Assembly (NCBI GenBank): GCA_944321985.1
Contig: CALUNK010000003.1
Location: 1 to 54,385 of the forward strand
Reading direction: 5' to 3'
Source of the DNA: Candidatus Methanomethylophilaceae archaeon
Lineage (GTDB): Archaea; Thermoplasmatota; Thermoplasmata; Methanomassiliicoccales; Methanomethylophilaceae
DNA length: 54,385 nt
Each line of letters starts with the position of its first letter. The stretch's first letter is position 1. Both the position numbers and the translations under genes were made by a program. Of this stretch, positions 1 through 54,385 are shown one piece after another. The notes beneath the pieces were generated by a model that saw only the letters and a program-made list of their open reading frames with translations, did not search any database and had not been told where the DNA came from.

Positions 1-420
1 CCGTCATGGCCCTGTGTTTTTCTGTTGTAGCAAACTGATATACACGGGCCACTGATTAAAAGAGGGCAGATTTCTTCATCCAGGTTTCTTTGAAATGTTT
101 CTATCGATTTCCGTCTGTGGATCAGACACTCTCCAGTTGTCCTATTGTTCTGTCATAAATCTAGCATTTGGTCGTATGCAGAACAACTGTCCTCCTTTGG
201 TGCGTATAGCGCCTTTATAGTTATAAGTTCTTTAGAACTAAAATCAACCCTGATTGGAACATGACGAGCTCTTATCTGTAATCGAAGTGCTCGTAAATCC
301 AAAGCAAAAACGGCATAGGCCCCATAATCAACGGAATAATCGTTTATTTGATTTTCTGGATTATGTATTTCTATTTTCGAAATTCGAAAATAATAAATAA
401 AGACCTATCGATGTAAAAGT
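1..420. other. gene-free stretch upstream of first CDS
   Basis: No open frame here looks like a protein. An AT-rich 3' part (about 330-420) carries the palindrome and TATA-like run that belong to the gene starting at 421. A short inverted repeat (AGTTCT/AGAACT, 226-239) is also present. On the minus strand a TATA-like GTGTATATC (about 38-47) lies some 30 nt before an ATG at position 7, so a leftward gene may begin at the very edge, but only two codons are inside the window. Confidence 0.5.
372..392. promoter_or_regulatory. perfect palindrome, candidate operator
   Basis: TATTTTCGAA, one central A, then TTCGAAAATA forms a perfect 10-bp inverted repeat. It lies just upstream of a TATA-like run (about 388-402) and ends 28 nt before the ATG at 421. 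A regulator dimer bound here would cover the TFB/TBP site. The core CGAAATTCG recurs in the palindrome in front of malic enzyme (36288-36306). The regulator is unknown. Confidence 0.5.
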
Positions 421-912
421 ATGAACACCAAATCGCTAACAATAGTTGCCGTAGTAGTCATAGCTGTTGTGGCTGTGGCTGGTGTCGCCCTTTATATGGG
501 TGGCGACAACTCCAACGATAACAAAGTAGAGTACAACTACGATTTCGAGATCAAGGATTACGAATTCTTCGGTGAACAGTACAGGTCTCTCCATATGAAC
601 CTGGCTATCAAGAACATCAACCACGTGTCCATTCCTTCGGAAGGTGGACTCCGCCTGGACTTCATCACCGTGACGGTGACATATGACGAAGGGGAGTTCT
701 TTGATGACGAGGTGATGAGTGGGGTGATGAGCCCTGGAAACGATTATGTGACTCAGCTGTACTGGAGCGTGCCCCTTGACTTCAGTATCGACCAGATCGA
801 AAGCGTCGAGATCGGATGGGATGTGCCCGAGGTCACGGTGGAGCTGGTCGGAGAGGTCGCGACCCCCAATTTCGTCTACAACGAGTCGCTCTCCACAGAC
901 AAGTACGCTTGA
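421..912 (+). CDS. membrane-anchored exported protein, unknown function
   Basis: The 163-residue protein has one hydrophobic segment (about residues 7-27) followed by an acidic, Asn/Asp-rich linker (GGDNSNDN) and a domain of about 125 residues rich in alternating hydrophobic residues, probably beta-rich and outside the cell. No lipobox Cys is seen. I do not recognise the family. A TATA-like run about 25 nt upstream makes a leaderless transcript starting at this ATG likely, and a palindrome overlaps that promoter. A strong hairpin follows the stop codon. The overall build (short cytoplasmic tail, one membrane span, small exported domain) resembles the protein at 36510-37205, but I see no clear sequence similarity between them. 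Confidence 0.75.
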   Translation: MNTKSLTIVAVVVIAVVAVAGVALYMGGDNSNDNKVEYNYDFEIKDYEFFGEQYRSLHMNLAIKNINHVSIPSEGGLRLDFITVTVTYDEGEFFDDEVMSGVMSPGNDYVTQLYWSVPLDFSIDQIESVEIGWDVPEVTVELVGEVATPNFVYNESLSTDKYA

Positions 913-928
913 GATCCGCCACGGATCG

Positions 929-950
929 CCCCTCCCCGCCAGGGGAGGGG
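929..950 (+). terminator. strong GC hairpin after the first CDS
   Basis: CCCCTCCCC (929-937) pairs perfectly with GGGGAGGGG (942-950) around a GCCA loop. It is followed by AAAACTTTCC, 17 nt after the stop codon of the gene at 421-912. There is no long U tract, so its role as a terminator is inferred from position and stem strength. Confidence 0.5.
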
Positions 951-1044
951 AAAACTTTCCTCCCTGACAGAAACCTCTCGAATGGATAACCCCCGATATC
1001 CTCGGATTCCAGCGGGCCTCGAGGATACCGGCGGGTGAAAAGGC

Positions 1045-1069
1045 GCCTGCCCGATCCGAGCAGGCTTTT
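1045..1069. terminator. bidirectional hairpin between convergent genes
   Basis: GCCTGC (1045-1050) pairs with GCAGGC (1060-1065). A TTTT run follows on the plus strand. On the minus strand the same hairpin, directly after the stop codon of the hydrolase gene, is followed by GCCTTTTC. The hairpin therefore sits between two converging genes and could end transcription from both sides. Confidence 0.5.
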
Positions 1070-2412
1070 CAGATGAAGCCACTGCCTGTGATGAAACCAC
1101 AGATGCGGTCGATTACGTTCTGATCCACATGCCCCGGATCGTTGTACTCGAGCGACGTGCCGGCATACGGCCCCTCGGATTCAATGAAGAGGTGGTTGAG
1201 TCCTTCATAGAGGACGAACTCCGCATTCTGGCTGTCGGATAGCGCATCCTGCCATGCGGCAAAATCCACGTCCGCGTACACCTGGAAATCGTCAGAGCCC
1301 TGCAAAAACAGCATGGGGATGTCCAACGACTTGGCGATCGAAACCTCGTCTATGGAGTTCAGGCTCCATATGTAGTAGCCGCTCTGCCCGAACACCGTTA
1401 CCGCCAACCTCTCGTCATCCGACATGAAGGCGAGCGAGTCCGCCTTGCTGAGCTCCGCGTCGATGTATGCGCGATACACATCGGCATCCGGCAACTGACT
1501 GTACTGCGCCCACAGCTGGTCCGCGAGAATGTCCGTCAGTGTCCTCGGGCTTCCGGCCAACGATACGAACCCGTCACACATGCCGTCGCAAGTCTGGACG
1601 ATGTACGGGGCGAGCATCCCGCCCATGCTGTGTCCGATCAAGTATACCCTGTCATACCCCATGCTCTTGAGCAGGGATACCGCCGCTACGGCGTCGTCGA
1701 CCGTCTCGTCCTCCACGGTGTAGCGCAGGGGATCGTCGCTGATCTGGGAATAGACGTATGTCCTCTTGTCGTAGGTGAGAACATCTATGCCGTTCTCGGC
1801 AAGGCCGCGTGCGAGGTCGCGGTAGGGCTTGTTGGCACTGATCGTTCCGTCACGGTCGTTGGGCCCGGAACCATGGACGATCACCACTGCCACATCGTGC
1901 GAGGAGTCCACGGATGAGGTGAGCGTCCCCGGCAGAGGGTACCCTGTCCCGGCATCGACCGTGACATCCTCGGCGGTCACCCCCTCTGGTGCCGGATCCA
2001 CCCCGTTCGGCTCATAGTACCCGAAGAACAGACCGACCTTGCTGTCATCGGGTGCGAACGTTATCGTCAGGATCAGGCCCCACTCCGCATGCCTGCAGTA
2101 GGTGCTCGTGACGGTGTTGGTCCCGGACTGGACGGATTCTGTACGCTCGATACCGTCGAAATCGCCCAAGCCGTATGTGTACTGATCCCATATTGCCTCC
2201 AGGCCCTCGACCCCGCCGACCGCGGACTGCAGGATGGGATCGCATGAGTCATAGAACTCCTGGAACTCTCCGCTCTCGAGCAACTCTACCGAATCGACAG
2301 CGCGGGAATCGCCAGCGTTATCGTCATCCTGCGTTGCCAGATGGGTGGCGGCGAGGATCACGACGATGACGACGACGCATGCCCCGATTATCGTGATGTT
2401 GGATTTGTTCAT
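1069..2412 (-). CDS. exported alpha/beta hydrolase with N-terminal DUF3887-like domain
   Basis: A serine hydrolase of about 447 residues, probably anchored outside the cell by an N-terminal membrane segment (about residues 6-26). A small DUF3887-like domain (about 40-120) is followed by an alpha/beta-hydrolase domain. The nucleophile elbow GHSMGG gives Ser262. The likely acid is in GSDDF (about Asp374), and the base is His407 in GLNHLF. A VVIVHGSGPNDRDG oxyanion-strand motif (about 176-189) is typical of this hydrolase group. The ATG at 2412 is preferred over the one at 2418 because AGGT lies 7 nt before it. The substrate cannot be predicted; peptidase-like and esterase members share this build. 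A 12-C tract lies 60-75 nt upstream. Confidence 0.85.
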   Translation of the reverse strand: MNKSNITIIGACVVVIVVILAATHLATQDDDNAGDSRAVDSVELLESGEFQEFYDSCDPILQSAVGGVEGLEAIWDQYTYGLGDFDGIERTESVQSGTNTVTSTYCRHAEWGLILTITFAPDDSKVGLFFGYYEPNGVDPAPEGVTAEDVTVDAGTGYPLPGTLTSSVDSSHDVAVVIVHGSGPNDRDGTISANKPYRDLARGLAENGIDVLTYDKRTYVYSQISDDPLRYTVEDETVDDAVAAVSLLKSMGYDRVYLIGHSMGGMLAPYIVQTCDGMCDGFVSLAGSPRTLTDILADQLWAQYSQLPDADVYRAYIDAELSKADSLAFMSDDERLAVTVFGQSGYYIWSLNSIDEVSIAKSLDIPMLFLQGSDDFQVYADVDFAAWQDALSDSQNAEFVLYEGLNHLFIESEGPYAGTSLEYNDPGHVDQNVIDRICGFITGSGFI

Positions 2413-2474
2413 GCTCATAACCTGGGAATCGTATCATGTCCAGGTAAGAAAAACATTCTGAACCGGGGGACGCG

Positions 2475-2486
2475 CCCCCCCCCCCC
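2475..2486. repeat. poly-C tract of 12 residues
   Basis: Twelve consecutive C (G on the minus strand) occur in the gap between the hydrolase start and the permease end. On the minus strand the run precedes the hydrolase start codon by about 62 nt, upstream of or within its promoter. Homopolymers of this length often vary in length through slippage, and are also prone to sequencing error. Confidence 0.8.
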
Positions 2487-2572
2487 AAAGCATCATGGCG
2501 CCCTTGGGTCGGATTTCGGGATCCTTTGGACGCGGGCATGCATCGGCGTTCGGTCGATGCCGGGATGCCGGC

Positions 2573-3937
2573 TCAGACGATAAGGCTCATCAGCGCCTGG
2601 AGTGCGAACACTAGTATGAAGAGGCCGCTGACGACCCACATTATTCCCGAAACATCGGAACCCCGACCTGTTACGACCTTCATCAGGCAATATGTGATGA
2701 AGCCCATGGCGATTCCGTACGAGATATTGTAGCAAAGGGCCATGAACAACCCGGCGAAGAAAGCGGGGACGGCCTCGACCATGTCTTCCCAGTTCACGTT
2801 CCTAAAGGAGGGGAGTATGAGGATTCCGACCAGCACCAGGACCGCCCCGTAGGCGGACGCGGGTATCATGCTTATGGCGGATGCGAAGAGCGAGCTCACG
2901 GCTACACACACAGCGACCACAAGGCTCGTCAGACCGGTGCGTCCGCCAGCCTCTATTCCGGCGGTGGACTCCACCACAGTGGTCGTGTTGGACGTCCCGA
3001 GGATGGCACCAACCGATGTGGCACATGAGTCACATAGCAACGCCCGGTCAAGCCTCGTCCTGAACCCGTTGTTCTCGACCGAGGACAGCTCCTCCTCGGT
3101 GAACAGCCCGCTGCGTCTGCCTGTACCGATGAACGTCCCGATGGTGTCAAAGGTATCCACCAGACTGAACGAGAGGATCGCCACAACTGCTGACGGGATC
3201 ATGACCGGATCCGAGAAGAGGGACGGGAGACCCTCCGATGTGAAGATGACGCCGAACGTGTCCGGTAACTGACCGACGGCCTCGACGAACGACACGGAAT
3301 CCGTGGAGCTCGTGAGTCCCGCCGGAATCCCCACCAGCGTTGTGACTATCAGCGCTATGACGATGGCTCCGCGCACCTTCCTCGTGTAAAGGACTATCGC
3401 GAGGACCAGCCCGAACAGGAACAGCAGGACCGCCGGATCGGCGAAGGAGGAGAGGGCGGGGGTTCCGCTGTCGAACGCTATTACGCCCACCTGGATCAGT
3501 CCGATGTATGCCACAAAGAGCCCTATGCCGCCGGATATGGCGTACTGCAGGCTGCGTGGGATCGATGCTATGATGAGCCTGCGGATGTTGGTGACTGTGA
3601 TCAGGACGTTTATGATGCCGCATATGAACACCATGGACAGCGCCTGCTGCCATGTGAAGCCCATCTGATCGCAGACGGTGACCACGAAAAACGAGCACAT
3701 GCCGAGGCCGGGCGCGAGGGCGAAGGGGACGTTGGCGTACAAGGACATGACCAGCGTCCCGACGACGGAGGCGATGACCGCTGCCAGGAACACGGCGCCC
3801 CACTCCATACCAGACTGAGAAAGAATGTTCGGGGCGACTATGATTATGTAGGCCATCGAGAAGAACGTGGTGATACCTGCAATAGCCTCGCGGCTCCACG
3901 TCGTCCCGTACTCCTTCAGTTTGAAAAAATCGCCCAT
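2573..3937 (-). CDS. NCS2/AzgA-type purine permease
   Basis: A multi-pass membrane protein of about 454 residues that should import hypoxanthine, guanine, adenine or xanthine with protons or sodium. The N-terminus (FKLKEYGTTWSREAIAGITT) and the following FFSMAYIIIVAPNILS stretch are typical of AzgA-like members of the nucleobase-cation symporter-2 family. The FSLVDTFDTIGTFIGTGRR block (middle of the protein) and the later STAGIEAGGRTGLTS motif are the substrate-site signatures. The ATG at 3937 is preferred over the upstream one at 3991, because a TATA-like GATAATATT lies about 22-28 nt before it and family members begin near this point. The exact base transported is not visible from sequence. 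Confidence 0.93.
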   Translation of the reverse strand: MGDFFKLKEYGTTWSREAIAGITTFFSMAYIIIVAPNILSQSGMEWGAVFLAAVIASVVGTLVMSLYANVPFALAPGLGMCSFFVVTVCDQMGFTWQQALSMVFICGIINVLITVTNIRRLIIASIPRSLQYAISGGIGLFVAYIGLIQVGVIAFDSGTPALSSFADPAVLLFLFGLVLAIVLYTRKVRGAIVIALIVTTLVGIPAGLTSSTDSVSFVEAVGQLPDTFGVIFTSEGLPSLFSDPVMIPSAVVAILSFSLVDTFDTIGTFIGTGRRSGLFTEEELSSVENNGFRTRLDRALLCDSCATSVGAILGTSNTTTVVESTAGIEAGGRTGLTSLVVAVCVAVSSLFASAISMIPASAYGAVLVLVGILILPSFRNVNWEDMVEAVPAFFAGLFMALCYNISYGIAMGFITYCLMKVVTGRGSDVSGIMWVVSGLFILVFALQALMSLIV

Positions 3938-4032
3938 GCTTCGGGATAGCCTTCCAATATTATCTCCATTGCGACCTGATGCCTTGAGCATGTTTGGAAA
4001 CCCATATCACTGAGGAGAAGATACATCGGCTC

Positions 4033-4512
4033 ATGACCATCGTTGTACTGCACACGTCGAAAGGTGACATCAAAGTGAAGATGCACGAGGACATGCCGAT
4101 CACCACTGGCAACTTCGTCAAACTCGCCAAAGAGGGATTCTACAACGGAACCATCTTCCACAGGGTCATCGACGGATTCATGATCCAGGGCGGAGACCCC
4201 ACCGGCACGGGCATGGGCGGACCCGGCTACACCATCGAGGACGAATTCGGCCAGGGACACTCAAACATCAGGGGCACCATGTCCATGGCCAACACCGGCC
4301 AGCCGCATTCCGGGGGCAGCCAGTTCTTCATAAACACCGTCAACAACACATACCTGGACAAGGAGGACCCGAGGACCCCGTACGCCCATCCCGTGTTCGG
4401 CACCGTTATCGAGGGCATGCCCGTCGTGGACGTCATCGGACGCGTCGAGACCGACAGGAACGACAAGCCCCTCAAAGACGTGAAGATCGTCAGCGTCGAC
4501 GTCATCGAGTGA
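4033..4512 (+). CDS. cyclophilin-type peptidyl-prolyl cis-trans isomerase
   Basis: A single-domain cytoplasmic cyclophilin of 159 residues that catalyses proline isomerisation during folding. The active-site block FHRVIDGFMIQGGDP (residues 42-56) carries the catalytic Arg44, Phe49 and Gln52. The GSQFFI motif and the loop ending in HPVFGTV are also intact. The ATG at 4033 is chosen over 3994 because the protein then starts at the usual MTIVVLHTSKGDI strand, and a TATA-like CCATATCAC lies about 28 nt upstream. A strong hairpin terminator follows the gene. Short prokaryotic cyclophilins of this kind are common in methanogens. Confidence 0.95.
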   Translation: MTIVVLHTSKGDIKVKMHEDMPITTGNFVKLAKEGFYNGTIFHRVIDGFMIQGGDPTGTGMGGPGYTIEDEFGQGHSNIRGTMSMANTGQPHSGGSQFFINTVNNTYLDKEDPRTPYAHPVFGTVIEGMPVVDVIGRVETDRNDKPLKDVKIVSVDVIE

Positions 4513-4523
4513 ACCCTGTTCAC

Positions 4524-4545
4524 GGAGGGTGCCCCGGCACCCTCC
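4524..4545 (+). terminator. hairpin terminator after cyclophilin gene
   Basis: GGAGGGTGCC (4524-4533) pairs over ten bases with GGCACCCTCC (4536-4545) around a CC loop. CCTTTTC and ATTTTAT follow. It starts 12 nt past the cyclophilin stop codon and precedes the TATA box of the next gene. Confidence 0.65.
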
Positions 4546-4589
4546 AAACCCTTTTCACGATTTTATATCCCCAGAGCATTCCCAGGTGC

Positions 4590-5417
4590 ATGTCCAGACA
4601 TGTCATGGAGTGTCTCGGCATGAGCCGCGTCACCATAGAGGACGGCAAGGTCGTCGACGTAACCGAACCGATAGTCAGATACTGCCCCCTGTTCGCCAAG
4701 CGCAGAGGGATGGAAGAACTGAACAAGGACACCATCAGGGAGAACATCGAGTTCAGGATCGAGTCGTTCGGCATGTGCAGCGACGACAGGGTCACGGAGA
4801 TGGACAACTTCCTCAACTTCGGCATCTCGGAGACGCTCTGCTCCGCACTCATCAACGGGAAGATAGACGCTGCGGTGATTGCCGCCGATGGTTGCGGGAC
4901 CGCGGTGATCACCGAACCAAGGCTCGTCCAGGGACTCGGAGGAAGGATCTCTGGGATCTGCGAGACCGAACCCATCCCCAAGGTAGTCGAAGCCGTCGGT
5001 GAGGACAACATGCTTGACCCGGACACGGCCAGGATCGACATGGAGGCTGGGGTGGACAAGGCCTTCTCCATGGGTTATAGAAGGGTCGCCGTCACGACGC
5101 CGTTCGTCGACTCCGCCGTCAGAATGAGAGCGAGATACGGAGACGGGCTGATCATCATCGGCGTACACACCACGGGCATGTCAGAGGAGGACGCGGCGAA
5201 GGCGTTCGACACGTTCGACATCATCACCGCATGCGCTTCGAAACACCTGCGCGAGGAGTGTCTGAGGAGACCGGAGACGCTGGTCGCCGGGAACAAGGTC
5301 CCCGTTTACGGCGTGACCGCCAAAGGCAAGGAACTGATCCAGGACAAGCTGGACGAGGTCGGGAAGAAACCATGGAATCCCGGCGAGCCGACGGAATATC
5401 CGGATCCGCTGATCTGA
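4590..5417 (+). CDS. methanogenesis marker protein 8 (DUF2099 family)
   Basis: A 275-residue cytoplasmic protein of the DUF2099 family, found essentially only in methanogens and called methanogenesis marker 8. Its biochemical role is not established. Recognisable family blocks are CPLFAKRRG near residue 28, DAAVIAADGCGTAV near 93, and the C-terminal ITACASKHLREE segment. Several Cys (MECLG, CPLFA, CSDD, ADGCGTA, ITACAS) may bind metal or take part in redox chemistry; this is inference. ATG 4590 is chosen because TTTTATATCC lies about 20-29 nt before it, giving a leaderless mRNA; ATG 4605 is possible. The gene is one of the best markers for the methanogenic nature of this genome. Confidence 0.9.
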   Translation: MSRHVMECLGMSRVTIEDGKVVDVTEPIVRYCPLFAKRRGMEELNKDTIRENIEFRIESFGMCSDDRVTEMDNFLNFGISETLCSALINGKIDAAVIAADGCGTAVITEPRLVQGLGGRISGICETEPIPKVVEAVGEDNMLDPDTARIDMEAGVDKAFSMGYRRVAVTTPFVDSAVRMRARYGDGLIIIGVHTTGMSEEDAAKAFDTFDIITACASKHLREECLRRPETLVAGNKVPVYGVTAKGKELIQDKLDEVGKKPWNPGEPTEYPDPLI

Positions 5418-5468
5418 CGGAAGCAAGGACGCGGACAGCGGAAGGACCGCACCCCTCGGGGATCGGGT

Positions 5469-5834
5469 TCACTCACCCAGGTATGTGTCGATGACGAGGT
5501 GCGTTCCGGATCTCAGGAATATAATCGGGACCTTTTCCCTCCTGAGCCTGCGCCTGAGCTCCTTGTCGTTGGTCAGGACATAGCCACCAGTCTTCTTGGC
5601 AAGCTCGATGACGGAGCTGTCTCCTGTGGCCTCGGTGGGGATGATCTCGTACTTCCTCGCCAGCGACAGCGCCGCTCCTGCGAACTTGTGATCGAGATGC
5701 TTTAACTCCCCCACCAGAGGCCCGGGGACGACGATCCTCGCCTCGCCCAGAAGCTCTTCGAGGGCGAGGTCAAGGTTCACCTTTATCTCAAAAGGCATGA
5801 GTAAGGCGTTTGTGTCGAGGACCACGGTCTGCAT
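5469..5834 (-). CDS. PIN-domain nuclease, archaeal Fcf1/Utp24-like
   Basis: A 121-residue single PIN domain with the acidic residues of the metal-dependent RNase site: Asp7 in VVLDTNAL, Glu43 in GELKHLD, Asp72 in TGDSS and Asp90 in LTNDKEL. No antitoxin gene is adjacent. Instead the gene begins 6 nt after the end of aIF2 gamma and forms an operon with aIF2 gamma and S6e. That placement is the usual one for the archaeal Fcf1/Utp24-like PIN protein proposed to act in rRNA processing, so a ribosome-biogenesis role is more likely than a VapC toxin role. The ATG at 5834 is used; the upstream extension to 5873 lies inside aIF2 gamma and lacks PIN similarity. Confidence 0.88.
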   Translation of the reverse strand: MQTVVLDTNALLMPFEIKVNLDLALEELLGEARIVVPGPLVGELKHLDHKFAGAALSLARKYEIIPTEATGDSSVIELAKKTGGYVLTNDKELRRRLRREKVPIIFLRSGTHLVIDTYLGE

Positions 5835-5839
5835 GGCCC

Positions 5840-7075
5840 TCACTCTACGATGCCGTAGCCGATGAGCCTCCACTTATTGGAGATCCTTCTGGATATGGCA
5901 ACCCTCTGCCCAGGCATGATGCACACCGGGATCTTCAGGGCGACCTCCGCAGAGTCGCTCCTCGCGCTCTTGACGACACCCACAGTCGTGGCTGTTCCGA
6001 CGCTGAGCATGAGAGGCTCGTTGCTCTTGATCTCCTCGACTGAAAGCTCCGCAGACGAACCGACGACACGATCCAGGAGCACGGTCTTCATGCTGAAGTC
6101 GTGCGCGACCTTCGGCAACTCTCCAGGACGGCCTATGACCCTCCCGGTGAGCCCGTCGGATTTCGTCATTGCTGCATCCAGACAGGTCCCGATAGCAATG
6201 AGACCTCCAGGAAGAACCTTGTCGACGCTCTTCCCTCCTGCCTCGAGCGAGGTGATCTTCGCGGTGATCCTCTCGTAGACGGTCTTGCCCGCGACCTCGG
6301 TCTTCCTGCCAGGAGCAATCTCGATCTCGTCGCCAACATGCAGGGTCCCCTGCATGAGGGATCCGCCCAGGACTCCTCCTTTCAGATCCTCAGGTTTGGT
6401 TCCGGGAGAGTTGATGTCGAAGGAACGAGCAACGTGCATGAGTGGCGGAGCGTTCACATCTCTGACGACCTTAGAGACGATGTGCTCCTCGATAGCCTCT
6501 ATGAGCATGTCGATGTTGACCCCGCGGTTTGCAGAGATCGGAATGATCGGAGCATTTTCGGCGATGGTGCCTTTGACGAACTCCTTGATCTGCTTGTAGT
6601 TCTCAATCGCCTGCTCTCTGCTAACAATGTCGATCTTGTTCTGGACGATGATGATCTTGTCGATGCCTATGATGGACAAGGCCATCAGATGCTCCTTGGT
6701 CTGAGGCTGGGGGCATTTCTCGTTTGCCGCAACCAACAACAGGGCGCCGTCCATGAGGGCGGCTCCAGAAAGCATCGTCGCCATGAGAGTCTCATGCCCA
6801 GGTGCGTCCACGAAGGACACCGCCCTGAGGAACTCCGTGTCCGCGCCGCAGTTCTTGCACTTTTTTGTGGTGCCGTATGCAGCGGGCCCCTGGCATTGAG
6901 GGCATTTGTAGAATGCCACGTCCGCGTACCCGAGACGGATAGAGATGCCTCTCTTAAGCTCTTCAGAGTGACGGTCCGTCCACTCGCCAGAAAGCGCCTT
7001 GGTAAGGGTCGTCTTACCGTGGTCGACGTGACCAATCATCCCGATGTTGATCTCGGGCTGCTGAGGTACTTTCAT
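5840..7075 (-). CDS. eif2g: translation initiation factor aIF2 subunit gamma
   Basis: A 411-residue GTPase that delivers initiator tRNA to the small ribosomal subunit as part of the aIF2 heterotrimer. The P-loop is GHVDHGKTT (residues 15-23), switch 2 is DAPGHE (90-95) and the guanine motif is NKID (146-149). The characteristic zinc knuckle is complete (Cys58, Cys61, Cys73, Cys76). Beta-barrel domains II and III follow. Its start codon overlaps the S6e stop codon in TGATG, so the two are translationally coupled. The PIN-domain gene follows 6 nt downstream. Length and order match archaeal orthologues. Confidence 0.98.
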
Positions 7076-7485
7076 CAGTTCTCCGCGGAAGCCTCGCCCT
7101 CAGGCTGGGGGTTGAGGCACTCCTCGATTGACTTGGGTCCGTACTCAGCAACGGCCATGTTGATCTGGACAATCTCGGCAGAGATCGCGGATCCGCGGAT
7201 GGCAACTCTCTTCCTCTGTCCAGGGTACTTCTCGTGGAATCCCTTGCTCTCGGACAGCAGAAGCTTGACCCTCTTGTTTCCGGGAAGGTCACATCTCATA
7301 GGAGTGCCGTTACCGTCGGAACCACCGGTGATTTTGAGCTTGTAACCGGGGAGGCCCACGAAAATTCCATCCACGACCTCTCCGATGTTGACACCAATCA
7401 GAGAGTTCGCGTGGTGACCAGACACTGCGACGTTGTAGGACCTTCCGGTCTTGACGTCGTTTACAATGGCTTTGAATTCTACCAT
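7075..7485 (-). CDS. rps6e: 30S ribosomal protein S6e
   Basis: A 136-residue small-subunit ribosomal protein of the archaeal/eukaryotic S6e family. The N-terminus [19 protein letters not shown] and the central [18 protein letters not shown] segment (about residues 48-65) are diagnostic, and the basic [10 protein letters not shown] motif follows. It is the first gene of an S6e-aIF2 gamma-PIN operon. On the minus strand, GGTTTATAAAC (about 7516-7527) is the TATA box and CAGGTGTTCAA the ribosome site. The C-terminal tail is short and acidic (EGEASAEN), as in archaea. Confidence 0.98.
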
Positions 7486-7551
7486 TTGAACACCTGTGAG
7501 GCGTCGCTATCAAAGGATTGTTTATAAACCTTTTTGGGAACGGGACAGGGT

Positions 7552-8916
7552 TCAGTTGAAGAACATTAACATCCTAGAGACTGCAATCTTGAACATATCC
7601 GATATAGATCTGCTCTCATAGTCCTCCGGATGACATTCCGCCGCACTCCCGACCTCATCAAGCAAATCTCCAGCCGCTTTCCCCGCGACATCCTCAGAGA
7701 ATATCACCGCACTGGTATTGAAATCGAAGTCCAGTGCCCTTGTAGTGAAATCGGAAGACCCTAAGCAAAGAACCTTGCTGTCCGACACCATCAGACATTT
7801 GGCCATCGACCTGTCGACGAAGTACACACGGACACCAGCCAGCATCAGCGGGTATGCGGCGGCCAGCGAGTTCCAGGACTGATACCAGCGCCTGCTCCTC
7901 CTGGGGAGCAGTATCCTGACGTCGACCCCCGATAGCACCGCCAGCTTGACCGCGGAGTAGAGCTCGTCGTTGGGCATCAGGTAGGGGAAGGACATGTACA
8001 ATGACTCCCTGGCCCCTCCGATCAGGTCCGAATAGCATGTCATCATCGGGCTGGACTCGTAGAGATCCGGCCCATCGGAGACTATCTGGACGTCGACCCC
8101 GTTCTTCATCGGCGCGATGGCGCCCTTGCGCACCCCCATGTCCTCGCCCGACCCGTGAAGCCAGTCGGCACGGAACCTCCTCTCGAGGCGTTCGGCCGAG
8201 GGGCCCTCCAGCCTCACCCCAGCACCGCGACCCTCATAGGCCACCGCCCCGTCCACCACCATGAACGTGCGCATGTTGCGGCAGGCCGACTTCTTCATGA
8301 ACGCGGAGTATAGCGGGTTGTGGAAGGTGCAGAACCTGGCTCCGGCCTTCTTGAGCTTGCGGACCCCGCGAGTCCGACCGAACCACAGCGTGGACGTCAT
8401 CACCCTGACGTCGAGACCCTGCTTCGTCTTCTTGATGAGAGTCTCGAAAACCCCCTCCAGATCGGAGGGCATGCGACGGGCCATTATGTAGATGGACTCC
8501 GTCGCAGAATCGAGATCCGAGATCATTTCGGATATGAACTCCGACCTCTCCCAGCGGAACCTCACCAGGTTCCCCTTGGTGCGGACATCCGCACCGAGCG
8601 CATGCAGGGATGCCTGCATGACGCTCTCGTCCCCGTCTTGGAACGATGCGCTGTCTGAGAAGAAGCGCTCGTCATCCTCGGATTTCCGTTTGAACCGCCA
8701 TCTGGCGTACAAAGTCGACCCGAACACGAAGAACAGCACTATGCCTGCGAACGGCAGGATCACTATCATCGTGATCCAGAAAATCAGCGACCTTGGATCC
8801 AGCCTCTCGATGAATATGAGGATTATGAGCGCCAGGACGTCCACGATGAGCAACGGCACCCAGATCGGGAGCACGAAGGTGACGTAGGCGATCACCTGGT
8901 CTGTGAGGAACGTCAT
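7552..8916 (-). CDS. cardiolipin-synthase-like protein with degenerate HKD motifs
   Basis: A 454-residue protein with the layout of bacterial-type cardiolipin synthases: two N-terminal membrane segments (about 15-37 and 44-66), then two phospholipase-D half-domains in the cytoplasm. Both HxKxxxxD motifs have lost the catalytic histidine. The first reads NMRTFMVVD (residues 214-222, His to Asn, Lys to Arg). The second reads MAKCLMVSD (371-379, His to Met). The GSSDF stretch after motif two and the surrounding fold remain. It is therefore probably not an active phosphatidyltransferase and may be a lipid-binding or regulatory relative. It starts 9 nt after the aIF5B stop codon, as if cotranscribed. 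Confidence 0.82.
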   Translation of the reverse strand: MTFLTDQVIAYVTFVLPIWVPLLIVDVLALIILIFIERLDPRSLIFWITMIVILPFAGIVLFFVFGSTLYARWRFKRKSEDDERFFSDSASFQDGDESVMQASLHALGADVRTKGNLVRFRWERSEFISEMISDLDSATESIYIMARRMPSDLEGVFETLIKKTKQGLDVRVMTSTLWFGRTRGVRKLKKAGARFCTFHNPLYSAFMKKSACRNMRTFMVVDGAVAYEGRGAGVRLEGPSAERLERRFRADWLHGSGEDMGVRKGAIAPMKNGVDVQIVSDGPDLYESSPMMTCYSDLIGGARESLYMSFPYLMPNDELYSAVKLAVLSGVDVRILLPRRSRRWYQSWNSLAAAYPLMLAGVRVYFVDRSMAKCLMVSDSKVLCLGSSDFTTRALDFDFNTSAVIFSEDVAGKAAGDLLDEVGSAAECHPEDYESRSISDMFKIAVSRMLMFFN

Positions 8917-8925
8917 GTTAAGGGA

Positions 8926-10674
8926 TCACATTCCCCAGAACGGGTCATCCTTACGCTTGAGGACGACGGTCTCCTCCATCGCCATCTTCTCGTCATCGTT
9001 GAGCTCCAACCCGAGGAGCTGCTTGTACCCGGACTCGATGAGATCGACGTAGATTATGTCGTCCTCCTCGATCTGCCTTCCGACGGTGACTCCCTCGATG
9101 GCGACGGCGACCTCCTCACCCTGCTTCGCTTCCTTCAGGGCATCCTCGCCGGTGTGGATGCTCTTGATCCTCCCGGCGTCGCGACCGTCGGAACCGAGCA
9201 GGTTCTCGCCCGGCCTTATCCTGCCAGCGAGGACCCTCACACCGACGATCGCGGGTTTGCTGACGCGGAACACGCAGTTGGGGAGGATCTTGAACTTGGC
9301 GGGGAAGGAGAACTCCGACCTCTTGTCCGTGTCGGTCTTCTTCTTGCTGTCCTCGACCCACTCGATGTAGTCGTCGATGAGCTGGTAGACGATCTGGTTC
9401 GTCATGACCTTCATCTCATCGTGGTTGGCGAACTCCGCCTCGGCGTCCTTCGACATGGTGACATTGAATCCGAGGATGACGCAGTTCTTCTTGTCACCGT
9501 AGGCGGCCTCGACGATGTCCCTGCGGGTGATCTCTCCGACCCCGTACTTGCGTATGGGGATGTCGTGCTCCTTCGCCTCGTAGGCGAGGGCCTCCAGGGA
9601 ACCGATGGCATCGGCCTTGATGGTGATGCCCTTCTCCTGGGTCTCGATCTTGATGCTGGTCTCCTCCTGGAGAGCCTTGATGGCGGGGTCGTTGGGACCC
9701 TTCACGACAATGATCGGGGCACCGGCGATGACGCCCTCGCAGTTCTGACAGGAGATCTTGACCCCCGCGGCGGCATGCAGCTCCTTCACGGAGTCGAACC
9801 TGTCCCTCGGGTCGCGTATCTCGTCCAACGGCTTGGGCTTGAGGATGGCCTTGATCTTCGTGATGACCGGTGCGCCACGGGTCCCCATGGCGACCGTGTC
9901 GCCCTTCTTCAGGGTCCCGGAGTACAGGATCATGTCCAGCGTCTTGCCCAGGCCGCGCTCCTCCTTTATCTCCAGGATGGTCCCCTTGCCGGGGCCCTCC
10001 CCCTTCTCCAGCTGGGATTCCAGGAAGCGCTGGGCCAGCCCTATGAGGACCAGGAGCAGATCGGGTATTCCCTCCCCCTCCTTGGCGCTGATGGGGACCA
10101 GGGCGACGGCCTTGGTGAAGTCGTCTATGCGGTCGTACCTGTCCGCGGAAATGCCCTGATCGGCGAGCTGGGCGATGACGGTGTAGAGCTTGTCGTTGAA
10201 TGCGGCCAGGGTGTGTTCCTGCTGGACCTTCTCGGCGAGGATGAACGGCCTGCCCTCCTCGCTGATCCATCCCTGTATGGTGTCGATCTTGTTCAGGGCA
10301 ATGACGAACGGCGTCTTGTACTGCCTCAGGATGCGGATCGACTCGATAGTCTGGGGCATGAGTCCCTCCCTGATGTCGATCACAAGGACGGCGATGTCCG
10401 CCAGGGATCCGCCCCTAGCCCTGAGGGTGGTGAATGAGTGGTGGCCGGGCGTGTCTATGAACAGCAGCCCGGGGACGTCGAACTTCTTGTTCCCGATCAG
10501 CTGCTTGCAGACCTTGTATATGTGCTCTATCGGGACCTCGGTGGCACCGATGTGCTGTGTGATCGCCCCTGCCTCGCGGGCCTGGACGGAAGTGCCTCTG
10601 ATGCGGTCGAGGAGCTTCGTCTTGCCGTGGTCAACATGACCAAGGACACTGACAACCGGTTGTCTAATCGCCAT
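8926..10674 (-). CDS. infB: translation initiation factor aIF5B (IF2 family)
   Basis: A 582-residue GTPase for ribosomal subunit joining and initiator tRNA handling. The P-loop is GHVDHGKTK (residues 12-20), switch 2 is DTPGHHSF and the guanine motif is NKID. Domains II-IV follow with the FRVSKPAIVGVRVLAGRIRPG core of the C-terminal domain. It lacks the long N-terminal extension of eukaryotic eIF5B, as usual in archaea. The ATG at 10674 has GGTGG six bases upstream and gives the standard MAIRQPVVSVLGH start; the ATG at 10695 would add seven residues. A TATA-like TTTATTATT lies near 10698. No intein is present in the P-loop region, where some archaea have one. Confidence 0.97.
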   Translation of the reverse strand: MAIRQPVVSVLGHVDHGKTKLLDRIRGTSVQAREAGAITQHIGATEVPIEHIYKVCKQLIGNKKFDVPGLLFIDTPGHHSFTTLRARGGSLADIAVLVIDIREGLMPQTIESIRILRQYKTPFVIALNKIDTIQGWISEEGRPFILAEKVQQEHTLAAFNDKLYTVIAQLADQGISADRYDRIDDFTKAVALVPISAKEGEGIPDLLLVLIGLAQRFLESQLEKGEGPGKGTILEIKEERGLGKTLDMILYSGTLKKGDTVAMGTRGAPVITKIKAILKPKPLDEIRDPRDRFDSVKELHAAAGVKISCQNCEGVIAGAPIIVVKGPNDPAIKALQEETSIKIETQEKGITIKADAIGSLEALAYEAKEHDIPIRKYGVGEITRRDIVEAAYGDKKNCVILGFNVTMSKDAEAEFANHDEMKVMTNQIVYQLIDDYIEWVEDSKKKTDTDKRSEFSFPAKFKILPNCVFRVSKPAIVGVRVLAGRIRPGENLLGSDGRDAGRIKSIHTGEDALKEAKQGEEVAVAIEGVTVGRQIEEDDIIYVDLIESGYKQLLGLELNDDEKMAMEETVVLKRKDDPFWGM

Positions 10675-10735
10675 GTCCGCCACCTGTTTACACAATAATA
10701 AAGGGGTTTGGGATGAAAATGGTTTAGGTGCCGAA

Positions 10736-11191
10736 TCACTCGTAGATCCACTTGTCGGCGGTCCTGTCGTAGGAGACGAGCTCCTCGGGCTTGAAGAAGA
10801 TGGAGATCTCCCTCTTGGCGGACTCCACCGAGTCGGATCCGTGGATGATGTTCATTCCGGTGACCATGGCGTAGTCGCCGCGGATGGTTCCGGGTGCGGA
10901 CTCAGCGGGGTTGGTCTTGCCCATCATTCCCCTGCAGACGGAGACCGCGTTCTCTCCCTCGAGCACCATGGCCATGACGGGGCCGGAGGTGATGTAGGAG
11001 ATCAGGGAGGGGAAGAAGGGCTTGCCCTTGTGCTCCCCGTAGTGGTTCTCCGCCGTCTCCTTGGAGATGACCATCATCTTCATGGCGACGATCTTGAGTC
11101 CCTTCTTCTCGAAGCGGGAGAGGATCTCGCCGCAGAGTCCACGCTGGACTCCGTCGGGCTTCACCATGAGGTAGGTCTGCTCCATGGCCAT
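10736..11191 (-). CDS. ndk: nucleoside diphosphate kinase
   Basis: A 151-residue enzyme that equalises NTP and dNTP pools through a phosphohistidine. The catalytic His117 is in the signature NIIHGSDS, and the [14 protein letters not shown] block (about residues 93-106) precedes it. The ATG at 11191 has a GGAGG ribosome site seven bases upstream. An alternative GTG at 11197 overlaps that site and is unlikely. The gene follows L24e and S28e in the common archaeal L7Ae-S28e-L24e-NDK-aIF5B order, all on the minus strand with short gaps. Confidence 0.98.
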
Positions 11192-11193
11192 GT

Positions 11194-11418
11194 TCACTCC
11201 TCCTTCTTCTCGGCTGCTTTGAGCCTGGCGGCCTTCTCAATGGCGGCCTTCTCGGTCCACTCGGTGGTCCTCGCGACCCTCTTCAGCTCGATCATGTTCT
11301 TGTAGCACTTGTTGGTGTCAAAGAACAGAATGGTGCCGTCCTTCTTGACGAACATCTTGCCAGTTCCAGGCTCGATGGATGCGCCGCAGAAGGAACATTT
11401 CCTAGTTGTGTCCACCAT
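11194..11418 (-). CDS. rpl24e: 50S ribosomal protein L24e
   Basis: A 74-residue large-subunit ribosomal protein with the zinc-ribbon start [19 protein letters not shown]. Cys8 and Cys11 are present. In the second pair only one Cys remains ([10 protein letters not shown]), whereas most L24e proteins have two Cys there, so zinc binding may be incomplete. The C-terminus is basic and helical ([19 protein letters not shown]). ATG 11418 is preceded by GAGGTGATTGG, a near-perfect ribosome site. The gene lies between S28e (5 nt gap) and NDK. Confidence 0.97.
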
Positions 11419-11423
11419 GCCAA

Positions 11424-11636
11424 TCACCTCATTCCGAGTTTCCTGGCCTCTCTGGATGTCTCCCTCAGCATGAGGATGTCTCCCATCCTGACGGGACCCA
11501 TGATGTTCCTGGTGATGATTCTTCCTTTGTCACGGCCGTCGAGCACACGGACCTTGACCTGGGTGGCCTCTCCGGTCATCCCGGTCCTTCCGATGATCTC
11601 GACAACCTCCGAGGGGATGCTGTCTGTGTCGACCAT
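11424..11636 (-). CDS. rps28e: 30S ribosomal protein S28e
   Basis: A 70-residue OB-fold ribosomal protein of the archaeal/eukaryotic S28e family. The sequence [20 protein letters not shown] and the C-terminal [15 protein letters not shown] are the family signature. It is preceded by GAGGTGAGCTGA before the ATG and lies 10 nt after the L7Ae stop codon. It is cotranscribed with L7Ae, L24e and NDK. Confidence 0.98.
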
Positions 11637-11646
11637 TCAGCTCACC

Positions 11647-12012
11647 TCAGTTCTTGAGTGCCTGGACTGCCTGGGCGATCTCGTCGCAGATGGCCTTTCC
11701 CTTTCCAACGTCGGTGATGGCGACGGAGGCTGCGGGCTTGTCGAGTCCGATGGCCTTTCCGAGCTCGATCTTGCTGGGAACGTAGACGTAGGGCACGTTC
11801 CTCTCCTCACAGAGAGCGGGCATGTGGGCGAGGATCTCCGGGGGCTCGACGTCGGTTGCCATGATGACGATGGCGGCAGCGCCGCGCTCGACGGTCTTGG
11901 TGACCTCGTTGGTTCCCTTCTTGATCTTTCCACCGTCCCTGGCCATCTCGGCGAGGGAGTAGGCTTTGTCGGAGAGTTCCTTGGGTGTCTCAAACTTCAC
12001 AAATACAGACAT
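11647..12012 (-). CDS. rpl7ae: 50S ribosomal protein L7Ae
   Basis: A 121-residue kink-turn-binding protein that is part of the ribosome and, in archaea, of box C/D and H/ACA RNPs and RNase P. The RNA-binding motif GTNEVTKTVERGAAAIVIMA (about residues 29-48) and the PYVYVPSKIELGKAIG block are intact. The ATG at 12012 has GAGGTAATTGAA before it; the longer frame up to 12144 is excluded because it precedes the usual start and runs through the promoter. A TATA-like TTATAAATA (about 12091-12100, minus strand) would give a 5' leader of about 60 nt. It heads the L7Ae-S28e-L24e-NDK operon. Confidence 0.98.
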   Translation of the reverse strand: MSVFVKFETPKELSDKAYSLAEMARDGGKIKKGTNEVTKTVERGAAAIVIMATDVEPPEILAHMPALCEERNVPYVYVPSKIELGKAIGLDKPAASVAITDVGKGKAICDEIAQAVQALKN

Positions 12013-12140
12013 TTCAATTACCTCTTTCAGACGCACCAACGCGCCTTCATCATTCATCGGCTCTTGGAGAGCGTCCCGCACTAACGGGTGATTGTATTTA
12101 TAATGTCCGAGCGACCCGGATCCCACAACGAACGAATCCG

Positions 12141-13511
12141 TCACTCCACGCGCTTATTCTCGCCAAACGGGTCCTGGATAAAGGCCATCAGCCTCGGGTG
12201 CAGTTGGAACGACTTCACAATCTCCCTGAGATCATGGGACCTGAGATAGAAGCCCACCGTTATAGAGACGCACAGCGAGCCGAACGTGTTGGCGAGCATG
12301 TCCCTCAGGGTGTCGAACGGACTGTACTGCATGTTGGTTCCGAAACCTATGTCCACGATGTACTCGAAGACCTCCCAGTATGCGCTGAAGCCCATCATGA
12401 TGACCGCAACGAATATGGACATCGTCCAACCTGAGAAGTTCACCTTGCCGTTGGAGTAGGCGTGGTAGCACATGAGGGTGTAGTACACGCACATCGACAC
12501 CACCACCGACGAGACTGTGTGGGTGACTGTGTCGTAGTAGACCAGCACATCGTACCTCAGCAACAGCACACCGTATGCGTGCAGGAATATGGCCACCGCT
12601 ATGGCGATGATGAACGTCTTCGGCAACGTTATGATATGAGCGTGCTTGAGCGCGACCGGTACGAGACAGAACAGGCCGCAGAATACGCCCGTGTTGACCT
12701 CGTACGTCATCTTCAACCCCGCGGACACGGACAGGATGCTCATCCCGAGGATCACCACGCAGGCGACGATGCATATGGCATCGTCAAGCCCCCACCCCTT
12801 GTCGGGGACGTGGACGGGCTTGTACTCCTTCGGGGAGCATGAGCGGTCGGGCCTCTGCTTGGGGGTCGCAGGCCTGCGGAGTTCCACGGACTGCGTGAAT
12901 TCGCTCTTGTTGTGATGCTTCACCATCTTGGCCGCAATGATTGCGTATACGGCGGATGCGAACGTCGCGACGAAGGGGGACACGATCAGGAGCCTGTTCG
13001 AATACCTCTCCTCACCGTGCTGGAAGTCCCCGTTGAATACCGGGTAGCCGCCGACGTAGAGGTTGACGAACATGAAGAACAGGTCCAGAACAGACACCGC
13101 CAGGGAAATCATCATGGCGAACAGCACCATCCACCTCTTCGTCAGGGTCATGCCGAAGGACCTGTCCATCAGGACGGCCAGCATGAACCCGGAGGTGAAG
13201 CACTGGAGCGCCTGGAATGCCGCATTTATGTATTCCGAATACGAGACGTCCAGGAGCGTGAAGTCCCCGACCGGGAAGACCAGATGGTCGAACAGGTAGT
13301 AGCCCACGACCAGGGCCGGAGCCACCATCGTCATCCAGACGATCCTCCTGTTGTAGTAGTAGCCCACGTCCTTGTAGTAGGGCAGGATCAGGAGCATGAT
13401 GCTCAGGAGATCGACCACGAACCACATCCAGTCGCCCATGAGCAGAGCTACGACTGCCATTGCCGTGGAGACTGCCAGAGACGTGGCGACTAGAGTCTTG
13501 ATCTGGAACAC
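12141..13511 (-). CDS. multi-pass membrane protein, C-terminal YjdF/DUF2238-like
   Basis: A 456-residue integral membrane protein. The N-terminal half has about six membrane segments and I do not recognise it. A central cytoplasmic loop (about 205-245) is charged and proline-rich. The C-terminal half looks like the DUF2238/YjdF family: YYDTVTHTVSS, AYWEVFEYIVDIG and the D-x-x-x-D-M segment of FDTLRDMLANTFG, whose acidic and His residues are the conserved family positions. The function of that family is unknown. The gene is monocistronic, with a TATA-like CGTTATATCC about 20 nt upstream on the minus strand. Confidence 0.75.
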   Translation of the reverse strand: MFQIKTLVATSLAVSTAMAVVALLMGDWMWFVVDLLSIMLLILPYYKDVGYYYNRRIVWMTMVAPALVVGYYLFDHLVFPVGDFTLLDVSYSEYINAAFQALQCFTSGFMLAVLMDRSFGMTLTKRWMVLFAMMISLAVSVLDLFFMFVNLYVGGYPVFNGDFQHGEERYSNRLLIVSPFVATFASAVYAIIAAKMVKHHNKSEFTQSVELRRPATPKQRPDRSCSPKEYKPVHVPDKGWGLDDAICIVACVVILGMSILSVSAGLKMTYEVNTGVFCGLFCLVPVALKHAHIITLPKTFIIAIAVAIFLHAYGVLLLRYDVLVYYDTVTHTVSSVVVSMCVYYTLMCYHAYSNGKVNFSGWTMSIFVAVIMMGFSAYWEVFEYIVDIGFGTNMQYSPFDTLRDMLANTFGSLCVSITVGFYLRSHDLREIVKSFQLHPRLMAFIQDPFGENKRVE

Positions 13512-13582
13512 GATACAACCAACAGGGAACGGGATATAACGATTTGCTCGGTCCTGGGAATCGAACTGCTGTTCGGAAAGGA

Positions 13583-13606
13583 CCCGCCCCCTGACCCGGG
13601 GGCGGG
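13583..13606 (-). terminator. GC hairpin after ilvE
   Basis: CCCGCCCCC (13583-13591) pairs with GGGGGCGGG (13598-13606) around a six-base loop. On the minus strand it starts 10 nt after the ilvE stop codon and is followed by TCCTTTCC. A perfect nine-pair GC stem at a gene end is most simply a terminator. Confidence 0.55.
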
Positions 13607-13615
13607 ATTGGTGGA

Positions 13616-14545
13616 TCAGTTTACGTAGTCCAGCCAGGCCTCGTACTTGGGGTCCTTGCCGGTGACGATGTCATGGAACTTGGCGTGGATGCTCGTGGCG
13701 ACCTTGCCGACCTTGCCGTCGCCGACCGGCCTGCCGTCCAGGCTGGTGACGGGGGCGATCTCCGCCGCGGTCCCGGTCATCCAGACCTCATCCGAGGACA
13801 TCAGCATGAACCTGGAGACCTCTGTCTCGAGGACATCGTAGCCCATGTCCTTGGCGACCTGGATGATGGAGCGCCTGGTGATTCCGTTGAGGATGCTCTC
13901 GGCGGATGCGGGGGTGACGATCTGGCCCTGCAGGTACATGAAGATGTTCTCCCCCGTGCACTCCGCGACATGCCCGACGGAGTTCAGCATGACGGCCTCG
14001 TTGGCCCCCTGGCTGACTGCCTCCCTCTTGGCGAGCGTGGATGCGACGTATGATCCGTTGACCTTGGCCCCGGCGGGTCCGCAGAGGTTGTCGGGCCTCT
14101 GCCAGGAGGACGTGATCAGCTTGGCCCCGGCGTCGGATCCAGTTCCGAGGTAGTTGCCCATGTGGACGCAGGTGATTGCCATGGACACGGGGACACCGAC
14201 GGGGTTGAGTCCAACCTCCTCTCCGCTGAGGAAGACGCAGGGCTTGACATAATCGACCATCTCGCCGTTGGCGCGGACGACGTCCTTGATGGCGTTGCAG
14301 AGGTCTTCGAACCCGTATGCCTTGCCGTCGAACACCAGGTCGATACCCATCATCTTGCATCCGTCCATCATCCTCTGGACATGGTCCTTGAGCCTGAAGA
14401 TGGCCATTCCCTTGGGGGTGTGGTAGACCCTGATGCCCTCGAAGACACCTGTCCCGTAGTTGAGGGCGTGAGCGAGGACGTGAACCTTCGCATCCTCCCA
14501 ATTGACGAGCTTGCCGTTCAGCCAAATCTTTTCCGTCTTGTCCAT
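13616..14545 (-). CDS. ilvE: branched-chain amino acid aminotransferase
   Basis: A 309-residue class-IV PLP enzyme for the last step of valine, isoleucine and leucine synthesis. The Schiff-base lysine is Lys161 in GAKVNGSYVAS. The ALNYGTGVFEGIR start (about residues 27-39) and the ECTGENIF motif (195-202) that contacts PLP and the substrate are intact. It fits standard bacterial/archaeal IlvE length. The leader has AAGGTGATTTC before the ATG and a TATA box about 70 nt upstream that overlaps an 8-bp inverted repeat. The acetolactate synthase regulatory subunit is encoded about 8 kb away; the catalytic subunit is not in the window. Confidence 0.97.
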   Translation of the reverse strand: MDKTEKIWLNGKLVNWEDAKVHVLAHALNYGTGVFEGIRVYHTPKGMAIFRLKDHVQRMMDGCKMMGIDLVFDGKAYGFEDLCNAIKDVVRANGEMVDYVKPCVFLSGEEVGLNPVGVPVSMAITCVHMGNYLGTGSDAGAKLITSSWQRPDNLCGPAGAKVNGSYVASTLAKREAVSQGANEAVMLNSVGHVAECTGENIFMYLQGQIVTPASAESILNGITRRSIIQVAKDMGYDVLETEVSRFMLMSSDEVWMTGTAAEIAPVTSLDGRPVGDGKVGKVATSIHAKFHDIVTGKDPKYEAWLDYVN

Positions 14546-14616
14546 GAAATCACCTTGGTGGCAATCGGTAAGGAGACGTTAGGTCCCCTGATGAAAGAGT
14601 GCACGATTGTTTCGAT

Positions 14617-14639
14617 ATATACACATTTTTAGTGTATAT
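14617..14639. promoter_or_regulatory. inverted repeat over ilvE promoter
   Basis: ATATACAC (14617-14624) and GTGTATAT (14632-14639) form an 8-bp inverted repeat separated by ATTTTTA. The left arm merges with GTGTATATAT, the likely TATA box for ilvE on the minus strand. This is a candidate repressor site, or simply a symmetric AT-rich promoter. Confidence 0.4.
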
Positions 14640-14640
14640 T

Positions 14641-15681
14641 TCAGTCGTCCATGGTTCTCAGCAGTTCGTCGACCGCATCAGCGAAGGTGAAGTCCCGCGA
14701 AACACGGATGCCCCTGCACCCGAGACGCCTGCCGAACTCCATGTCCTTCTCGTGATCGCCGATCATGAACGATCTCCTGGGATCGATTCCGTGCTTGGCG
14801 ATGGCGGCGAGACCCATGCCGATCTCCGGCTTCCTGCACGAGCAATGGTCCTCCGGGGTATGGGGGCAGAAGAATATGTCGTCTATGTGCCCGCCGCCGG
14901 CCTCCACGCTCCTCCTGAGCTTGTCGTGTATGCGTCCAAGGGTCTCCTCGTCGAAAAAGCCGCGACCTAGCCCAGACTGGTTGGTGATGATTATGACGAG
15001 AAACCCTGCATCGTTCAGGCGCTTGATGGCCGCCGGAACGAAGTCGTACACCTCGAAGAGATCCGGATCGCTGCAGTACGGGATGTCCTTGGCTACGGTG
15101 TCGTCCCTGTCGATGAACACAGCTCGCTGCCCGAACATCTCCCTTTCGACGATGCCGCACATGGTATGGCACGCGCACAGGTAACCCTCCTGTATGCGGG
15201 GGGTTTCCTTGGACGGTATTACCACCGCGACGTCGACGATCTCCCTGAGCTTCCCGCCGTCCCCGGTGAACGACATCGTCACCGCGCCGCGCTCCTTCGC
15301 CGCCTCCATCGCCAGTATGACGTTCTTGGAGTTGCCGGAGGTGGACATGCCGATGACCACGTCGCCCTTCCTGCATATGCCCTCGACCTGCCTCTTGAAC
15401 ACCAGGTCGTAGCTGTAGTCGTTGCCGATCGCGGTGACAGGGGCGATGTTGGAGAGGCACACGCCGGGAAGCGCCGGACGCTCCAGCATGTACCTGCCGG
15501 AGAACTCCGCCGCGATGTGCTGCGCATCCGCGGAGGATCCGCCGTTACCCATGAAGATTGCCTGGTTCCCGTTCCTGAACGCCTCTATGAGGACATCTGC
15601 TGCCCTGCGGATCTGCGAGGGGTCGATATTCGCAATTGTGTCTGCGCTCCTCTGGAGCTCGGCTTTGATGGCATCATTCAT
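14641..15681 (-). CDS. GmhA-GmhB fusion: sedoheptulose-7-P isomerase and heptose bisphosphate phosphatase
   Basis: A 346-residue two-domain protein. The SIS domain (1-185) matches GmhA, with NGGSSADAQH (46-55), Glu59, MSTSGNSKN (112-120) and His172; Glu59 and His172 correspond to the catalytic pair of GmhA. The HAD domain (186-346) matches GmhB, with the DRDDT nucleophile loop (Asp191, Asp193), the GmhB zinc site CPHTPEDHCSC (Cys272, His274, Cys280, Cys282) and GDHEKD (308-313). One chain should thus isomerise sedoheptulose 7-phosphate and remove the 7-phosphate from heptose 1,7-bisphosphate, the first and third steps of heptose activation. The second step, HddA, is encoded directly upstream, overlapping by 8 nt. 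GGAGGT precedes the ATG at 15681. Confidence 0.9.
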   Translation of the reverse strand: MNDAIKAELQRSADTIANIDPSQIRRAADVLIEAFRNGNQAIFMGNGGSSADAQHIAAEFSGRYMLERPALPGVCLSNIAPVTAIGNDYSYDLVFKRQVEGICRKGDVVIGMSTSGNSKNVILAMEAAKERGAVTMSFTGDGGKLREIVDVAVVIPSKETPRIQEGYLCACHTMCGIVEREMFGQRAVFIDRDDTVAKDIPYCSDPDLFEVYDFVPAAIKRLNDAGFLVIIITNQSGLGRGFFDEETLGRIHDKLRRSVEAGGGHIDDIFFCPHTPEDHCSCRKPEIGMGLAAIAKHGIDPRRSFMIGDHEKDMEFGRRLGCRGIRVSRDFTFADAVDELLRTMDD

Positions 15682-16690
15682 TGGGATACCTCCAGGAGAT
15701 GACTCCCTCGGGTTCGAACATATAGTCCACCACCCTGGCGCCCATGTTCTGGAGCACCTTGGCGACGCTGTACTTGCGGTCGTATCTGCATATGAAGTAC
15801 ATGAAACCGCCACCTCCCGCTCCGGAGACCTTCCCGCCGATGGCGCCCTCGTCCATTGCCGCCTGATACAGTGCGTCTATCTGTGGATTGGACACCTTGT
15901 TGGAGAACTGCTTCTTGTACTCCCATGCCTCGTGGAGGAGCTGGCCCGCGTACACGATGTCCCCCTTCTCCAGGGCGATGACCATCGATGTCGCGATCTC
16001 CTTGGTCTTGTCCAGGGCCACCTCGTTCTGGCCCTTGTTGAACTTGTCCACTTGGCTCTCTATGATGGTGGCGGACTCGCGGGGGTTTCCGGTGTAGCAA
16101 AGAAGGGACGAGTACTGCAGCTCGTTGACGGTGTCCTCCGGGATCCTGACCCTGTTGACGTTGACACCGTACTTGTTGAACTTCATGAAGTTGAAACCGC
16201 CGAATACCGCGGCGTACTGGTCCTGCTTCCCGCCCTTGAGGCCTATCTCCTCCCTCTCGAGCTTGTATGCCAGCTGAGCCATCTCCATGCTTGTGAGCTT
16301 GATGCCCTGCCATTCGCAGATGGCCGCGATGATGGACACGATGACCGTGGAGGAACCTCCGAGACCCGAGCCTGGGGGTGCCTCCGACTGGAGGAACATC
16401 CTGAATCCGTCGGTTATCTCGAAGTGGTTCGTGACCGCCTTGATGAGGTCCATGTTCCCGTCGAGTTTGAGAGGGCCGCCGTCGAGAGGGGCCTGGAACT
16501 TCCCGTAATCCGTGGAATGGACGGACATCGAGTGGTCGTCTGTGGGTGTAATCGTACAGTAGGCGTATCTGTTGATGGTCGTGTTGAATACCGCACCGCC
16601 TTTCTTCGATGCGTATGGCTCCACATCCGTACCTCCCCCTGCAAGACCTAGTCTCAGAGGTGCCCTTGCCCTGAAATGAATCCCATCCAT
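15674..16690 (-). CDS. GHMP kinase, HddA-like heptose-7-phosphate kinase (copy 1)
   Basis: A 338-residue GHMP-superfamily kinase. It has the substrate-side motif APLRLGLAGGGTD (10-22), the ATP loop PPGSGLGGSS (105-114) and the C-terminal SGAGGGGFM motif. This pattern is typical of HddA, which phosphorylates D-glycero-D-manno-heptose 7-phosphate at C1. Overlap with the GmhA-GmhB fusion makes that assignment strong. The start is uncertain: ATG 16690 has GGTGTGA just upstream and gives the usual N-terminus. ATG 16756 adds 22 residues and lies about 30 nt after a TATA box (about 16785-16797), which would fit a leaderless mRNA. Other GHMP kinases of similar sequence act on fucose or mannose derivatives. 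Confidence 0.85.
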   Translation of the reverse strand: MDGIHFRARAPLRLGLAGGGTDVEPYASKKGGAVFNTTINRYAYCTITPTDDHSMSVHSTDYGKFQAPLDGGPLKLDGNMDLIKAVTNHFEITDGFRMFLQSEAPPGSGLGGSSTVIVSIIAAICEWQGIKLTSMEMAQLAYKLEREEIGLKGGKQDQYAAVFGGFNFMKFNKYGVNVNRVRIPEDTVNELQYSSLLCYTGNPRESATIIESQVDKFNKGQNEVALDKTKEIATSMVIALEKGDIVYAGQLLHEAWEYKKQFSNKVSNPQIDALYQAAMDEGAIGGKVSGAGGGGFMYFICRYDRKYSVAKVLQNMGARVVDYMFEPEGVISWRYPNE

Positions 16691-16844
16691 TTTCACACCG
16701 ACCGCTTGGTAGCGGATGCCGAAAACTCCTCTCGGAGCCTGCGTTTCAACACGCATCCCTCGACGTAAACACGGCTACGGAGTCGTGATATATATTGGTT
16801 TCAGCCATTTAGACTAGAAAAATGGAATCTGGCACATGTCACAG

Positions 16845-17822
16845 TCACAGTATGTACCTGGCACCATAGGGTGAGAAGTATCCTCCGCAGAATATGTACA
16901 CGACTGCTCCCGCCGACTCCTCCAGCGAGCCGGTCGTGGTGCCTCCCCTAACATTCACAACCTGGTCGAGGATCACCGCGGAATCGTATGTGACGTTCGA
17001 CGAGACCGTCTGCACCAGGTCGCTGCGAGTGTCGTCGTCGAAATAGCCGCCGATGACGCACAGCATCCCCGACCCGTACTTAGCCAACCCGACCGATCCG
17101 TAACCGGTGTCCGACACGTAGCCTATGTGCTTGGAATCCGGCACGGACGTGGACATCCCGAACTGCACGCTGGAGCTTCTCACGCAGATCGACTCTCCCA
17201 GCGGATCGCCCCTGACGTCCCCGATGACGCTGTCATCGCTATCGTTGAAACACCCCTCCCCGTAGAAGAGCGTCCACCACTCGTCGACCTCCCTTACGGA
17301 GCCGTCCTGGTTTCCGACATACTTGCCGAGGGTCTCGCCCAGCCAATAAAGTGCCCCTCCGGAAGCCGTCCAGTTCAGTATCGGATCGCCCGATACGCCT
17401 TCGTAGACGGTGCTGGGCATCGCGCCGGTTATGAATATGATGCAAGAGCCGCACGGTTCCACGTTCTCGACTACGTCCCTCAGGGCGGCTGCATCGACGA
17501 TGGTGGCATCGACCCCGTGTATCTCCAGGTCCAGAACCAGGGCGTCTATGCTGCCCTCCGCATCCGGCAATCCGATGGTCCCGTAATCCGGATCGAAATA
17601 GACGTAGAACCTCTCGATTGGCCCCACGGATCCGGGATCCAGCTCTATGACCCTGAACTCGGACGCCCCCGAGGATTCGACCGAGTACTCCAGCCCACCT
17701 TCCGATTCGTAGACGTTGCTACCGTACGAATAGGGGTTGACGTAGTACACCGCGACCTCCCCGACCACCATCACGGCCACCATCACGACCAGGATCGCCA
17801 CTGCTGCATCACGACGCACCAT
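16845..17822 (-). CDS. anchored extracytoplasmic partner of GT-C protein (pair 1)
   Basis: A 325-residue protein with one N-terminal membrane segment (about 5-27) and a large outside domain. It is homologous to the protein at 30914-31930: IIFITGAMPSTVYEG matches VIFMTGSFPSEIYNG there, and a later GGY-FDDD-RSDLVQ stretch matches GGDVDNNVASYVAQ. The ITGAMPS...GGALYWLG pattern (strand, loop, helix, GG, strand) recalls glutamine-amidotransferase-like Rossmann domains, but no nucleophile Cys can be assigned. The gene overlaps the end of the GT-C gene by 14 nt. ATG 17822 is used because AGGAGGT lies nine bases upstream. It likely works with the transferase at the outer membrane face; the family is unknown to me. 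Confidence 0.75.
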   Translation of the reverse strand: MVRRDAAVAILVVMVAVMVVGEVAVYYVNPYSYGSNVYESEGGLEYSVESSGASEFRVIELDPGSVGPIERFYVYFDPDYGTIGLPDAEGSIDALVLDLEIHGVDATIVDAAALRDVVENVEPCGSCIIFITGAMPSTVYEGVSGDPILNWTASGGALYWLGETLGKYVGNQDGSVREVDEWWTLFYGEGCFNDSDDSVIGDVRGDPLGESICVRSSSVQFGMSTSVPDSKHIGYVSDTGYGSVGLAKYGSGMLCVIGGYFDDDTRSDLVQTVSSNVTYDSAVILDQVVNVRGGTTTGSLEESAGAVVYIFCGGYFSPYGARYIL

Positions 17823-19185
17823 TCGCACCCGACCTCCTGTCCGCACGACGAATGGATATGTACGTTATGAAAACCGAGTATATGGCCAACGTCTCCAGGG
17901 CCCCGAACACCAGGTTGAGCGCCGACTGGTTGGTCATCCCCAGGACGTTGACCTGGTTCAGCCATTCGATCCCTCCGACTATCGTCTCGCTCGAGACGAA
18001 ACCCAGGAAGGCATCGGCCTGGAACAGTATCCCGTAGTTCTGCAGCACTAACGCGTACACGACGGGTATTGCGAACATTGCCACCAGCGAGTAGCGGTAG
18101 CGCCTGTCGGATACCAGGAAGTGACAGATCAGGAACGGCACCACGATCAGCAGATAGGACGGGACAGGCGTCCAGAGGAACACGGCCGCGGACCCCAACA
18201 GGCAGTACCCGATGAACCTCCTGTCGAGGCCGTCGGGATCAGATTTCTGCAGATAGTATGCCAGGACCACCTGTATCAGGAACACCGCCGGCTGCAACAA
18301 CAGCACAACCGTGTAGCCGTTGGACGAGATCGCATCCCATATCCCGTCGGATTCGCCTTCTATGGACTCTATGCGGTTGAATATGAATCCGAACGATTCC
18401 TCCAACGTGCCGTTGAGGATGTCCGGGATGAAGATGACAAGGAGCATGACAGAGGCCCCGATGACCGACGATGCGACGGAGACGACACACTCGCGCCTGT
18501 TCCCGCGGTTGGAGGCGATGACGTACGCCAGGAAGATGAAAATCAGGTAGGCAGGGAAGAACTTGGAGAAGGCCGCGGCGGAGAACGACATCCCTGCCAG
18601 CAGGTAGTTCCTGTTCAGGAGCATGTACACGGTGAGAACCATGAACAGAACGGAGATCGAATCGAACATCGCCTGAACGCATGACGTGTACACGACCAGG
18701 GGGCAGAGGAACCAGAGGCCGAACGCGACTGCCGCCTTGGTGGAGTCCCCTGTGAGCGAGCGGACGATCCTGTAGAGGAGGTACGACACAGCCAGATCCA
18801 CAAGGGTGAAGGCCACCTTGAACAAGACGTTGAAGCTGTTGTAGGTGATGAGCACCTTGTAGTAGTCCCATGCGACCCCTTGGATTGGAACCAGGGAGTC
18901 GATCTGCGTCCCGAAGACGTCGATCCCGAACAGGAAGTTACCGACCATTCCGATGAATGAGATGAAGTATCCCCAAATCGGAGTGTAATAGTATCCCGGA
19001 AGCTCGAATAGGCCGGCACCCGCCTGCATGTTCGCGATGACGGTCGCCCATGTCGACACGTCATAACAGTACGTGAACAGAACGGCGACGACCGCCCTGA
19101 CCAACAACCCAATAGAGATAATGGACATCAGAGGATGGGTACGAATCCATCCGAACACGGCAGCGGCCCTTACCTCATCCCCCAT
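17809..19185 (-). CDS. GT-C-like multi-pass glycosyltransferase (pair 1)
   Basis: A 458-residue integral membrane protein with about ten or more spans. After the first span there is an outside loop with CYDVSTW, then YYYTPIWGY, the layout of GT-C transferases that use polyprenyl-phosphate sugars, with an acidic residue in the first loop. The protein at 29601-30917 shares these motifs (TYDVSSW, YWYAPTWGY) and later AFSKFFP versus GITKLFP, so the two are paralogues. Each is followed by the same kind of anchored partner gene. It could add a sugar to a lipid-linked glycan or to S-layer protein outside the cell. A TATA-like GTTTAAT lies about 30 nt upstream. Confidence 0.78.
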   Translation of the reverse strand: MGDEVRAAAVFGWIRTHPLMSIISIGLLVRAVVAVLFTYCYDVSTWATVIANMQAGAGLFELPGYYYTPIWGYFISFIGMVGNFLFGIDVFGTQIDSLVPIQGVAWDYYKVLITYNSFNVLFKVAFTLVDLAVSYLLYRIVRSLTGDSTKAAVAFGLWFLCPLVVYTSCVQAMFDSISVLFMVLTVYMLLNRNYLLAGMSFSAAAFSKFFPAYLIFIFLAYVIASNRGNRRECVVSVASSVIGASVMLLVIFIPDILNGTLEESFGFIFNRIESIEGESDGIWDAISSNGYTVVLLLQPAVFLIQVVLAYYLQKSDPDGLDRRFIGYCLLGSAAVFLWTPVPSYLLIVVPFLICHFLVSDRRYRYSLVAMFAIPVVYALVLQNYGILFQADAFLGFVSSETIVGGIEWLNQVNVLGMTNQSALNLVFGALETLAIYSVFITYISIRRADRRSGANGAS

Positions 19186-19290
19186 ATGTTGTGTATCGAT
19201 GTATCAGATTAAACGTTTTTACGGAACCAACGGAAACACCCACACGGTCTGAGTCAAGGTTAATATCAGCCGACGTTGTTGGCCGTCCTC

Positions 19291-20430
19291 ATGAGGATCG
19301 CGATGATGACGGACAGCTGGTACCCCACGAGGGACGGCGTCGTCGCAGGGGTCACCATTCTCAAGGAGTCCCTGGAGGCGCTGGGACACGAGGTCTTCAT
19401 CATAGCCCCGGAGCCTGAGCCCGAATACAGGCAGAAAGGGGTATACTACTTCCCGGCAGTCCGCTTCAAGAGCTACGACGAGTACTACGTGCCCATATAC
19501 CCGTCCAACAAGATCGAGATCCTGAAGGAGATCGACCCGGATGTAATACACATCCATGGCGTGGCCACCATGGCCCTCCGCGGGCTGATCTGCGGCCACA
19601 CCCTCGGTCTCCCCACCGTCATGACGTTCCACACCATGGTGGACGACGCCGCCAAGTACTACTCCCCGATCAAGCTGCCCCCCGAGGTTCTGGACCGCCT
19701 CATCTGGATATACCTGAGGCAGGTTGCCAAGAGGGTGGACGTGGTCGTCACCCCCACCGAGTGCATCGGCGAGGAGCTCAGAGCCAGGAGGGTCCATGCC
19801 AAGAACATGATGGCCATACCGACCGGCGCCAAGACCGACGTCTTCCGTCCCGGGATACCGAGCGAAGACATCAGGGAGAGGTACGGGCTTGTGGGGAAGA
19901 AGGTGATCATCCACGTCGGACGCATATCCTATGAGAAGGAGCTCGACATGGTCATACGCTCGATGGCCGACATGGACGCGGTGCTCCTGGTGGCCGGGAA
20001 GGGTCCCGCGAAGGCGGACATGGAAAAGCTGGTGGACGAGCTGGGCCTGCAGGACAAGGTCATCTTCGCCGGGTTCGTGCCCGACGACGAACTGCCCAGG
20101 TTCTACAATGCGGCAGACATCGCCGTGTCCGCATCCAAGTTCGAGACCCAGGGCCTGACCATCCTCGAGGCGATGGCCTCCGGGAAGACCGTTGCCTGTC
20201 GCAACGGGCGCGCGTTCACCGAAATAATACACGAAGGCGTGAACGGCTACCTGTTCGATGACGAGTCCGGATGCGCTGAGGCCATGAGACGTGCGCTCTC
20301 GGCTCCGGAGAAGGTCAGGGATGCGTCGTACAGGACCGCCCGCGAGAACTCCAGGCAGAGATCTGTCGAGAAGTACCTGCGGGCGTATGAGCTCGCCATC
20401 GAGACCAAGAAGGGGAAAGACGGCAGATGA
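19291..20430 (+). CDS. GT4 glycosyltransferase
   Basis: A 379-residue GT-B-fold transferase. The N-terminal domain starts with MRIAMMTDSWYPTRDGVV and contains HIHGVATMAL and a TFHTMVDD loop. The C-terminal domain has the donor-binding VGRISYEKELDMVI, LVAGKGP, and the acidic pair motif ASKFETQGLTILEAMASG. This is closest to diacylglycerol glucosyl/mannosyltransferase-type GT4 proteins, so the acceptor could be a lipid. The ATG at 19291 lies about 25 nt after TTAATATC, so the mRNA is probably leaderless. The next two genes overlap by a few bases (GT4, VTT-like membrane protein, GT4), forming one operon. Confidence 0.92.
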   Translation: MRIAMMTDSWYPTRDGVVAGVTILKESLEALGHEVFIIAPEPEPEYRQKGVYYFPAVRFKSYDEYYVPIYPSNKIEILKEIDPDVIHIHGVATMALRGLICGHTLGLPTVMTFHTMVDDAAKYYSPIKLPPEVLDRLIWIYLRQVAKRVDVVVTPTECIGEELRARRVHAKNMMAIPTGAKTDVFRPGIPSEDIRERYGLVGKKVIIHVGRISYEKELDMVIRSMADMDAVLLVAGKGPAKADMEKLVDELGLQDKVIFAGFVPDDELPRFYNAADIAVSASKFETQGLTILEAMASGKTVACRNGRAFTEIIHEGVNGYLFDDESGCAEAMRRALSAPEKVRDASYRTARENSRQRSVEKYLRAYELAIETKKGKDGR

Positions 20431-21005
20431 GCTTGGGCGACTGGCTGTTCGGCCTGTTCGGAGGCATGGGGCTGGAGGGTGTGGTAATATGCATCTTTCT
20501 CCTCTTCCTGATAGATGCGTTGCTGTTCCCGACTCTCCCCGAGCTGTTCTTCGTCCTCGCACTGGGACAGTGCCCCACAGTCTGGTTCGGTGGGACCCTG
20601 CTCCTGGCCGCCATACTTGCCGAGCTCATAGGTATTTTCACCCTGTACTATGTTGTCAAACACATACGGGTACCGGAGAGGGTCTCCAGGATCGCTGAGA
20701 AGTACATCGACTTCCTGGTGGTCAGCGATGAACGCATAATCCTGGTGAACCGCGTGGCACCGATGATCCCGTTCCTCGGCGCCTTCATCGCCTTGATCAA
20801 GAGCTGGAGGCCAAAGGTCTGCGCGTTCTACATCACCCTGGGATGCATACTGAAGTACGGCGTCATCGCGCTCGCCAGCGGATTCTTCCTGAACTACCTG
20901 GGTTCCGACGAGGCACAGACGGTCACGCTGGTCTTCATATTCACCATCATAATCATAAGCGTCGTAGCCTCTTTCGTCAAGAAGAGAAGATCGGGGTTGG
21001 AATGA
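20427..21005 (+). CDS. small membrane protein, possibly VTT/DedA-like
   Basis: A 192-residue protein with about five hydrophobic segments. The middle segment NRVAPMIPFLGAFIAL (about residues 108-123) resembles the re-entrant Arg-Pro/Gly motif of VTT (DedA/SNARE-associated) proteins, which move lipids across membranes. The match is partial and the family call is tentative. It overlaps the GT4 genes on both sides (4 nt each), so it is translationally coupled to glycan synthesis. A role in lipid-carrier handling would fit but is inference. Confidence 0.6.
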   Translation: MSLGDWLFGLFGGMGLEGVVICIFLLFLIDALLFPTLPELFFVLALGQCPTVWFGGTLLLAAILAELIGIFTLYYVVKHIRVPERVSRIAEKYIDFLVVSDERIILVNRVAPMIPFLGAFIALIKSWRPKVCAFYITLGCILKYGVIALASGFFLNYLGSDEAQTVTLVFIFTIIIISVVASFVKKRRSGLE

Positions 21006-22078
21006 TGAGGTTCGTAGATGTAAATCCGTTCTTCTACCCTCTGCACGGAGGGATAGAGACGCGCATGCACGACACGGCAAGACTGCTCGCCGAGAGGGGA
21101 CACGACGTGACCGTGCTGACCGGCCGCCTCCCTGACACGGCAGAGGAGGAGACCACAGAGTACGGATACAGGATCGTGCGTCTGAAATCGCGTTTCATCA
21201 ACATATACAACCCGCCGTTCATCTCGTCGGAAGGTGTCCTGGAGGCCCTGCGGTCCCTGGACGCCGACACGGTCAACTACAACTACCGCTGGGCGCCGTC
21301 CTACAACAAGGACCTTGGAAGATACGACGGACACAAGGTGTTCACCTACCACAACATGTGGGGCGAGGGCACAGGGGTGGTGGGGAAGTTCTCCGAGATC
21401 AACGACAACATTTTCCGCAAAACCCTGGACACCTTCGACCACATCATCTGCGTCAGCGACTACGTCAAAGGAGACCTCGCCCGCAGGGGCATCCCGGCAG
21501 AGCGCATGACGACGATCCCGACTTGCCTGGACCTGCCACCGGTGCGGGACACCCCCGAGGGGGACTACATCCTGTCGCTCGGCAGGCTGGTCAAAACAAA
21601 GGGCCTGGACAGCCTCATGGAGGCGATGGTCGACGTGGACTGTAGGCTGATACTCTGCGGAAAGGGTCCCGAGGCCAAGAACCTGCAGAAGCAGGCCGAG
21701 AGACTCGGCATCCTGGACCGCGTGGAGTTCCGCGGATACGTCACCGAGGAGGAGAAGGACAGCCTGATGCGCGGTTGCAGGATGTTCGTCATGCCGTCTA
21801 TTTTCGAATCGTTCGGACTCGCGGCACTGGAGGTGCTGGGTTACGGAAGGCCTCTGGTGTATGGGAACGCAAACGGGCTCCCGGACACCGTGGGAGACGC
21901 CGGAATCGCGGTCACGCCCGGGGATCCGAAGAGCATCGCCGACGGGATCAACAGGTTGTTGGACGATGACTCGCTGAGACACGACCTCGCGTCCAAGGCA
22001 AGAGCCCAGGCGGAGAGGTACACGTGGGACAGGTACATACCCCTGCTGGAGGACGTCCTGCAGGGGAAGAGTGTTTGA
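21002..22078 (+). CDS. GT4 glycosyltransferase
   Basis: A 358-residue GT-B transferase. The N-terminus VDVNPFFYPLHGGIETRMHD carries the Gly-Gly acceptor loop. The C-terminal domain has LSLGRLVKTKGLDSLMEAM, the LCGKGPEA nucleotide loop and the signature MPSIFESFGLAALEVLGYG, with Glu residues contacting the donor sugar. The start codon overlaps the previous stop codon (ATGATGA; 21002 or 21005). It is the last gene of the operon from 19291 and converges on ilvH with a 9-nt gap. Confidence 0.93.
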   Translation: MMRFVDVNPFFYPLHGGIETRMHDTARLLAERGHDVTVLTGRLPDTAEEETTEYGYRIVRLKSRFINIYNPPFISSEGVLEALRSLDADTVNYNYRWAPSYNKDLGRYDGHKVFTYHNMWGEGTGVVGKFSEINDNIFRKTLDTFDHIICVSDYVKGDLARRGIPAERMTTIPTCLDLPPVRDTPEGDYILSLGRLVKTKGLDSLMEAMVDVDCRLILCGKGPEAKNLQKQAERLGILDRVEFRGYVTEEEKDSLMRGCRMFVMPSIFESFGLAALEVLGYGRPLVYGNANGLPDTVGDAGIAVTPGDPKSIADGINRLLDDDSLRHDLASKARAQAERYTWDRYIPLLEDVLQGKSV

Positions 22079-22087
22079 GGAGACGTC

Positions 22088-22450
22088 TCAGAGCGCGTTG
22101 AGAGCCTTGACGTAGTGCTCGGGCTTGCTCCTCTCGATCAGCTCCTCGACCTGATCGGAACCTCCGACGACGCCGACGTTTCCGTTGGACGTGGAGAGGA
22201 GCGCGTACGCCGACTGCCCGCTCTCCGGGATCAACACAGCCTCGTAGACGTCCTGGAGCTTCTGCAGCCTCCCTATGGCGGTCAACGCCGCATCGTGACT
22301 GATGACGGAAAGGACCATCCTGGACTTCCCGGGGAGCTCGCACTTCCCGACGACGATGGTCTCGACGTTGATCTTGTTGCGTGTGAACTCGCCCATGACC
22401 CTCTGCATGACGCCGAATTCGTTTTTGACAATGAGTGAGATGACGTGCAT
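22088..22450 (-). CDS. ilvH: acetolactate synthase small (ACT-domain) subunit
   Basis: A 120-residue protein whose first 75 residues form an ACT domain like that of acetolactate synthase regulatory subunits: MHVISLIVKNEFGVMQRVMG, then FTRNKINVETIVVG and SRMVLSVI. These subunits bind valine and control the catalytic subunit. The usual second domain of about 80 residues is reduced to about 45 residues, so the protein is shorter than the typical 160-170. The catalytic subunit gene is not adjacent. A TATA-like CAAATAAT lies about 25-35 nt before the ATG. A free ACT-domain regulator is an alternative. Confidence 0.8.
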   Translation of the reverse strand: MHVISLIVKNEFGVMQRVMGEFTRNKINVETIVVGKCELPGKSRMVLSVISHDAALTAIGRLQKLQDVYEAVLIPESGQSAYALLSTSNGNVGVVGGSDQVEELIERSKPEHYVKALNAL

Positions 22451-22615
22451 ATTTCCCAGACTCCGAACGGGGTCGCATTATTTGGCTCTATCCTGGGGAG
22501 CATGGCCTCGTCCTGCCGGGTACGGATGCCGCCCCGGGCCGCAGCATCGCCGCTCCGCCTTCTCCGCGAACAAACTATATAGAACATACACGTGCGAATT
22601 CGTGGTTCGGATCGC

Positions 22616-23518
22616 ATGACAGAGTCCTCGACCGATAAAATGGATATCGCAATCGGAATCTGCGCCTACAACGAGGCCCAGAACATAGAGCGTTGCATAC
22701 GCTCCATCTATGATCAGGACACCCGCGACGTCAACGTGAAGGAGGTCCTTGTGGTCTCCAGCGGGAGCACCGATGGGACGGACGAAATAGTTCGTAGCCT
22801 GATGACGGAGTACGACAACCTTATTCTCCTGCCCCAGGAGAAGCGTGAGGGCAAGAACTCGGCGATCAACTGCTACCTGGACCACAAGACGTGCAACATC
22901 GTGGCCATGTACAACGCGGACAACGTGTTCATGACCAGGGACTCCCTCTACAAGTTGGTCGAGCCGTTCTTCGACCAACAGGTGGGGATGGTCGGCGGAC
23001 ACCCGGTGCCTACCAATGACAAGGAATCCAAGGTGGGCTTCGCAACCCACATGCTGTGGTCCATGCACCATAACCTCGCGCTGATATACCCCAAGATCGG
23101 GGAGCTTGTGGCATTCAGGGACATCGGCACCCGTCTCCCCACGGACATGCAGTCCGACGAGGATCTGATCAGGATGCGCCTGGAGCAGGCCGGATACAAG
23201 TGCGTCTACGCGCCCGAGGCGACCATTCTCAACCATGGCCCCGACACCGAGGAGGACTTCTACAAACAGAGGCTCAGGGTGAACATCGGGGAGTGCACCA
23301 TGAAGCAGATGCACGACTACGACATACCGTCCTGGAACAGGAAATACGTGGTCAAGGCGATGATGGGGACCGTCCACGACCTCGGATTCCACCCGTTCAA
23401 GATGCTCTACGCCGTCAGACTGGAACTCAAATCCAGGAAGGAGGCGGAGGAGCACGTGAAGCGGGGAGAGGACCGCATGAGCGTCTGGGAGCCGATAAAG
23501 ACCACGAAGAAGCTCTGA
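22616..23518 (+). CDS. GT2-family glycosyltransferase
   Basis: A 300-residue GT-A transferase with the N-terminal IGICAYNEAQNIERCIRS motif and a nucleotide-binding loop ending in MYNADNVF, where the usual DxD is replaced by NAD (Asn-Ala-Asp). The distal DEDLIRMRLEQAGYK segment matches the ED-x-D acid and helix that follow the active site in GT2 proteins. No membrane span is evident. ATG 22616 follows a TATA-like ACTATATAG (about 22573-22582); ATG 22640 (MDIAIGICAYNE) is an alternative. It converges on the nucleotidyltransferase gene with a 1-nt gap. Confidence 0.88.
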   Translation: MTESSTDKMDIAIGICAYNEAQNIERCIRSIYDQDTRDVNVKEVLVVSSGSTDGTDEIVRSLMTEYDNLILLPQEKREGKNSAINCYLDHKTCNIVAMYNADNVFMTRDSLYKLVEPFFDQQVGMVGGHPVPTNDKESKVGFATHMLWSMHHNLALIYPKIGELVAFRDIGTRLPTDMQSDEDLIRMRLEQAGYKCVYAPEATILNHGPDTEEDFYKQRLRVNIGECTMKQMHDYDIPSWNRKYVVKAMMGTVHDLGFHPFKMLYAVRLELKSRKEAEEHVKRGEDRMSVWEPIKTTKKL

Positions 23519-23519
23519 C

Positions 23520-24548
23520 TCAGACCTTCCTTCCCTCGTCCACGACCTCGCCCGGACCGACAACCGTGCCGTCGGCCAGAACGGCGTTCCTCACGACGGC
23601 CCCCTCGCCGATCCTGCATCCACATCCGAGGATCGTGTTCTCGAGTCTGGCGCCTTCCACGATGCATCCGCCCATCACCAGCACATGATCGAGTTCCGAC
23701 CCTATGACGTCGGAACCCGCCAGAACGACGGATTCACTCGCTTTGGATCCGATGACCCTGGACCCGTCGCCCATGTAGAATGAGCCGCGGACCTCGGAAT
23801 CAACGACGTCCCACGTCCTGCCTGCGAACTCCTCAGAGGCAACGGCGAGGTTGGCACCCAGAAGGTCGTGCGGCCTGCCAACGTCCATCCAGATCCCATC
23901 GATCTGGAACCCCTGAATGCGGTGGCCGTCCGCCATGAGCTTCGGGATGAGGTCCTTTGAGAAGTCGTAGAACGCCCCCTCGGGCACGAATCCCAGAACC
24001 GACTTGTCAATGACGTAAACACCGGCGTTTATGAGGTTGGAGAAAACCTCCTCCGGCCTGGGCTTCTCCTTGAACTCGGTTATGCGACCGTCCGGCTGGA
24101 CCCTCGCTATCCCGAACTCGCAGGGATTCTCCACCGGTGTCAGCGAAATGGAGACCGAAGCTCCCGACCTCTGGTGCTCTCTGATCTCGGAAGCTATGTC
24201 GATGGATGCGAAAACATCCCCATTGGCCGCGACGAACACATCATCGAGGCGGTCCTCCACCAGCTTCATTGCCCCTCCGGTGCCCATCGGCTCGTCCTCG
24301 TACGAGTATGTTATCTCCAGCCCCAGGTCGGAACCATCCCCGATGGCGTCCCGCATCTGCTCGGACTTGTATCCGCAGGCGAGGATAACCTCCTCTATTC
24401 CCGCCCTTGCCAGAGATCTCAGCAGATACCACAGGCACGGACGGTCTGCCACGGGGAGGATTATCTTCGGACGGGTCTCCGTCAGTGGAAGAAGTCTCGT
24501 GCCCTTCCCTCCGACCATCACCACTGCCTGTCTGACTTTCCCTACCAT
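23520..24548 (-). CDS. sugar-1-phosphate nucleotidyltransferase (HddC/mannose-1-P guanylyltransferase-like)
   Basis: A 342-residue cytoplasmic enzyme that should form an NDP-sugar. The N-terminal GT-A domain has VMVGGKGTRLLPLTETRPK (about 10-28), the metal-binding AANGDVF and the NAGVYVID motif. The C-terminus (about 255-342) has hexapeptide-like repeats of a left-handed beta-helix. The specificity is open. Because the island encodes heptose isomerase, kinase and phosphatase but no other nucleotidyltransferase, it is the best candidate for the HddC step (heptose 1-phosphate plus GTP). A general mannose- or glucose-1-phosphate enzyme is the alternative. It starts 4 nt after the DUF89 gene, with GGAGGAGTG before the ATG. 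Confidence 0.88.
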   Translation of the reverse strand: MVGKVRQAVVMVGGKGTRLLPLTETRPKIILPVADRPCLWYLLRSLARAGIEEVILACGYKSEQMRDAIGDGSDLGLEITYSYEDEPMGTGGAMKLVEDRLDDVFVAANGDVFASIDIASEIREHQRSGASVSISLTPVENPCEFGIARVQPDGRITEFKEKPRPEEVFSNLINAGVYVIDKSVLGFVPEGAFYDFSKDLIPKLMADGHRIQGFQIDGIWMDVGRPHDLLGANLAVASEEFAGRTWDVVDSEVRGSFYMGDGSRVIGSKASESVVLAGSDVIGSELDHVLVMGGCIVEGARLENTILGCGCRIGEGAVVRNAVLADGTVVGPGEVVDEGRKV

Positions 24549-24552
24549 GGGA

Positions 24553-25431
24553 TCACTCCTCCGGCCTCACCATCTTCACGACGTTTATGTCCATCGGAAC
24601 GCCCATCGCATCGGCCACCGGACGGCACTTGGTCCTGAGGATGTGGACTATCGGGACGTCCAGATGCCTGTCCGAGGTGGCCTCGAAGTTCGCCATCCCC
24701 TTGGCGATGATCAGCCCGCACTTGCGGATCTCTTCGGCCAGCTCCGGCGGCACATCGTCCCAGTCGATGCCTATGTAGAACTTTCCGGTTGAGAGGATCC
24801 TGTCGACCTCGCTGTCCATGCCTATGCGCAGAGCATCATCCATGGTCACATCGTTCAGGATCGGTGCGCCGCGGACCACCGCCACAACACGCTTGCCCAT
24901 GCGCCTTAGCTGCCTTATGAGGACCTTGTCCAGCTGGGATTCCCCGCAGTTGTCGAACATGTACACGACCCCGGGCACACGGGAGAGCTCGTCACGCAGT
25001 GCATCGGTGTCGTCATGCCCGAGGCCCTGCGCCATCATACCTTCGAAGACGGACATGAACTGCTTCGGATCATCGATGGCGGTCCCTGCGCCGAAGTCCA
25101 TTATGTTCCCGACCACGGCGGCCGTCACCGCGGCACGGAGGGGGTCGTCCGAGGACGCGACAGCATCCTCCAGCATCCTCTCGTACGGGGCGGCGACCTC
25201 GTCCGCTTCCTCCTTGATGGCCCGGTACGGGTCCCTGGAATCCAACGCGGCGTAGGAGCGGGAATGCACCTCCGTTGCTATGACCACGGACGCCGTGTCC
25301 GGATCCATCCTCTCCGAGAGGGCATCTACGGCGGCCTTCACGGACTCGAATTCGCGTCCACCCCCCTCGAGACGGGACTGAAACAGGACACGCCTCATGA
25401 GACATGGGGCACAATCGGCAGTGAACCTCAT
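24553..25431 (-). CDS. DUF89/ARMT1-like damage-control phosphatase
   Basis: A 292-residue protein of the DUF89 family, archaeal AF1104-like branch. These are metal-dependent phosphatases thought to clear damaged phosphometabolites such as sugar phosphates. Visible marks are the N-terminal CAPCLMRRVLFQS, the central GNIMDFGAG, the metal-site block MFDNCGESQLDKVLI (about residues 152-166), VRGAPILNDVT and the C-terminal IIAKGMANFEA. The ATG at 25431 gives the family start MRFTADC; the upstream extension is not conserved in type. Its operon partner is the sugar nucleotidyltransferase, which fits a role in removing unwanted sugar phosphates, though this is inference. Confidence 0.88.
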   Translation of the reverse strand: MRFTADCAPCLMRRVLFQSRLEGGGREFESVKAAVDALSERMDPDTASVVIATEVHSRSYAALDSRDPYRAIKEEADEVAAPYERMLEDAVASSDDPLRAAVTAAVVGNIMDFGAGTAIDDPKQFMSVFEGMMAQGLGHDDTDALRDELSRVPGVVYMFDNCGESQLDKVLIRQLRRMGKRVVAVVRGAPILNDVTMDDALRIGMDSEVDRILSTGKFYIGIDWDDVPPELAEEIRKCGLIIAKGMANFEATSDRHLDVPIVHILRTKCRPVADAMGVPMDINVVKMVRPEE

Positions 25432-25460
25432 ATGTACAGCATCCTTAAGAATTAGAAGTT

Positions 25461-25514
25461 CCCGCGGATGACGCCGCGGGGCGTTGTTCTTAACGTGTGG
25501 GGTTTCCCCCACGT
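25461..25514. terminator. two tandem GC hairpins downstream of aEF-1 beta
   Basis: CCCGCGG (25461-25467) pairs with CCGCGGG (25474-25480). Next to it GTGGGG (25497-25502) pairs with CCCCAC (25507-25512). They fill the gap between the aEF-1 beta stop codon and the DUF89 start, both on the minus strand. They most likely end the zinc-ribbon/aEF-1 beta transcript. Confidence 0.5.
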
Positions 25515-25525
25515 TTGGAGCCGTC

Positions 25526-25795
25526 TCAGACGACTGTGTTTGAGACGCACTCGACGTTCTCGATTCCGGGAATGGAGCGGAGGGCGTCCTCGAGCTTTCC
25601 ACCGACCTCTTCGTCGGAGTCATCGATGAGGAATCCGGCGTTGACCTTCATGAGTCCGAAGGCGACGGGGAGGATCTTTGTCTCCAGGAGCTTGACTCCT
25701 GCGGGGAGGATTCCCCCGAGCTGGGCGATGACGTTGTCGAGGTCGACCTCGGTGCTCTCGGGCATCAGGTCGTAGGCTGCAGCGATCTGTCCCAT
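25526..25795 (-). CDS. ef1b: translation elongation factor aEF-1 beta
   Basis: An 89-residue nucleotide-exchange factor for aEF-1 alpha. The whole protein is the single ferredoxin-like domain, with the ILPVAFGLMKVNAGFLIDDS segment and the C-terminal GIENVECVSNTVV typical of archaeal aEF-1 beta. GAGGTGTTGAG precedes the ATG. It is cotranscribed with the zinc-ribbon gene 9 nt upstream, an arrangement conserved in many archaea. Confidence 0.97.
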   Translation of the reverse strand: MGQIAAAYDLMPESTEVDLDNVIAQLGGILPAGVKLLETKILPVAFGLMKVNAGFLIDDSDEEVGGKLEDALRSIPGIENVECVSNTVV

Positions 25796-25804
25796 CTCAA
25801 CACC

Positions 25805-25972
25805 TCACGGACCGATGAATCCGCATTTCTTGCATTCGTAGGAAACGCCCTGGTCGCGGCACTGGTCGCACCTTCCGATCTCGTACTCACCGCAGCGGGG
25901 GCACTTGAAGAAGGTGTTTCCCTTGCCAACCAGTCTCTTTCCACAGGAAGAGCATATTTTATCGGCTGCCAT
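25805..25972 (-). CDS. small zinc-ribbon protein (HVO_2753-like)
   Basis: A 55-residue protein with four CxxC pairs: CSSC, CPRC, CDQC and CKKC, enough for two zinc sites. Its sequence CSSCGKRLVGKGNTFFKCPR and the last residues CKKCGFIGP are typical of archaeal small zinc-finger proteins that sit next to aEF-1 beta and are thought to bind RNA. The ATG at 25972 is the only good start. A TATA-like ATTTAAATATAAG (25990-26003, minus strand) lies inside a short inverted repeat TTCTTAT/ATAAGAA. Confidence 0.93.
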   Translation of the reverse strand: MAADKICSSCGKRLVGKGNTFFKCPRCGEYEIGRCDQCRDQGVSYECKKCGFIGP

Positions 25973-26043
25973 ACGCACGCGATTAGATTTCTTATATTTA
26001 AATAAGAATGTTAAAATTCGATGTTGCGATATGCCCCGCCCCA

Positions 26044-26811
26044 TCATCGTTTGCGCTCTGACGGATACATCTCGTAGTAGTCCACACCATAAATTCTCGC
26101 GACGATCTTGGCGGTGAATTTCCCGAACCCCCACAGCTGGTGGAAAGTCATGATGGGGACCTTCGGATTCAGATGTGAGACCCCCTCTGCCCTCTCTCCG
26201 AAGTCGTACCTGTAGTAGTGCACATCCATGCGACGGTCGGCGTATTTGAGCAGATCCATCAGCACCTTCCACCCACGGAGCTCGAAGTTGTCCCAGTTCC
26301 CCTGGATTATGGGACGGAACACATCGCAGCGTATGGCGAAAAGCCCGCTCATCATGTCCTTGGTGGTCTGCTTGCGGTGGATCATGAAGAACAGTTTGCA
26401 ATAGACCTCGACCAGCTCCGAGCCGAGCGTCCTCTTGAGTCCCATGGCCATCCTGCTGTTCCTCTGACCTACGCAGATGTCGGCCCCCTTGTCCATCTCT
26501 GCGACGATGCCGGCGAGCGCGGAGACCGGATGCTGGAAGTCGCAGTCCATGCACAGCGCGTAGTCCGTGTCCGCGATCTCGAACCCCTGCAGAACGGATG
26601 CGCCGAGGCCCCTGGCGTTCGGGTCGCGGACGTAGAACGTGATCAGCGGGTCAGCTAGCGCCTCTACCTCCTCCCTGCTGCGGTCGGTGGAGTTGTCGTC
26701 CATGAAGAGGATCTTGAAATCCGGGTACTCGGCCCTGATCGCCTTGGCTATGTTGGCTATGTTCTTCTCCTCGTTGTAGGTTGGGATGACTATGGTGCAA
26801 CTTCCCGGCAT
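26044..26811 (-). CDS. GT2 transferase, dolichol-phosphate-mannose-synthase-like
   Basis: A 255-residue GT-A enzyme with CTIVIPTYNEEKNIANIAK at the start, MDDNSTD and the metal motif CMDCDFQHP (DxD-like, about residues 89-97). It then has GLKRTLGSEL, a segment like that of DPM synthases. It probably moves a sugar from an NDP-donor to a polyprenyl phosphate, making the donor used by outside-facing GT-C enzymes such as those at 17809 and 29601. No C-terminal membrane spans are seen. ATG 26811 is preferred over the GTG at 26820 because GGTGA lies five bases before it. The gene is divergent from the second HddA gene. Confidence 0.88.
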   Translation of the reverse strand: MPGSCTIVIPTYNEEKNIANIAKAIRAEYPDFKILFMDDNSTDRSREEVEALADPLITFYVRDPNARGLGASVLQGFEIADTDYALCMDCDFQHPVSALAGIVAEMDKGADICVGQRNSRMAMGLKRTLGSELVEVYCKLFFMIHRKQTTKDMMSGLFAIRCDVFRPIIQGNWDNFELRGWKVLMDLLKYADRRMDVHYYRYDFGERAEGVSHLNPKVPIMTFHQLWGFGKFTAKIVARIYGVDYYEMYPSERKR

Positions 26812-26946
26812 GTGTTTCACCGTTCGTGGGCCTGCCTAGGGTGGCAGAATCAGACGAGAGACCGACGAACCCCGAGGGAATATAAAGGTTTGTGAATCGC
26901 AGGATTCGTTCGTAGAACCTAAATATCAATGTCCTGATGAAAGGTC

Positions 26947-27951
26947 ATGATTGTGACCAGGACGCCCCTCAGAGTGAGCTTCTGTGGTGGCGGAAGCGAT
27001 ATTCCTTCGTTCTACACGAAGCACGGCGGATGCGTTGTAAGCACGGCCATCGACAAGTACGTCTACCTGGCCATTCACAAGTCGTTCTATCCGGACAAGT
27101 ACATCCTGAAGTACTCCGACATAGAACGCGTCGAGTCCCCCGACATGATCAACCACCCCATCTTCCGCGAATGCATAAAGGACTACGGCCTGGGGCCTGT
27201 CGAGATCACCAGCATGGCCGACGTCCCCGCCGGAACCGGTCTCGGATCCTCCAGTTCGTTCTCCGTCGGACTCCTGCACGCGATAAGAGCCTTCGTCGGG
27301 ATGGAATCCGACAAGGAGCTGCTGGCCTCTGAGGCCTGCAGGCTCGAGATCGAGAAACTGGGGGAACCCATAGGCAAACAGGATCAGTACGCTGCCGCAT
27401 ACGGCGGCCTCAGGTACTACAGGTTCGAAAAGGACGGGAGGGTCACGGTCGAACCGGTGAACGTCACGAAGGATGGCCTTCGCGAACTGGAGTCCAGCCT
27501 GATGATGTTCTACACGGGCAAGACCCGCAAGGCATCCTCCATCCTCACCGAGCAGAGCAAGAACATAACCTCGGGATCCGCAGAGGAGTACCAGCTCAAG
27601 CTTTGCAGGATGACGGATGACCTCAAGAAGAGCCTGGAGGACGGCGATTTTAACCGCTTCGGAAAAATCCTGGATGAGAGCTGGGAGATCAAGAAGAAAC
27701 TGGCCTCCGGCATCAGCTCGGCATTCATCGACCAGTGCTTCGAAACCGCGAAAGAGAACGGAGCGACGGGAGGAAAGCTTCTAGGCGCCGGAGGGGGCGG
27801 GTTCATACTCCTGTATGTGCCCGATGATGCCCGCGCCCAGGTTCGCGACGTCATGTCCGCTAAGTGCAAGGAGATGGAATTCGGCTTCGACCGGGAAGGC
27901 TCGGTACAGATTTATAATGACAGACTATCCGGGACTCATGACCGTCCGTGA
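26947..27951 (+). CDS. GHMP kinase, HddA-like heptose-7-phosphate kinase (copy 2)
   Basis: A 334-residue GHMP kinase with RTPLRVSFCGGGSD (5-18), the ATP loop PAGTGLGSSS (94-103) and GAGGGGFI near the C-terminus. It resembles the HddA family more closely in its start than copy 1 does, which has RLGLAGGGTD. The two are related but clearly diverged, so they may act on different sugars. The GmhA-like gene overlaps its 3' end by 35 nt, which strongly links the two. ATG 26947 lies about 25 nt after CCTAAATATC, so the mRNA is probably leaderless. Confidence 0.86.
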   Translation: MIVTRTPLRVSFCGGGSDIPSFYTKHGGCVVSTAIDKYVYLAIHKSFYPDKYILKYSDIERVESPDMINHPIFRECIKDYGLGPVEITSMADVPAGTGLGSSSSFSVGLLHAIRAFVGMESDKELLASEACRLEIEKLGEPIGKQDQYAAAYGGLRYYRFEKDGRVTVEPVNVTKDGLRELESSLMMFYTGKTRKASSILTEQSKNITSGSAEEYQLKLCRMTDDLKKSLEDGDFNRFGKILDESWEIKKKLASGISSAFIDQCFETAKENGATGGKLLGAGGGGFILLYVPDDARAQVRDVMSAKCKEMEFGFDREGSVQIYNDRLSGTHDRP

Positions 27952-28516
27952 TGAGGTAGACTCGTACTTCACTGAACTTCATGCCGCTCTGATGGCCGTA
28001 GACAGAGATGCCATCGAGAAGATGGTGGATACCGTCATGAACGCTTACGAGCGTGGAGGCACGGTCTACATATGCGGGAACGGAGGGAGCGCCTCCACCG
28101 CCTCGCACATCGTCTGCGACTTCAACAAGGGGATATCCCTGTACCAGGAGAGGAAATTCCGTTTCGTGTGCCTGAACGACAACGTGGCGACAATGATGGC
28201 CATCTCCAACGACATCTGCTACGATGACGTGTTCCTGGTTCAGGCCCAGGGCCGTGTACGTCCGGATGACATCCTCATTGCCATCTCGGGAAGCGGCAAC
28301 TCGAAGAACATCGTCCGTGTCGTGGAGTACTTCAGATCCCTGGGCAACACGGTGGTCGGTCTGTCCGGATACTCCGGAGGGAAACTCGACGAAATGTCTG
28401 ATGTGTCCGTCCACGTCCCCGTGAACGACATGCAGAAGGCCGAGGACGCCCACATGTCCATCCTGCACCTCTGCGCCCAGATAATCGCCAGACGCCTCGG
28501 ACACCCCCTCTGCTGA
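27917..28516 (+). CDS. SIS-domain phosphosugar isomerase, GmhA-like (copy 2)
   Basis: A 199-residue SIS protein with CGNGGSASTASH (53-64) and ISGSGNSKN (123-131). At the place of the GmhA catalytic Glu it has Asp68 (VCDFNKG), and a His is present at 179 (EDAHMSI). It lacks the GmhB phosphatase domain found in copy 1. Overlap with the kinase gene suggests a sedoheptulose- or related sugar-phosphate isomerase for the same pathway. The start at 27917 is uncertain; ATG 27938 is possible and neither has a clear ribosome site. The Glu-to-Asp change leaves open a modified substrate or another sugar phosphate. Confidence 0.82.
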   Translation: MTDYPGLMTVRDEVDSYFTELHAALMAVDRDAIEKMVDTVMNAYERGGTVYICGNGGSASTASHIVCDFNKGISLYQERKFRFVCLNDNVATMMAISNDICYDDVFLVQAQGRVRPDDILIAISGSGNSKNIVRVVEYFRSLGNTVVGLSGYSGGKLDEMSDVSVHVPVNDMQKAEDAHMSILHLCAQIIARRLGHPLC

Positions 28517-28650
28517 TACCGAGCCGACCGAGAGCATGCGGCCCTGACATGGACCGTCAGCCGGAATGGACAGAAAACCTGTCACGTGTGCCAGGTATTC
28601 AGAAAGACTTCTACCACCCCTTTATATCCCTGCTGTCGGTTGGTCGAACG

Positions 28651-29604
28651 ATGAATGCGCCGGTCATGCTGTTCACCTACTCGCGCCCCGATCACACCCG
28701 GAGAGTCCTCGAGGCGCTGGCCTCGAACACGCTCGCCGCTGACACGGATGTGTACGCCTACACGTGCAAGCCGGGCAAGGAGAGTCACAGAGCGGCAGTG
28801 GAGGCCACCAAAGAAGTTCTCCGCGAATACGAAGCCGCGAATCACTTCGGATCGTTCACCGTCGTCGACAAGGAGGACTTCGTCCCGCTGGGGCCAGCGA
28901 TGGTCCAGGCGGTTTCGGAGGTCATAGGGAGGCATGGCCGCATCATCGTCGTCGAGGACGACATCGTCACGTCGACCCACTACCTGGAGTTCATGAACCG
29001 CTGCCTGGACTACTACGAACGCGCGGACTACGTGTTCTCCGTCAGCGGATACTCTCCGGAGCTGAAATGCCTGGAAGACGTGCAGGGCGACATCTATCTC
29101 GTCCACAGGGCATGCCCGTGGGGATGGGGGACATGGAAAGACCGCTGGGACAAATACAGCTGGGATGTGCCAGACTACAAGAAGTCCATGCGCGACCGCG
29201 GATCTCGCAGGAGACTGTACGAGTGGAACATGGATCTCCCGATGACCCTGGACGCCCTCTTCTATGAGAAGGGGTGTCTGGACAAGAACTGGGAACAGCA
29301 GTTCTGCTACTGCCAGTGCATGAACGGGATGAGCGTAGTCTGTCCGAAAAGGTCTCTGGTGGAGAACATTGGGTTCGACGGCAGCGGCACCCATGAGGTG
29401 CCTACAGGGCTCGGCAACACGTTCGACCCCGACATCGACTCGTGGGTCCTCACCCCCCTGACCATCGACGATGGGTTGCAGAAGCAGTACAACAGGATGT
29501 TCGTCTTCAGAAGGAAGACCAGATTCCTTCTGTCGGCGACAAACGTCCTGTTCATGGTTTCGCCCGGACTCTACTACAGGCTGCTGGAGAGATACTACAG
29601 ATGA
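28651..29604 (+). CDS. glycosyltransferase, GT-A fold
   Basis: A 317-residue protein with MLFTYSRPDHTRRVLEAL at the start and VVEDDIVTS (about 108-116) as the acidic metal site. The HRACPWGWGTWKDRWDKY block further on is typical of a group of sugar transferases related to N-acetylglucosaminyltransferase I and to HlpA-like proteins in polysaccharide clusters. The ATG at 28651 lies 21-30 nt after TTTATATCCC, so the long N-terminal extension from 28549 is not used. Its stop codon overlaps the start of the GT-C gene (ATGA), so the two are coupled. The sugar and acceptor are unknown. Confidence 0.85.
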   Translation: MNAPVMLFTYSRPDHTRRVLEALASNTLAADTDVYAYTCKPGKESHRAAVEATKEVLREYEAANHFGSFTVVDKEDFVPLGPAMVQAVSEVIGRHGRIIVVEDDIVTSTHYLEFMNRCLDYYERADYVFSVSGYSPELKCLEDVQGDIYLVHRACPWGWGTWKDRWDKYSWDVPDYKKSMRDRGSRRRLYEWNMDLPMTLDALFYEKGCLDKNWEQQFCYCQCMNGMSVVCPKRSLVENIGFDGSGTHEVPTGLGNTFDPDIDSWVLTPLTIDDGLQKQYNRMFVFRRKTRFLLSATNVLFMVSPGLYYRLLERYYR

Positions 29605-30917
29605 CCATGACGTTCAGGCTCACGCCGATGAGATTTCTGGCGATAGCCGCCATGATCGGCCTGGCGGTTAGGTTCGCCCTCGCCCCTTTCACCACCGCGA
29701 CATATGATGTCTCCTCGTGGGCGGGCGTGATAAACGGGATCAACATGGGTGAGAGTCTCTACGACACGGGATACTACTGGTATGCCCCCACATGGGGGTA
29801 CATACTTGCGTTTCTGACCCCGATAATGAACGCCCTGGATGTGAACGTCCAAGGGGTCATCGTGCCCGATATAGCATCGGGGGCGATATACAACGCGTAC
29901 TCCAGGATCACCGTCCCGGAGTTCAACCTCATCTACAAGACCCCGCTTATAATCTCGGATCTGGTCGTTGGGTTCGCCCTGTACAGCATCGTGAAATCCC
30001 TCGGCAAGGACGACCGCCTGGCCCTAACAGCGTTCTGCCTCTGGTTCCTGAACCCTCTGACCATCTGGAACAGCTCCATGCAGGGGATGTTCGAGACCCT
30101 GTCCATACTCGGCATGGTCCTCTCTGTCGCGTGCGTCCTCAGGGGCCAGAATTTCTTTGCCGGCGCCTGCATCGTGTTCGCCGGGATAACGAAGCTGTTC
30201 CCCCTGATCCTGGTGCCTCTCATGATCGGATTCATCGTGGCTAAACATCGGAATGACCGCGGTGTTCTGAAAGACCTGGCAATGGCCACACTGGGAGGGG
30301 TTGCCATGTTCGCCCTCATCTTCATCCCGGTTGCCCTGAGCGGGGACTTCTCGCAGGCGTTCGCGTTCATACTCAACCGCATGGACAGCTTCGATTCCGG
30401 AGGCGGAGGACTCGATCTCCTCCATCCGAGCTGGAACAACATATTCGCGGTGCTCCCGGTGATACTGACGATCATCGTCATCCTGGCCATCTACATGGGA
30501 ATGTCCACCCGTGACCTGGAAAAGAGGTTCCTGCTTTTATCGACAGTCAGCATGTGCCTGCTGTTCGCGTGGCCCTTCTTCCCCCCATACCATCAATACG
30601 CCCTTAACATGGTACCACTGATGATACTGGCATACTGCGCTGGATACAGGGTGCTAATCACCCCGATCGTCCTGACCAGCGTACTGTTCTTCCTGGCAGC
30701 GTTCTTCTGGATGGGGCCCGAGATGCTCTACCCCATGGCGGCCGGAGGATACCTCTCGTTCGATACGATCGGACAATGGATGGATTTCCTGAAGCAGCCC
30801 ATGAACAGTATAAGCAATCTCATGGAGTACATCAAGTTCGTACCAGCCCTCCTGGCCCTGATCCTGATCGCCAGGCCCGTGGTGGGCAATGCCCTGAAAA
30901 GGAAGGTGGAGCTGTGA
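29601..30917 (+). CDS. GT-C-like multi-pass glycosyltransferase (pair 2)
   Basis: A 438-residue membrane protein, paralogue of the one at 17809-19185. Shared marks are the first outside loop TYDVSSW, the YWYAPTWGY segment, WFLNPLTIWNSSMQG (versus WFLCPLVVYTSCVQA) and GITKLFPLI. It has about ten or more spans. Position between a cytoplasmic GT-A transferase and the anchored partner protein (overlaps of 4 nt on each side) points to stepwise synthesis of one glycan. GT-C enzymes use polyprenyl-phosphate sugars at the outer face of the membrane; the actual sugar is unknown. Confidence 0.78.
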   Translation: MTMTFRLTPMRFLAIAAMIGLAVRFALAPFTTATYDVSSWAGVINGINMGESLYDTGYYWYAPTWGYILAFLTPIMNALDVNVQGVIVPDIASGAIYNAYSRITVPEFNLIYKTPLIISDLVVGFALYSIVKSLGKDDRLALTAFCLWFLNPLTIWNSSMQGMFETLSILGMVLSVACVLRGQNFFAGACIVFAGITKLFPLILVPLMIGFIVAKHRNDRGVLKDLAMATLGGVAMFALIFIPVALSGDFSQAFAFILNRMDSFDSGGGGLDLLHPSWNNIFAVLPVILTIIVILAIYMGMSTRDLEKRFLLLSTVSMCLLFAWPFFPPYHQYALNMVPLMILAYCAGYRVLITPIVLTSVLFFLAAFFWMGPEMLYPMAAGGYLSFDTIGQWMDFLKQPMNSISNLMEYIKFVPALLALILIARPVVGNALKRKVEL

Positions 30918-31930
30918 GATCCACGGAAAGACTCGTGGTCGTGGGCGCATTGGCCCTCCTGGTGATAATCGTGGCGGGGCAGTTCTGCATCAACCTGAAC
31001 GTGAAGACCGAGTACTCCGTTGGGTACGGTCCCGACGGGGTGTCATACGACATCGATCTGGGCTACGTGTCCAACTACTCCGTTGTCACCTTCGACGACG
31101 GTGGACTGGGACGGAACTCGGAGTTCGTGTTCTGCTTCGACCATGAACATGTCTGGTACAAATCGGACGATTTCATCCAGAACACCTTGGATCACCTCGC
31201 CCGCGACATGGAGGAGAGGGGACTCACGCTGACCGTCATGGATACCAAGGGGGTCGTGAACCTCATGGAATCCGATGTGGACTCGGGATCGTCGGACACT
31301 ACTGTGATATTCATGACTGGGAGCTTCCCCTCCGAGATCTACAACGGTGAGGAAGGATGCCTCCTCACCGAATGGCTGGGAATCGGCGGGGACCTGGTCT
31401 GGGGCTCCGGACCGATCGGGTTCAACATCTCCACGGAGACGGAATGCGTCCCTGCGGAGAACGATCCTGGGACTGTCCTGTTCGGGGTCGAAGGAGCCGT
31501 CAACAACGGGGAGGGCAGGACCTTCGACAACGTGAGCTACACGGAAGGTCTGGCAGACATGTTCAGACTCTACTTCTCTGAGACCACCTGGGGAGTCCAG
31601 ACGGGCGTATCCGAGGACCAGCTTGTGACGGAGTATCAGACGAACGGGTACTCTGCACTCTCCGTGACCAGGTACCACGGGGGCTCCGGCTCCATCACCG
31701 TGTTCGGAGGGGATGTAGACAACAATGTCGCCAGCTATGTCGCCCAGTTCCTGGCATCCGGCCTTGGGTACAGCTCCGAGATTACGGACTATCAGATGGG
31801 CATTGGCAAACAGGCGTCCGGGACTCTGAAGGTCCCGGCCTCGAACACAGTGGTATTCCTATCCATCGGATTGATGAACGACAACATCGTCCTGTACAGG
31901 AACTACGGCTCAGTTGAGTCCGTAGAGTGA
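30914..31930 (+). CDS. anchored extracytoplasmic partner of GT-C protein (pair 2)
   Basis: A 338-residue protein starting at GTG 30914, which overlaps the GT-C stop codon (GTGA). One membrane segment (about 7-25) is followed by an outside domain homologous to that of 16845-17822. The block TVIFMTGSFPSEIYNG, the GGDLVWG turn and the final TVVFLSIGLM strand recur there in the same order. The conservation of the pair, with a transferase and this anchored protein, in two loci argues for a joint function, perhaps as acceptor-binding or accessory subunit. The last 21 nt overlap the 3' end of the opposite-strand GT4 gene. Confidence 0.75.
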   Translation: MRSTERLVVVGALALLVIIVAGQFCINLNVKTEYSVGYGPDGVSYDIDLGYVSNYSVVTFDDGGLGRNSEFVFCFDHEHVWYKSDDFIQNTLDHLARDMEERGLTLTVMDTKGVVNLMESDVDSGSSDTTVIFMTGSFPSEIYNGEEGCLLTEWLGIGGDLVWGSGPIGFNISTETECVPAENDPGTVLFGVEGAVNNGEGRTFDNVSYTEGLADMFRLYFSETTWGVQTGVSEDQLVTEYQTNGYSALSVTRYHGGSGSITVFGGDVDNNVASYVAQFLASGLGYSSEITDYQMGIGKQASGTLKVPASNTVVFLSIGLMNDNIVLYRNYGSVESVE

Positions 31931-32944
31931 GACGATCTTCTCGGAGAACCCCTCTCCGAACCTGCGGGCCGCGTCTATCGACCTGGCCGATGCATCGGAG
32001 TAGAGTTCCGGATTCGTCAGGAGATCGTGAGCGCGCCGAGCCATGTCGCCCGCGTCTGCGCATTTGATCGATGCGGCCGTCACTTCCGCAGGGATGTCCG
32101 CCCTCTCCAGGCACAGGGTCGGCGTTCCGCACAGGTTCGCCTCCAGGGAGACCATCCCCACCCCCTCGTGGAGAGACGTGTTGAAAAGAAGCGCCATGCT
32201 GTTGTAGAAACGGAACAGCTCCTCCTCAGTGAGCGAATCGATGAACTCCACCTTGTCGCCGAGACCTGCATCGTTGATGATGCGGAGGAGGTTGTCTTTC
32301 TCGAGACCGCGACCGCATATCCTCATCCTGAGTCCTTCCATGCCTTCGAAGGAGGACAGGATTCCGAAGGCCTCCACAGACTCCTCGACGTTCTTGCGTG
32401 ATATGAGCTCTGCCACCACGCCTATGACCATTCCGCGTTCGATCGAGTCGTCCCTGCGGTATTGCGAGGACGGCCTGTTGAAGATCGTGTGAATCGGTGC
32501 CCGGGGATTGAACGCTTTCCTGACATCCTCGGCGGTGTTCGGCGAGACTGCGATTATGTCGTCGGCGAATCTGACCGAAATGCGCGTGATCAGGGTCCAC
32601 AATGCCCGGTACAACCTGCCCCTGCCCTCCGAATCCGTGATAATGTGATGGATCGTGAGCACACGCCTCCCTCTGATGAACGGGAAAAAGACACCGCAGA
32701 GCTCGTCTGTGGCATGGACGACCGATTCCCTGTCGCGACAGAGGCGACGGGCGTTCCTCAGCGGCACGAGGAACCCCTTCTTCAGGCAGGATACGGCTCC
32801 GTTCTCGAGGGTTATGTCGGCCTCTACGACGGAGTATTCGGTTCCGGTTGCCATGAGGACGTCCTCTATGCTGTCCGCATACCTTCCGAGTCCGGTCTTG
32901 GACCTCGTGTCTTCCCTTGGTCTGCGGATTAGGGTGATGCTCAT
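31910..32944 (-). CDS. GT4 glycosyltransferase
   Basis: A 344-residue GT-B transferase. The first domain has RPREDTRSKTGLGRYADSI and TIHHIITDSEGRG. The second has VVAELISRKNVEESVEAF, the MRICGRGLEKDN loop and the donor-site signature FNTSLHEGVGMVSLEANLCG with its Glu residues. It is slightly shorter than average GT4 proteins. A TATA-like GTTAAATAAAC (about 32963-32973, minus strand) lies about 20-30 nt before the ATG. The gene is divergent from the flippase and converges, with a 21-nt overlap, on the anchored partner gene. Confidence 0.9.
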   Translation of the reverse strand: MSITLIRRPREDTRSKTGLGRYADSIEDVLMATGTEYSVVEADITLENGAVSCLKKGFLVPLRNARRLCRDRESVVHATDELCGVFFPFIRGRRVLTIHHIITDSEGRGRLYRALWTLITRISVRFADDIIAVSPNTAEDVRKAFNPRAPIHTIFNRPSSQYRRDDSIERGMVIGVVAELISRKNVEESVEAFGILSSFEGMEGLRMRICGRGLEKDNLLRIINDAGLGDKVEFIDSLTEEELFRFYNSMALLFNTSLHEGVGMVSLEANLCGTPTLCLERADIPAEVTAASIKCADAGDMARRAHDLLTNPELYSDASARSIDAARRFGEGFSEKIVSLYGLN

Positions 32945-32976
32945 CTGCCATTGATTCTCCGCCGTTTATTTAACTT

Positions 32977-33066
32977 GAACGAGGGCCCCCTGAGGCCTTT
33001 TGGTCACCGCCTCGCGGAAACCCGCGTTCGGACAGGAGCGTGACCCGTGGCACACTGGCCCTCTTC
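32977..33066. ncRNA. nested-stem structured RNA candidate
   Basis: Between two divergent glycan genes, three inverted repeats nest inside each other: GAGGGCC (32981-32987) with GGCCCTC (33057-33063), extended by GAA/TTC with one bulge; GGTCAC (33002-33007) with GTGACC (33040-33045); and CGCGG (33013-33017) with CCGCG (33022-33026) around an AAAC loop. The strand is unknown. It is not a tRNA and lacks the conserved motifs I would expect of RNase P or SRP RNA. It could be a small RNA, a leader element or chance pairing in GC-rich DNA. Confidence 0.3.
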
Positions 33067-33220
33067 TCAGAGCTCGCGACGACCGGCAGAGCACATCCCG
33101 CCGACCCCCTGGCACCGATCGACGGAGAGTGGAGAACAACATCTGCATATGCGTCCGTCTGCCTAGAAGCTATTTAATAAAACCATCCTGTCATAGGTCC
33201 TATAAGCCGGAGGGAGAAGT

Positions 33221-34711
33221 GTGCTCGTACACAAGTTCATGATGAGGGCGGGAGCTAACATTCTGTCCTCGGCACTCTCCTTCGTATCGCTGATGGTGAT
33301 GACGCGTTATGTCGGCGAGCAGTACGGCATAATGATGTGGGGTTGGGCGTTCACCGCGATGTTCAACGCGTTCTCGGACCTCGGCTTCAACGCATCCAAC
33401 CTGAGGTACCTGTCCAAACGCGACGAGAACCACAACGCGTACTTCTCGACCTTCGTCGTCATCAAGATCTCGTTGAGCCTGATTGTGGCGGCCATGAGCT
33501 CCGTGTCCGTGTACCTCTCGTACAGCAACGGCTCGATGGACGCGGAATCCATCAGGGTATGCGCGGTGTTCGTCGTCTACTACCTGGTGTACAACATACA
33601 GACGGCCCTGACCGTGAGTTTCGACGGCAGGATGGAGAACGGAAAATCGTCACTCATCCTTGCAATCGAATATCTGGTCCGCTCGGTAATCCTGATCGTC
33701 CTCGCTGTAATGTGCGTCGACCCGTCGACCCTGAGCTCCGCCTACCTGGCCGGAATCGCGGTCTCCATGGTGGCCAGCCTCGTGATGCTCAGACACACCG
33801 GACTCCGCCTCGTCAGACCTGTGTTCGTCAGGAGATACGCGACGTTCGCCGCACCACTGGCGTTCTCCATCATGGCGATTGCCATAATCGAGTACCTGGA
33901 CAAGGTCCTGATCGGATTCTACCACGGTAGCATGGAAGTCGGTTACTACACCGCGGCAGCGGGGGTGATGGGCGCATTCACTGTCCTAGGGACATCCCTC
34001 AACAATGTCCTGCTGCCCCATCTTTCAAAAGAGAGCGGGAATGACCACAGAGGGACGGAGAACACCCTGTGGATGACGGAGAAGTACATCACCATGCTAG
34101 TCCTGCCCATCCTGGTTTTCCTGCTGGTTCTGGGACGTCCCATCGCCGTGGTCCTTTTCGGAAACGACTACGCGGGAAGCGGAGACGTCCTCTCCATCCA
34201 ATCCATCCACATATACGTCTTCATATTCACCGGACTTATGGCACAGGTCCTCTATTCCATAGACCGCTCCGCGGTTTACATGAAGGCGTCCTTCGTCTTC
34301 GTGGCAATGTCGCTGATCGGTTTCGTCACGCTGATACCGGACTCTTTCATGGGGATGCGGATGGCCGGCCTTGGCGGTGTCGGAGCGGCCGCTGCGCTGG
34401 CCTCGGCTTACACGGTGTTCGCGGTGATACTGGTGTACATGGTCAGAAAAGAACTGGGGTACACACTGTGTCCGGGATTCTGGAAGATATTCGTTGCAGG
34501 GGCCGCGGGCGGGATCTTCCTGATATTGATGGACACCGCATTCGGAATCGAGGGGCTTCTGATGCTTGCTATCTCGGGGATACTAAGCGAGGGCGTGTTC
34601 ATGGGCGCACTCTGGGCTCTGAAGGGATTGAACCGCCAGGACATGGAATTCATAAGAACCGCCCTGAATCTCAGAAGCATGAAGGACTCCCTCACCGAAG
34701 AGTGGAAGTGA
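33221..34711 (+). CDS. Wzx/MATE-like polysaccharide flippase
   Basis: A 496-residue protein with about 12-14 membrane spans, of the polysaccharide-transport (Wzx, MviN/MATE-related) superfamily. The start KFMMRAGANILSSALSFVSL and the following YVGEQYGIMMWGWAFTAMFN are typical. These proteins turn lipid-linked oligosaccharides across the membrane, so this gene would export the glycan made by the transferases of the island. Start GTG 33221 is chosen because GGAGG lies seven bases upstream; ATG 33239 is an alternative. A TATA-like CTATTTAATAA lies about 40-50 nt upstream. Confidence 0.88.
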   Translation: MLVHKFMMRAGANILSSALSFVSLMVMTRYVGEQYGIMMWGWAFTAMFNAFSDLGFNASNLRYLSKRDENHNAYFSTFVVIKISLSLIVAAMSSVSVYLSYSNGSMDAESIRVCAVFVVYYLVYNIQTALTVSFDGRMENGKSSLILAIEYLVRSVILIVLAVMCVDPSTLSSAYLAGIAVSMVASLVMLRHTGLRLVRPVFVRRYATFAAPLAFSIMAIAIIEYLDKVLIGFYHGSMEVGYYTAAAGVMGAFTVLGTSLNNVLLPHLSKESGNDHRGTENTLWMTEKYITMLVLPILVFLLVLGRPIAVVLFGNDYAGSGDVLSIQSIHIYVFIFTGLMAQVLYSIDRSAVYMKASFVFVAMSLIGFVTLIPDSFMGMRMAGLGGVGAAAALASAYTVFAVILVYMVRKELGYTLCPGFWKIFVAGAAGGIFLILMDTAFGIEGLLMLAISGILSEGVFMGALWALKGLNRQDMEFIRTALNLRSMKDSLTEEWK

Positions 34712-34885
34712 CCCCTCGACCGAAGAGCCAGACGGCGAATCCCTCCCTCGACATAAGGCACGGAGGGGAAGGTCGCCGCCGGAGTCGAATCGTGAATCGA
34801 ACGGCCTTCTGCCGAAAACCACGGGACAGGACCACACGGTGCCCGCGATGATCCGACGGGATAAGAGCGTTGAGTCGGTATGGGC

Positions 34886-34901
34886 GGGGGCTTCCGCCCC
34901 C
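34886..34901. terminator. GC hairpin between convergent flippase and malic enzyme genes
   Basis: GGGGGC (34886-34891) pairs with GCCCCC (34896-34901) around TTCC. TGGGTTTT follows on the plus strand. The hairpin lies 175 nt after the flippase stop and 14 nt beyond the malic-enzyme stop. It may serve either gene. The rest of the gap (34712-34885) is GC-rich, without a recognisable gene. Confidence 0.45.
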
Positions 34902-34914
34902 TGGGTTTTGAGAA

Positions 34915-36273
34915 TCACTGGAATGCGGGTCCGCAGTCGGGGATGAAGCCGTCCTCCATCATCTTGGCCGTGAGGTTCCTCGACCTGTTGATCATGAAGG
35001 TGGCCCTGTCGAACAGCTCCTGCCTGCTTAGCTTGAGCCTGGCGACTCCCTGCTCCTGTGCCTTGAGGGCGACGGCAACGGCCTCCCTGGGGAAGACCTC
35101 GGTCTCGGCCATGTTGGGGATGATGTAGTCCTCCGTGAGTCCCTTCTCCTCGGCGCACTTGGCCAGTTCCGTGGCGGCGGCGATACACATCTCGTCGGTG
35201 ATGGTCTTTGCCCTCACATCGAGCACTCCTCTGAAGATTGCGGGGAATCCCATGGAGTTGTTGACCTGGTTGGGGAAGTCGGATCTTCCGGTGGCGAACA
35301 CCTTGCATCCGTTCTCCTTGGCCTCCCAGGGCCAGATCTCGGGCACGGGGTTGGCGGTGGCGAAGATGACGGGGTCGTCGGCCATCAGCTTGACGTATTC
35401 GGCAGGGATGGTTCCCGGGCCGGGCTTCGAGGCGGCGATGACTATGTCCGCTCCCTCCATGGCCTCCTTGATGCCTCCTGACTTGCCGGCTCCGTTGGTC
35501 TTCTCACAGATCTCCCACTTCTGCCTGAAGTCCTTCTTGACATCCTCCCTGGAAAGGTTCAGAATCCCCTTGGAGTCGCACATGCACATATTCTTAGGGC
35601 TGAATCCCGTTGCGAGAAGCAGCCTGGCGATGGCGATGGATGCCGCTCCGGCTCCGATGACGGTGATCTGGGCCTCCTCCAGCTTCTTGCCCACGAGCTT
35701 CATGGCGTTGATGGCTCCTGCCACCTCGACGGTAGCGGTTCCCTGCTGGTCGTCGTGCCAGACGGGGATCTTGCAGTCCCTCCTGAGCTCGTCGAGAATG
35801 TCGAAACACTTGGGATTGGATATGTCCTCGAGGTTGATTCCCCCGAACGACGGGGCGATCAGCCTGACGGTCTCGATGATCTTGTCGGGATCCTTGGTGT
35901 CCAGACAGATCGGGACGCAGTCCACGCCTCCGAGGTACTTGAACAGCATGGCCTTCCCCTCCATGACGGGCATGGCTGCCTCAGGTCCGATGTCACCGAG
36001 ACCGAGGACGCGGGTTCCGTCTGAAACGACGGCCACGGTGTTCCACTTGCAGGTGTGCTCGTATACCATGTCGGGGTTGGCGGCTATGTCCTTGCAGGGT
36101 TCAGCCACTCCGGGGGAGTACCAGATAGCGAAGTCGTCGAAAGACCTGACACAGGCCTTGGGGACGGTCTCAATCTTACCGTGGTAGTACTTGTGCATGA
36201 CCATGGCGTCCTTTCCAGGCTTCTTCGCCAACTCAAGACGCTCCTCCACACTCATCTCCTGTCCGTTAACCAT
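34915..36273 (-). CDS. malic enzyme (oxaloacetate-decarboxylating malate dehydrogenase)
   Basis: A 452-residue cytoplasmic enzyme that converts malate to pyruvate and CO2 with NAD(P). It is the short prokaryotic form without a phosphotransacetylase domain. The N-terminal domain has YSPGVAEPCKDIA and DGTRVLGLGDIGPEAAMPVM. The catalytic and metal-site block LEDISNPKCFDI and IPVWHDDQQGTATV (about 165-178) is intact. The NAD domain has ITVIGAGAASIAIARLLL. The C-terminal segment SRNLTAKMMEDGFIPDC is longer than the core fold needs. A perfect 9-bp palindrome lies between its TATA box and start codon, so expression is probably under specific control. Confidence 0.95.
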   Translation of the reverse strand: MVNGQEMSVEERLELAKKPGKDAMVMHKYYHGKIETVPKACVRSFDDFAIWYSPGVAEPCKDIAANPDMVYEHTCKWNTVAVVSDGTRVLGLGDIGPEAAMPVMEGKAMLFKYLGGVDCVPICLDTKDPDKIIETVRLIAPSFGGINLEDISNPKCFDILDELRRDCKIPVWHDDQQGTATVEVAGAINAMKLVGKKLEEAQITVIGAGAASIAIARLLLATGFSPKNMCMCDSKGILNLSREDVKKDFRQKWEICEKTNGAGKSGGIKEAMEGADIVIAASKPGPGTIPAEYVKLMADDPVIFATANPVPEIWPWEAKENGCKVFATGRSDFPNQVNNSMGFPAIFRGVLDVRAKTITDEMCIAAATELAKCAEEKGLTEDYIIPNMAETEVFPREAVAVALKAQEQGVARLKLSRQELFDRATFMINRSRNLTAKMMEDGFIPDCGPAFQ

Positions 36274-36287
36274 AAATTCACCTCAGT

Positions 36288-36306
36288 TTCTACGAAATTC
36301 GTAGAA
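36288..36306. promoter_or_regulatory. perfect palindrome in the malic enzyme leader, candidate operator
   Basis: TTCTACGAA, one A, TTCGTAGAA forms a perfect 9-bp inverted repeat 15 nt before the malic enzyme start codon (minus strand). The TATA box ATTTATAAT lies just upstream (about 36311-36325). A protein bound here would cover the transcription start. The core CGAAATTCG is the same as in the palindrome at 372-392. Confidence 0.55.
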
Positions 36307-36509
36307 TTACTTCGAATTATAAATCTCGGCATGGGTCTTTCATTATATATAATGAGCGCACTGAGTGCAATTCGAATCCCATCGAATCTGAGTGTCCGCA
36401 TAGCGTTACGTCTTGAAATATCGAGAAGCCAGAAGCTCCAACACCTTCTATCCATACGGCCCCCTGTGGTCGACCTGCAATCGTATTGTTACGATATTAA
36501 CAAGTTTAA

Positions 36510-37205
36510 ATGGGGCCAGACCAATTTGCATTCGGTGATAAAACGGATGGGAAAAGCACCAGAGTGGCCGCGGCTGTCGTGGCGATAGTCGTCGTCATAG
36601 CTTGCGCGGCTGTCGTGTACTACATGCTGCATGACGATGATGCCCCTGACGAGGGCAACCACCAGTACCTGAGCGAACCAGATGTTCTGCTGCTCGTGCC
36701 CGAGGTAGGAGGCGCCGACACGTACACCGGCACTGTGAACTTCTCCAACCCCATGGGCGGCAAGGTCGGCGTGACGGCGACGGTGAACTATTCGGAGTAC
36801 ATCGGCGGACAGGATGTCTACCGCATCGGACTGGACCTGTCGGTCGAAGACGCGTCCCTTAAGTCCCTGGTAATACAAGCATCCATGAAGGGAGGAACTG
36901 CAACGCTGTCGCAGATGACCCTGTGGGATTACTACGCCACGGGTCCGATCGCCCTCGACGAGTACGGTTCCACCTTGGATTTCGAAGGCAACATGGTGGA
37001 TGGGTACAGGATCGAGCTGGAAGCACCGGGGATGGGCGAGCACATCACTGTCGGCAACTCGGACGGATGGTTCGACATCGGCGTTGGCGACGGACTGTAC
37101 GCGGTGAAGGTCCAAATCACCGCCCTCTATGAGTACGCCATGGGTGCAACGTTCACGGCGACTGGGGAGCTGGACATCTGGCTCCCGGGCGAGTTCCAGA
37201 ACTGA
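36510..37205 (+). CDS. membrane-anchored exported protein, unknown function
   Basis: A 231-residue protein with a 17-residue cytoplasmic start, one membrane span (about 18-41) and an outside domain of about 190 residues. The linker is acidic (HDDDAPDEGN). The domain is rich in Gly, Thr, Val and Tyr and probably beta-sheet. I see no catalytic motif and do not recognise the family. The 5' region is AT-rich with a short inverted repeat ATCGTA/TACGAT (about 36479-36494). A strong hairpin follows the stop codon. It could be a surface protein or a target for the glycan island, but nothing in the sequence shows this. Confidence 0.7.
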   Translation: MGPDQFAFGDKTDGKSTRVAAAVVAIVVVIACAAVVYYMLHDDDAPDEGNHQYLSEPDVLLLVPEVGGADTYTGTVNFSNPMGGKVGVTATVNYSEYIGGQDVYRIGLDLSVEDASLKSLVIQASMKGGTATLSQMTLWDYYATGPIALDEYGSTLDFEGNMVDGYRIELEAPGMGEHITVGNSDGWFDIGVGDGLYAVKVQITALYEYAMGATFTATGELDIWLPGEFQN

Positions 37206-37217
37206 ACTGAACAAAGC

Positions 37218-37236
37218 GCCCCCGGAAGGCGGGGGC
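37218..37236 (+). terminator. hairpin terminator after anchored protein gene
   Basis: GCCCCCG (37218-37224) pairs with CGGGGGC (37230-37236) around GAAGG and is followed by CTTTCCTTT. It starts 12 nt after the stop codon of the gene at 36510-37205. The T-rich tail runs into the TATA box (CTTTATACC) of the next gene, so terminator and promoter are packed together. Confidence 0.65.
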
Positions 37237-37269
37237 CTTTCCTTTATACCATACCGCCGATAATCGCCC

Positions 37270-38886
37270 ATGGGCAGGGAGATCTCCGTCCTGTTGGTGG
37301 ACGGCTACATAGACGACCCGGCTGCACTTGGGGTGCCGCCTTACATCTCTCCGATAGTTCGCGCCATAGCAGGCGCGGCACTGGACGCAGGCGCCGACAG
37401 ACTGGAGTACGTCACGGTCGACATGCTGCGCCGCGGTGCGAAGATACCGCAAGCCGACGTGAGCGTCGTCATGTCCGGGAACACGGTGCCCGGGAAGTAC
37501 CTGCGCTCGATGCCCATGTCCGTGAAGGAGCTCGAGGCGCTATTCCCTCGGCTTTCCGGCTGGCGCCTCATAGGTGGATCCGCGGCGGATGCGGCAATCG
37601 CGAATAGCTTCGACTTCGTCATCAGGAAGGACCTCGCCGCCTCGCTGTACGACGGGATGACCGGGAAGGAGGTGGGCGAGAGGTACCGCACCCTCGACGA
37701 GTGGAACCGCTGGATGATGATGGGCGCCGACATAGTGAAGCAGCACCAGGACTTCCCCGAACCGCTGATAGCGGAGGTCGAATCGTACCGCGGATGCCAC
37801 AGATGGTCCACCGGCGGATGCTCCTACTGCATCGAGCCCCTCAAAGGAAAGCCGCTCATGAGGTCCCCCTCGGACATCATAGCCGAAGCGGGGAGACTGA
37901 GGGAGCTGGGCGTCAGAAACCTCAGGGTGGGGGGACAGACATGCATCGTTTCCTACGGTTCGGAGGACGAATCACCGGTGCCCCGCCCGAACCCGGATGC
38001 TGTGGCGGATCTGTTCGAAGGACTGCGGGCCCTGGAATTCGACGTCCTGCATGTGGACAACGCCAACGCCGCCGTCATTTCCTCATACCACGATGAATCC
38101 GAGCAGGTGCTGGATACGCTGGCAAATTGCTGCACCGATGGGAACGTGCTAGCCCTGGGGATGGAGACGGCGGATCCCCGCGTTGTCGTCGAGAACAACC
38201 TGAACAGCTCGTCCGAGCAGGTGCTCGACGCCGTGAGGATGATCAACAAAATAGGGGTAAGGAGGGGTCCGAACGGCCTTCCGAGACTGCTCCCCGGCAT
38301 CAACATCATATGCGGCCTCGACGGGGAGACCGCGGAGACATACCGCATGGACATGGAACTCCTCCGTGCTGTCCGTGACGAGGGGCTGATGGTCAGACGC
38401 ATAAACATACGGCAGGTCCTGCCGATACGCCGTGAATTCGACGTGAGGGTCGACCAGCGCAGGTTCAAGAGGTTCAAGGAGGAGGTCCGCTCCGACATCG
38501 ACAGAGTGATGCTCGAAAGGGTGGCGCCATACGGGACCGTCCTGCGGAACGTGTACATGGAGATACGTGACGGGAACACCACCTTCGGCAGGCAGATCGG
38601 ATCGTATCCCCTGCTGGTCGGGATCCCTTACAAGGTGGACCTCGACACTTTCCAGGACGTCTTCGTCACCGATTGGGGGTTCCGCTCCATCACGGGAGTG
38701 ACCTATCCCTTCGACATAAACTCGCAACCCATGACTGCTCTGGCCGCACTGCCCGGCATAGGCAAGAAGCGCGCCTCGAAGATAGTCATGGAGAGGCCGC
38801 TGTCCAGTCTGGACGACCTCCTGACGATCGTGGAAGACCCGAACGTGGTGGACGGCCTGAGAGATCTCATCGTCTTCGATCGATGA
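37270..38886 (+). CDS. radical SAM protein with C-terminal helix-hairpin-helix (COG1031 type)
   Basis: A 538-residue protein. The N-terminal part (1-150) looks like the cobalamin-domain-like region of methylthiotransferase relatives. The cluster-binding site is GCHRWSTGGCSYC, with Cys176, Cys184 and Cys187 (CX7CX2C), which is wider than the usual CX3CX2C. The radical SAM barrel follows. The C-terminus has a helix-hairpin-helix, LAALPGIGKKRASKIV (about 488-503), which suggests nucleic-acid contact. This matches the archaeal COG1031 family, whose reaction is not known. A TATA box (37242-37250) lies about 20-28 nt before the ATG. Confidence 0.85.
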   Translation: MGREISVLLVDGYIDDPAALGVPPYISPIVRAIAGAALDAGADRLEYVTVDMLRRGAKIPQADVSVVMSGNTVPGKYLRSMPMSVKELEALFPRLSGWRLIGGSAADAAIANSFDFVIRKDLAASLYDGMTGKEVGERYRTLDEWNRWMMMGADIVKQHQDFPEPLIAEVESYRGCHRWSTGGCSYCIEPLKGKPLMRSPSDIIAEAGRLRELGVRNLRVGGQTCIVSYGSEDESPVPRPNPDAVADLFEGLRALEFDVLHVDNANAAVISSYHDESEQVLDTLANCCTDGNVLALGMETADPRVVVENNLNSSSEQVLDAVRMINKIGVRRGPNGLPRLLPGINIICGLDGETAETYRMDMELLRAVRDEGLMVRRINIRQVLPIRREFDVRVDQRRFKRFKEEVRSDIDRVMLERVAPYGTVLRNVYMEIRDGNTTFGRQIGSYPLLVGIPYKVDLDTFQDVFVTDWGFRSITGVTYPFDINSQPMTALAALPGIGKKRASKIVMERPLSSLDDLLTIVEDPNVVDGLRDLIVFDR

Positions 38887-39152
38887 AAATGCGTGTTCAT
38901 CATTGATTGCTTCTAACCATTGTGATATCGCAATCATAATGAAATCGATTGTCGTAAGACAAATCAAAAAGGGATCGCCCCCCGAACGACAGGATTAACT
39001 TAGAAAACCGCTTACGACTGGTCGCCACGATGATGATCGTTTTATCGTGCTGATCTCTGATGATAGACGGGCGAGCTGAGTGGCACCCCATACAACAATC
39101 GACGAACGGGGCTCTGGAAACGCGTATATAAGGCACACTTAATCAGACACTC

Positions 39153-40445
39153 ATGCCCGTTCTCCAGGTCGCACTCGACTTAATGCAGCTGAACAGAAGC
39201 ATCGTCATCGCCCATGAGGCGGTGGATGGCGGTGCAGATTGGATAGAGGCCGGAACCCCGCTAATCAAGAGCGAGGGTGCAGAGGCTGTCCGCGCCCTCA
39301 GACGCGAGTTCCCCAACAGGAAGATCATCGCCGACACCAAGACCATGGACGTGGGTTCGTTCGAGGTCGAGATCATGGCCAAAGCCGGCGCGGACATCGT
39401 CACCGTCCTGGGACTAGCCGACGATGCCACCATCGAGGAGGCGGTCATGGCCGGGAGGAAGTACGGAGCTGAGATCATGGTCGACATGATCAACGTCCCG
39501 GACAGGGTTCAGCGCGCCAGGGAGGTCGAGAAGCTCGGCGCGGCGTACATATGCATGCACATGGGCATAGACACCCAGATGCGCGGAGAGGAACCTCCGA
39601 TCGATGTCCTGAGGAAGATAGTGGACACGGTCTCCATCCCGGTGGCCGTAGCCGGAGGCATCACAGCCGAGAACGCCGGGGAGTACGTGGAGGCAGGCGC
39701 CACCGACGTCATCGTCGGAGGGGCGATTATTAAAACGGAGAACATCAGAGGGGCCGCAGAGAACGTGAAGAAGGCGATGGCCGGTGCAAGGGTCGACACC
39801 AATCTCGCCAAGAAGTATTCCGAGGAGGATCTCTTCGAGGCGTTCTCCAGGGTATCCACCTGCAACATCTCGGACGCGTTCCACAAGCAGGGGGTCATGT
39901 TCGGCATCCTGCCACAGTCCCTGCAGCACAGGCAGAGGATGGTCGGGAGAGCGCTCACCGTTCAGACCACCAACGGGGACTGGGCGAAACCGGTGGAGGC
40001 AATCGACCGTGCCAAGGACGGCGACATCCTCGTTGTCGACGTGGGTGGCGCACCGGTTGCCGTGTGGGGCGAGCTGGCCACCTGTTCCGCCATGGTCATG
40101 GGCGTCAGAGGGATCGTCATCGACGGCGCAATCAGGGACATCGACGACATACGTGAGCTGAAGTTCCCCGCCTTCGCACGTACCGTGGCACCCTGCGCCG
40201 GGGAACCGAAGGGCTACGGTGGCATAGGCATCGAGATCACCGTCGGCGGCCAGAGGGTCCGCACCGGAGACTGGATCGTGGGCGACGAGAGTGGCCTCGT
40301 CGTGATCCCAAAGGAGGTTGCCGTGGAGGTCGCCAACCGTGCCCTGGACGTTCACGAGAGGGAGAACAGGACCAGGGAGGAGATCCACAGGGGGTCCACC
40401 CTCTCCAAGGTCAACGAGCTCGCCAAGTGGGAACCAGTGAAGTGA
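39153..40445 (+). CDS. hexulose-6-phosphate synthase fused to RraA-like domain
   Basis: A 430-residue fusion. Residues 1-210 are a 3-hexulose-6-phosphate synthase of the OMP-decarboxylase barrel family, with ALDLMQ (Asp9), ADTKTMD (Asp61, Lys63, Asp66) and the phosphate loop VAGGITAENAGEYVEAGATD. Residues 225-430 are an RraA-like domain, with the GIVIDGAIRDIDD motif. In archaea the synthase normally runs in reverse to give ribulose 5-phosphate and formaldehyde for nucleotide synthesis, in place of the pentose phosphate pathway. The RraA part could be an aldolase or decarboxylase, but its reaction here is unknown. The ATG lies 20-28 nt after GTATATAAG (leaderless). Confidence 0.93.
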   Translation: MPVLQVALDLMQLNRSIVIAHEAVDGGADWIEAGTPLIKSEGAEAVRALRREFPNRKIIADTKTMDVGSFEVEIMAKAGADIVTVLGLADDATIEEAVMAGRKYGAEIMVDMINVPDRVQRAREVEKLGAAYICMHMGIDTQMRGEEPPIDVLRKIVDTVSIPVAVAGGITAENAGEYVEAGATDVIVGGAIIKTENIRGAAENVKKAMAGARVDTNLAKKYSEEDLFEAFSRVSTCNISDAFHKQGVMFGILPQSLQHRQRMVGRALTVQTTNGDWAKPVEAIDRAKDGDILVVDVGGAPVAVWGELATCSAMVMGVRGIVIDGAIRDIDDIRELKFPAFARTVAPCAGEPKGYGGIGIEITVGGQRVRTGDWIVGDESGLVVIPKEVAVEVANRALDVHERENRTREEIHRGSTLSKVNELAKWEPVK

Positions 40446-40460
40446 CCGGTTCGACAAAGA

Positions 40461-40477
40461 CGGGGACACTGTCCCCG
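40461..40477 (+). terminator. hairpin after HPS-RraA gene
   Basis: CGGGGAC (40461-40467) pairs with GTCCCCG (40471-40477) around ACT, 15 nt after the stop codon. A second small hairpin, TGTCCT/AGGACA (40496-40510), follows. There is only a weak T-rich tail. Confidence 0.5.
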
Positions 40478-40638
40478 CCCGTCCCTTCCCTGTTCTGTCC
40501 TAGCAGGACATTGTGCGCACCGAACCTTACCTGAACAGAACGGCAAGGTGGGATGCGAAAGACGGTTTGAACCGACCAAACGATTTCGTGAAAACAGAAA
40601 AAAAGACCAATCTGGCACATTGCGTGTCGAGACCTGAG

Positions 40639-40656
40639 GCGGGGCTTTCGCCCCGC
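40639..40656. terminator. GC hairpin downstream of htpX
   Basis: GCGGGGC (40639-40645) pairs with GCCCCGC (40650-40656) around TTTC and is followed on the plus strand by GTTTGTGTTT. It sits 10 nt beyond the htpX stop codon (minus strand) in the gap between convergent genes. It could serve either. Confidence 0.5.
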
Positions 40657-40665
40657 GTTTGTGTT

Positions 40666-41553
40666 TCAGAAATGATGGACCCCGTTGATCTCCTCATCGA
40701 GCTTCTTGAGCCTCTCGATCCTGTCGGGGGTGGTGGGGTGGGTGCGGAATATGTTGATCAGTCCGCGGGTTTTCTTCTGTCCGAACGGATTGGTGATCCA
40801 CATGTTGGCCGTGGAGGGGTTGTCATAGGTGTTGGACTTCGCAGAGCAACCGGACTCCAGTTTGTTAAGCGCGCTGGCGAGGGCCATCGGCCTTCCAGTC
40901 AGTCTGCCCCCGGACTCGTCTGCAAGGTACTCGCGGTTCCTGGACACGCCTAGCTGGATCAGAGCCGCAGCAATCGGCAGAGTGATGTCGGCGAGTAACG
41001 CGATGAGCAGGTTCCCTCCTCCGTTGTCATTGTTGTTGAATATCGCCGCCCATACAGCCATGCGGGTGACGTAGGACACCAGTGAAGCCATGGTTGAAGC
41101 CACCGACATGACGAGGATGTCCCTGTTCTTCACGTGGGACAGCTCATGAGCCATTACGCCCTCGAGCTCATCATCGTTGAGAAGATTGAGCAGTTGCCTT
41201 GTGGCGACAACCGCGGCGTCCTTGGGGTTCCTTCCAGTGGCGAACGCGTTGGGCATCGGCATGTCGGAAACCCCGACCTCGGGCATGGGAAGCCCTGCCT
41301 TCATAGCCAGATTCTCGACGATTCTGTAGAGCCTGGGCTCCTCTTCATAGGTCACGATACGGACCTTATGCGCCGACAAGGCGAGCTTCTTGGAACAGAA
41401 GTACGAGAACATGTTGAATGCTACGGAGATTACGAGCATGACCCCGAGTCCGTACATCCAGTTCCCGAAGTAATCGCCCACCAGCATACCGATTACTACG
41501 AGCAGAGCAGTCATCGTCGCGAACATCGCGGCGGTTCTGAGACGCCAGTGCAT
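40666..41553 (-). CDS. htpX: HtpX-like M48 membrane metalloprotease
   Basis: A 295-residue zinc protease for quality control of membrane proteins. Two N-terminal membrane spans (about 10-28 and 31-53) precede the catalytic part with HELSH (His136, Glu137, His140). Two more hydrophobic segments follow, then the third-ligand motif REYLADESG. NAFATGRNPKDAAV before the active site is typical of HtpX. The ATG at 41553 has GGTGATTCAA directly before it; the GTG at 41565 overlaps this ribosome site. A TATA-like TTAAATACC (41579-41590) lies upstream. Confidence 0.95.
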   Translation of the reverse strand: MHWRLRTAAMFATMTALLVVIGMLVGDYFGNWMYGLGVMLVISVAFNMFSYFCSKKLALSAHKVRIVTYEEEPRLYRIVENLAMKAGLPMPEVGVSDMPMPNAFATGRNPKDAAVVATRQLLNLLNDDELEGVMAHELSHVKNRDILVMSVASTMASLVSYVTRMAVWAAIFNNNDNGGGNLLIALLADITLPIAAALIQLGVSRNREYLADESGGRLTGRPMALASALNKLESGCSAKSNTYDNPSTANMWITNPFGQKKTRGLINIFRTHPTTPDRIERLKKLDEEINGVHHF

Positions 41554-41621
41554 TTGAATCACCAAGAGTTTGTACGATTAGGTATTTAATGGTATCACTA
41601 GGATATTTCGTGATCCATCGG

Positions 41622-42368
41622 TCAACCCTTGTAGACTGTGCCGACGTAGAACTCGTCCACTCCGTGCAGGCCGAGCTTCGTCCTGAGGTTCATGATACCG
41701 TCCCTTCCGACACTGTGATTGAGTCTCAGGATGCCCACGCTCCTCGAGGAGAAATCCTCCGCGTAGGTCTCCGCCACAGGCTTCTTCTTCTTTTCCAGAA
41801 GAACGGACCCGACGAACGCATCGGGATACCTGTTGTATCTCTGGTACACCAGCTCCAGTGCGGGGGCGGGGCCGTCTATGCCGCGGCCGCTCAGAACGTT
41901 CAGCCTCCTGCCTTCGACGATCAGGAACCTCTCGGCGCCGGACTCGGAGCGGTGGAACGGAGTGAGGGTGATTCCGGGGAAAACCTCCACCCATCCATCG
42001 TCGTTTCTGAAATTCGCCTTCGCGCGGTTCTCGTCGGAGACGCCGACGCTGTGGGAGAACATCCCCTTCGAACCAGCGTACAACCCGTCCGGCGCGTAGA
42101 CATCCACGGGAGACTCCCTCATATCGAGGAATCCGTCCAGCGCCCTGCTGTTGTCCGGGTGTGACTGCGATATCACGACGGTATCGATCGACTGCGGATC
42201 TATCTCCAGGTTCTCCAGGTTGTGCTTCAGGTATCTGTCCCTCAGGCCGGTGTCCATCAGAACCCTCTTCCCATCGCGCTCGATGAGCAATGAGAACCCC
42301 TTCGCGCCGATGAGGGCGGTGTCCTCCAGCGCGCCCTCGTCGTAAACACATGTGATTACTGCATCCAT
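41622..42368 (-). CDS. metallo-beta-lactamase-fold protein with altered metal site
   Basis: A 248-residue protein of the COG1237-like metallo-beta-lactamase group, which includes the dihydropterin-phosphate synthase-type enzymes of methanogens. The start VYDEGALEDTALIGAKGFSL and VLMDTGL fit the family. The signature HxHxDH reads QSHPDN (Gln68, His70, Asp72, Asn73), so two of the metal ligands are replaced. The later Cys/His ligand block is also replaced (NVLSGRGIDGPA). The protein is probably not a normal binuclear metal hydrolase. Its start overlaps the end of the TatD-like gene upstream by a few bases. Confidence 0.75.
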   Translation of the reverse strand: MDAVITCVYDEGALEDTALIGAKGFSLLIERDGKRVLMDTGLRDRYLKHNLENLEIDPQSIDTVVISQSHPDNSRALDGFLDMRESPVDVYAPDGLYAGSKGMFSHSVGVSDENRAKANFRNDDGWVEVFPGITLTPFHRSESGAERFLIVEGRRLNVLSGRGIDGPAPALELVYQRYNRYPDAFVGSVLLEKKKKPVAETYAEDFSSRSVGILRLNHSVGRDGIMNLRTKLGLHGVDEFYVGTVYKG

Positions 42369-42373
42369 GATGA

Positions 42374-43210
42374 TCATCTCTTGTAAAGCGAATCGGGGAT
42401 GTCCCCACAAATCCTGTGGATGCTCTCCACCGGCACCTGACCGTTCGCTAGCCAGGCCTTGACCTTCTTCGGCACCGTCGTAACGGACATTATCGCACCG
42501 GGCTTCTCCGGATCGTCGATGTAGTCCGTCTCTATCATGAACCTGTCCGTGCCCTTGGCTAAGGCCTCCTTCAGGTTCGTCTTCGAGGCCGGAATGGACG
42601 GCATGACGCCGTGCGTCTCCTCGTCGGTGACCCAGGGAGGGGACGAGTGCTTGACCACGAGCCCCCGATCGAGACCCGCCATGTCTGCGATCTCCGCCAG
42701 GGAGCGGTCCGTGTCCGCATCGGACTCGCAGTGAATGATCACCGGACAGTCGTTCTCACGGGCGATCTCCATGCCGCGAAGGAGGATCCTGTTGGAAGCA
42801 TCCCAGATTTCACTGGGAACGGGGAAGTGCGGCCTGCCTATCTCGCCCAACGCGACTGCCCTCCCCTCGGCCACATCCCTTCCTGCCGCTTCCATGCCCT
42901 CGATCATCATCTCCTCGGCCTTCTCGAGCCCGTGAGTCTCGGCCAGGTGTATCAGAAGCACCGGGTACGGCCCCACGGCTATGTTGATCTCCAAGTCGGT
43001 GGCCTCCCTGGCCTTCTCGGCCAGCCTATAGGTGACCTCGTATGAGCGTGCGAAATCCTCCCCGCACGTTATCGGCACCTCCCTGTGGGGAAGCGTGACC
43101 AGCGTCAGACCCGTCCCCCCTGCGGCCTGGAACTCCCTCAGCGCATCCACGTTCCTGCCCGAAGGGCTCATGTGGACATGGTTGTCGTAGACCGGGACCT
43201 GCTTTGCCAT
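42374..43210 (-). CDS. TatD-related metal-dependent hydrolase
   Basis: A 278-residue TIM-barrel hydrolase of the amidohydrolase superfamily. The metal ligands are present: HxH in DNHVHM (His11, His13), Glu in ALGEIGRPHFP, His in VIIHCESDAD, His in VVKHSSPP and Asp in IETDYIDD. This resembles archaeal COG1099 proteins, relatives of TatD nucleases of unknown substrate. The start lies near a TATA-like AAATATAGG about 25 nt upstream on the minus strand. The ATG of the metallo-beta-lactamase-like gene is 6 nt before its stop codon, so the two are cotranscribed. Confidence 0.88.
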   Translation of the reverse strand: MAKQVPVYDNHVHMSPSGRNVDALREFQAAGGTGLTLVTLPHREVPITCGEDFARSYEVTYRLAEKAREATDLEINIAVGPYPVLLIHLAETHGLEKAEEMMIEGMEAAGRDVAEGRAVALGEIGRPHFPVPSEIWDASNRILLRGMEIARENDCPVIIHCESDADTDRSLAEIADMAGLDRGLVVKHSSPPWVTDEETHGVMPSIPASKTNLKEALAKGTDRFMIETDYIDDPEKPGAIMSVTTVPKKVKAWLANGQVPVESIHRICGDIPDSLYKR

Positions 43211-43323
43211 GCTGGAAAGATAACAGCTCTCCTATATTTCAGAGGGGGTCGTGACGCACGACGCATCGGAACGTTAGAGCGTCGTCCTCCCCATTATATA
43301 GGAGCACCGCGACTAGAACCGCG

Positions 43324-44553
43324 ATGGATTCGAACGCCCGCTTCCTCCTGAAGGCATTCAGGAAATACTACCGCGTGAACACCCCGATACTTCCGGACAG
43401 GTTCACCCGCAGGGAGTTCGGATTCATGTTCTTCGACAGAACGTACGTCCAGAGGCACATGTCCTTCGGCAGCCCTCAGGATCTGCACAGGTTCATGCTC
43501 GGACAGGTCCCGTCCCACAGCTACTACTCTACATCGTACTACCGCAAACCCGACGCCCCGACCATGGACGAGAAGGAGTGGATGGGTGCCGAGCTCATAT
43601 TCGACCTTGACGCCGACCATCTGGAGGGTGCGGCACAGATGACCTACGCCGAGATGCTGCTTCAGATCAGATCCGAGATGATCAACCTCGTGGACTCGTT
43701 CCTGCTGGGAGACCTCGGATTCTCAGAGGACCAGGTGCACATCACATTCTCCGGGGGAAGGGGATACCATGCCCATGTCAGGACACCGGATGTCATGAGC
43801 CTCGGGACCCATGAGAGGAGGGAGCTTGTGGACTATATCACCGGAACCGGTCTGAACATAGACTGGGTATTCCCATTCAACAGGGTTGCCACATCCAAGG
43901 TCGTGACCGGTACCGGGGTCAGGACGAACGTCGCGAAGGACCGCCTGATACCGCCTGCCGACGCGGGGGGATGGAAGCTCAGGATGAGGGAGGGCCTGAT
44001 GGACGTCGTGAACGACTTCTGCGACACAGATGTCAAATCCATCAAGAGAGAGTATCCGAGCATCAAAGGCAGCGGGAACTCCACGATCCTGAAAGCGCAG
44101 GAGGAACTCAACAAATCCAGAGGCGTCCTGTTCCAGAAGAACACGATGGCCATGCTTTCCAAATCAACCCAGGACATCCTGGTGAAGGTGATGAAGGAGG
44201 ACGTCGCGTACAGGCTGTCGGGAGAGGTCGACGAACCTGTCACGGCGGACATCAAGAGACTGATCCGTCTGCCTGGCTCTGTGCACGGAAAGAGCGGCCT
44301 CAGGGTCACGCCCATCACGCGTTCACAGCTCACCGACTTCGACCCGCTGCAGATGGCGGTTCCCGACGAGTACTCGGACGACCCCGTCAGGATCACCATG
44401 CGCAGGCCCGCTTCACTGGATATGAGGGGGGAGCACTTCAGCCTCGATGGGGAGACCGAAGTTCCGGAATTCGCAGCGGTGTTCCTCATCGGAAGGAAGA
44501 TGGCAGACTTCGGATACGCCTCGGAGACCCAGAACCAGAAGAAGCTGTTCTGA
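43324..44553 (+). CDS. priS: DNA primase small (catalytic) subunit
   Basis: A 409-residue primase that synthesises RNA/DNA primers with PriL. The catalytic acids are in FDLDADH (Asp94, Asp96; about residues 93-99), and the nucleotide-binding motif HITFSGGRGYHAHV follows near 139-152. A conserved LIRLPGSVHGKSGL block near 316 is typical of archaeal PriS. A TATA-like ATTATATAGG (about 43293-43301) lies 23-31 nt before the ATG, so the mRNA is probably leaderless. The gene is followed by the L18Ae-prefoldin-FtsY cluster, the usual archaeal neighbourhood of replication and translation genes. Confidence 0.96.
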   Translation: MDSNARFLLKAFRKYYRVNTPILPDRFTRREFGFMFFDRTYVQRHMSFGSPQDLHRFMLGQVPSHSYYSTSYYRKPDAPTMDEKEWMGAELIFDLDADHLEGAAQMTYAEMLLQIRSEMINLVDSFLLGDLGFSEDQVHITFSGGRGYHAHVRTPDVMSLGTHERRELVDYITGTGLNIDWVFPFNRVATSKVVTGTGVRTNVAKDRLIPPADAGGWKLRMREGLMDVVNDFCDTDVKSIKREYPSIKGSGNSTILKAQEELNKSRGVLFQKNTMAMLSKSTQDILVKVMKEDVAYRLSGEVDEPVTADIKRLIRLPGSVHGKSGLRVTPITRSQLTDFDPLQMAVPDEYSDDPVRITMRRPASLDMRGEHFSLDGETEVPEFAAVFLIGRKMADFGYASETQNQKKLF

Positions 44554-44698
44554 TTCCGGATGTCTGGCACATGTTCGAACACCGCTCCGGGAACGTGTGT
44601 CTTCCGTTGCCGAGGAGCTTCCCATCCTATATTGCGCGCGTTGATTTTCACATAAAGGTTTATTAAGGGGATGGGAATCCCGCATCCAGGTAATCAAA

Positions 44699-44923
44699 AT
44701 GAAAGCATTCCGTGTCACCGGCAACTACGCAGACCCCAGGCAGAGACAGCCCTTCTCCATCGAGATGGCTGCCGAGGACGAAGCCTCAGTCAGGGAGAAG
44801 GCCCTGTCCACCATCGGAAGCAAGCACAAGCTGAAGAGGTGGCAGATCGACATTACCGCCATCGAGGAGATCCCCGCGGACCAGGTCGTCAACCACGTCG
44901 TCAAGTACCAGATCGGTGAGTGA
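44699..44923 (+). CDS. rpl18a: 50S ribosomal protein L18Ae (LX)
   Basis: A 74-residue ribosomal protein, also called L20a or LX. The sequence MKAFRVTGNYADPRQRQPFS and the EKALSTIGSKHKLKRWQIDI block are the family signature. CAGGTAATCAAA precedes the ATG and a TATA-like GTTTATTAA lies about 40 nt upstream. Its stop codon overlaps the start of the prefoldin gene, and FtsY follows. This L18Ae-pfdA-ftsY order is conserved across archaea. Confidence 0.97.
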   Translation: MKAFRVTGNYADPRQRQPFSIEMAAEDEASVREKALSTIGSKHKLKRWQIDITAIEEIPADQVVNHVVKYQIGE

Positions 44924-45357
44924 ACGTGAACGACACCGAGCTCCGTCAGGCAATCGCCATGATGGAATCCTACAAGGAGAGGGTCGAGGCGCTCAGTCGC
45001 CAAGTCCAGGTCCTCCGTGTTTCCCTCGACGAGGTCAGCATGGCCTCCGAGGCCCTGAAGGCGTTCAAGGACGCCAAGGAGGGAGACGAGATTCTCGTCC
45101 CCACCGGCGCATCCACGTTCATCCCCGTCAAGGTCTCAGGAAACAGGAAGGTCATCGTCGGAATCGGTTCCAACATTTCCGTCGAGAAGGATGTCTCGGA
45201 GTCCGTAGACTACATGGACGCCAACAGCACCGAAATCTCCGAGGCGCTGAAGAAGTCCGTAGAGGCCCTCAACGAGGCACAGAACGCCCTCACGACGATC
45301 ACGGCCACTGTCCAGCAGGAATACAGCCAGAGGCAGCAGGCCGCCTCAACCCAGTGA
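44920..45357 (+). CDS. pfdA: prefoldin subunit alpha
   Basis: A 145-residue chaperone subunit with the typical coiled coil, beta-hairpins, coiled coil layout. The first helix is rich in Leu and Glu (MMESYKERVEALSRQVQVLRV). The central hairpins are EILVPTGASTFIPVKV and KVIVGIGSNISVEKD. The C-terminal helix ends in QQEYSQRQQAAS. With the beta subunit it holds unfolded proteins for the thermosome. The start is GTG 44920, overlapping the L18Ae stop codon, or GTG 44926. Both fit; 44920 is kept because of coupling. Confidence 0.95.
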   Translation: MNVNDTELRQAIAMMESYKERVEALSRQVQVLRVSLDEVSMASEALKAFKDAKEGDEILVPTGASTFIPVKVSGNRKVIVGIGSNISVEKDVSESVDYMDANSTEISEALKKSVEALNEAQNALTTITATVQQEYSQRQQAASTQ

Positions 45358-45368
45358 AGGTGGCGAAA

Positions 45369-46562
45369 ATGTTCGAGTCCCTCAAATCCAAGATGAAGAG
45401 CCTCTTCTCCAAGGCCGACAAGCACCTTGACGAGGAGAAGGTCTACAAGCCGGAGGAACCCGAACAGAAGCCTCCTGCGATCGAGCCTGTGCCTGAATCC
45501 CCTAGGACGGAGGTCCCCGCTCCTGCGGAGACCGTTCCTGCCAAGGAGGAGCCGGAAAGGACCCCGACGGTGGAGCCTGAACCAACCCCTGCACCCGCAG
45601 AGGAGCCCAAGCTATCCAGGAAAGAGATGCTGAAGCTCAGGAAGCAGGAGAAGAAGGAATCCAAGAGGGCCCCCGAATCCACATCCTCATCCTCATCAGT
45701 GGTATCCGATTCCGGAAAGAAAATCAAAGAAGACCCGCTAGACGAGATCCTGGACGAACTCGAGATCATCCTGTTCGAGGCTGATGTCGCCTACCCCGTC
45801 GTCGAGGAGATCAAGGCAGGCGTTCGTCAGAACCTCGTCGGCAGGAAGTACGACCGCTCATACACCCTGGAACAGGTTGTCGAGATGTCCGTCAAGGACG
45901 CCATCAGGGATGTCCTGAAGATCAACGAGTTCGACTTCGACGGATGGCTCGCCGAACAGGAGAGGCCCACCGTCATCATGTTCGTCGGGATCAACGGCAC
46001 AGGCAAGACCACGGCGATAGCCAAGATAGCCAAGCGCGTGCAGGACCAGGGCATGACCGCGGTCATGGCCGCCTGCGACACCTTCAGGGCAGGGGCCATC
46101 GAGCAGCTGACCATCCATTCCGAGAAACTCGGATGCAAGATCGTCAAGCAGGCTCATGACGCCGACCCCTCCGCTGTGGCCTACGATGCCATCGAGCATG
46201 CGAAATCCAAGAGGAAGGACGTGGTCCTGATCGACACCGCCGGCAGAATGCAGACGAACAACAACCTCATCGAGGAGATGAAGAAGATCGTCCGCATCGC
46301 CAAACCCGACCTCAAGGTGTTCGTAGGCGACTCCCTCGCCGGAAACGACGCCATCGAACAGGCGAAGGTCTTCGACGCGGCAATCGGCATTGACGCGGTC
46401 ATCCTCACGAAGATCGACACCGACGCCAAGGGCGGTGCGGCCCTGTCCATCGCGCACACGATCGGCAAACCCATCGCCTTCGTGTGCAACGGCCAGGAAT
46501 ACGACGACATCATCAAGTTCAACACGGAATGGATGATCGACCGCATGTTCAACGACGACTGA
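45369..46562 (+). CDS. ftsY: signal recognition particle receptor FtsY
   Basis: A 397-residue SRP GTPase that docks translating ribosomes at the membrane. An N-terminal acidic, Pro/Glu-rich region (about 20-80) and a Lys-rich stretch followed by a serine run (about 85-113) precede the N domain (120-195). The G domain has GINGTGKTT (207-215), DTFRAGAIEQL and DTAGRMQTN (289-297), followed by TKIDTDAKGGAAL. The low-complexity start is longer than in many archaeal FtsY proteins and could contact lipid. The ATG at 45369 follows the pfdA stop by 11 nt. Confidence 0.97.
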   Translation: MFESLKSKMKSLFSKADKHLDEEKVYKPEEPEQKPPAIEPVPESPRTEVPAPAETVPAKEEPERTPTVEPEPTPAPAEEPKLSRKEMLKLRKQEKKESKRAPESTSSSSSVVSDSGKKIKEDPLDEILDELEIILFEADVAYPVVEEIKAGVRQNLVGRKYDRSYTLEQVVEMSVKDAIRDVLKINEFDFDGWLAEQERPTVIMFVGINGTGKTTAIAKIAKRVQDQGMTAVMAACDTFRAGAIEQLTIHSEKLGCKIVKQAHDADPSAVAYDAIEHAKSKRKDVVLIDTAGRMQTNNNLIEEMKKIVRIAKPDLKVFVGDSLAGNDAIEQAKVFDAAIGIDAVILTKIDTDAKGGAALSIAHTIGKPIAFVCNGQEYDDIIKFNTEWMIDRMFNDD

Positions 46563-46599
46563 GCCGTCGGCAAACGATTTCTCAACGCCCTTTCTTCTT

Positions 46600-47853
46600 T
46601 CAGCCTTTCACACAAAGATTGTAGTACAATGTGGCGAAGACCTTCGCATCGAGCATGAGATTGGACATCTCCACATACTCGTTAGGGGCGTGGAGCGTCC
46701 CTCCTCCGCACTGCCAAGCATAGGCGTCTAACCCCCTGAGCCTGAAGAAGTTGGCACATGTTCCGCCGCCTATCCCCTTGCCCACTGGAACACGCCCTGT
46801 TACATGTTCGACAGCATCGCATAGGGCGGTGAAACCCTTGGTATGAACGGAGGAGGGCTTTCCGGATTTCTCGTTCTGAACGATCACCATCGATATCCTG
46901 GCTCCGGTCCTGTCAGCATGCTCCGCCATGATGCTCCTGATGAAGCCCAGGATCCCATCTACATCGTAACCCGGAAGTATGCGCATGTCCATGCAGAACT
47001 CGTCGTGGCCCGGGATGGTGTTTATGTTCTCCACCGTTGCTGGCCTCTTTGTGGGTTCGAAGGTGCATCTGGATGGAATGAACAGCTCGTCCCTGTCAGA
47101 ATACCTCTCGGCGAGCCTGTCCATGAGTTCTGTCAGCAGGTACGTGGAAACACGGAACGCGTTGATGCCCTCATCAGGTGAGGAGCCATGGGTTGTCTTC
47201 CCCTCTATTATGAAGCGGATCCAAAGGACGCTCTTCTCGGCTACGTCAATCATAGACCCCTCCGGCGAACCCCAGTCTGGAACCATGATGACATCGTCTT
47301 CCGAGAACAACCCCTGGTCCAGAAGGTACTGTATCCCCTTCTCGCTTCCGGTCTCCTCATCAGCGACGTACATTACCCCCAGGGACATCCCATGGAGATC
47401 CTGGTCGAGCACCGCCCTGGAAGCGAACATGGATGAGATCACCGATTGACCGTTGTCCTCGGTCCCCCTTCCGTAGATCCTCCCATCCCTGTATACAGGG
47501 TCGAACGGCGGTGAGTCCCACTTGTCCGGATCCCCAGCCGGGACGACGTCCATATGGGCTATCACCCAAACCGTTCCGGGTTTGGCTCCCTGCTTCTTAG
47601 CCACTACGTTGCAACGCATGACGGAAGTATCCGTGTCATCGGGTATGTCGTACCTTTGAACTGTATCGAACCCCGAAAGCTTCCCCTGGAGATAGTCCGC
47701 CTTTCCGCCCTCGCCGTCACCGCCGTTGACAGGAGCAAGTGCAGGGATGGAGATCATACCCAGCATGGTCTCGACCATGTCATCATACGAATTGTCAACG
47801 ATTGCCAGCGTCTCTTCCAGGGATCTCATGCTGATGTGAATCTTGGAAAACAT
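46600..47853 (-). CDS. M20-family metallopeptidase (ArgE/DapE/carnosinase type)
   Basis: A 417-residue cytoplasmic zinc peptidase or deacylase. The first metal motif is VIAHMDVVPAGD, followed by GRGTEDNGQ with the bridging Asp. The catalytic Glu pair is in DEETGSE, and the C-terminal His is in GGGTLHAPNEYV. A lid-domain His is in TTHGSSP. These marks fit the ArgE/DapE/PepV group; whether it cuts dipeptides or an N-acyl amino acid cannot be told. The start is uncertain: ATG 47853 is kept, while ATG 47829 would remove eight residues that precede the usual helix. The gene has no close operon partner. Confidence 0.9.
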   Translation of the reverse strand: MFSKIHISMRSLEETLAIVDNSYDDMVETMLGMISIPALAPVNGGDGEGGKADYLQGKLSGFDTVQRYDIPDDTDTSVMRCNVVAKKQGAKPGTVWVIAHMDVVPAGDPDKWDSPPFDPVYRDGRIYGRGTEDNGQSVISSMFASRAVLDQDLHGMSLGVMYVADEETGSEKGIQYLLDQGLFSEDDVIMVPDWGSPEGSMIDVAEKSVLWIRFIIEGKTTHGSSPDEGINAFRVSTYLLTELMDRLAERYSDRDELFIPSRCTFEPTKRPATVENINTIPGHDEFCMDMRILPGYDVDGILGFIRSIMAEHADRTGARISMVIVQNEKSGKPSSVHTKGFTALCDAVEHVTGRVPVGKGIGGGTCANFFRLRGLDAYAWQCGGGTLHAPNEYVEMSNLMLDAKVFATLYYNLCVKG

Positions 47854-47940
47854 TGAAAAAATTTCTTGATTGGAGGAGACGCTGCAATATGGCTTTGTCA
47901 GAATTGTAAATAGTTTAGGAAAATGTTTCCAGAATCCTGA

Positions 47941-49119
47941 TCACTCGTTGCGGACGATCATCGTGACCGCGTTTCCGCCACCGAGACACAGTGTGGCCAA
48001 TCCGGTCTCCTTGTTCCTGTCCTTCATGGCGTAGAGCAGGGTGGTTAGCACACGTGCCCCCGAGCATCCGATGGGATGTCCGAGAGCGACGGCACCTCCG
48101 TTGACATTGAAGATCTCATCTGGAACGTTGAGCTCCTTCTTGACCGCACATGAAGCGCTGGCAAAGGCCTCGTTGTGCTCGAAGAGGTCGATGTCGTCGA
48201 TCGTCATCCCCGCCTTCTTGAGAACATGCTGTGTTGTGGGTATTGGGGCCTCCATGATGTACTCGGGCTTGACCCCCCTCTCACCGTATGCGACTATGGA
48301 CGCCATCGGTTTGATTCCGTGCTCCTCTGCCCACTTCCTGGACGCAATGACCAGCGAGGACGCTCCATCGCTGAGCTGTGAGGAGTTTCCGGCGGTGACT
48401 ATGCCGTCCTTCTTGAAGACGGGCTTGAGCTTTCCGAGGCTCTCCATTGTGGAGTCCTCCCTGACTCCCTCGTCGGTATCGAAGACGATGTCTCCCTTCT
48501 TGTTCTGAATGGTGACTGGGAGAATCTCGTCCTTGAATTTGCCGTTCTTTATTGCGGCCGCAGCCTTCTGATGGGACTCCATCGAGAGCCTGTCGGCATC
48601 CTCCCTGGTGACGTTGAACCTCTCGGCCACTATCTCACCGGTGAATCCCATGTGCTGGTTGTTGAATATGTCCCAGAGTCCGTCATGGACCATGGAATCC
48701 ACTGCGACCTGATCATTCATCCTGAATCCCCACCTGGCTCCTGGGAGCAGATAGGGGGCCTGAGACATGCTCTCCATTCCCCCGACGGCGAGGACGTTGT
48801 ACTCACCCGCTTTGATGGCATCGGACGCGAGCATGGCCGCTTTGAGACCGGATCCGCAGACTGCGTTGACGGTGAAGGAACCGATCTCCACCGGGAGCCC
48901 GGCACCGACTGCCGCTTGTCTGGCGGGATTCTGCCCGAGACCAGCACCGATCACATTGCCCATGATGCATTCCTCGATGTCGGTAGGCTGAAGCCCTGCC
49001 CTGCTGACTGCCTCTTTGACCACCATGGCACCAAGTTCGGTCGCCTTGAATCCGGAGATCGCTTTTCCATACTTTCCTATGGGTGTTCTTACTGCACTGA
49101 GAATAACTGCCTCATCCAT
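47941..49119 (-). CDS. acetyl-CoA C-acetyltransferase (thiolase), bacterial type
   Basis: A 392-residue thiolase that joins two acetyl-CoA or cleaves acetoacetyl-CoA. The nucleophile is Cys88 (VNAVCGSGLKAA), with His348 (GHPIGCSG) and Cys378 (LCLGGGNA). The intact GGGNA end and full length match bacterial-type biosynthetic thiolases rather than the archaeal thiolase that partners with HMG-CoA synthase and a DUF35 protein, neither of which is adjacent here. It could serve mevalonate synthesis. The type suggests gain from bacteria at some time. It is a single gene with no operon partner. Confidence 0.93.
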   Translation of the reverse strand: MDEAVILSAVRTPIGKYGKAISGFKATELGAMVVKEAVSRAGLQPTDIEECIMGNVIGAGLGQNPARQAAVGAGLPVEIGSFTVNAVCGSGLKAAMLASDAIKAGEYNVLAVGGMESMSQAPYLLPGARWGFRMNDQVAVDSMVHDGLWDIFNNQHMGFTGEIVAERFNVTREDADRLSMESHQKAAAAIKNGKFKDEILPVTIQNKKGDIVFDTDEGVREDSTMESLGKLKPVFKKDGIVTAGNSSQLSDGASSLVIASRKWAEEHGIKPMASIVAYGERGVKPEYIMEAPIPTTQHVLKKAGMTIDDIDLFEHNEAFASASCAVKKELNVPDEIFNVNGGAVALGHPIGCSGARVLTTLLYAMKDRNKETGLATLCLGGGNAVTMIVRNE

Positions 49120-49172
49120 GGGAATTTCCCTTCCGACTGCGGGATAAGACGGTTTATATAAAAGTGTGTCGA

Positions 49173-50498
49173 TTATAAGCTACGACCATTGACGAACTCG
49201 ACAGGTTGTGTCACACCCATCCTCTTCAACGGTTTGGACAAATGCCTGCGAGCTGCGGTGGGAGGTTCATACCAACCGGGAACGACCTGCCTCCTCACCT
49301 CCTCCATCACCGGAGAATACGACTTGGTCTTGCATTTCTTGCACTTGAATTTCTGGCCGTTGCCAGTGGACTTCATTGTGCGAGAGCAGATGGGACATAT
49401 CGGATTGGATACCTTCCTGAACTCCTTGGCTGTGGACACGACATGTATCTTCTCTACGTTCAGCGTCCTGGGATTCTTCCTGAGCTCACCCATGACCTCC
49501 ACCGTGTCACCAGGATAGAGCCAGTCTAGCATGAAACGGAACTCCTTTGACGGTTCGTACGCCCCGCAGGTGACGTTTCCGAACCTTGTCGCCATGTCGA
49601 AGAACACATGGCCGCCCACTATGTGCCTGGTCCTTGACACGACGGTTCCAGAAAGGATGTATGATTGGTTCGGAACAAGCCCTCTCGTGTTGTGGATTAT
49701 GTGATCATCGGTTCCCTGGTTTGTCAGGAACACCATCCATCTGTCGAGTGGTTCCGTTTTTATCAGTTTGGATGCTTCTATCAGGTCCTCCTCTGAGTCC
49801 CCGCGTAGACCGTACATCACCGGACATGGCGTGGAAGGGACCATCGCGACTTTGCAGGTCCGGTCCTCCCAGCTGTTGAAAGTCGAGGGGAATCCATGTT
49901 CCACATCCCTTATCGTATCGGAAACGTACACCCTCTCGGTACCCCATCTGGACTCCGGCCTGTATGATAGCAATTCGAATGTGCTGTCCCTCGGCCTCCA
50001 TGCCATACCGCATGTGCATCCTACCAGTCCACGGCCGTTGCCTATGGTGTAGGTGATTCCGCCTATCCTCTCGATCTCCGCATCGATTTCGACACGGTCC
50101 ATTATCGTGCGGACACCCCTCCAGTAAAAGGCCTGCGACGGTTTCACATGGGATATCAGAAGTCCGGGGTCGGAATCATCCTCATGATGCTCGATGATGT
50201 GCGGGATTATCCTCTCCCTCATTTCTTCCGCATCCGGCTCGAAAGACGTGCACTTGTCATAGCAGTATACGCTCCTGTCTCCGATGACTCCTATGAACCT
50301 CCTCGGTCCATATCCCTTGCCGAACCTCATTACGAGAGCACCGTTTCCTCTCGTCTTCCATGGGGTGGCGGGATTCAGTCGAACAAGCCGCGGATTTCCG
50401 ATAAGATCCAGGTCCGAGAATTCCCGGATGATCTCGGTTGCCAGGAATGTTGTGCAATTCCCTTTCATCGAATCCGTGTCGTCTACTGCTACGAACAT
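49173..50498 (-). CDS. tiaS: tRNA(Ile2) 2-agmatinylcytidine synthetase TiaS
   Basis: A 441-residue archaeal enzyme that attaches agmatine to C34 of tRNA(Ile2) so that it reads AUA. The start FVAVDDTDSMKGNCTTFLA, with the conserved acidic residues of the kinase-like site, and the following RLVRLNPATPWKTRGNGALVM block are diagnostic. An OB-fold (about 280-350) and a C-terminal zinc ribbon with CPICSRTMK and CKKCKTKSY follow. The ATG at 50498 is used; the TTG at 50507 is upstream. TTTTTAATG (about 50528-50540) is the likely TATA box. This gene is one of only two here that end in TAA. Confidence 0.96.
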   Translation of the reverse strand: MFVAVDDTDSMKGNCTTFLATEIIREFSDLDLIGNPRLVRLNPATPWKTRGNGALVMRFGKGYGPRRFIGVIGDRSVYCYDKCTSFEPDAEEMRERIIPHIIEHHEDDSDPGLLISHVKPSQAFYWRGVRTIMDRVEIDAEIERIGGITYTIGNGRGLVGCTCGMAWRPRDSTFELLSYRPESRWGTERVYVSDTIRDVEHGFPSTFNSWEDRTCKVAMVPSTPCPVMYGLRGDSEEDLIEASKLIKTEPLDRWMVFLTNQGTDDHIIHNTRGLVPNQSYILSGTVVSRTRHIVGGHVFFDMATRFGNVTCGAYEPSKEFRFMLDWLYPGDTVEVMGELRKNPRTLNVEKIHVVSTAKEFRKVSNPICPICSRTMKSTGNGQKFKCKKCKTKSYSPVMEEVRRQVVPGWYEPPTAARRHLSKPLKRMGVTQPVEFVNGRSL

Positions 50499-50558
50499 AA
50501 AAAACAAGACTTAACACTAATTCAACATTAAAAATGCTGTGTATGGATCCCTTGTGAA

Positions 50559-50852
50559 TCATACATCTAAATTATATAGATAAGACACGAAGAAGATATT
50601 CCCATCATCGGACATCTCTCCGGAAATGGCGTAATATCCCAGTTCCTTCGGCTTCTCGTATGAGAAACACCTTATGTCCTCATGATCCGAGGTGTGCATC
50701 TGAAACACATAGCCGTTCGTGCTCTCCTTCACATCGCTGACGATTCCCGTGTAATCATAAGACACGGAATCCGGATCGAACAGAACAACGAAAGAGCCCA
50801 GTATCAGAACCAGAGAGAAACCGAGAACGATGTATCTGTTGACTACAGCCAT
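50559..50852 (-). CDS. small membrane-anchored protein, unknown function
   Basis: A 97-residue protein with one N-terminal membrane span (about residues 5-24) and a small outside domain with many Tyr and Asp. No family is recognised; the size and the VVLFDPDSVSYDYTGIVSDV stretch suggest a small OB-like or beta domain. The ATG at 50852 lies about 20-30 nt after TTTAATATAATC on the minus strand, which supports real expression. The promoter is only 25 nt from the ORB element at 50910, so origin binding and this promoter may interfere. Confidence 0.65.
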   Translation of the reverse strand: MAVVNRYIVLGFSLVLILGSFVVLFDPDSVSYDYTGIVSDVKESTNGYVFQMHTSDHEDIRCFSYEKPKELGYYAISGEMSDDGNIFFVSYLYNLDV

Positions 50853-50909
50853 GAACAACGATGTCTATGACTGATTATATTAAAGAAAGGGGTGGAATTT
50901 CATTGACGA

Positions 50910-50942
50910 GCCCCCCACCCCTCCATTTCCATTGGAAATGGA
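50910..50942 (-). promoter_or_regulatory. origin recognition box (ORB 1)
   Basis: Read on the minus strand, the site has TTTCCAATGGAAA, then TGGAGGGGTGGGGGG. This is the known archaeal ORB design: a TTCCA-TGGAA dyad followed by a G string, bound by Orc1/Cdc6. Twenty-two bases are identical to the site at 52768-52797, on the other side of orc1/cdc6. The G string points away from that gene. Confidence 0.85.
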
Positions 50943-50962
50943 AAAAGGGATGTGTATTGTTT

Positions 50963-51046
50963 TCACATGCTGCCGATAAGGGCCAGAAGTCCCATGAACG
51001 CAAGGATTCCAAGGACGCAGGCTCCGATAACCAACCAACCTTTCAT
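50963..51046 (-). CDS. 27-residue single-span membrane peptide
   Basis: The short frame reads MKGWLVIGACVLGILAFMGL followed by LALIGSM, a single hydrophobic helix with a Lys at the start. AGGAG lies 8-9 nt before the ATG, and TTTTATATC (about 51086-51095, minus strand) is a good TATA box about 40 nt upstream, so all signals of an expressed gene are there. It lies between ORB 1 and orc1/cdc6, in the origin. No known family comes to mind; it may be a small regulator of a membrane complex. The function is unknown. Confidence 0.6.
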   Translation of the reverse strand: MKGWLVIGACVLGILAFMGLLALIGSM

Positions 51047-51350
51047 TAAAGTACACTCCTGTGGTTGAGTTCAGTAACTCTTATTTGATATAAAAGGCTC
51101 TGATTGAAGGAATACATCGAACGGAACTTTCAACAGAGAGAAAGAGAACCGATTTTCTACTGGAACATAAAAATTATCGGAAAACCGGTCCTGCAGAACC
51201 ACGATAAAGAGAAGCAAGAATCATCGTTCGATCATCATCTTTCCGATGGGAAACAGACGATTCGGATCCTCTCGAAACGCTTATAATCAAGACTTCATTA
51301 CACAGGAAAGAAAATCGGAAAGTGGTATCTTCCGATGAAAGGGGATTGGG
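51047..51350. other. AT-rich leader of orc1/cdc6, possible DNA unwinding region
   Basis: This gap of about 300 nt has no other frame that looks coding. It is AT-rich relative to the window, with runs such as TTATTTGATATAAAA (about 51081-51095) and CATAAAAATTATC (51166-51178). It holds the promoter of the 27-residue peptide (minus), a TATA-like CTTATAATC (about 51280-51288) for orc1/cdc6, and partial ORB-like words (TACTGGAAC, TTTCCGATGGGAAAC). It lies inside the ORB pair and is the best candidate for the DNA unwinding element. Confidence 0.5.
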
Positions 51351-52586
51351 ATGACTGAAAACAACATCTTCACGCAGTATATGCAAAAAAGGAATGTCAT
51401 AGTGAAGAACAAAAAGATCCTCCAGTCATCCTACACACCGGAGAACCTCCCTCACAGGATGGACAAAATCAAGGAAATCGTCGAGATCATTGCACCGGCA
51501 TTGAACAAAGACAAACCGTCCAACATTTTGATATTCGGGAAAACAGGCACCGGCAAAACCGCTGTCATGAACTTCGTCGGAAAGGAACTCAGAAAGGCCG
51601 ATGAAGAACAGCAGAACTGTTGTTTCATCTATGTGAACTGCGAGGTCGTGGACACGACATACGGGATTCTGTATAACATCTCCAATCAGATAATCACGGA
51701 TCCCAGCAAGAGGATCCCGTTCACGGGGTGGAGTCTCGACAAAATCCTTGCAGAACTGACGGATTACATCGACAAACAGGACAAAGTCTTCATTATAGTA
51801 CTCGATGAGATTGATAGGTCGTTCCAGAAAAACGGAGATGACATATTCTACTATCTCACAACGATCAACGAGGTTCTTCAGAATTCCAAAGTGTCCATAG
51901 TCGGCATAACAAACAACGCCAATTTCACAGAACTCCTCGGTCAGAGGGTCAAGAGCAGATTGGGAGAGGAGAAGATAATATTTCCTCCGTACAACGTCGA
52001 GCAGCTTCAGGACATCCTGTATGCCAGAGCCAGAGACGCATTCGACGAAGGCGTCCTGGATGATGATGTCATACCGTACTGTGCGGCGCTCTCCGCACAG
52101 GAGATGGGAGATGCGAGAAGGGCGTTGGATCTTTTGAGGATGGCGGCCGATTTCGCAGAGAGAAACGGGGATTCGAAGGTTACCGGCGCTCATGTCCGTT
52201 ACGCCAAGAACAAGATCGAGCTCGATGCAGTGTCAGAGGTCGTCAAAACACTCACGATCCAGTCCAAGATCGTTTTGATGAGCATCATAAAGAACACTGA
52301 CGAGGGGATGACGACGATGACCACGGGTGATGTCTATGCCACGTACAAGTTCATCAGTGAGTCCATCGGGCAATCCGTCCTTACTCAGAGGAGGATAGCC
52401 GGACTGATATCCGAGCTTGACATGTTGGGCATCATCCATGCGAGGGTAAAGTCCTTCGGTAGAGCGGGTCGTACGAAAGAGATCGAACTCAGTACTCCCA
52501 AGGAGATCATTTCGATGATTAAGAACGATGAGATCTTCAGAGGATTCGAAGCGGTCAAATCCAGAAAACAGACTACCCTGATGTGA
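51351..52586 (+). CDS. cdc6: Orc1/Cdc6 replication initiator
   Basis: A 411-residue AAA+ initiator that binds ORB sites and loads MCM. Walker A is GKTGTGKT (63-70), Walker B is IIVLDEID (148-155), followed by sensor-1 VGITNNANF and the sensor-2/lid QEMGDARRALDLLRMAADFA. The C-terminal winged helix covers about 305-400. The ATG has AAAGGGGATTGGG before it and a 5' leader of perhaps 40-60 nt. The gene is flanked by two near-identical ORB elements pointing outwards, so it probably lies in an active origin. Orientation and spacing suggest autoregulation, which is common for this family. Confidence 0.97.
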   Translation: MTENNIFTQYMQKRNVIVKNKKILQSSYTPENLPHRMDKIKEIVEIIAPALNKDKPSNILIFGKTGTGKTAVMNFVGKELRKADEEQQNCCFIYVNCEVVDTTYGILYNISNQIITDPSKRIPFTGWSLDKILAELTDYIDKQDKVFIIVLDEIDRSFQKNGDDIFYYLTTINEVLQNSKVSIVGITNNANFTELLGQRVKSRLGEEKIIFPPYNVEQLQDILYARARDAFDEGVLDDDVIPYCAALSAQEMGDARRALDLLRMAADFAERNGDSKVTGAHVRYAKNKIELDAVSEVVKTLTIQSKIVLMSIIKNTDEGMTTMTTGDVYATYKFISESIGQSVLTQRRIAGLISELDMLGIIHARVKSFGRAGRTKEIELSTPKEIISMIKNDEIFRGFEAVKSRKQTTLM

Positions 52587-52767
52587 TCATCTCCTGTTCA
52601 CAGGAAATCATCAACATTCGTCCGGATCTGTTCTTCATCCTGTGTTTTTCTCCCAGGAACAGATTCGTCTTGCATATTTTCGTCTGTTTTCTTTTCAAAA
52701 ATTCGATTTTTTCGCGTTCTACTCGATGCACACATGGCATCCGAGAAATCCCCATGACCCTTCTACT

Positions 52768-52797
52768 GGTTCCAGTGGAAATGGAGGGGTGGGGGGC
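52768..52797 (+). promoter_or_regulatory. origin recognition box (ORB 2)
   Basis: GTTCCAGTGGAAA followed by TGGAGGGGTGGGGGG on the plus strand matches the archaeal ORB consensus (TTCCAGTGGAAA plus a G string). It starts 182 nt after the orc1/cdc6 stop codon and ends directly before the 3' end of the signal peptidase gene. Between orc1/cdc6 and this box lie TCCTGT/ACAGGA (52592-52605) and a T-rich stretch (about 52665-52715). The G string points away from orc1/cdc6, mirror to ORB 1. Confidence 0.88.
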
Positions 52798-52798
52798 T

Positions 52799-53650
52799 TC
52801 ACCTCTTCCACTGGTGGATCTGTTCGAGTCTGTTCGATATGGATCTCTCGCTTCTGAACATGGTGAACGCGTCTATCAGAAGGAGGAAACCGAATATCGT
52901 GACGAAGAACATGATGAATGAGGGCAGGCTGTTCGGTACATACTCCAGGTTGTCTCCTCCATTGATCAGGATCTTCAATGTTCCAAGCCATGGAATCTCG
53001 AATACCGGTACGGATCTTATGTCCTCGTAAGAGACGAGATGTCCTATTATGCTCGGCTGGTCGAAGTTGGGATTGGACCTGCTGTTGTCCCCCATCGTGA
53101 GGAATCCGCTCTTCTTCTGGAGAGAATCGAGGTTTATGCTGACGTTCTTTCCTGAGACCGTGATCCCTTCGAAATGCAGGGTGCCCCGGATGTTGTTGAA
53201 GTCGTTCTCATCCTTCACTATCGTCCCGGTCGCATCGACGTACGTGAAGTACCATATGCCGTCATAACCGTCGAGGCTCGGAGCACTCCACGTATCGCTC
53301 TCCGCATTGTAATCCAACCAGAGTATTGCACGATGGATCACAGGATTCTGATTGTTGCCTCTGTCGTAGATTATGACCGATCCGTAGTCCCCGAACGAGC
53401 TGTATCCAGTCTGCGTTCCTTCCACGTAGCTCTGGATTTCCACTTTGTCAGGTTCCCTGACTATAACGATGTCTCCAGTGTCTATGCTGCCGATCGTGGA
53501 CCGATCTGGGTCATGCTGCATGCTCTGTGACATCACTATACTGAACGGCGAAGTCATCCCGGTGTAGACAACTAGGCTGGCGTAACCTCCCAAGAAAATG
53601 ACGATTATGACTCCAATCGAAATCACAAGGTTCCTGTCAGCCCTGTTCAC
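52799..53650 (-). CDS. signal peptidase I, archaeal/ER type
   Basis: A 283-residue membrane protease that removes signal peptides from secreted proteins. The N-terminal span (about 8-30) leads to the catalytic Ser43 in MSQSMQHD. The partner base is His106 in NPVIHRAI, the His type of archaea and the ER (Sec11) rather than the Lys of bacteria. The box MGDNSRSNPNFDQ holds the conserved Asp residues. A second hydrophobic segment lies near 243-266, with a short basic tail inside. The stop codon is next to ORB 2, so transcription reads towards the origin. The insert between Ser and His is longer than in minimal archaeal enzymes. Confidence 0.93.
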   Translation of the reverse strand: MNRADRNLVISIGVIIVIFLGGYASLVVYTGMTSPFSIVMSQSMQHDPDRSTIGSIDTGDIVIVREPDKVEIQSYVEGTQTGYSSFGDYGSVIIYDRGNNQNPVIHRAILWLDYNAESDTWSAPSLDGYDGIWYFTYVDATGTIVKDENDFNNIRGTLHFEGITVSGKNVSINLDSLQKKSGFLTMGDNSRSNPNFDQPSIIGHLVSYEDIRSVPVFEIPWLGTLKILINGGDNLEYVPNSLPSFIMFFVTIFGFLLLIDAFTMFRSERSISNRLEQIHQWKR

Positions 53651-53764
53651 GGACGTCTGGATGGGACACTCACTTAATGTTAGTTTCGGAGATTTCTAAG
53701 ATGGTCCAGAATACGGGCTTCTCGAGTCCGAAGGATTGAATAGTTTGTAGTTAATCAGTTCGAC

Positions 53765-54253
53765 ATGGAAAGACCCAGCACAGACGAATATTTCATGGAG
53801 ATGGCACGTCTAGTTTCCACGAGATCCACCTGTCTCAGAAGAAGGGTGGGTGCCGTAATCGTCAAGGACAAAAGGGTTCTTTCAACCGGATACAACGGGT
53901 CTCCACGCGGTACCAGGCACTGTGAGGAATTGGGATGCATCAGGGAGCAGATGCATGTGCCGTCGGGTACAAGACACGAACTGTGCAGGGGTGTCCATGC
54001 CGAGCAGAACGCGGTTACCCAGGCGGCGTACTTCGGTGTGAGCGTCAACGGGGCGACAATTTTCACCACGACGTTCCCGTGCTCCATGTGTGCCAAGATT
54101 CTGATCAACGCCGGAATCAAAGAGATAGTGTATGACGAGGGGTATGTAGATGACCTGTCGAAGAGCCTTCTCGATGAAACCGATATAGTGGTCCGTGAAT
54201 TCCATCCAGCAAAGCAGATCCGATTACGAAATCCGTTGCTCCCCCTATTCTAA
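53765..54253 (+). CDS. dCMP/cytidine deaminase-family zinc enzyme
   Basis: A 162-residue zinc deaminase of the deoxycytidylate type. The site is VHAEQNA (His78, Glu80) and PCSMC (Cys106, Cys109). The start [22 protein letters not shown] and [14 protein letters not shown] (about 43-56) are typical of dCMP deaminase/ComEB-like proteins, and the inserted Cys/His residues (His52, Cys53, Cys58, Cys74) may form an additional zinc site, as in some members. The enzyme would make dUMP for thymidylate synthesis. It ends with TAA. A TATA-like TAGTTTGTAGTTAAT lies just upstream. Confidence 0.93.
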
Positions 54254-54265
54254 TATTTTAATTTT

Positions 54266-54335
54266 CTTTATATACAAAGGGATTACAGTTAAGTACCACT
54301 CCCAGGATACGATAGCAGGGTCGGGGAGTGTTAAT
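54266..54335 (+). promoter_or_regulatory. promoter and leader hairpin of ATP synthase operon
   Basis: CTTTATATACAAA (54266-54277) is a TATA box, so the mRNA should begin near 54297. From that point CACTCCC (54297-54303) can pair with GGGAGTG (54324-54330) around a 20-nt loop. The right arm contains the GGGGAG ribosome site, seven bases before the TTG start at 54336. The hairpin would hide this site, so translation of the first gene may be controlled by RNA structure. Confidence 0.5.
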
Positions 54336-54385
54336 TTGAGCCGAACTGACATACTTTCGGAAATAAAGAAAGCGGAGGCGGACGC
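54336..54385 (+). CDS. ahaH: A-type ATP synthase subunit H (AhaH), 5' part only
   Basis: Only the first 16 codons are inside the window: MSRTDILSEIKKAEAD from TTG 54336. The ILSEIKKAEADA pattern is typical of the peripheral-stalk helix protein AhaH/AtpH, which in methanogens is the first gene of the A-type ATP synthase operon. GGGGAG seven bases upstream supports this TTG start. The identity is inferred from a short piece. Confidence 0.6.
   Translation, partial: MSRTDILSEIKKAEAD

Follow-up and report, generated by a model that had tools for sequence, protein, structure and literature searches.

PIG-M, PIG-U and ALG6 are lipid-phosphate-sugar enzymes or relatives of such enzymes. GPI mannosyltransferase I uses Dol-P-Man as donor and GlcN-(acyl)PI as acceptor, and both Asp residues of its DxD motif are needed. 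We know of no obligate outside partner for enzymes of the GT87 and Alg6_Alg8 types. Alg6, for instance, has been described as a monomer (PMC12653191). Both Gpi14 and PIG-U function together with a luminal protein that spans the membrane once, and in Gpi14-Pbn1 the Pbn1 helix packs on the GT-C subunit while both subunits form the luminal-side catalytic channel (PMC12653191). PIG-M is stabilised by PIG-X (PMC7125958), and the partner in GPI mannosyltransferase I is an essential, single-span protein with a large domain on the catalytic side (PMC12653191, PMC7125958). PIG-U has SSW where DxD stood and has lost the catalytic Asp (PMC12653191). In oligosaccharyltransferase, the single-span subunit Wbp1/OST48 carries a GIFT domain, which is considered similar to beta-galactosidases and has a proposed role in sugar binding (PMC7226087).

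Two gene pairs of comparable architecture are found in a 54,385-nucleotide stretch of DNA (hereafter the window), which is contig C3 of a Methanomethylophilaceae archaeon with a genome of 1.78 Mb that is 86% complete. Loci related to the window come from Methanomethylophilaceae and Methanomassiliicoccales archaea. The four genes are as follows.

17809 to 19185, minus strand: GT-C1, a polytopic GT-C glycosyltransferase of 458 amino acids with a catalytic-type Asp42 (Pfam PIG-U, E 4e-8)
16845 to 17846, minus strand: partner 1, a protein with an N-terminal single span and an extracytoplasmic GATase-like/beta domain (AlphaFold2 model and Foldseek)
29601 to 30917, plus strand: GT-C2, a homologue of GT-C1 (BLASTP E 4e-53; Pfam GT87, E 1e-6)
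30914 to 31930, plus strand: partner 2, a homologue of partner 1 (BLASTP E 2e-23) that overlaps GT-C2

The GT-C gene precedes the partner gene in both pairs, which span 16845-19185 (minus strand) and 29601-31930 (plus strand). An initial annotation had described a GT-C enzyme and an anchored protein at the first site, and a second pair in which both members are homologous to the first. The ORF calls match this description, and BLASTP bears out the homology, with 25% identity over 299 amino acids between the partners (E 2e-23) and 34% over 340 amino acids between the GT-C proteins (E 4e-53). For pair 1, taking the ATG at 17822 as the start of partner 1 gives the stated 14-nucleotide overlap, and taking the upstream GTG at 17846 gives 38 nucleotides. 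The GTGA overlap given for pair 2 is correct. The sequence motifs are also present, namely YDVS(S/T)W and Y-x-P-x-WGY in the transferases and, in the partners, one that we see as IF(I/M)TG-x-x-PS-x-x-Y. Their core residues are kept in the wider family, with D42 in 51 of 52 aligned GT-C sequences, Y67, P69, G72 and Y73 in all 52, and P144 and W159 in 44 of 44 partners.

The GT-C protein adopts the polytopic fold of the GT-C superfamily. The AlphaFold2 model of GT-C1 (pLDDT 86.8, pTM 0.88) is nearest by Foldseek to PIG-U, the top match, to Candida Gpi14 (TM 0.58/0.64) and to ALG6, and ArnT is also matched. Likeness to the GT87 and Alg6_Alg8 enzymes is seen in Pfam, where the 52 GT-C members match GT87 (32), PIG-U (25), Alg6_Alg8 (17) and PIG-M (7). 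When the GT-C profile was compared with the PDB, structures of GPI mannosyltransferase 1 were the only significant relatives (E 2e-14). Position 42, which homology and the model would place in the first extracytoplasmic loop, is always acidic (Asp in 51 of 52 sequences, Glu in the other), and R30, Y67, P69, G72, Y73, D130, K208, F210, F267 and R271 are invariant in all 52. Because Asp42 is kept where PIG-U has lost the corresponding motif, the sequences indicate that the archaeal GT-C is most likely catalytically active. Position 44, the second Asp of DxD, is Asp in just 6 of the 52 sequences, and the protein is therefore not a PIG-M by this motif. Unlike the catalytic subunit of oligosaccharyltransferase, it is not STT3-like either; a separate STT3-family gene lies elsewhere in the host genome.

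There is no Pfam or NCBIfam family that covers the partner (44 partners were scanned in Pfam). The AlphaFold2 model of partner 1 (pLDDT 88.6, pTM 0.83) has one helix at residues 11-35, after which come a long beta pair, a core of Rossmann/GATase-like fold and a beta domain. Of its 732 Foldseek matches, the best 50 comprise GH42 beta-galactosidases along with further glycoside-active enzymes, at low TM scores (0.36-0.41), and as modelled these would be consistent with the GATase-like accessory domain of GH42-type enzymes. Since the model has no TIM barrel, the GH42 likeness must lie in this accessory part and not in the catalytic barrel. No conserved Cys and no majority-Cys column is found among the 44 partner sequences; thus, there is no GATase nucleophile and the partner does not classify as a class I glutamine amidotransferase. 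The invariant positions in these 44 sequences are Gly, Pro and Trp, and the best-conserved positions also include Tyr.

A PIG-X-like identity for the partner was rejected as homology, given that no PIG-X or Pbn1 chain appears when the PDB is searched by profile up to E 10 or among the best 50 of the 732 Foldseek matches. DDOST/GIFT is likewise absent from the Pfam families listed for the 44 partners and from the PDB sequence matches, and no OST48 structure is among the best 50 of the 732 Foldseek matches. The shared likeness of the GIFT domain and the partner to beta-galactosidases is an analogy that might serve as a lead.

The two genes are tightly coupled within the family. With a two-sequence profile, 78 of 102 family genomes had the partner and 81 had the GT-C, and a 44-sequence partner profile raised the former to 80. 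Partner 1 alone as query gave no match in the contig scan, and the scan for related loci used a closer subset of the partner alignment, the 44-row alignment being too divergent. There are 118 partner matches in the 102 genomes, and 115 of them directly adjoin a same-strand GT-C gene. Contig ends truncate the remaining three, one of which sits beside a GT-C fragment. The initial annotation held that its proposal would fail if partner homologues were usually found without a GT-C gene, and the opposite is observed. The junctions are mostly overlaps of 4-59 nucleotides or gaps of a few bases. Among the 115 adjacent cases, the GT-C gene comes first in 62, the partner comes first in 40, and GT-C genes lie on both sides in 13. 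Both gene orders exist, and so this obligate adjacency does not reflect one frozen arrangement. About 10 GT-C matches have no adjoining partner match; several of these sit at the end of a contig, while others, in G064, G065 and G093, do not.

Some loci have an expanded architecture. Triples in which two different same-strand GT-C genes flank one partner are found at L007, L015, L016, L021, L025, L028 and L057, which suggests that one partner may serve two enzymes or that a trimer may form. The largest expansion seen (G093:C3:27436-37396) places four or more GT-C genes and two partners in one run in a single genome.

The pairing extends beyond the family. Every one of the 13 loci examined from four further families of the order is paired. 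Four of these are partner matches that each adjoin a GT-C gene, and nine further loci were chosen by GT-C match alone, all nine of which have an adjoining, weakly matching partner with an N-terminal span. More distant members of the class and phylum (Thermoplasmatota) also carry the pair. Because the pairing recurs in 80 family genomes and in other families and orders, the chance that it is coincidental is negligible. In addition, the two proteins form a single polypeptide in five cases from three families of Thermoplasmatota. Each of these fusions is known from one MAG contig, and the frames contain no unknown residues.

L137 (1-2442): GT-C-partner fusion of 814 amino acids in one open frame
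L164 (736-3135): GT-C-partner fusion of 800 amino acids in one open frame
L166 (3090-5828): GT-C-partner fusion of 913 amino acids in one open frame
L169: GT-C-partner fusion of 899 amino acids in one open frame
L171: GT-C-partner fusion of 1332 amino acids, stop to stop, in one open frame

An apparent fusion at L046 (G099) was discarded as an artefact, where a run of N spans the junction. Partner-like matches in f34, another family of the phylum (L140, 4895-5929, minus strand; L141, 5564-6655, plus strand) cover the Rossmann-like half only, have two C-terminal spans and have no GT-C neighbour. These were treated as a different GATase-like family, possibly the wider family from which the partner originated. 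Matches in f35 (E 3e-4 to 8e-4) were treated as chance.

Distances among partners and among GT-C proteins are correlated (r 0.76, 56 pairs). When partners were shuffled within the 24 genomes that have two or more pairs, the correlation fell to 0.29 +/- 0.11 and none of 5000 shuffles reached 0.76. This co-divergence is not independent proof of contact, since linked adjacent genes diverge together anyway.

The pairs lie in a neighbourhood of glycan genes.

12141 to 13511, minus strand: polytopic membrane protein with no Pfam match
13616 to 14545, minus strand: class IV aminotransferase, a conserved neighbour (PF01063, E 3e-43; homologues beside pairs are 67-94% identical)
14641 to 15813, minus strand: GmhA-GmhB fusion, sedoheptulose-7-phosphate isomerase and heptose bisphosphate phosphatase (TIGR00441, E 1e-51; NF006506, E 3e-43)
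15674 to 16756, minus strand: heptose-7-phosphate kinase of the HddA-like type, immediately after partner 1 (NF049969, E 2e-88, under the curated cut-off; PDB 3k85, E 9e-78)
19276 to 20430, plus strand: GT4 glycosyltransferase (PF00534, E 2e-34)
20843 to 22078, plus strand: GT4 glycosyltransferase (PF00534, E 2e-35)
22592 to 23518, plus strand: GT2 glycosyltransferase, a neighbour kept across the order with homologues beside pairs (PF00535, E 2e-24)
23520 to 24548, minus strand: sugar-1-phosphate nucleotidylyltransferase, GMPP/HddC-like (PF00483, E 2e-45; NCBIfam man1P_GTase, E 2e-71)
24553 to 25623, minus strand: ARMT1-like damage-control phosphatase, a conserved neighbour (PF01937, E 1e-58)
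26044 to 26820, minus strand: GT2 of 258 amino acids, dolichol-phosphate mannose synthase (DPMS)-like (PDB 5mlz, DPMS, E 7e-20)
26947 to 27951, plus strand: second HddA-like kinase, one of the genes that lead up to GT-C2 (NF049969, E 1e-48)
27815 to 28516, plus strand: second GmhA-like isomerase, also among the genes leading up to GT-C2 (TIGR00441, E 6e-31)
28549 to 29604, plus strand: protein of 351 amino acids upstream of GT-C2, which it overlaps by 4 nucleotides (ORF call)
31910 to 32944, minus strand: GT4 glycosyltransferase (PF00534, E 3e-18)
33221 to 34711, plus strand: Wzx-type flippase (PF01943, E 4e-24)

Pair 1 is followed on the same strand by the HddA-like kinase, the GmhA-GmhB fusion (E 3e-47 to a PDB phosphoheptose isomerase) and the aminotransferase. 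The second HddA-like kinase and the second GmhA-like isomerase precede pair 2 on the plus strand, and so a unit of kinase, isomerase, GT-C and partner is present twice. Both pairs thus lie in apparent operons with heptose-synthesis genes, and the set expected for GDP-D-glycero-D-manno-heptose (GmhA, GmhB, HddA and HddC) is found in the locus. The identity of the product sugar is nevertheless inferred, because the scores of the heptose genes fall below the NCBIfam curated cut-offs. HddA-like genes are present in 75 of the 102 family genomes. Both HddA and the partner occur in 69 genomes, neither in 16 and only one of them in 11 and 6 (Fisher p 2e-7, with related genomes being non-independent). 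Forty-three genomes carry HddA and the pair on the same contig, and in 42 of them the two are no more than 20 kb apart. No heptose genes were seen near the pair in the stretches read from other families of the order, so that at order level the link to heptose does not hold everywhere. A near-complete NDP-heptose pathway in an archaeon is an observation in its own right (window 14641-16756, minus strand; 23520-24548, minus strand; 26947-28516, plus strand), and archaeal NDP-heptose enzymes have already been reported (PMC11573728).

The GT2 gene at 26044-26820, located between the two pairs and nearest to archaeal dolichol-phosphate mannose synthase, likely makes a lipid-linked donor. A DPMS-like gene shares a contig with the partner in 52 genomes, 47 of which place the two no more than 20 kb apart. 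At E 1e-10, the genes at 26044-26820 and 22592-23518 are the only GT2 genes in the host genome. Pairs from other families of the order are also accompanied by DPMS-like, nucleotidyltransferase and ARMT1-like phosphatase genes and by the second GT2. Pair, HddA and DPMS-like gene are all absent from three near-complete genomes of the genus to which the window belongs (G050, G054 and G055), which have no GT2 match at E 1e-10 either; this lineage seems to have lost the surface glycan entirely.

Several other features of the neighbourhood were observed. In several families of the order the ARMT1-like phosphatase adjoins the sugar nucleotidyltransferase, and it may be a missing sugar-phosphate phosphatase of the pathway. 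Homologues of the 12141-13511 membrane protein (24-46% identity) are found near pairs, sometimes twice (L094, L096 and L101). The protein at 28549-29604, which has no Pfam or NCBIfam match, is possibly an unrecognised glycosyltransferase. DPMS-like matches in G011, G012, G016, G063, G073 and others contain one in-frame TAG or TGA inside the matched stretch; a TAG may be read through in pyrrolysine-using lineages, or the codon may simply be the terminal stop. Minus-strand ORFs of no recognised kind at 20894-21982 and 22478-23563 were set aside as apparent shadows of the plus-strand GT4 and GT2 genes.

The best reading of these data is that the archaeal pair works like a two-subunit GT-C enzyme such as GPI mannosyltransferase I (Gpi14-Pbn1 in yeast, PIG-M-PIG-X in mammals), in which a GT-C catalytic subunit is likewise joined to a single-span protein, but with a partner family that is new and looks unrelated. 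The archaeal partner is unlike Pbn1 and PIG-X in being anchored at its N terminus and built on a GATase-like core, and it has no sequence match or listed fold match to them; unlike PIG-M, the archaeal GT-C usually lacks the second Asp of DxD. By these two tested features, DxD and partner family, the pair is not a GPI mannosyltransferase I. It resembles PIG-U/PIG-T of the GPI transamidase in combining a GT-C-fold subunit with a single-span outside partner, and differs from it in keeping D42. It also recalls the GT-C complex of STT3 with Wbp1/OST48, through the GH42 matches of the partner.

We consider it probable that the GT-C and its partner are obligate subunits of one extracytoplasmic transferase that depends on a polyprenyl-phosphate sugar and builds a surface glycan, with a catalytic GT-C and a non-catalytic partner. 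The DPMS-like GT2 of the locus would charge polyprenyl (dolichyl) phosphate with mannose or heptose, and it is this neighbouring gene alone that points to a Dol-P-sugar donor. At the outer face of the membrane, the GT-C would use Asp42 as base to transfer the sugar to a lipid-linked (membrane-linked) or surface glycan acceptor. The single N-terminal helix would tether the partner beside the GT-C, so placing its GATase-like/beta domain over the catalytic face outside the cell. There the partner would most likely stabilise the enzyme and help to position the acceptor glycan or shape the acceptor site, taking no part in catalysis. Each copy in the window would then serve one linkage of a heptose/mannose-type surface glycan.

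Perhaps the partner is instead what the neighbouring GT-C glycosylates, a surface glycoprotein or lipoprotein dedicated to it as substrate and no subunit of the enzyme. A protein that is exported, membrane-anchored and always adjoins a transferase fits this description, but its best-conserved positions are structural (Gly, Pro, Trp and Tyr), and neither fusion to the enzyme nor co-varying copies would be expected of a substrate. We regard this as unlikely. The GATase-like/GH42-like fold, together with the glycan genes around the pair, could also mean that the partner works independently as an exported hydrolase of the same glycan (glycosidase, esterase or amidase) and is linked to the GT-C by pathway only. 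With no conserved Cys there is no GATase nucleophile, the lack of a TIM barrel in the model would make the GH42 match an accessory part, and the fusions put the partner directly on the GT-C, which leaves an independent hydrolase very unlikely.

Least credible to us is that the GT-C is a dead, PIG-U-like scaffold and the pair belongs to a transamidase-like anchoring complex. PIG-U is indeed among the best Pfam and Foldseek matches of the GT-C, and PIGU-PIGT is likewise a pair of GT-C and single-span luminal proteins (PMC12653191). However, the Asp of the first loop, missing from PIG-U (SSW for DxD, PMC12653191), is kept in 51 of 52 sequences, a DPMS-like donor synthase and sugar-nucleotide genes are close by, and no C13 peptidase is found among the Pfam-scanned neighbours.

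The two-part glycosyltransferase proposed by the initial annotation is thus supported by the adjacency in 115 of 118 cases, the five fusions and the absence of a Pfam or NCBIfam family for the partner. Its suggestion that such an enzyme may be undescribed stands in part. The archaeal pair and the partner family appear to be undescribed in Pfam, NCBIfam and the literature searched, but two-subunit GT-C enzymes as a kind are known from Gpi14-Pbn1/PIG-M-PIG-X and Gpi18-Pga1.

A two-subunit transferase of this type would give an unclassified protein family a strong functional hypothesis. The Methanomassiliicoccales are common gut methanogens whose surface glycans are little described in the literature searched, and the pair offers a concrete machine for making one. 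For GPI mannosyltransferase I and other two-subunit GT-C enzymes of the ER, it would also supply prokaryotic models that are simple and in some cases consist of a single chain. More tentatively, and in our view less likely than not, the pairs might form a prokaryotic class of heterodimeric GT-C enzymes across Thermoplasmatota, with an obligate GIFT/GATase-like ectodomain subunit that is sometimes fused, as an archaeal counterpart of Gpi14-Pbn1, PIGU-PIGT and STT3-OST48. If this is true, it would suggest that the pairing of a GT-C protein with such a luminal subunit did not begin in the eukaryotic ER.
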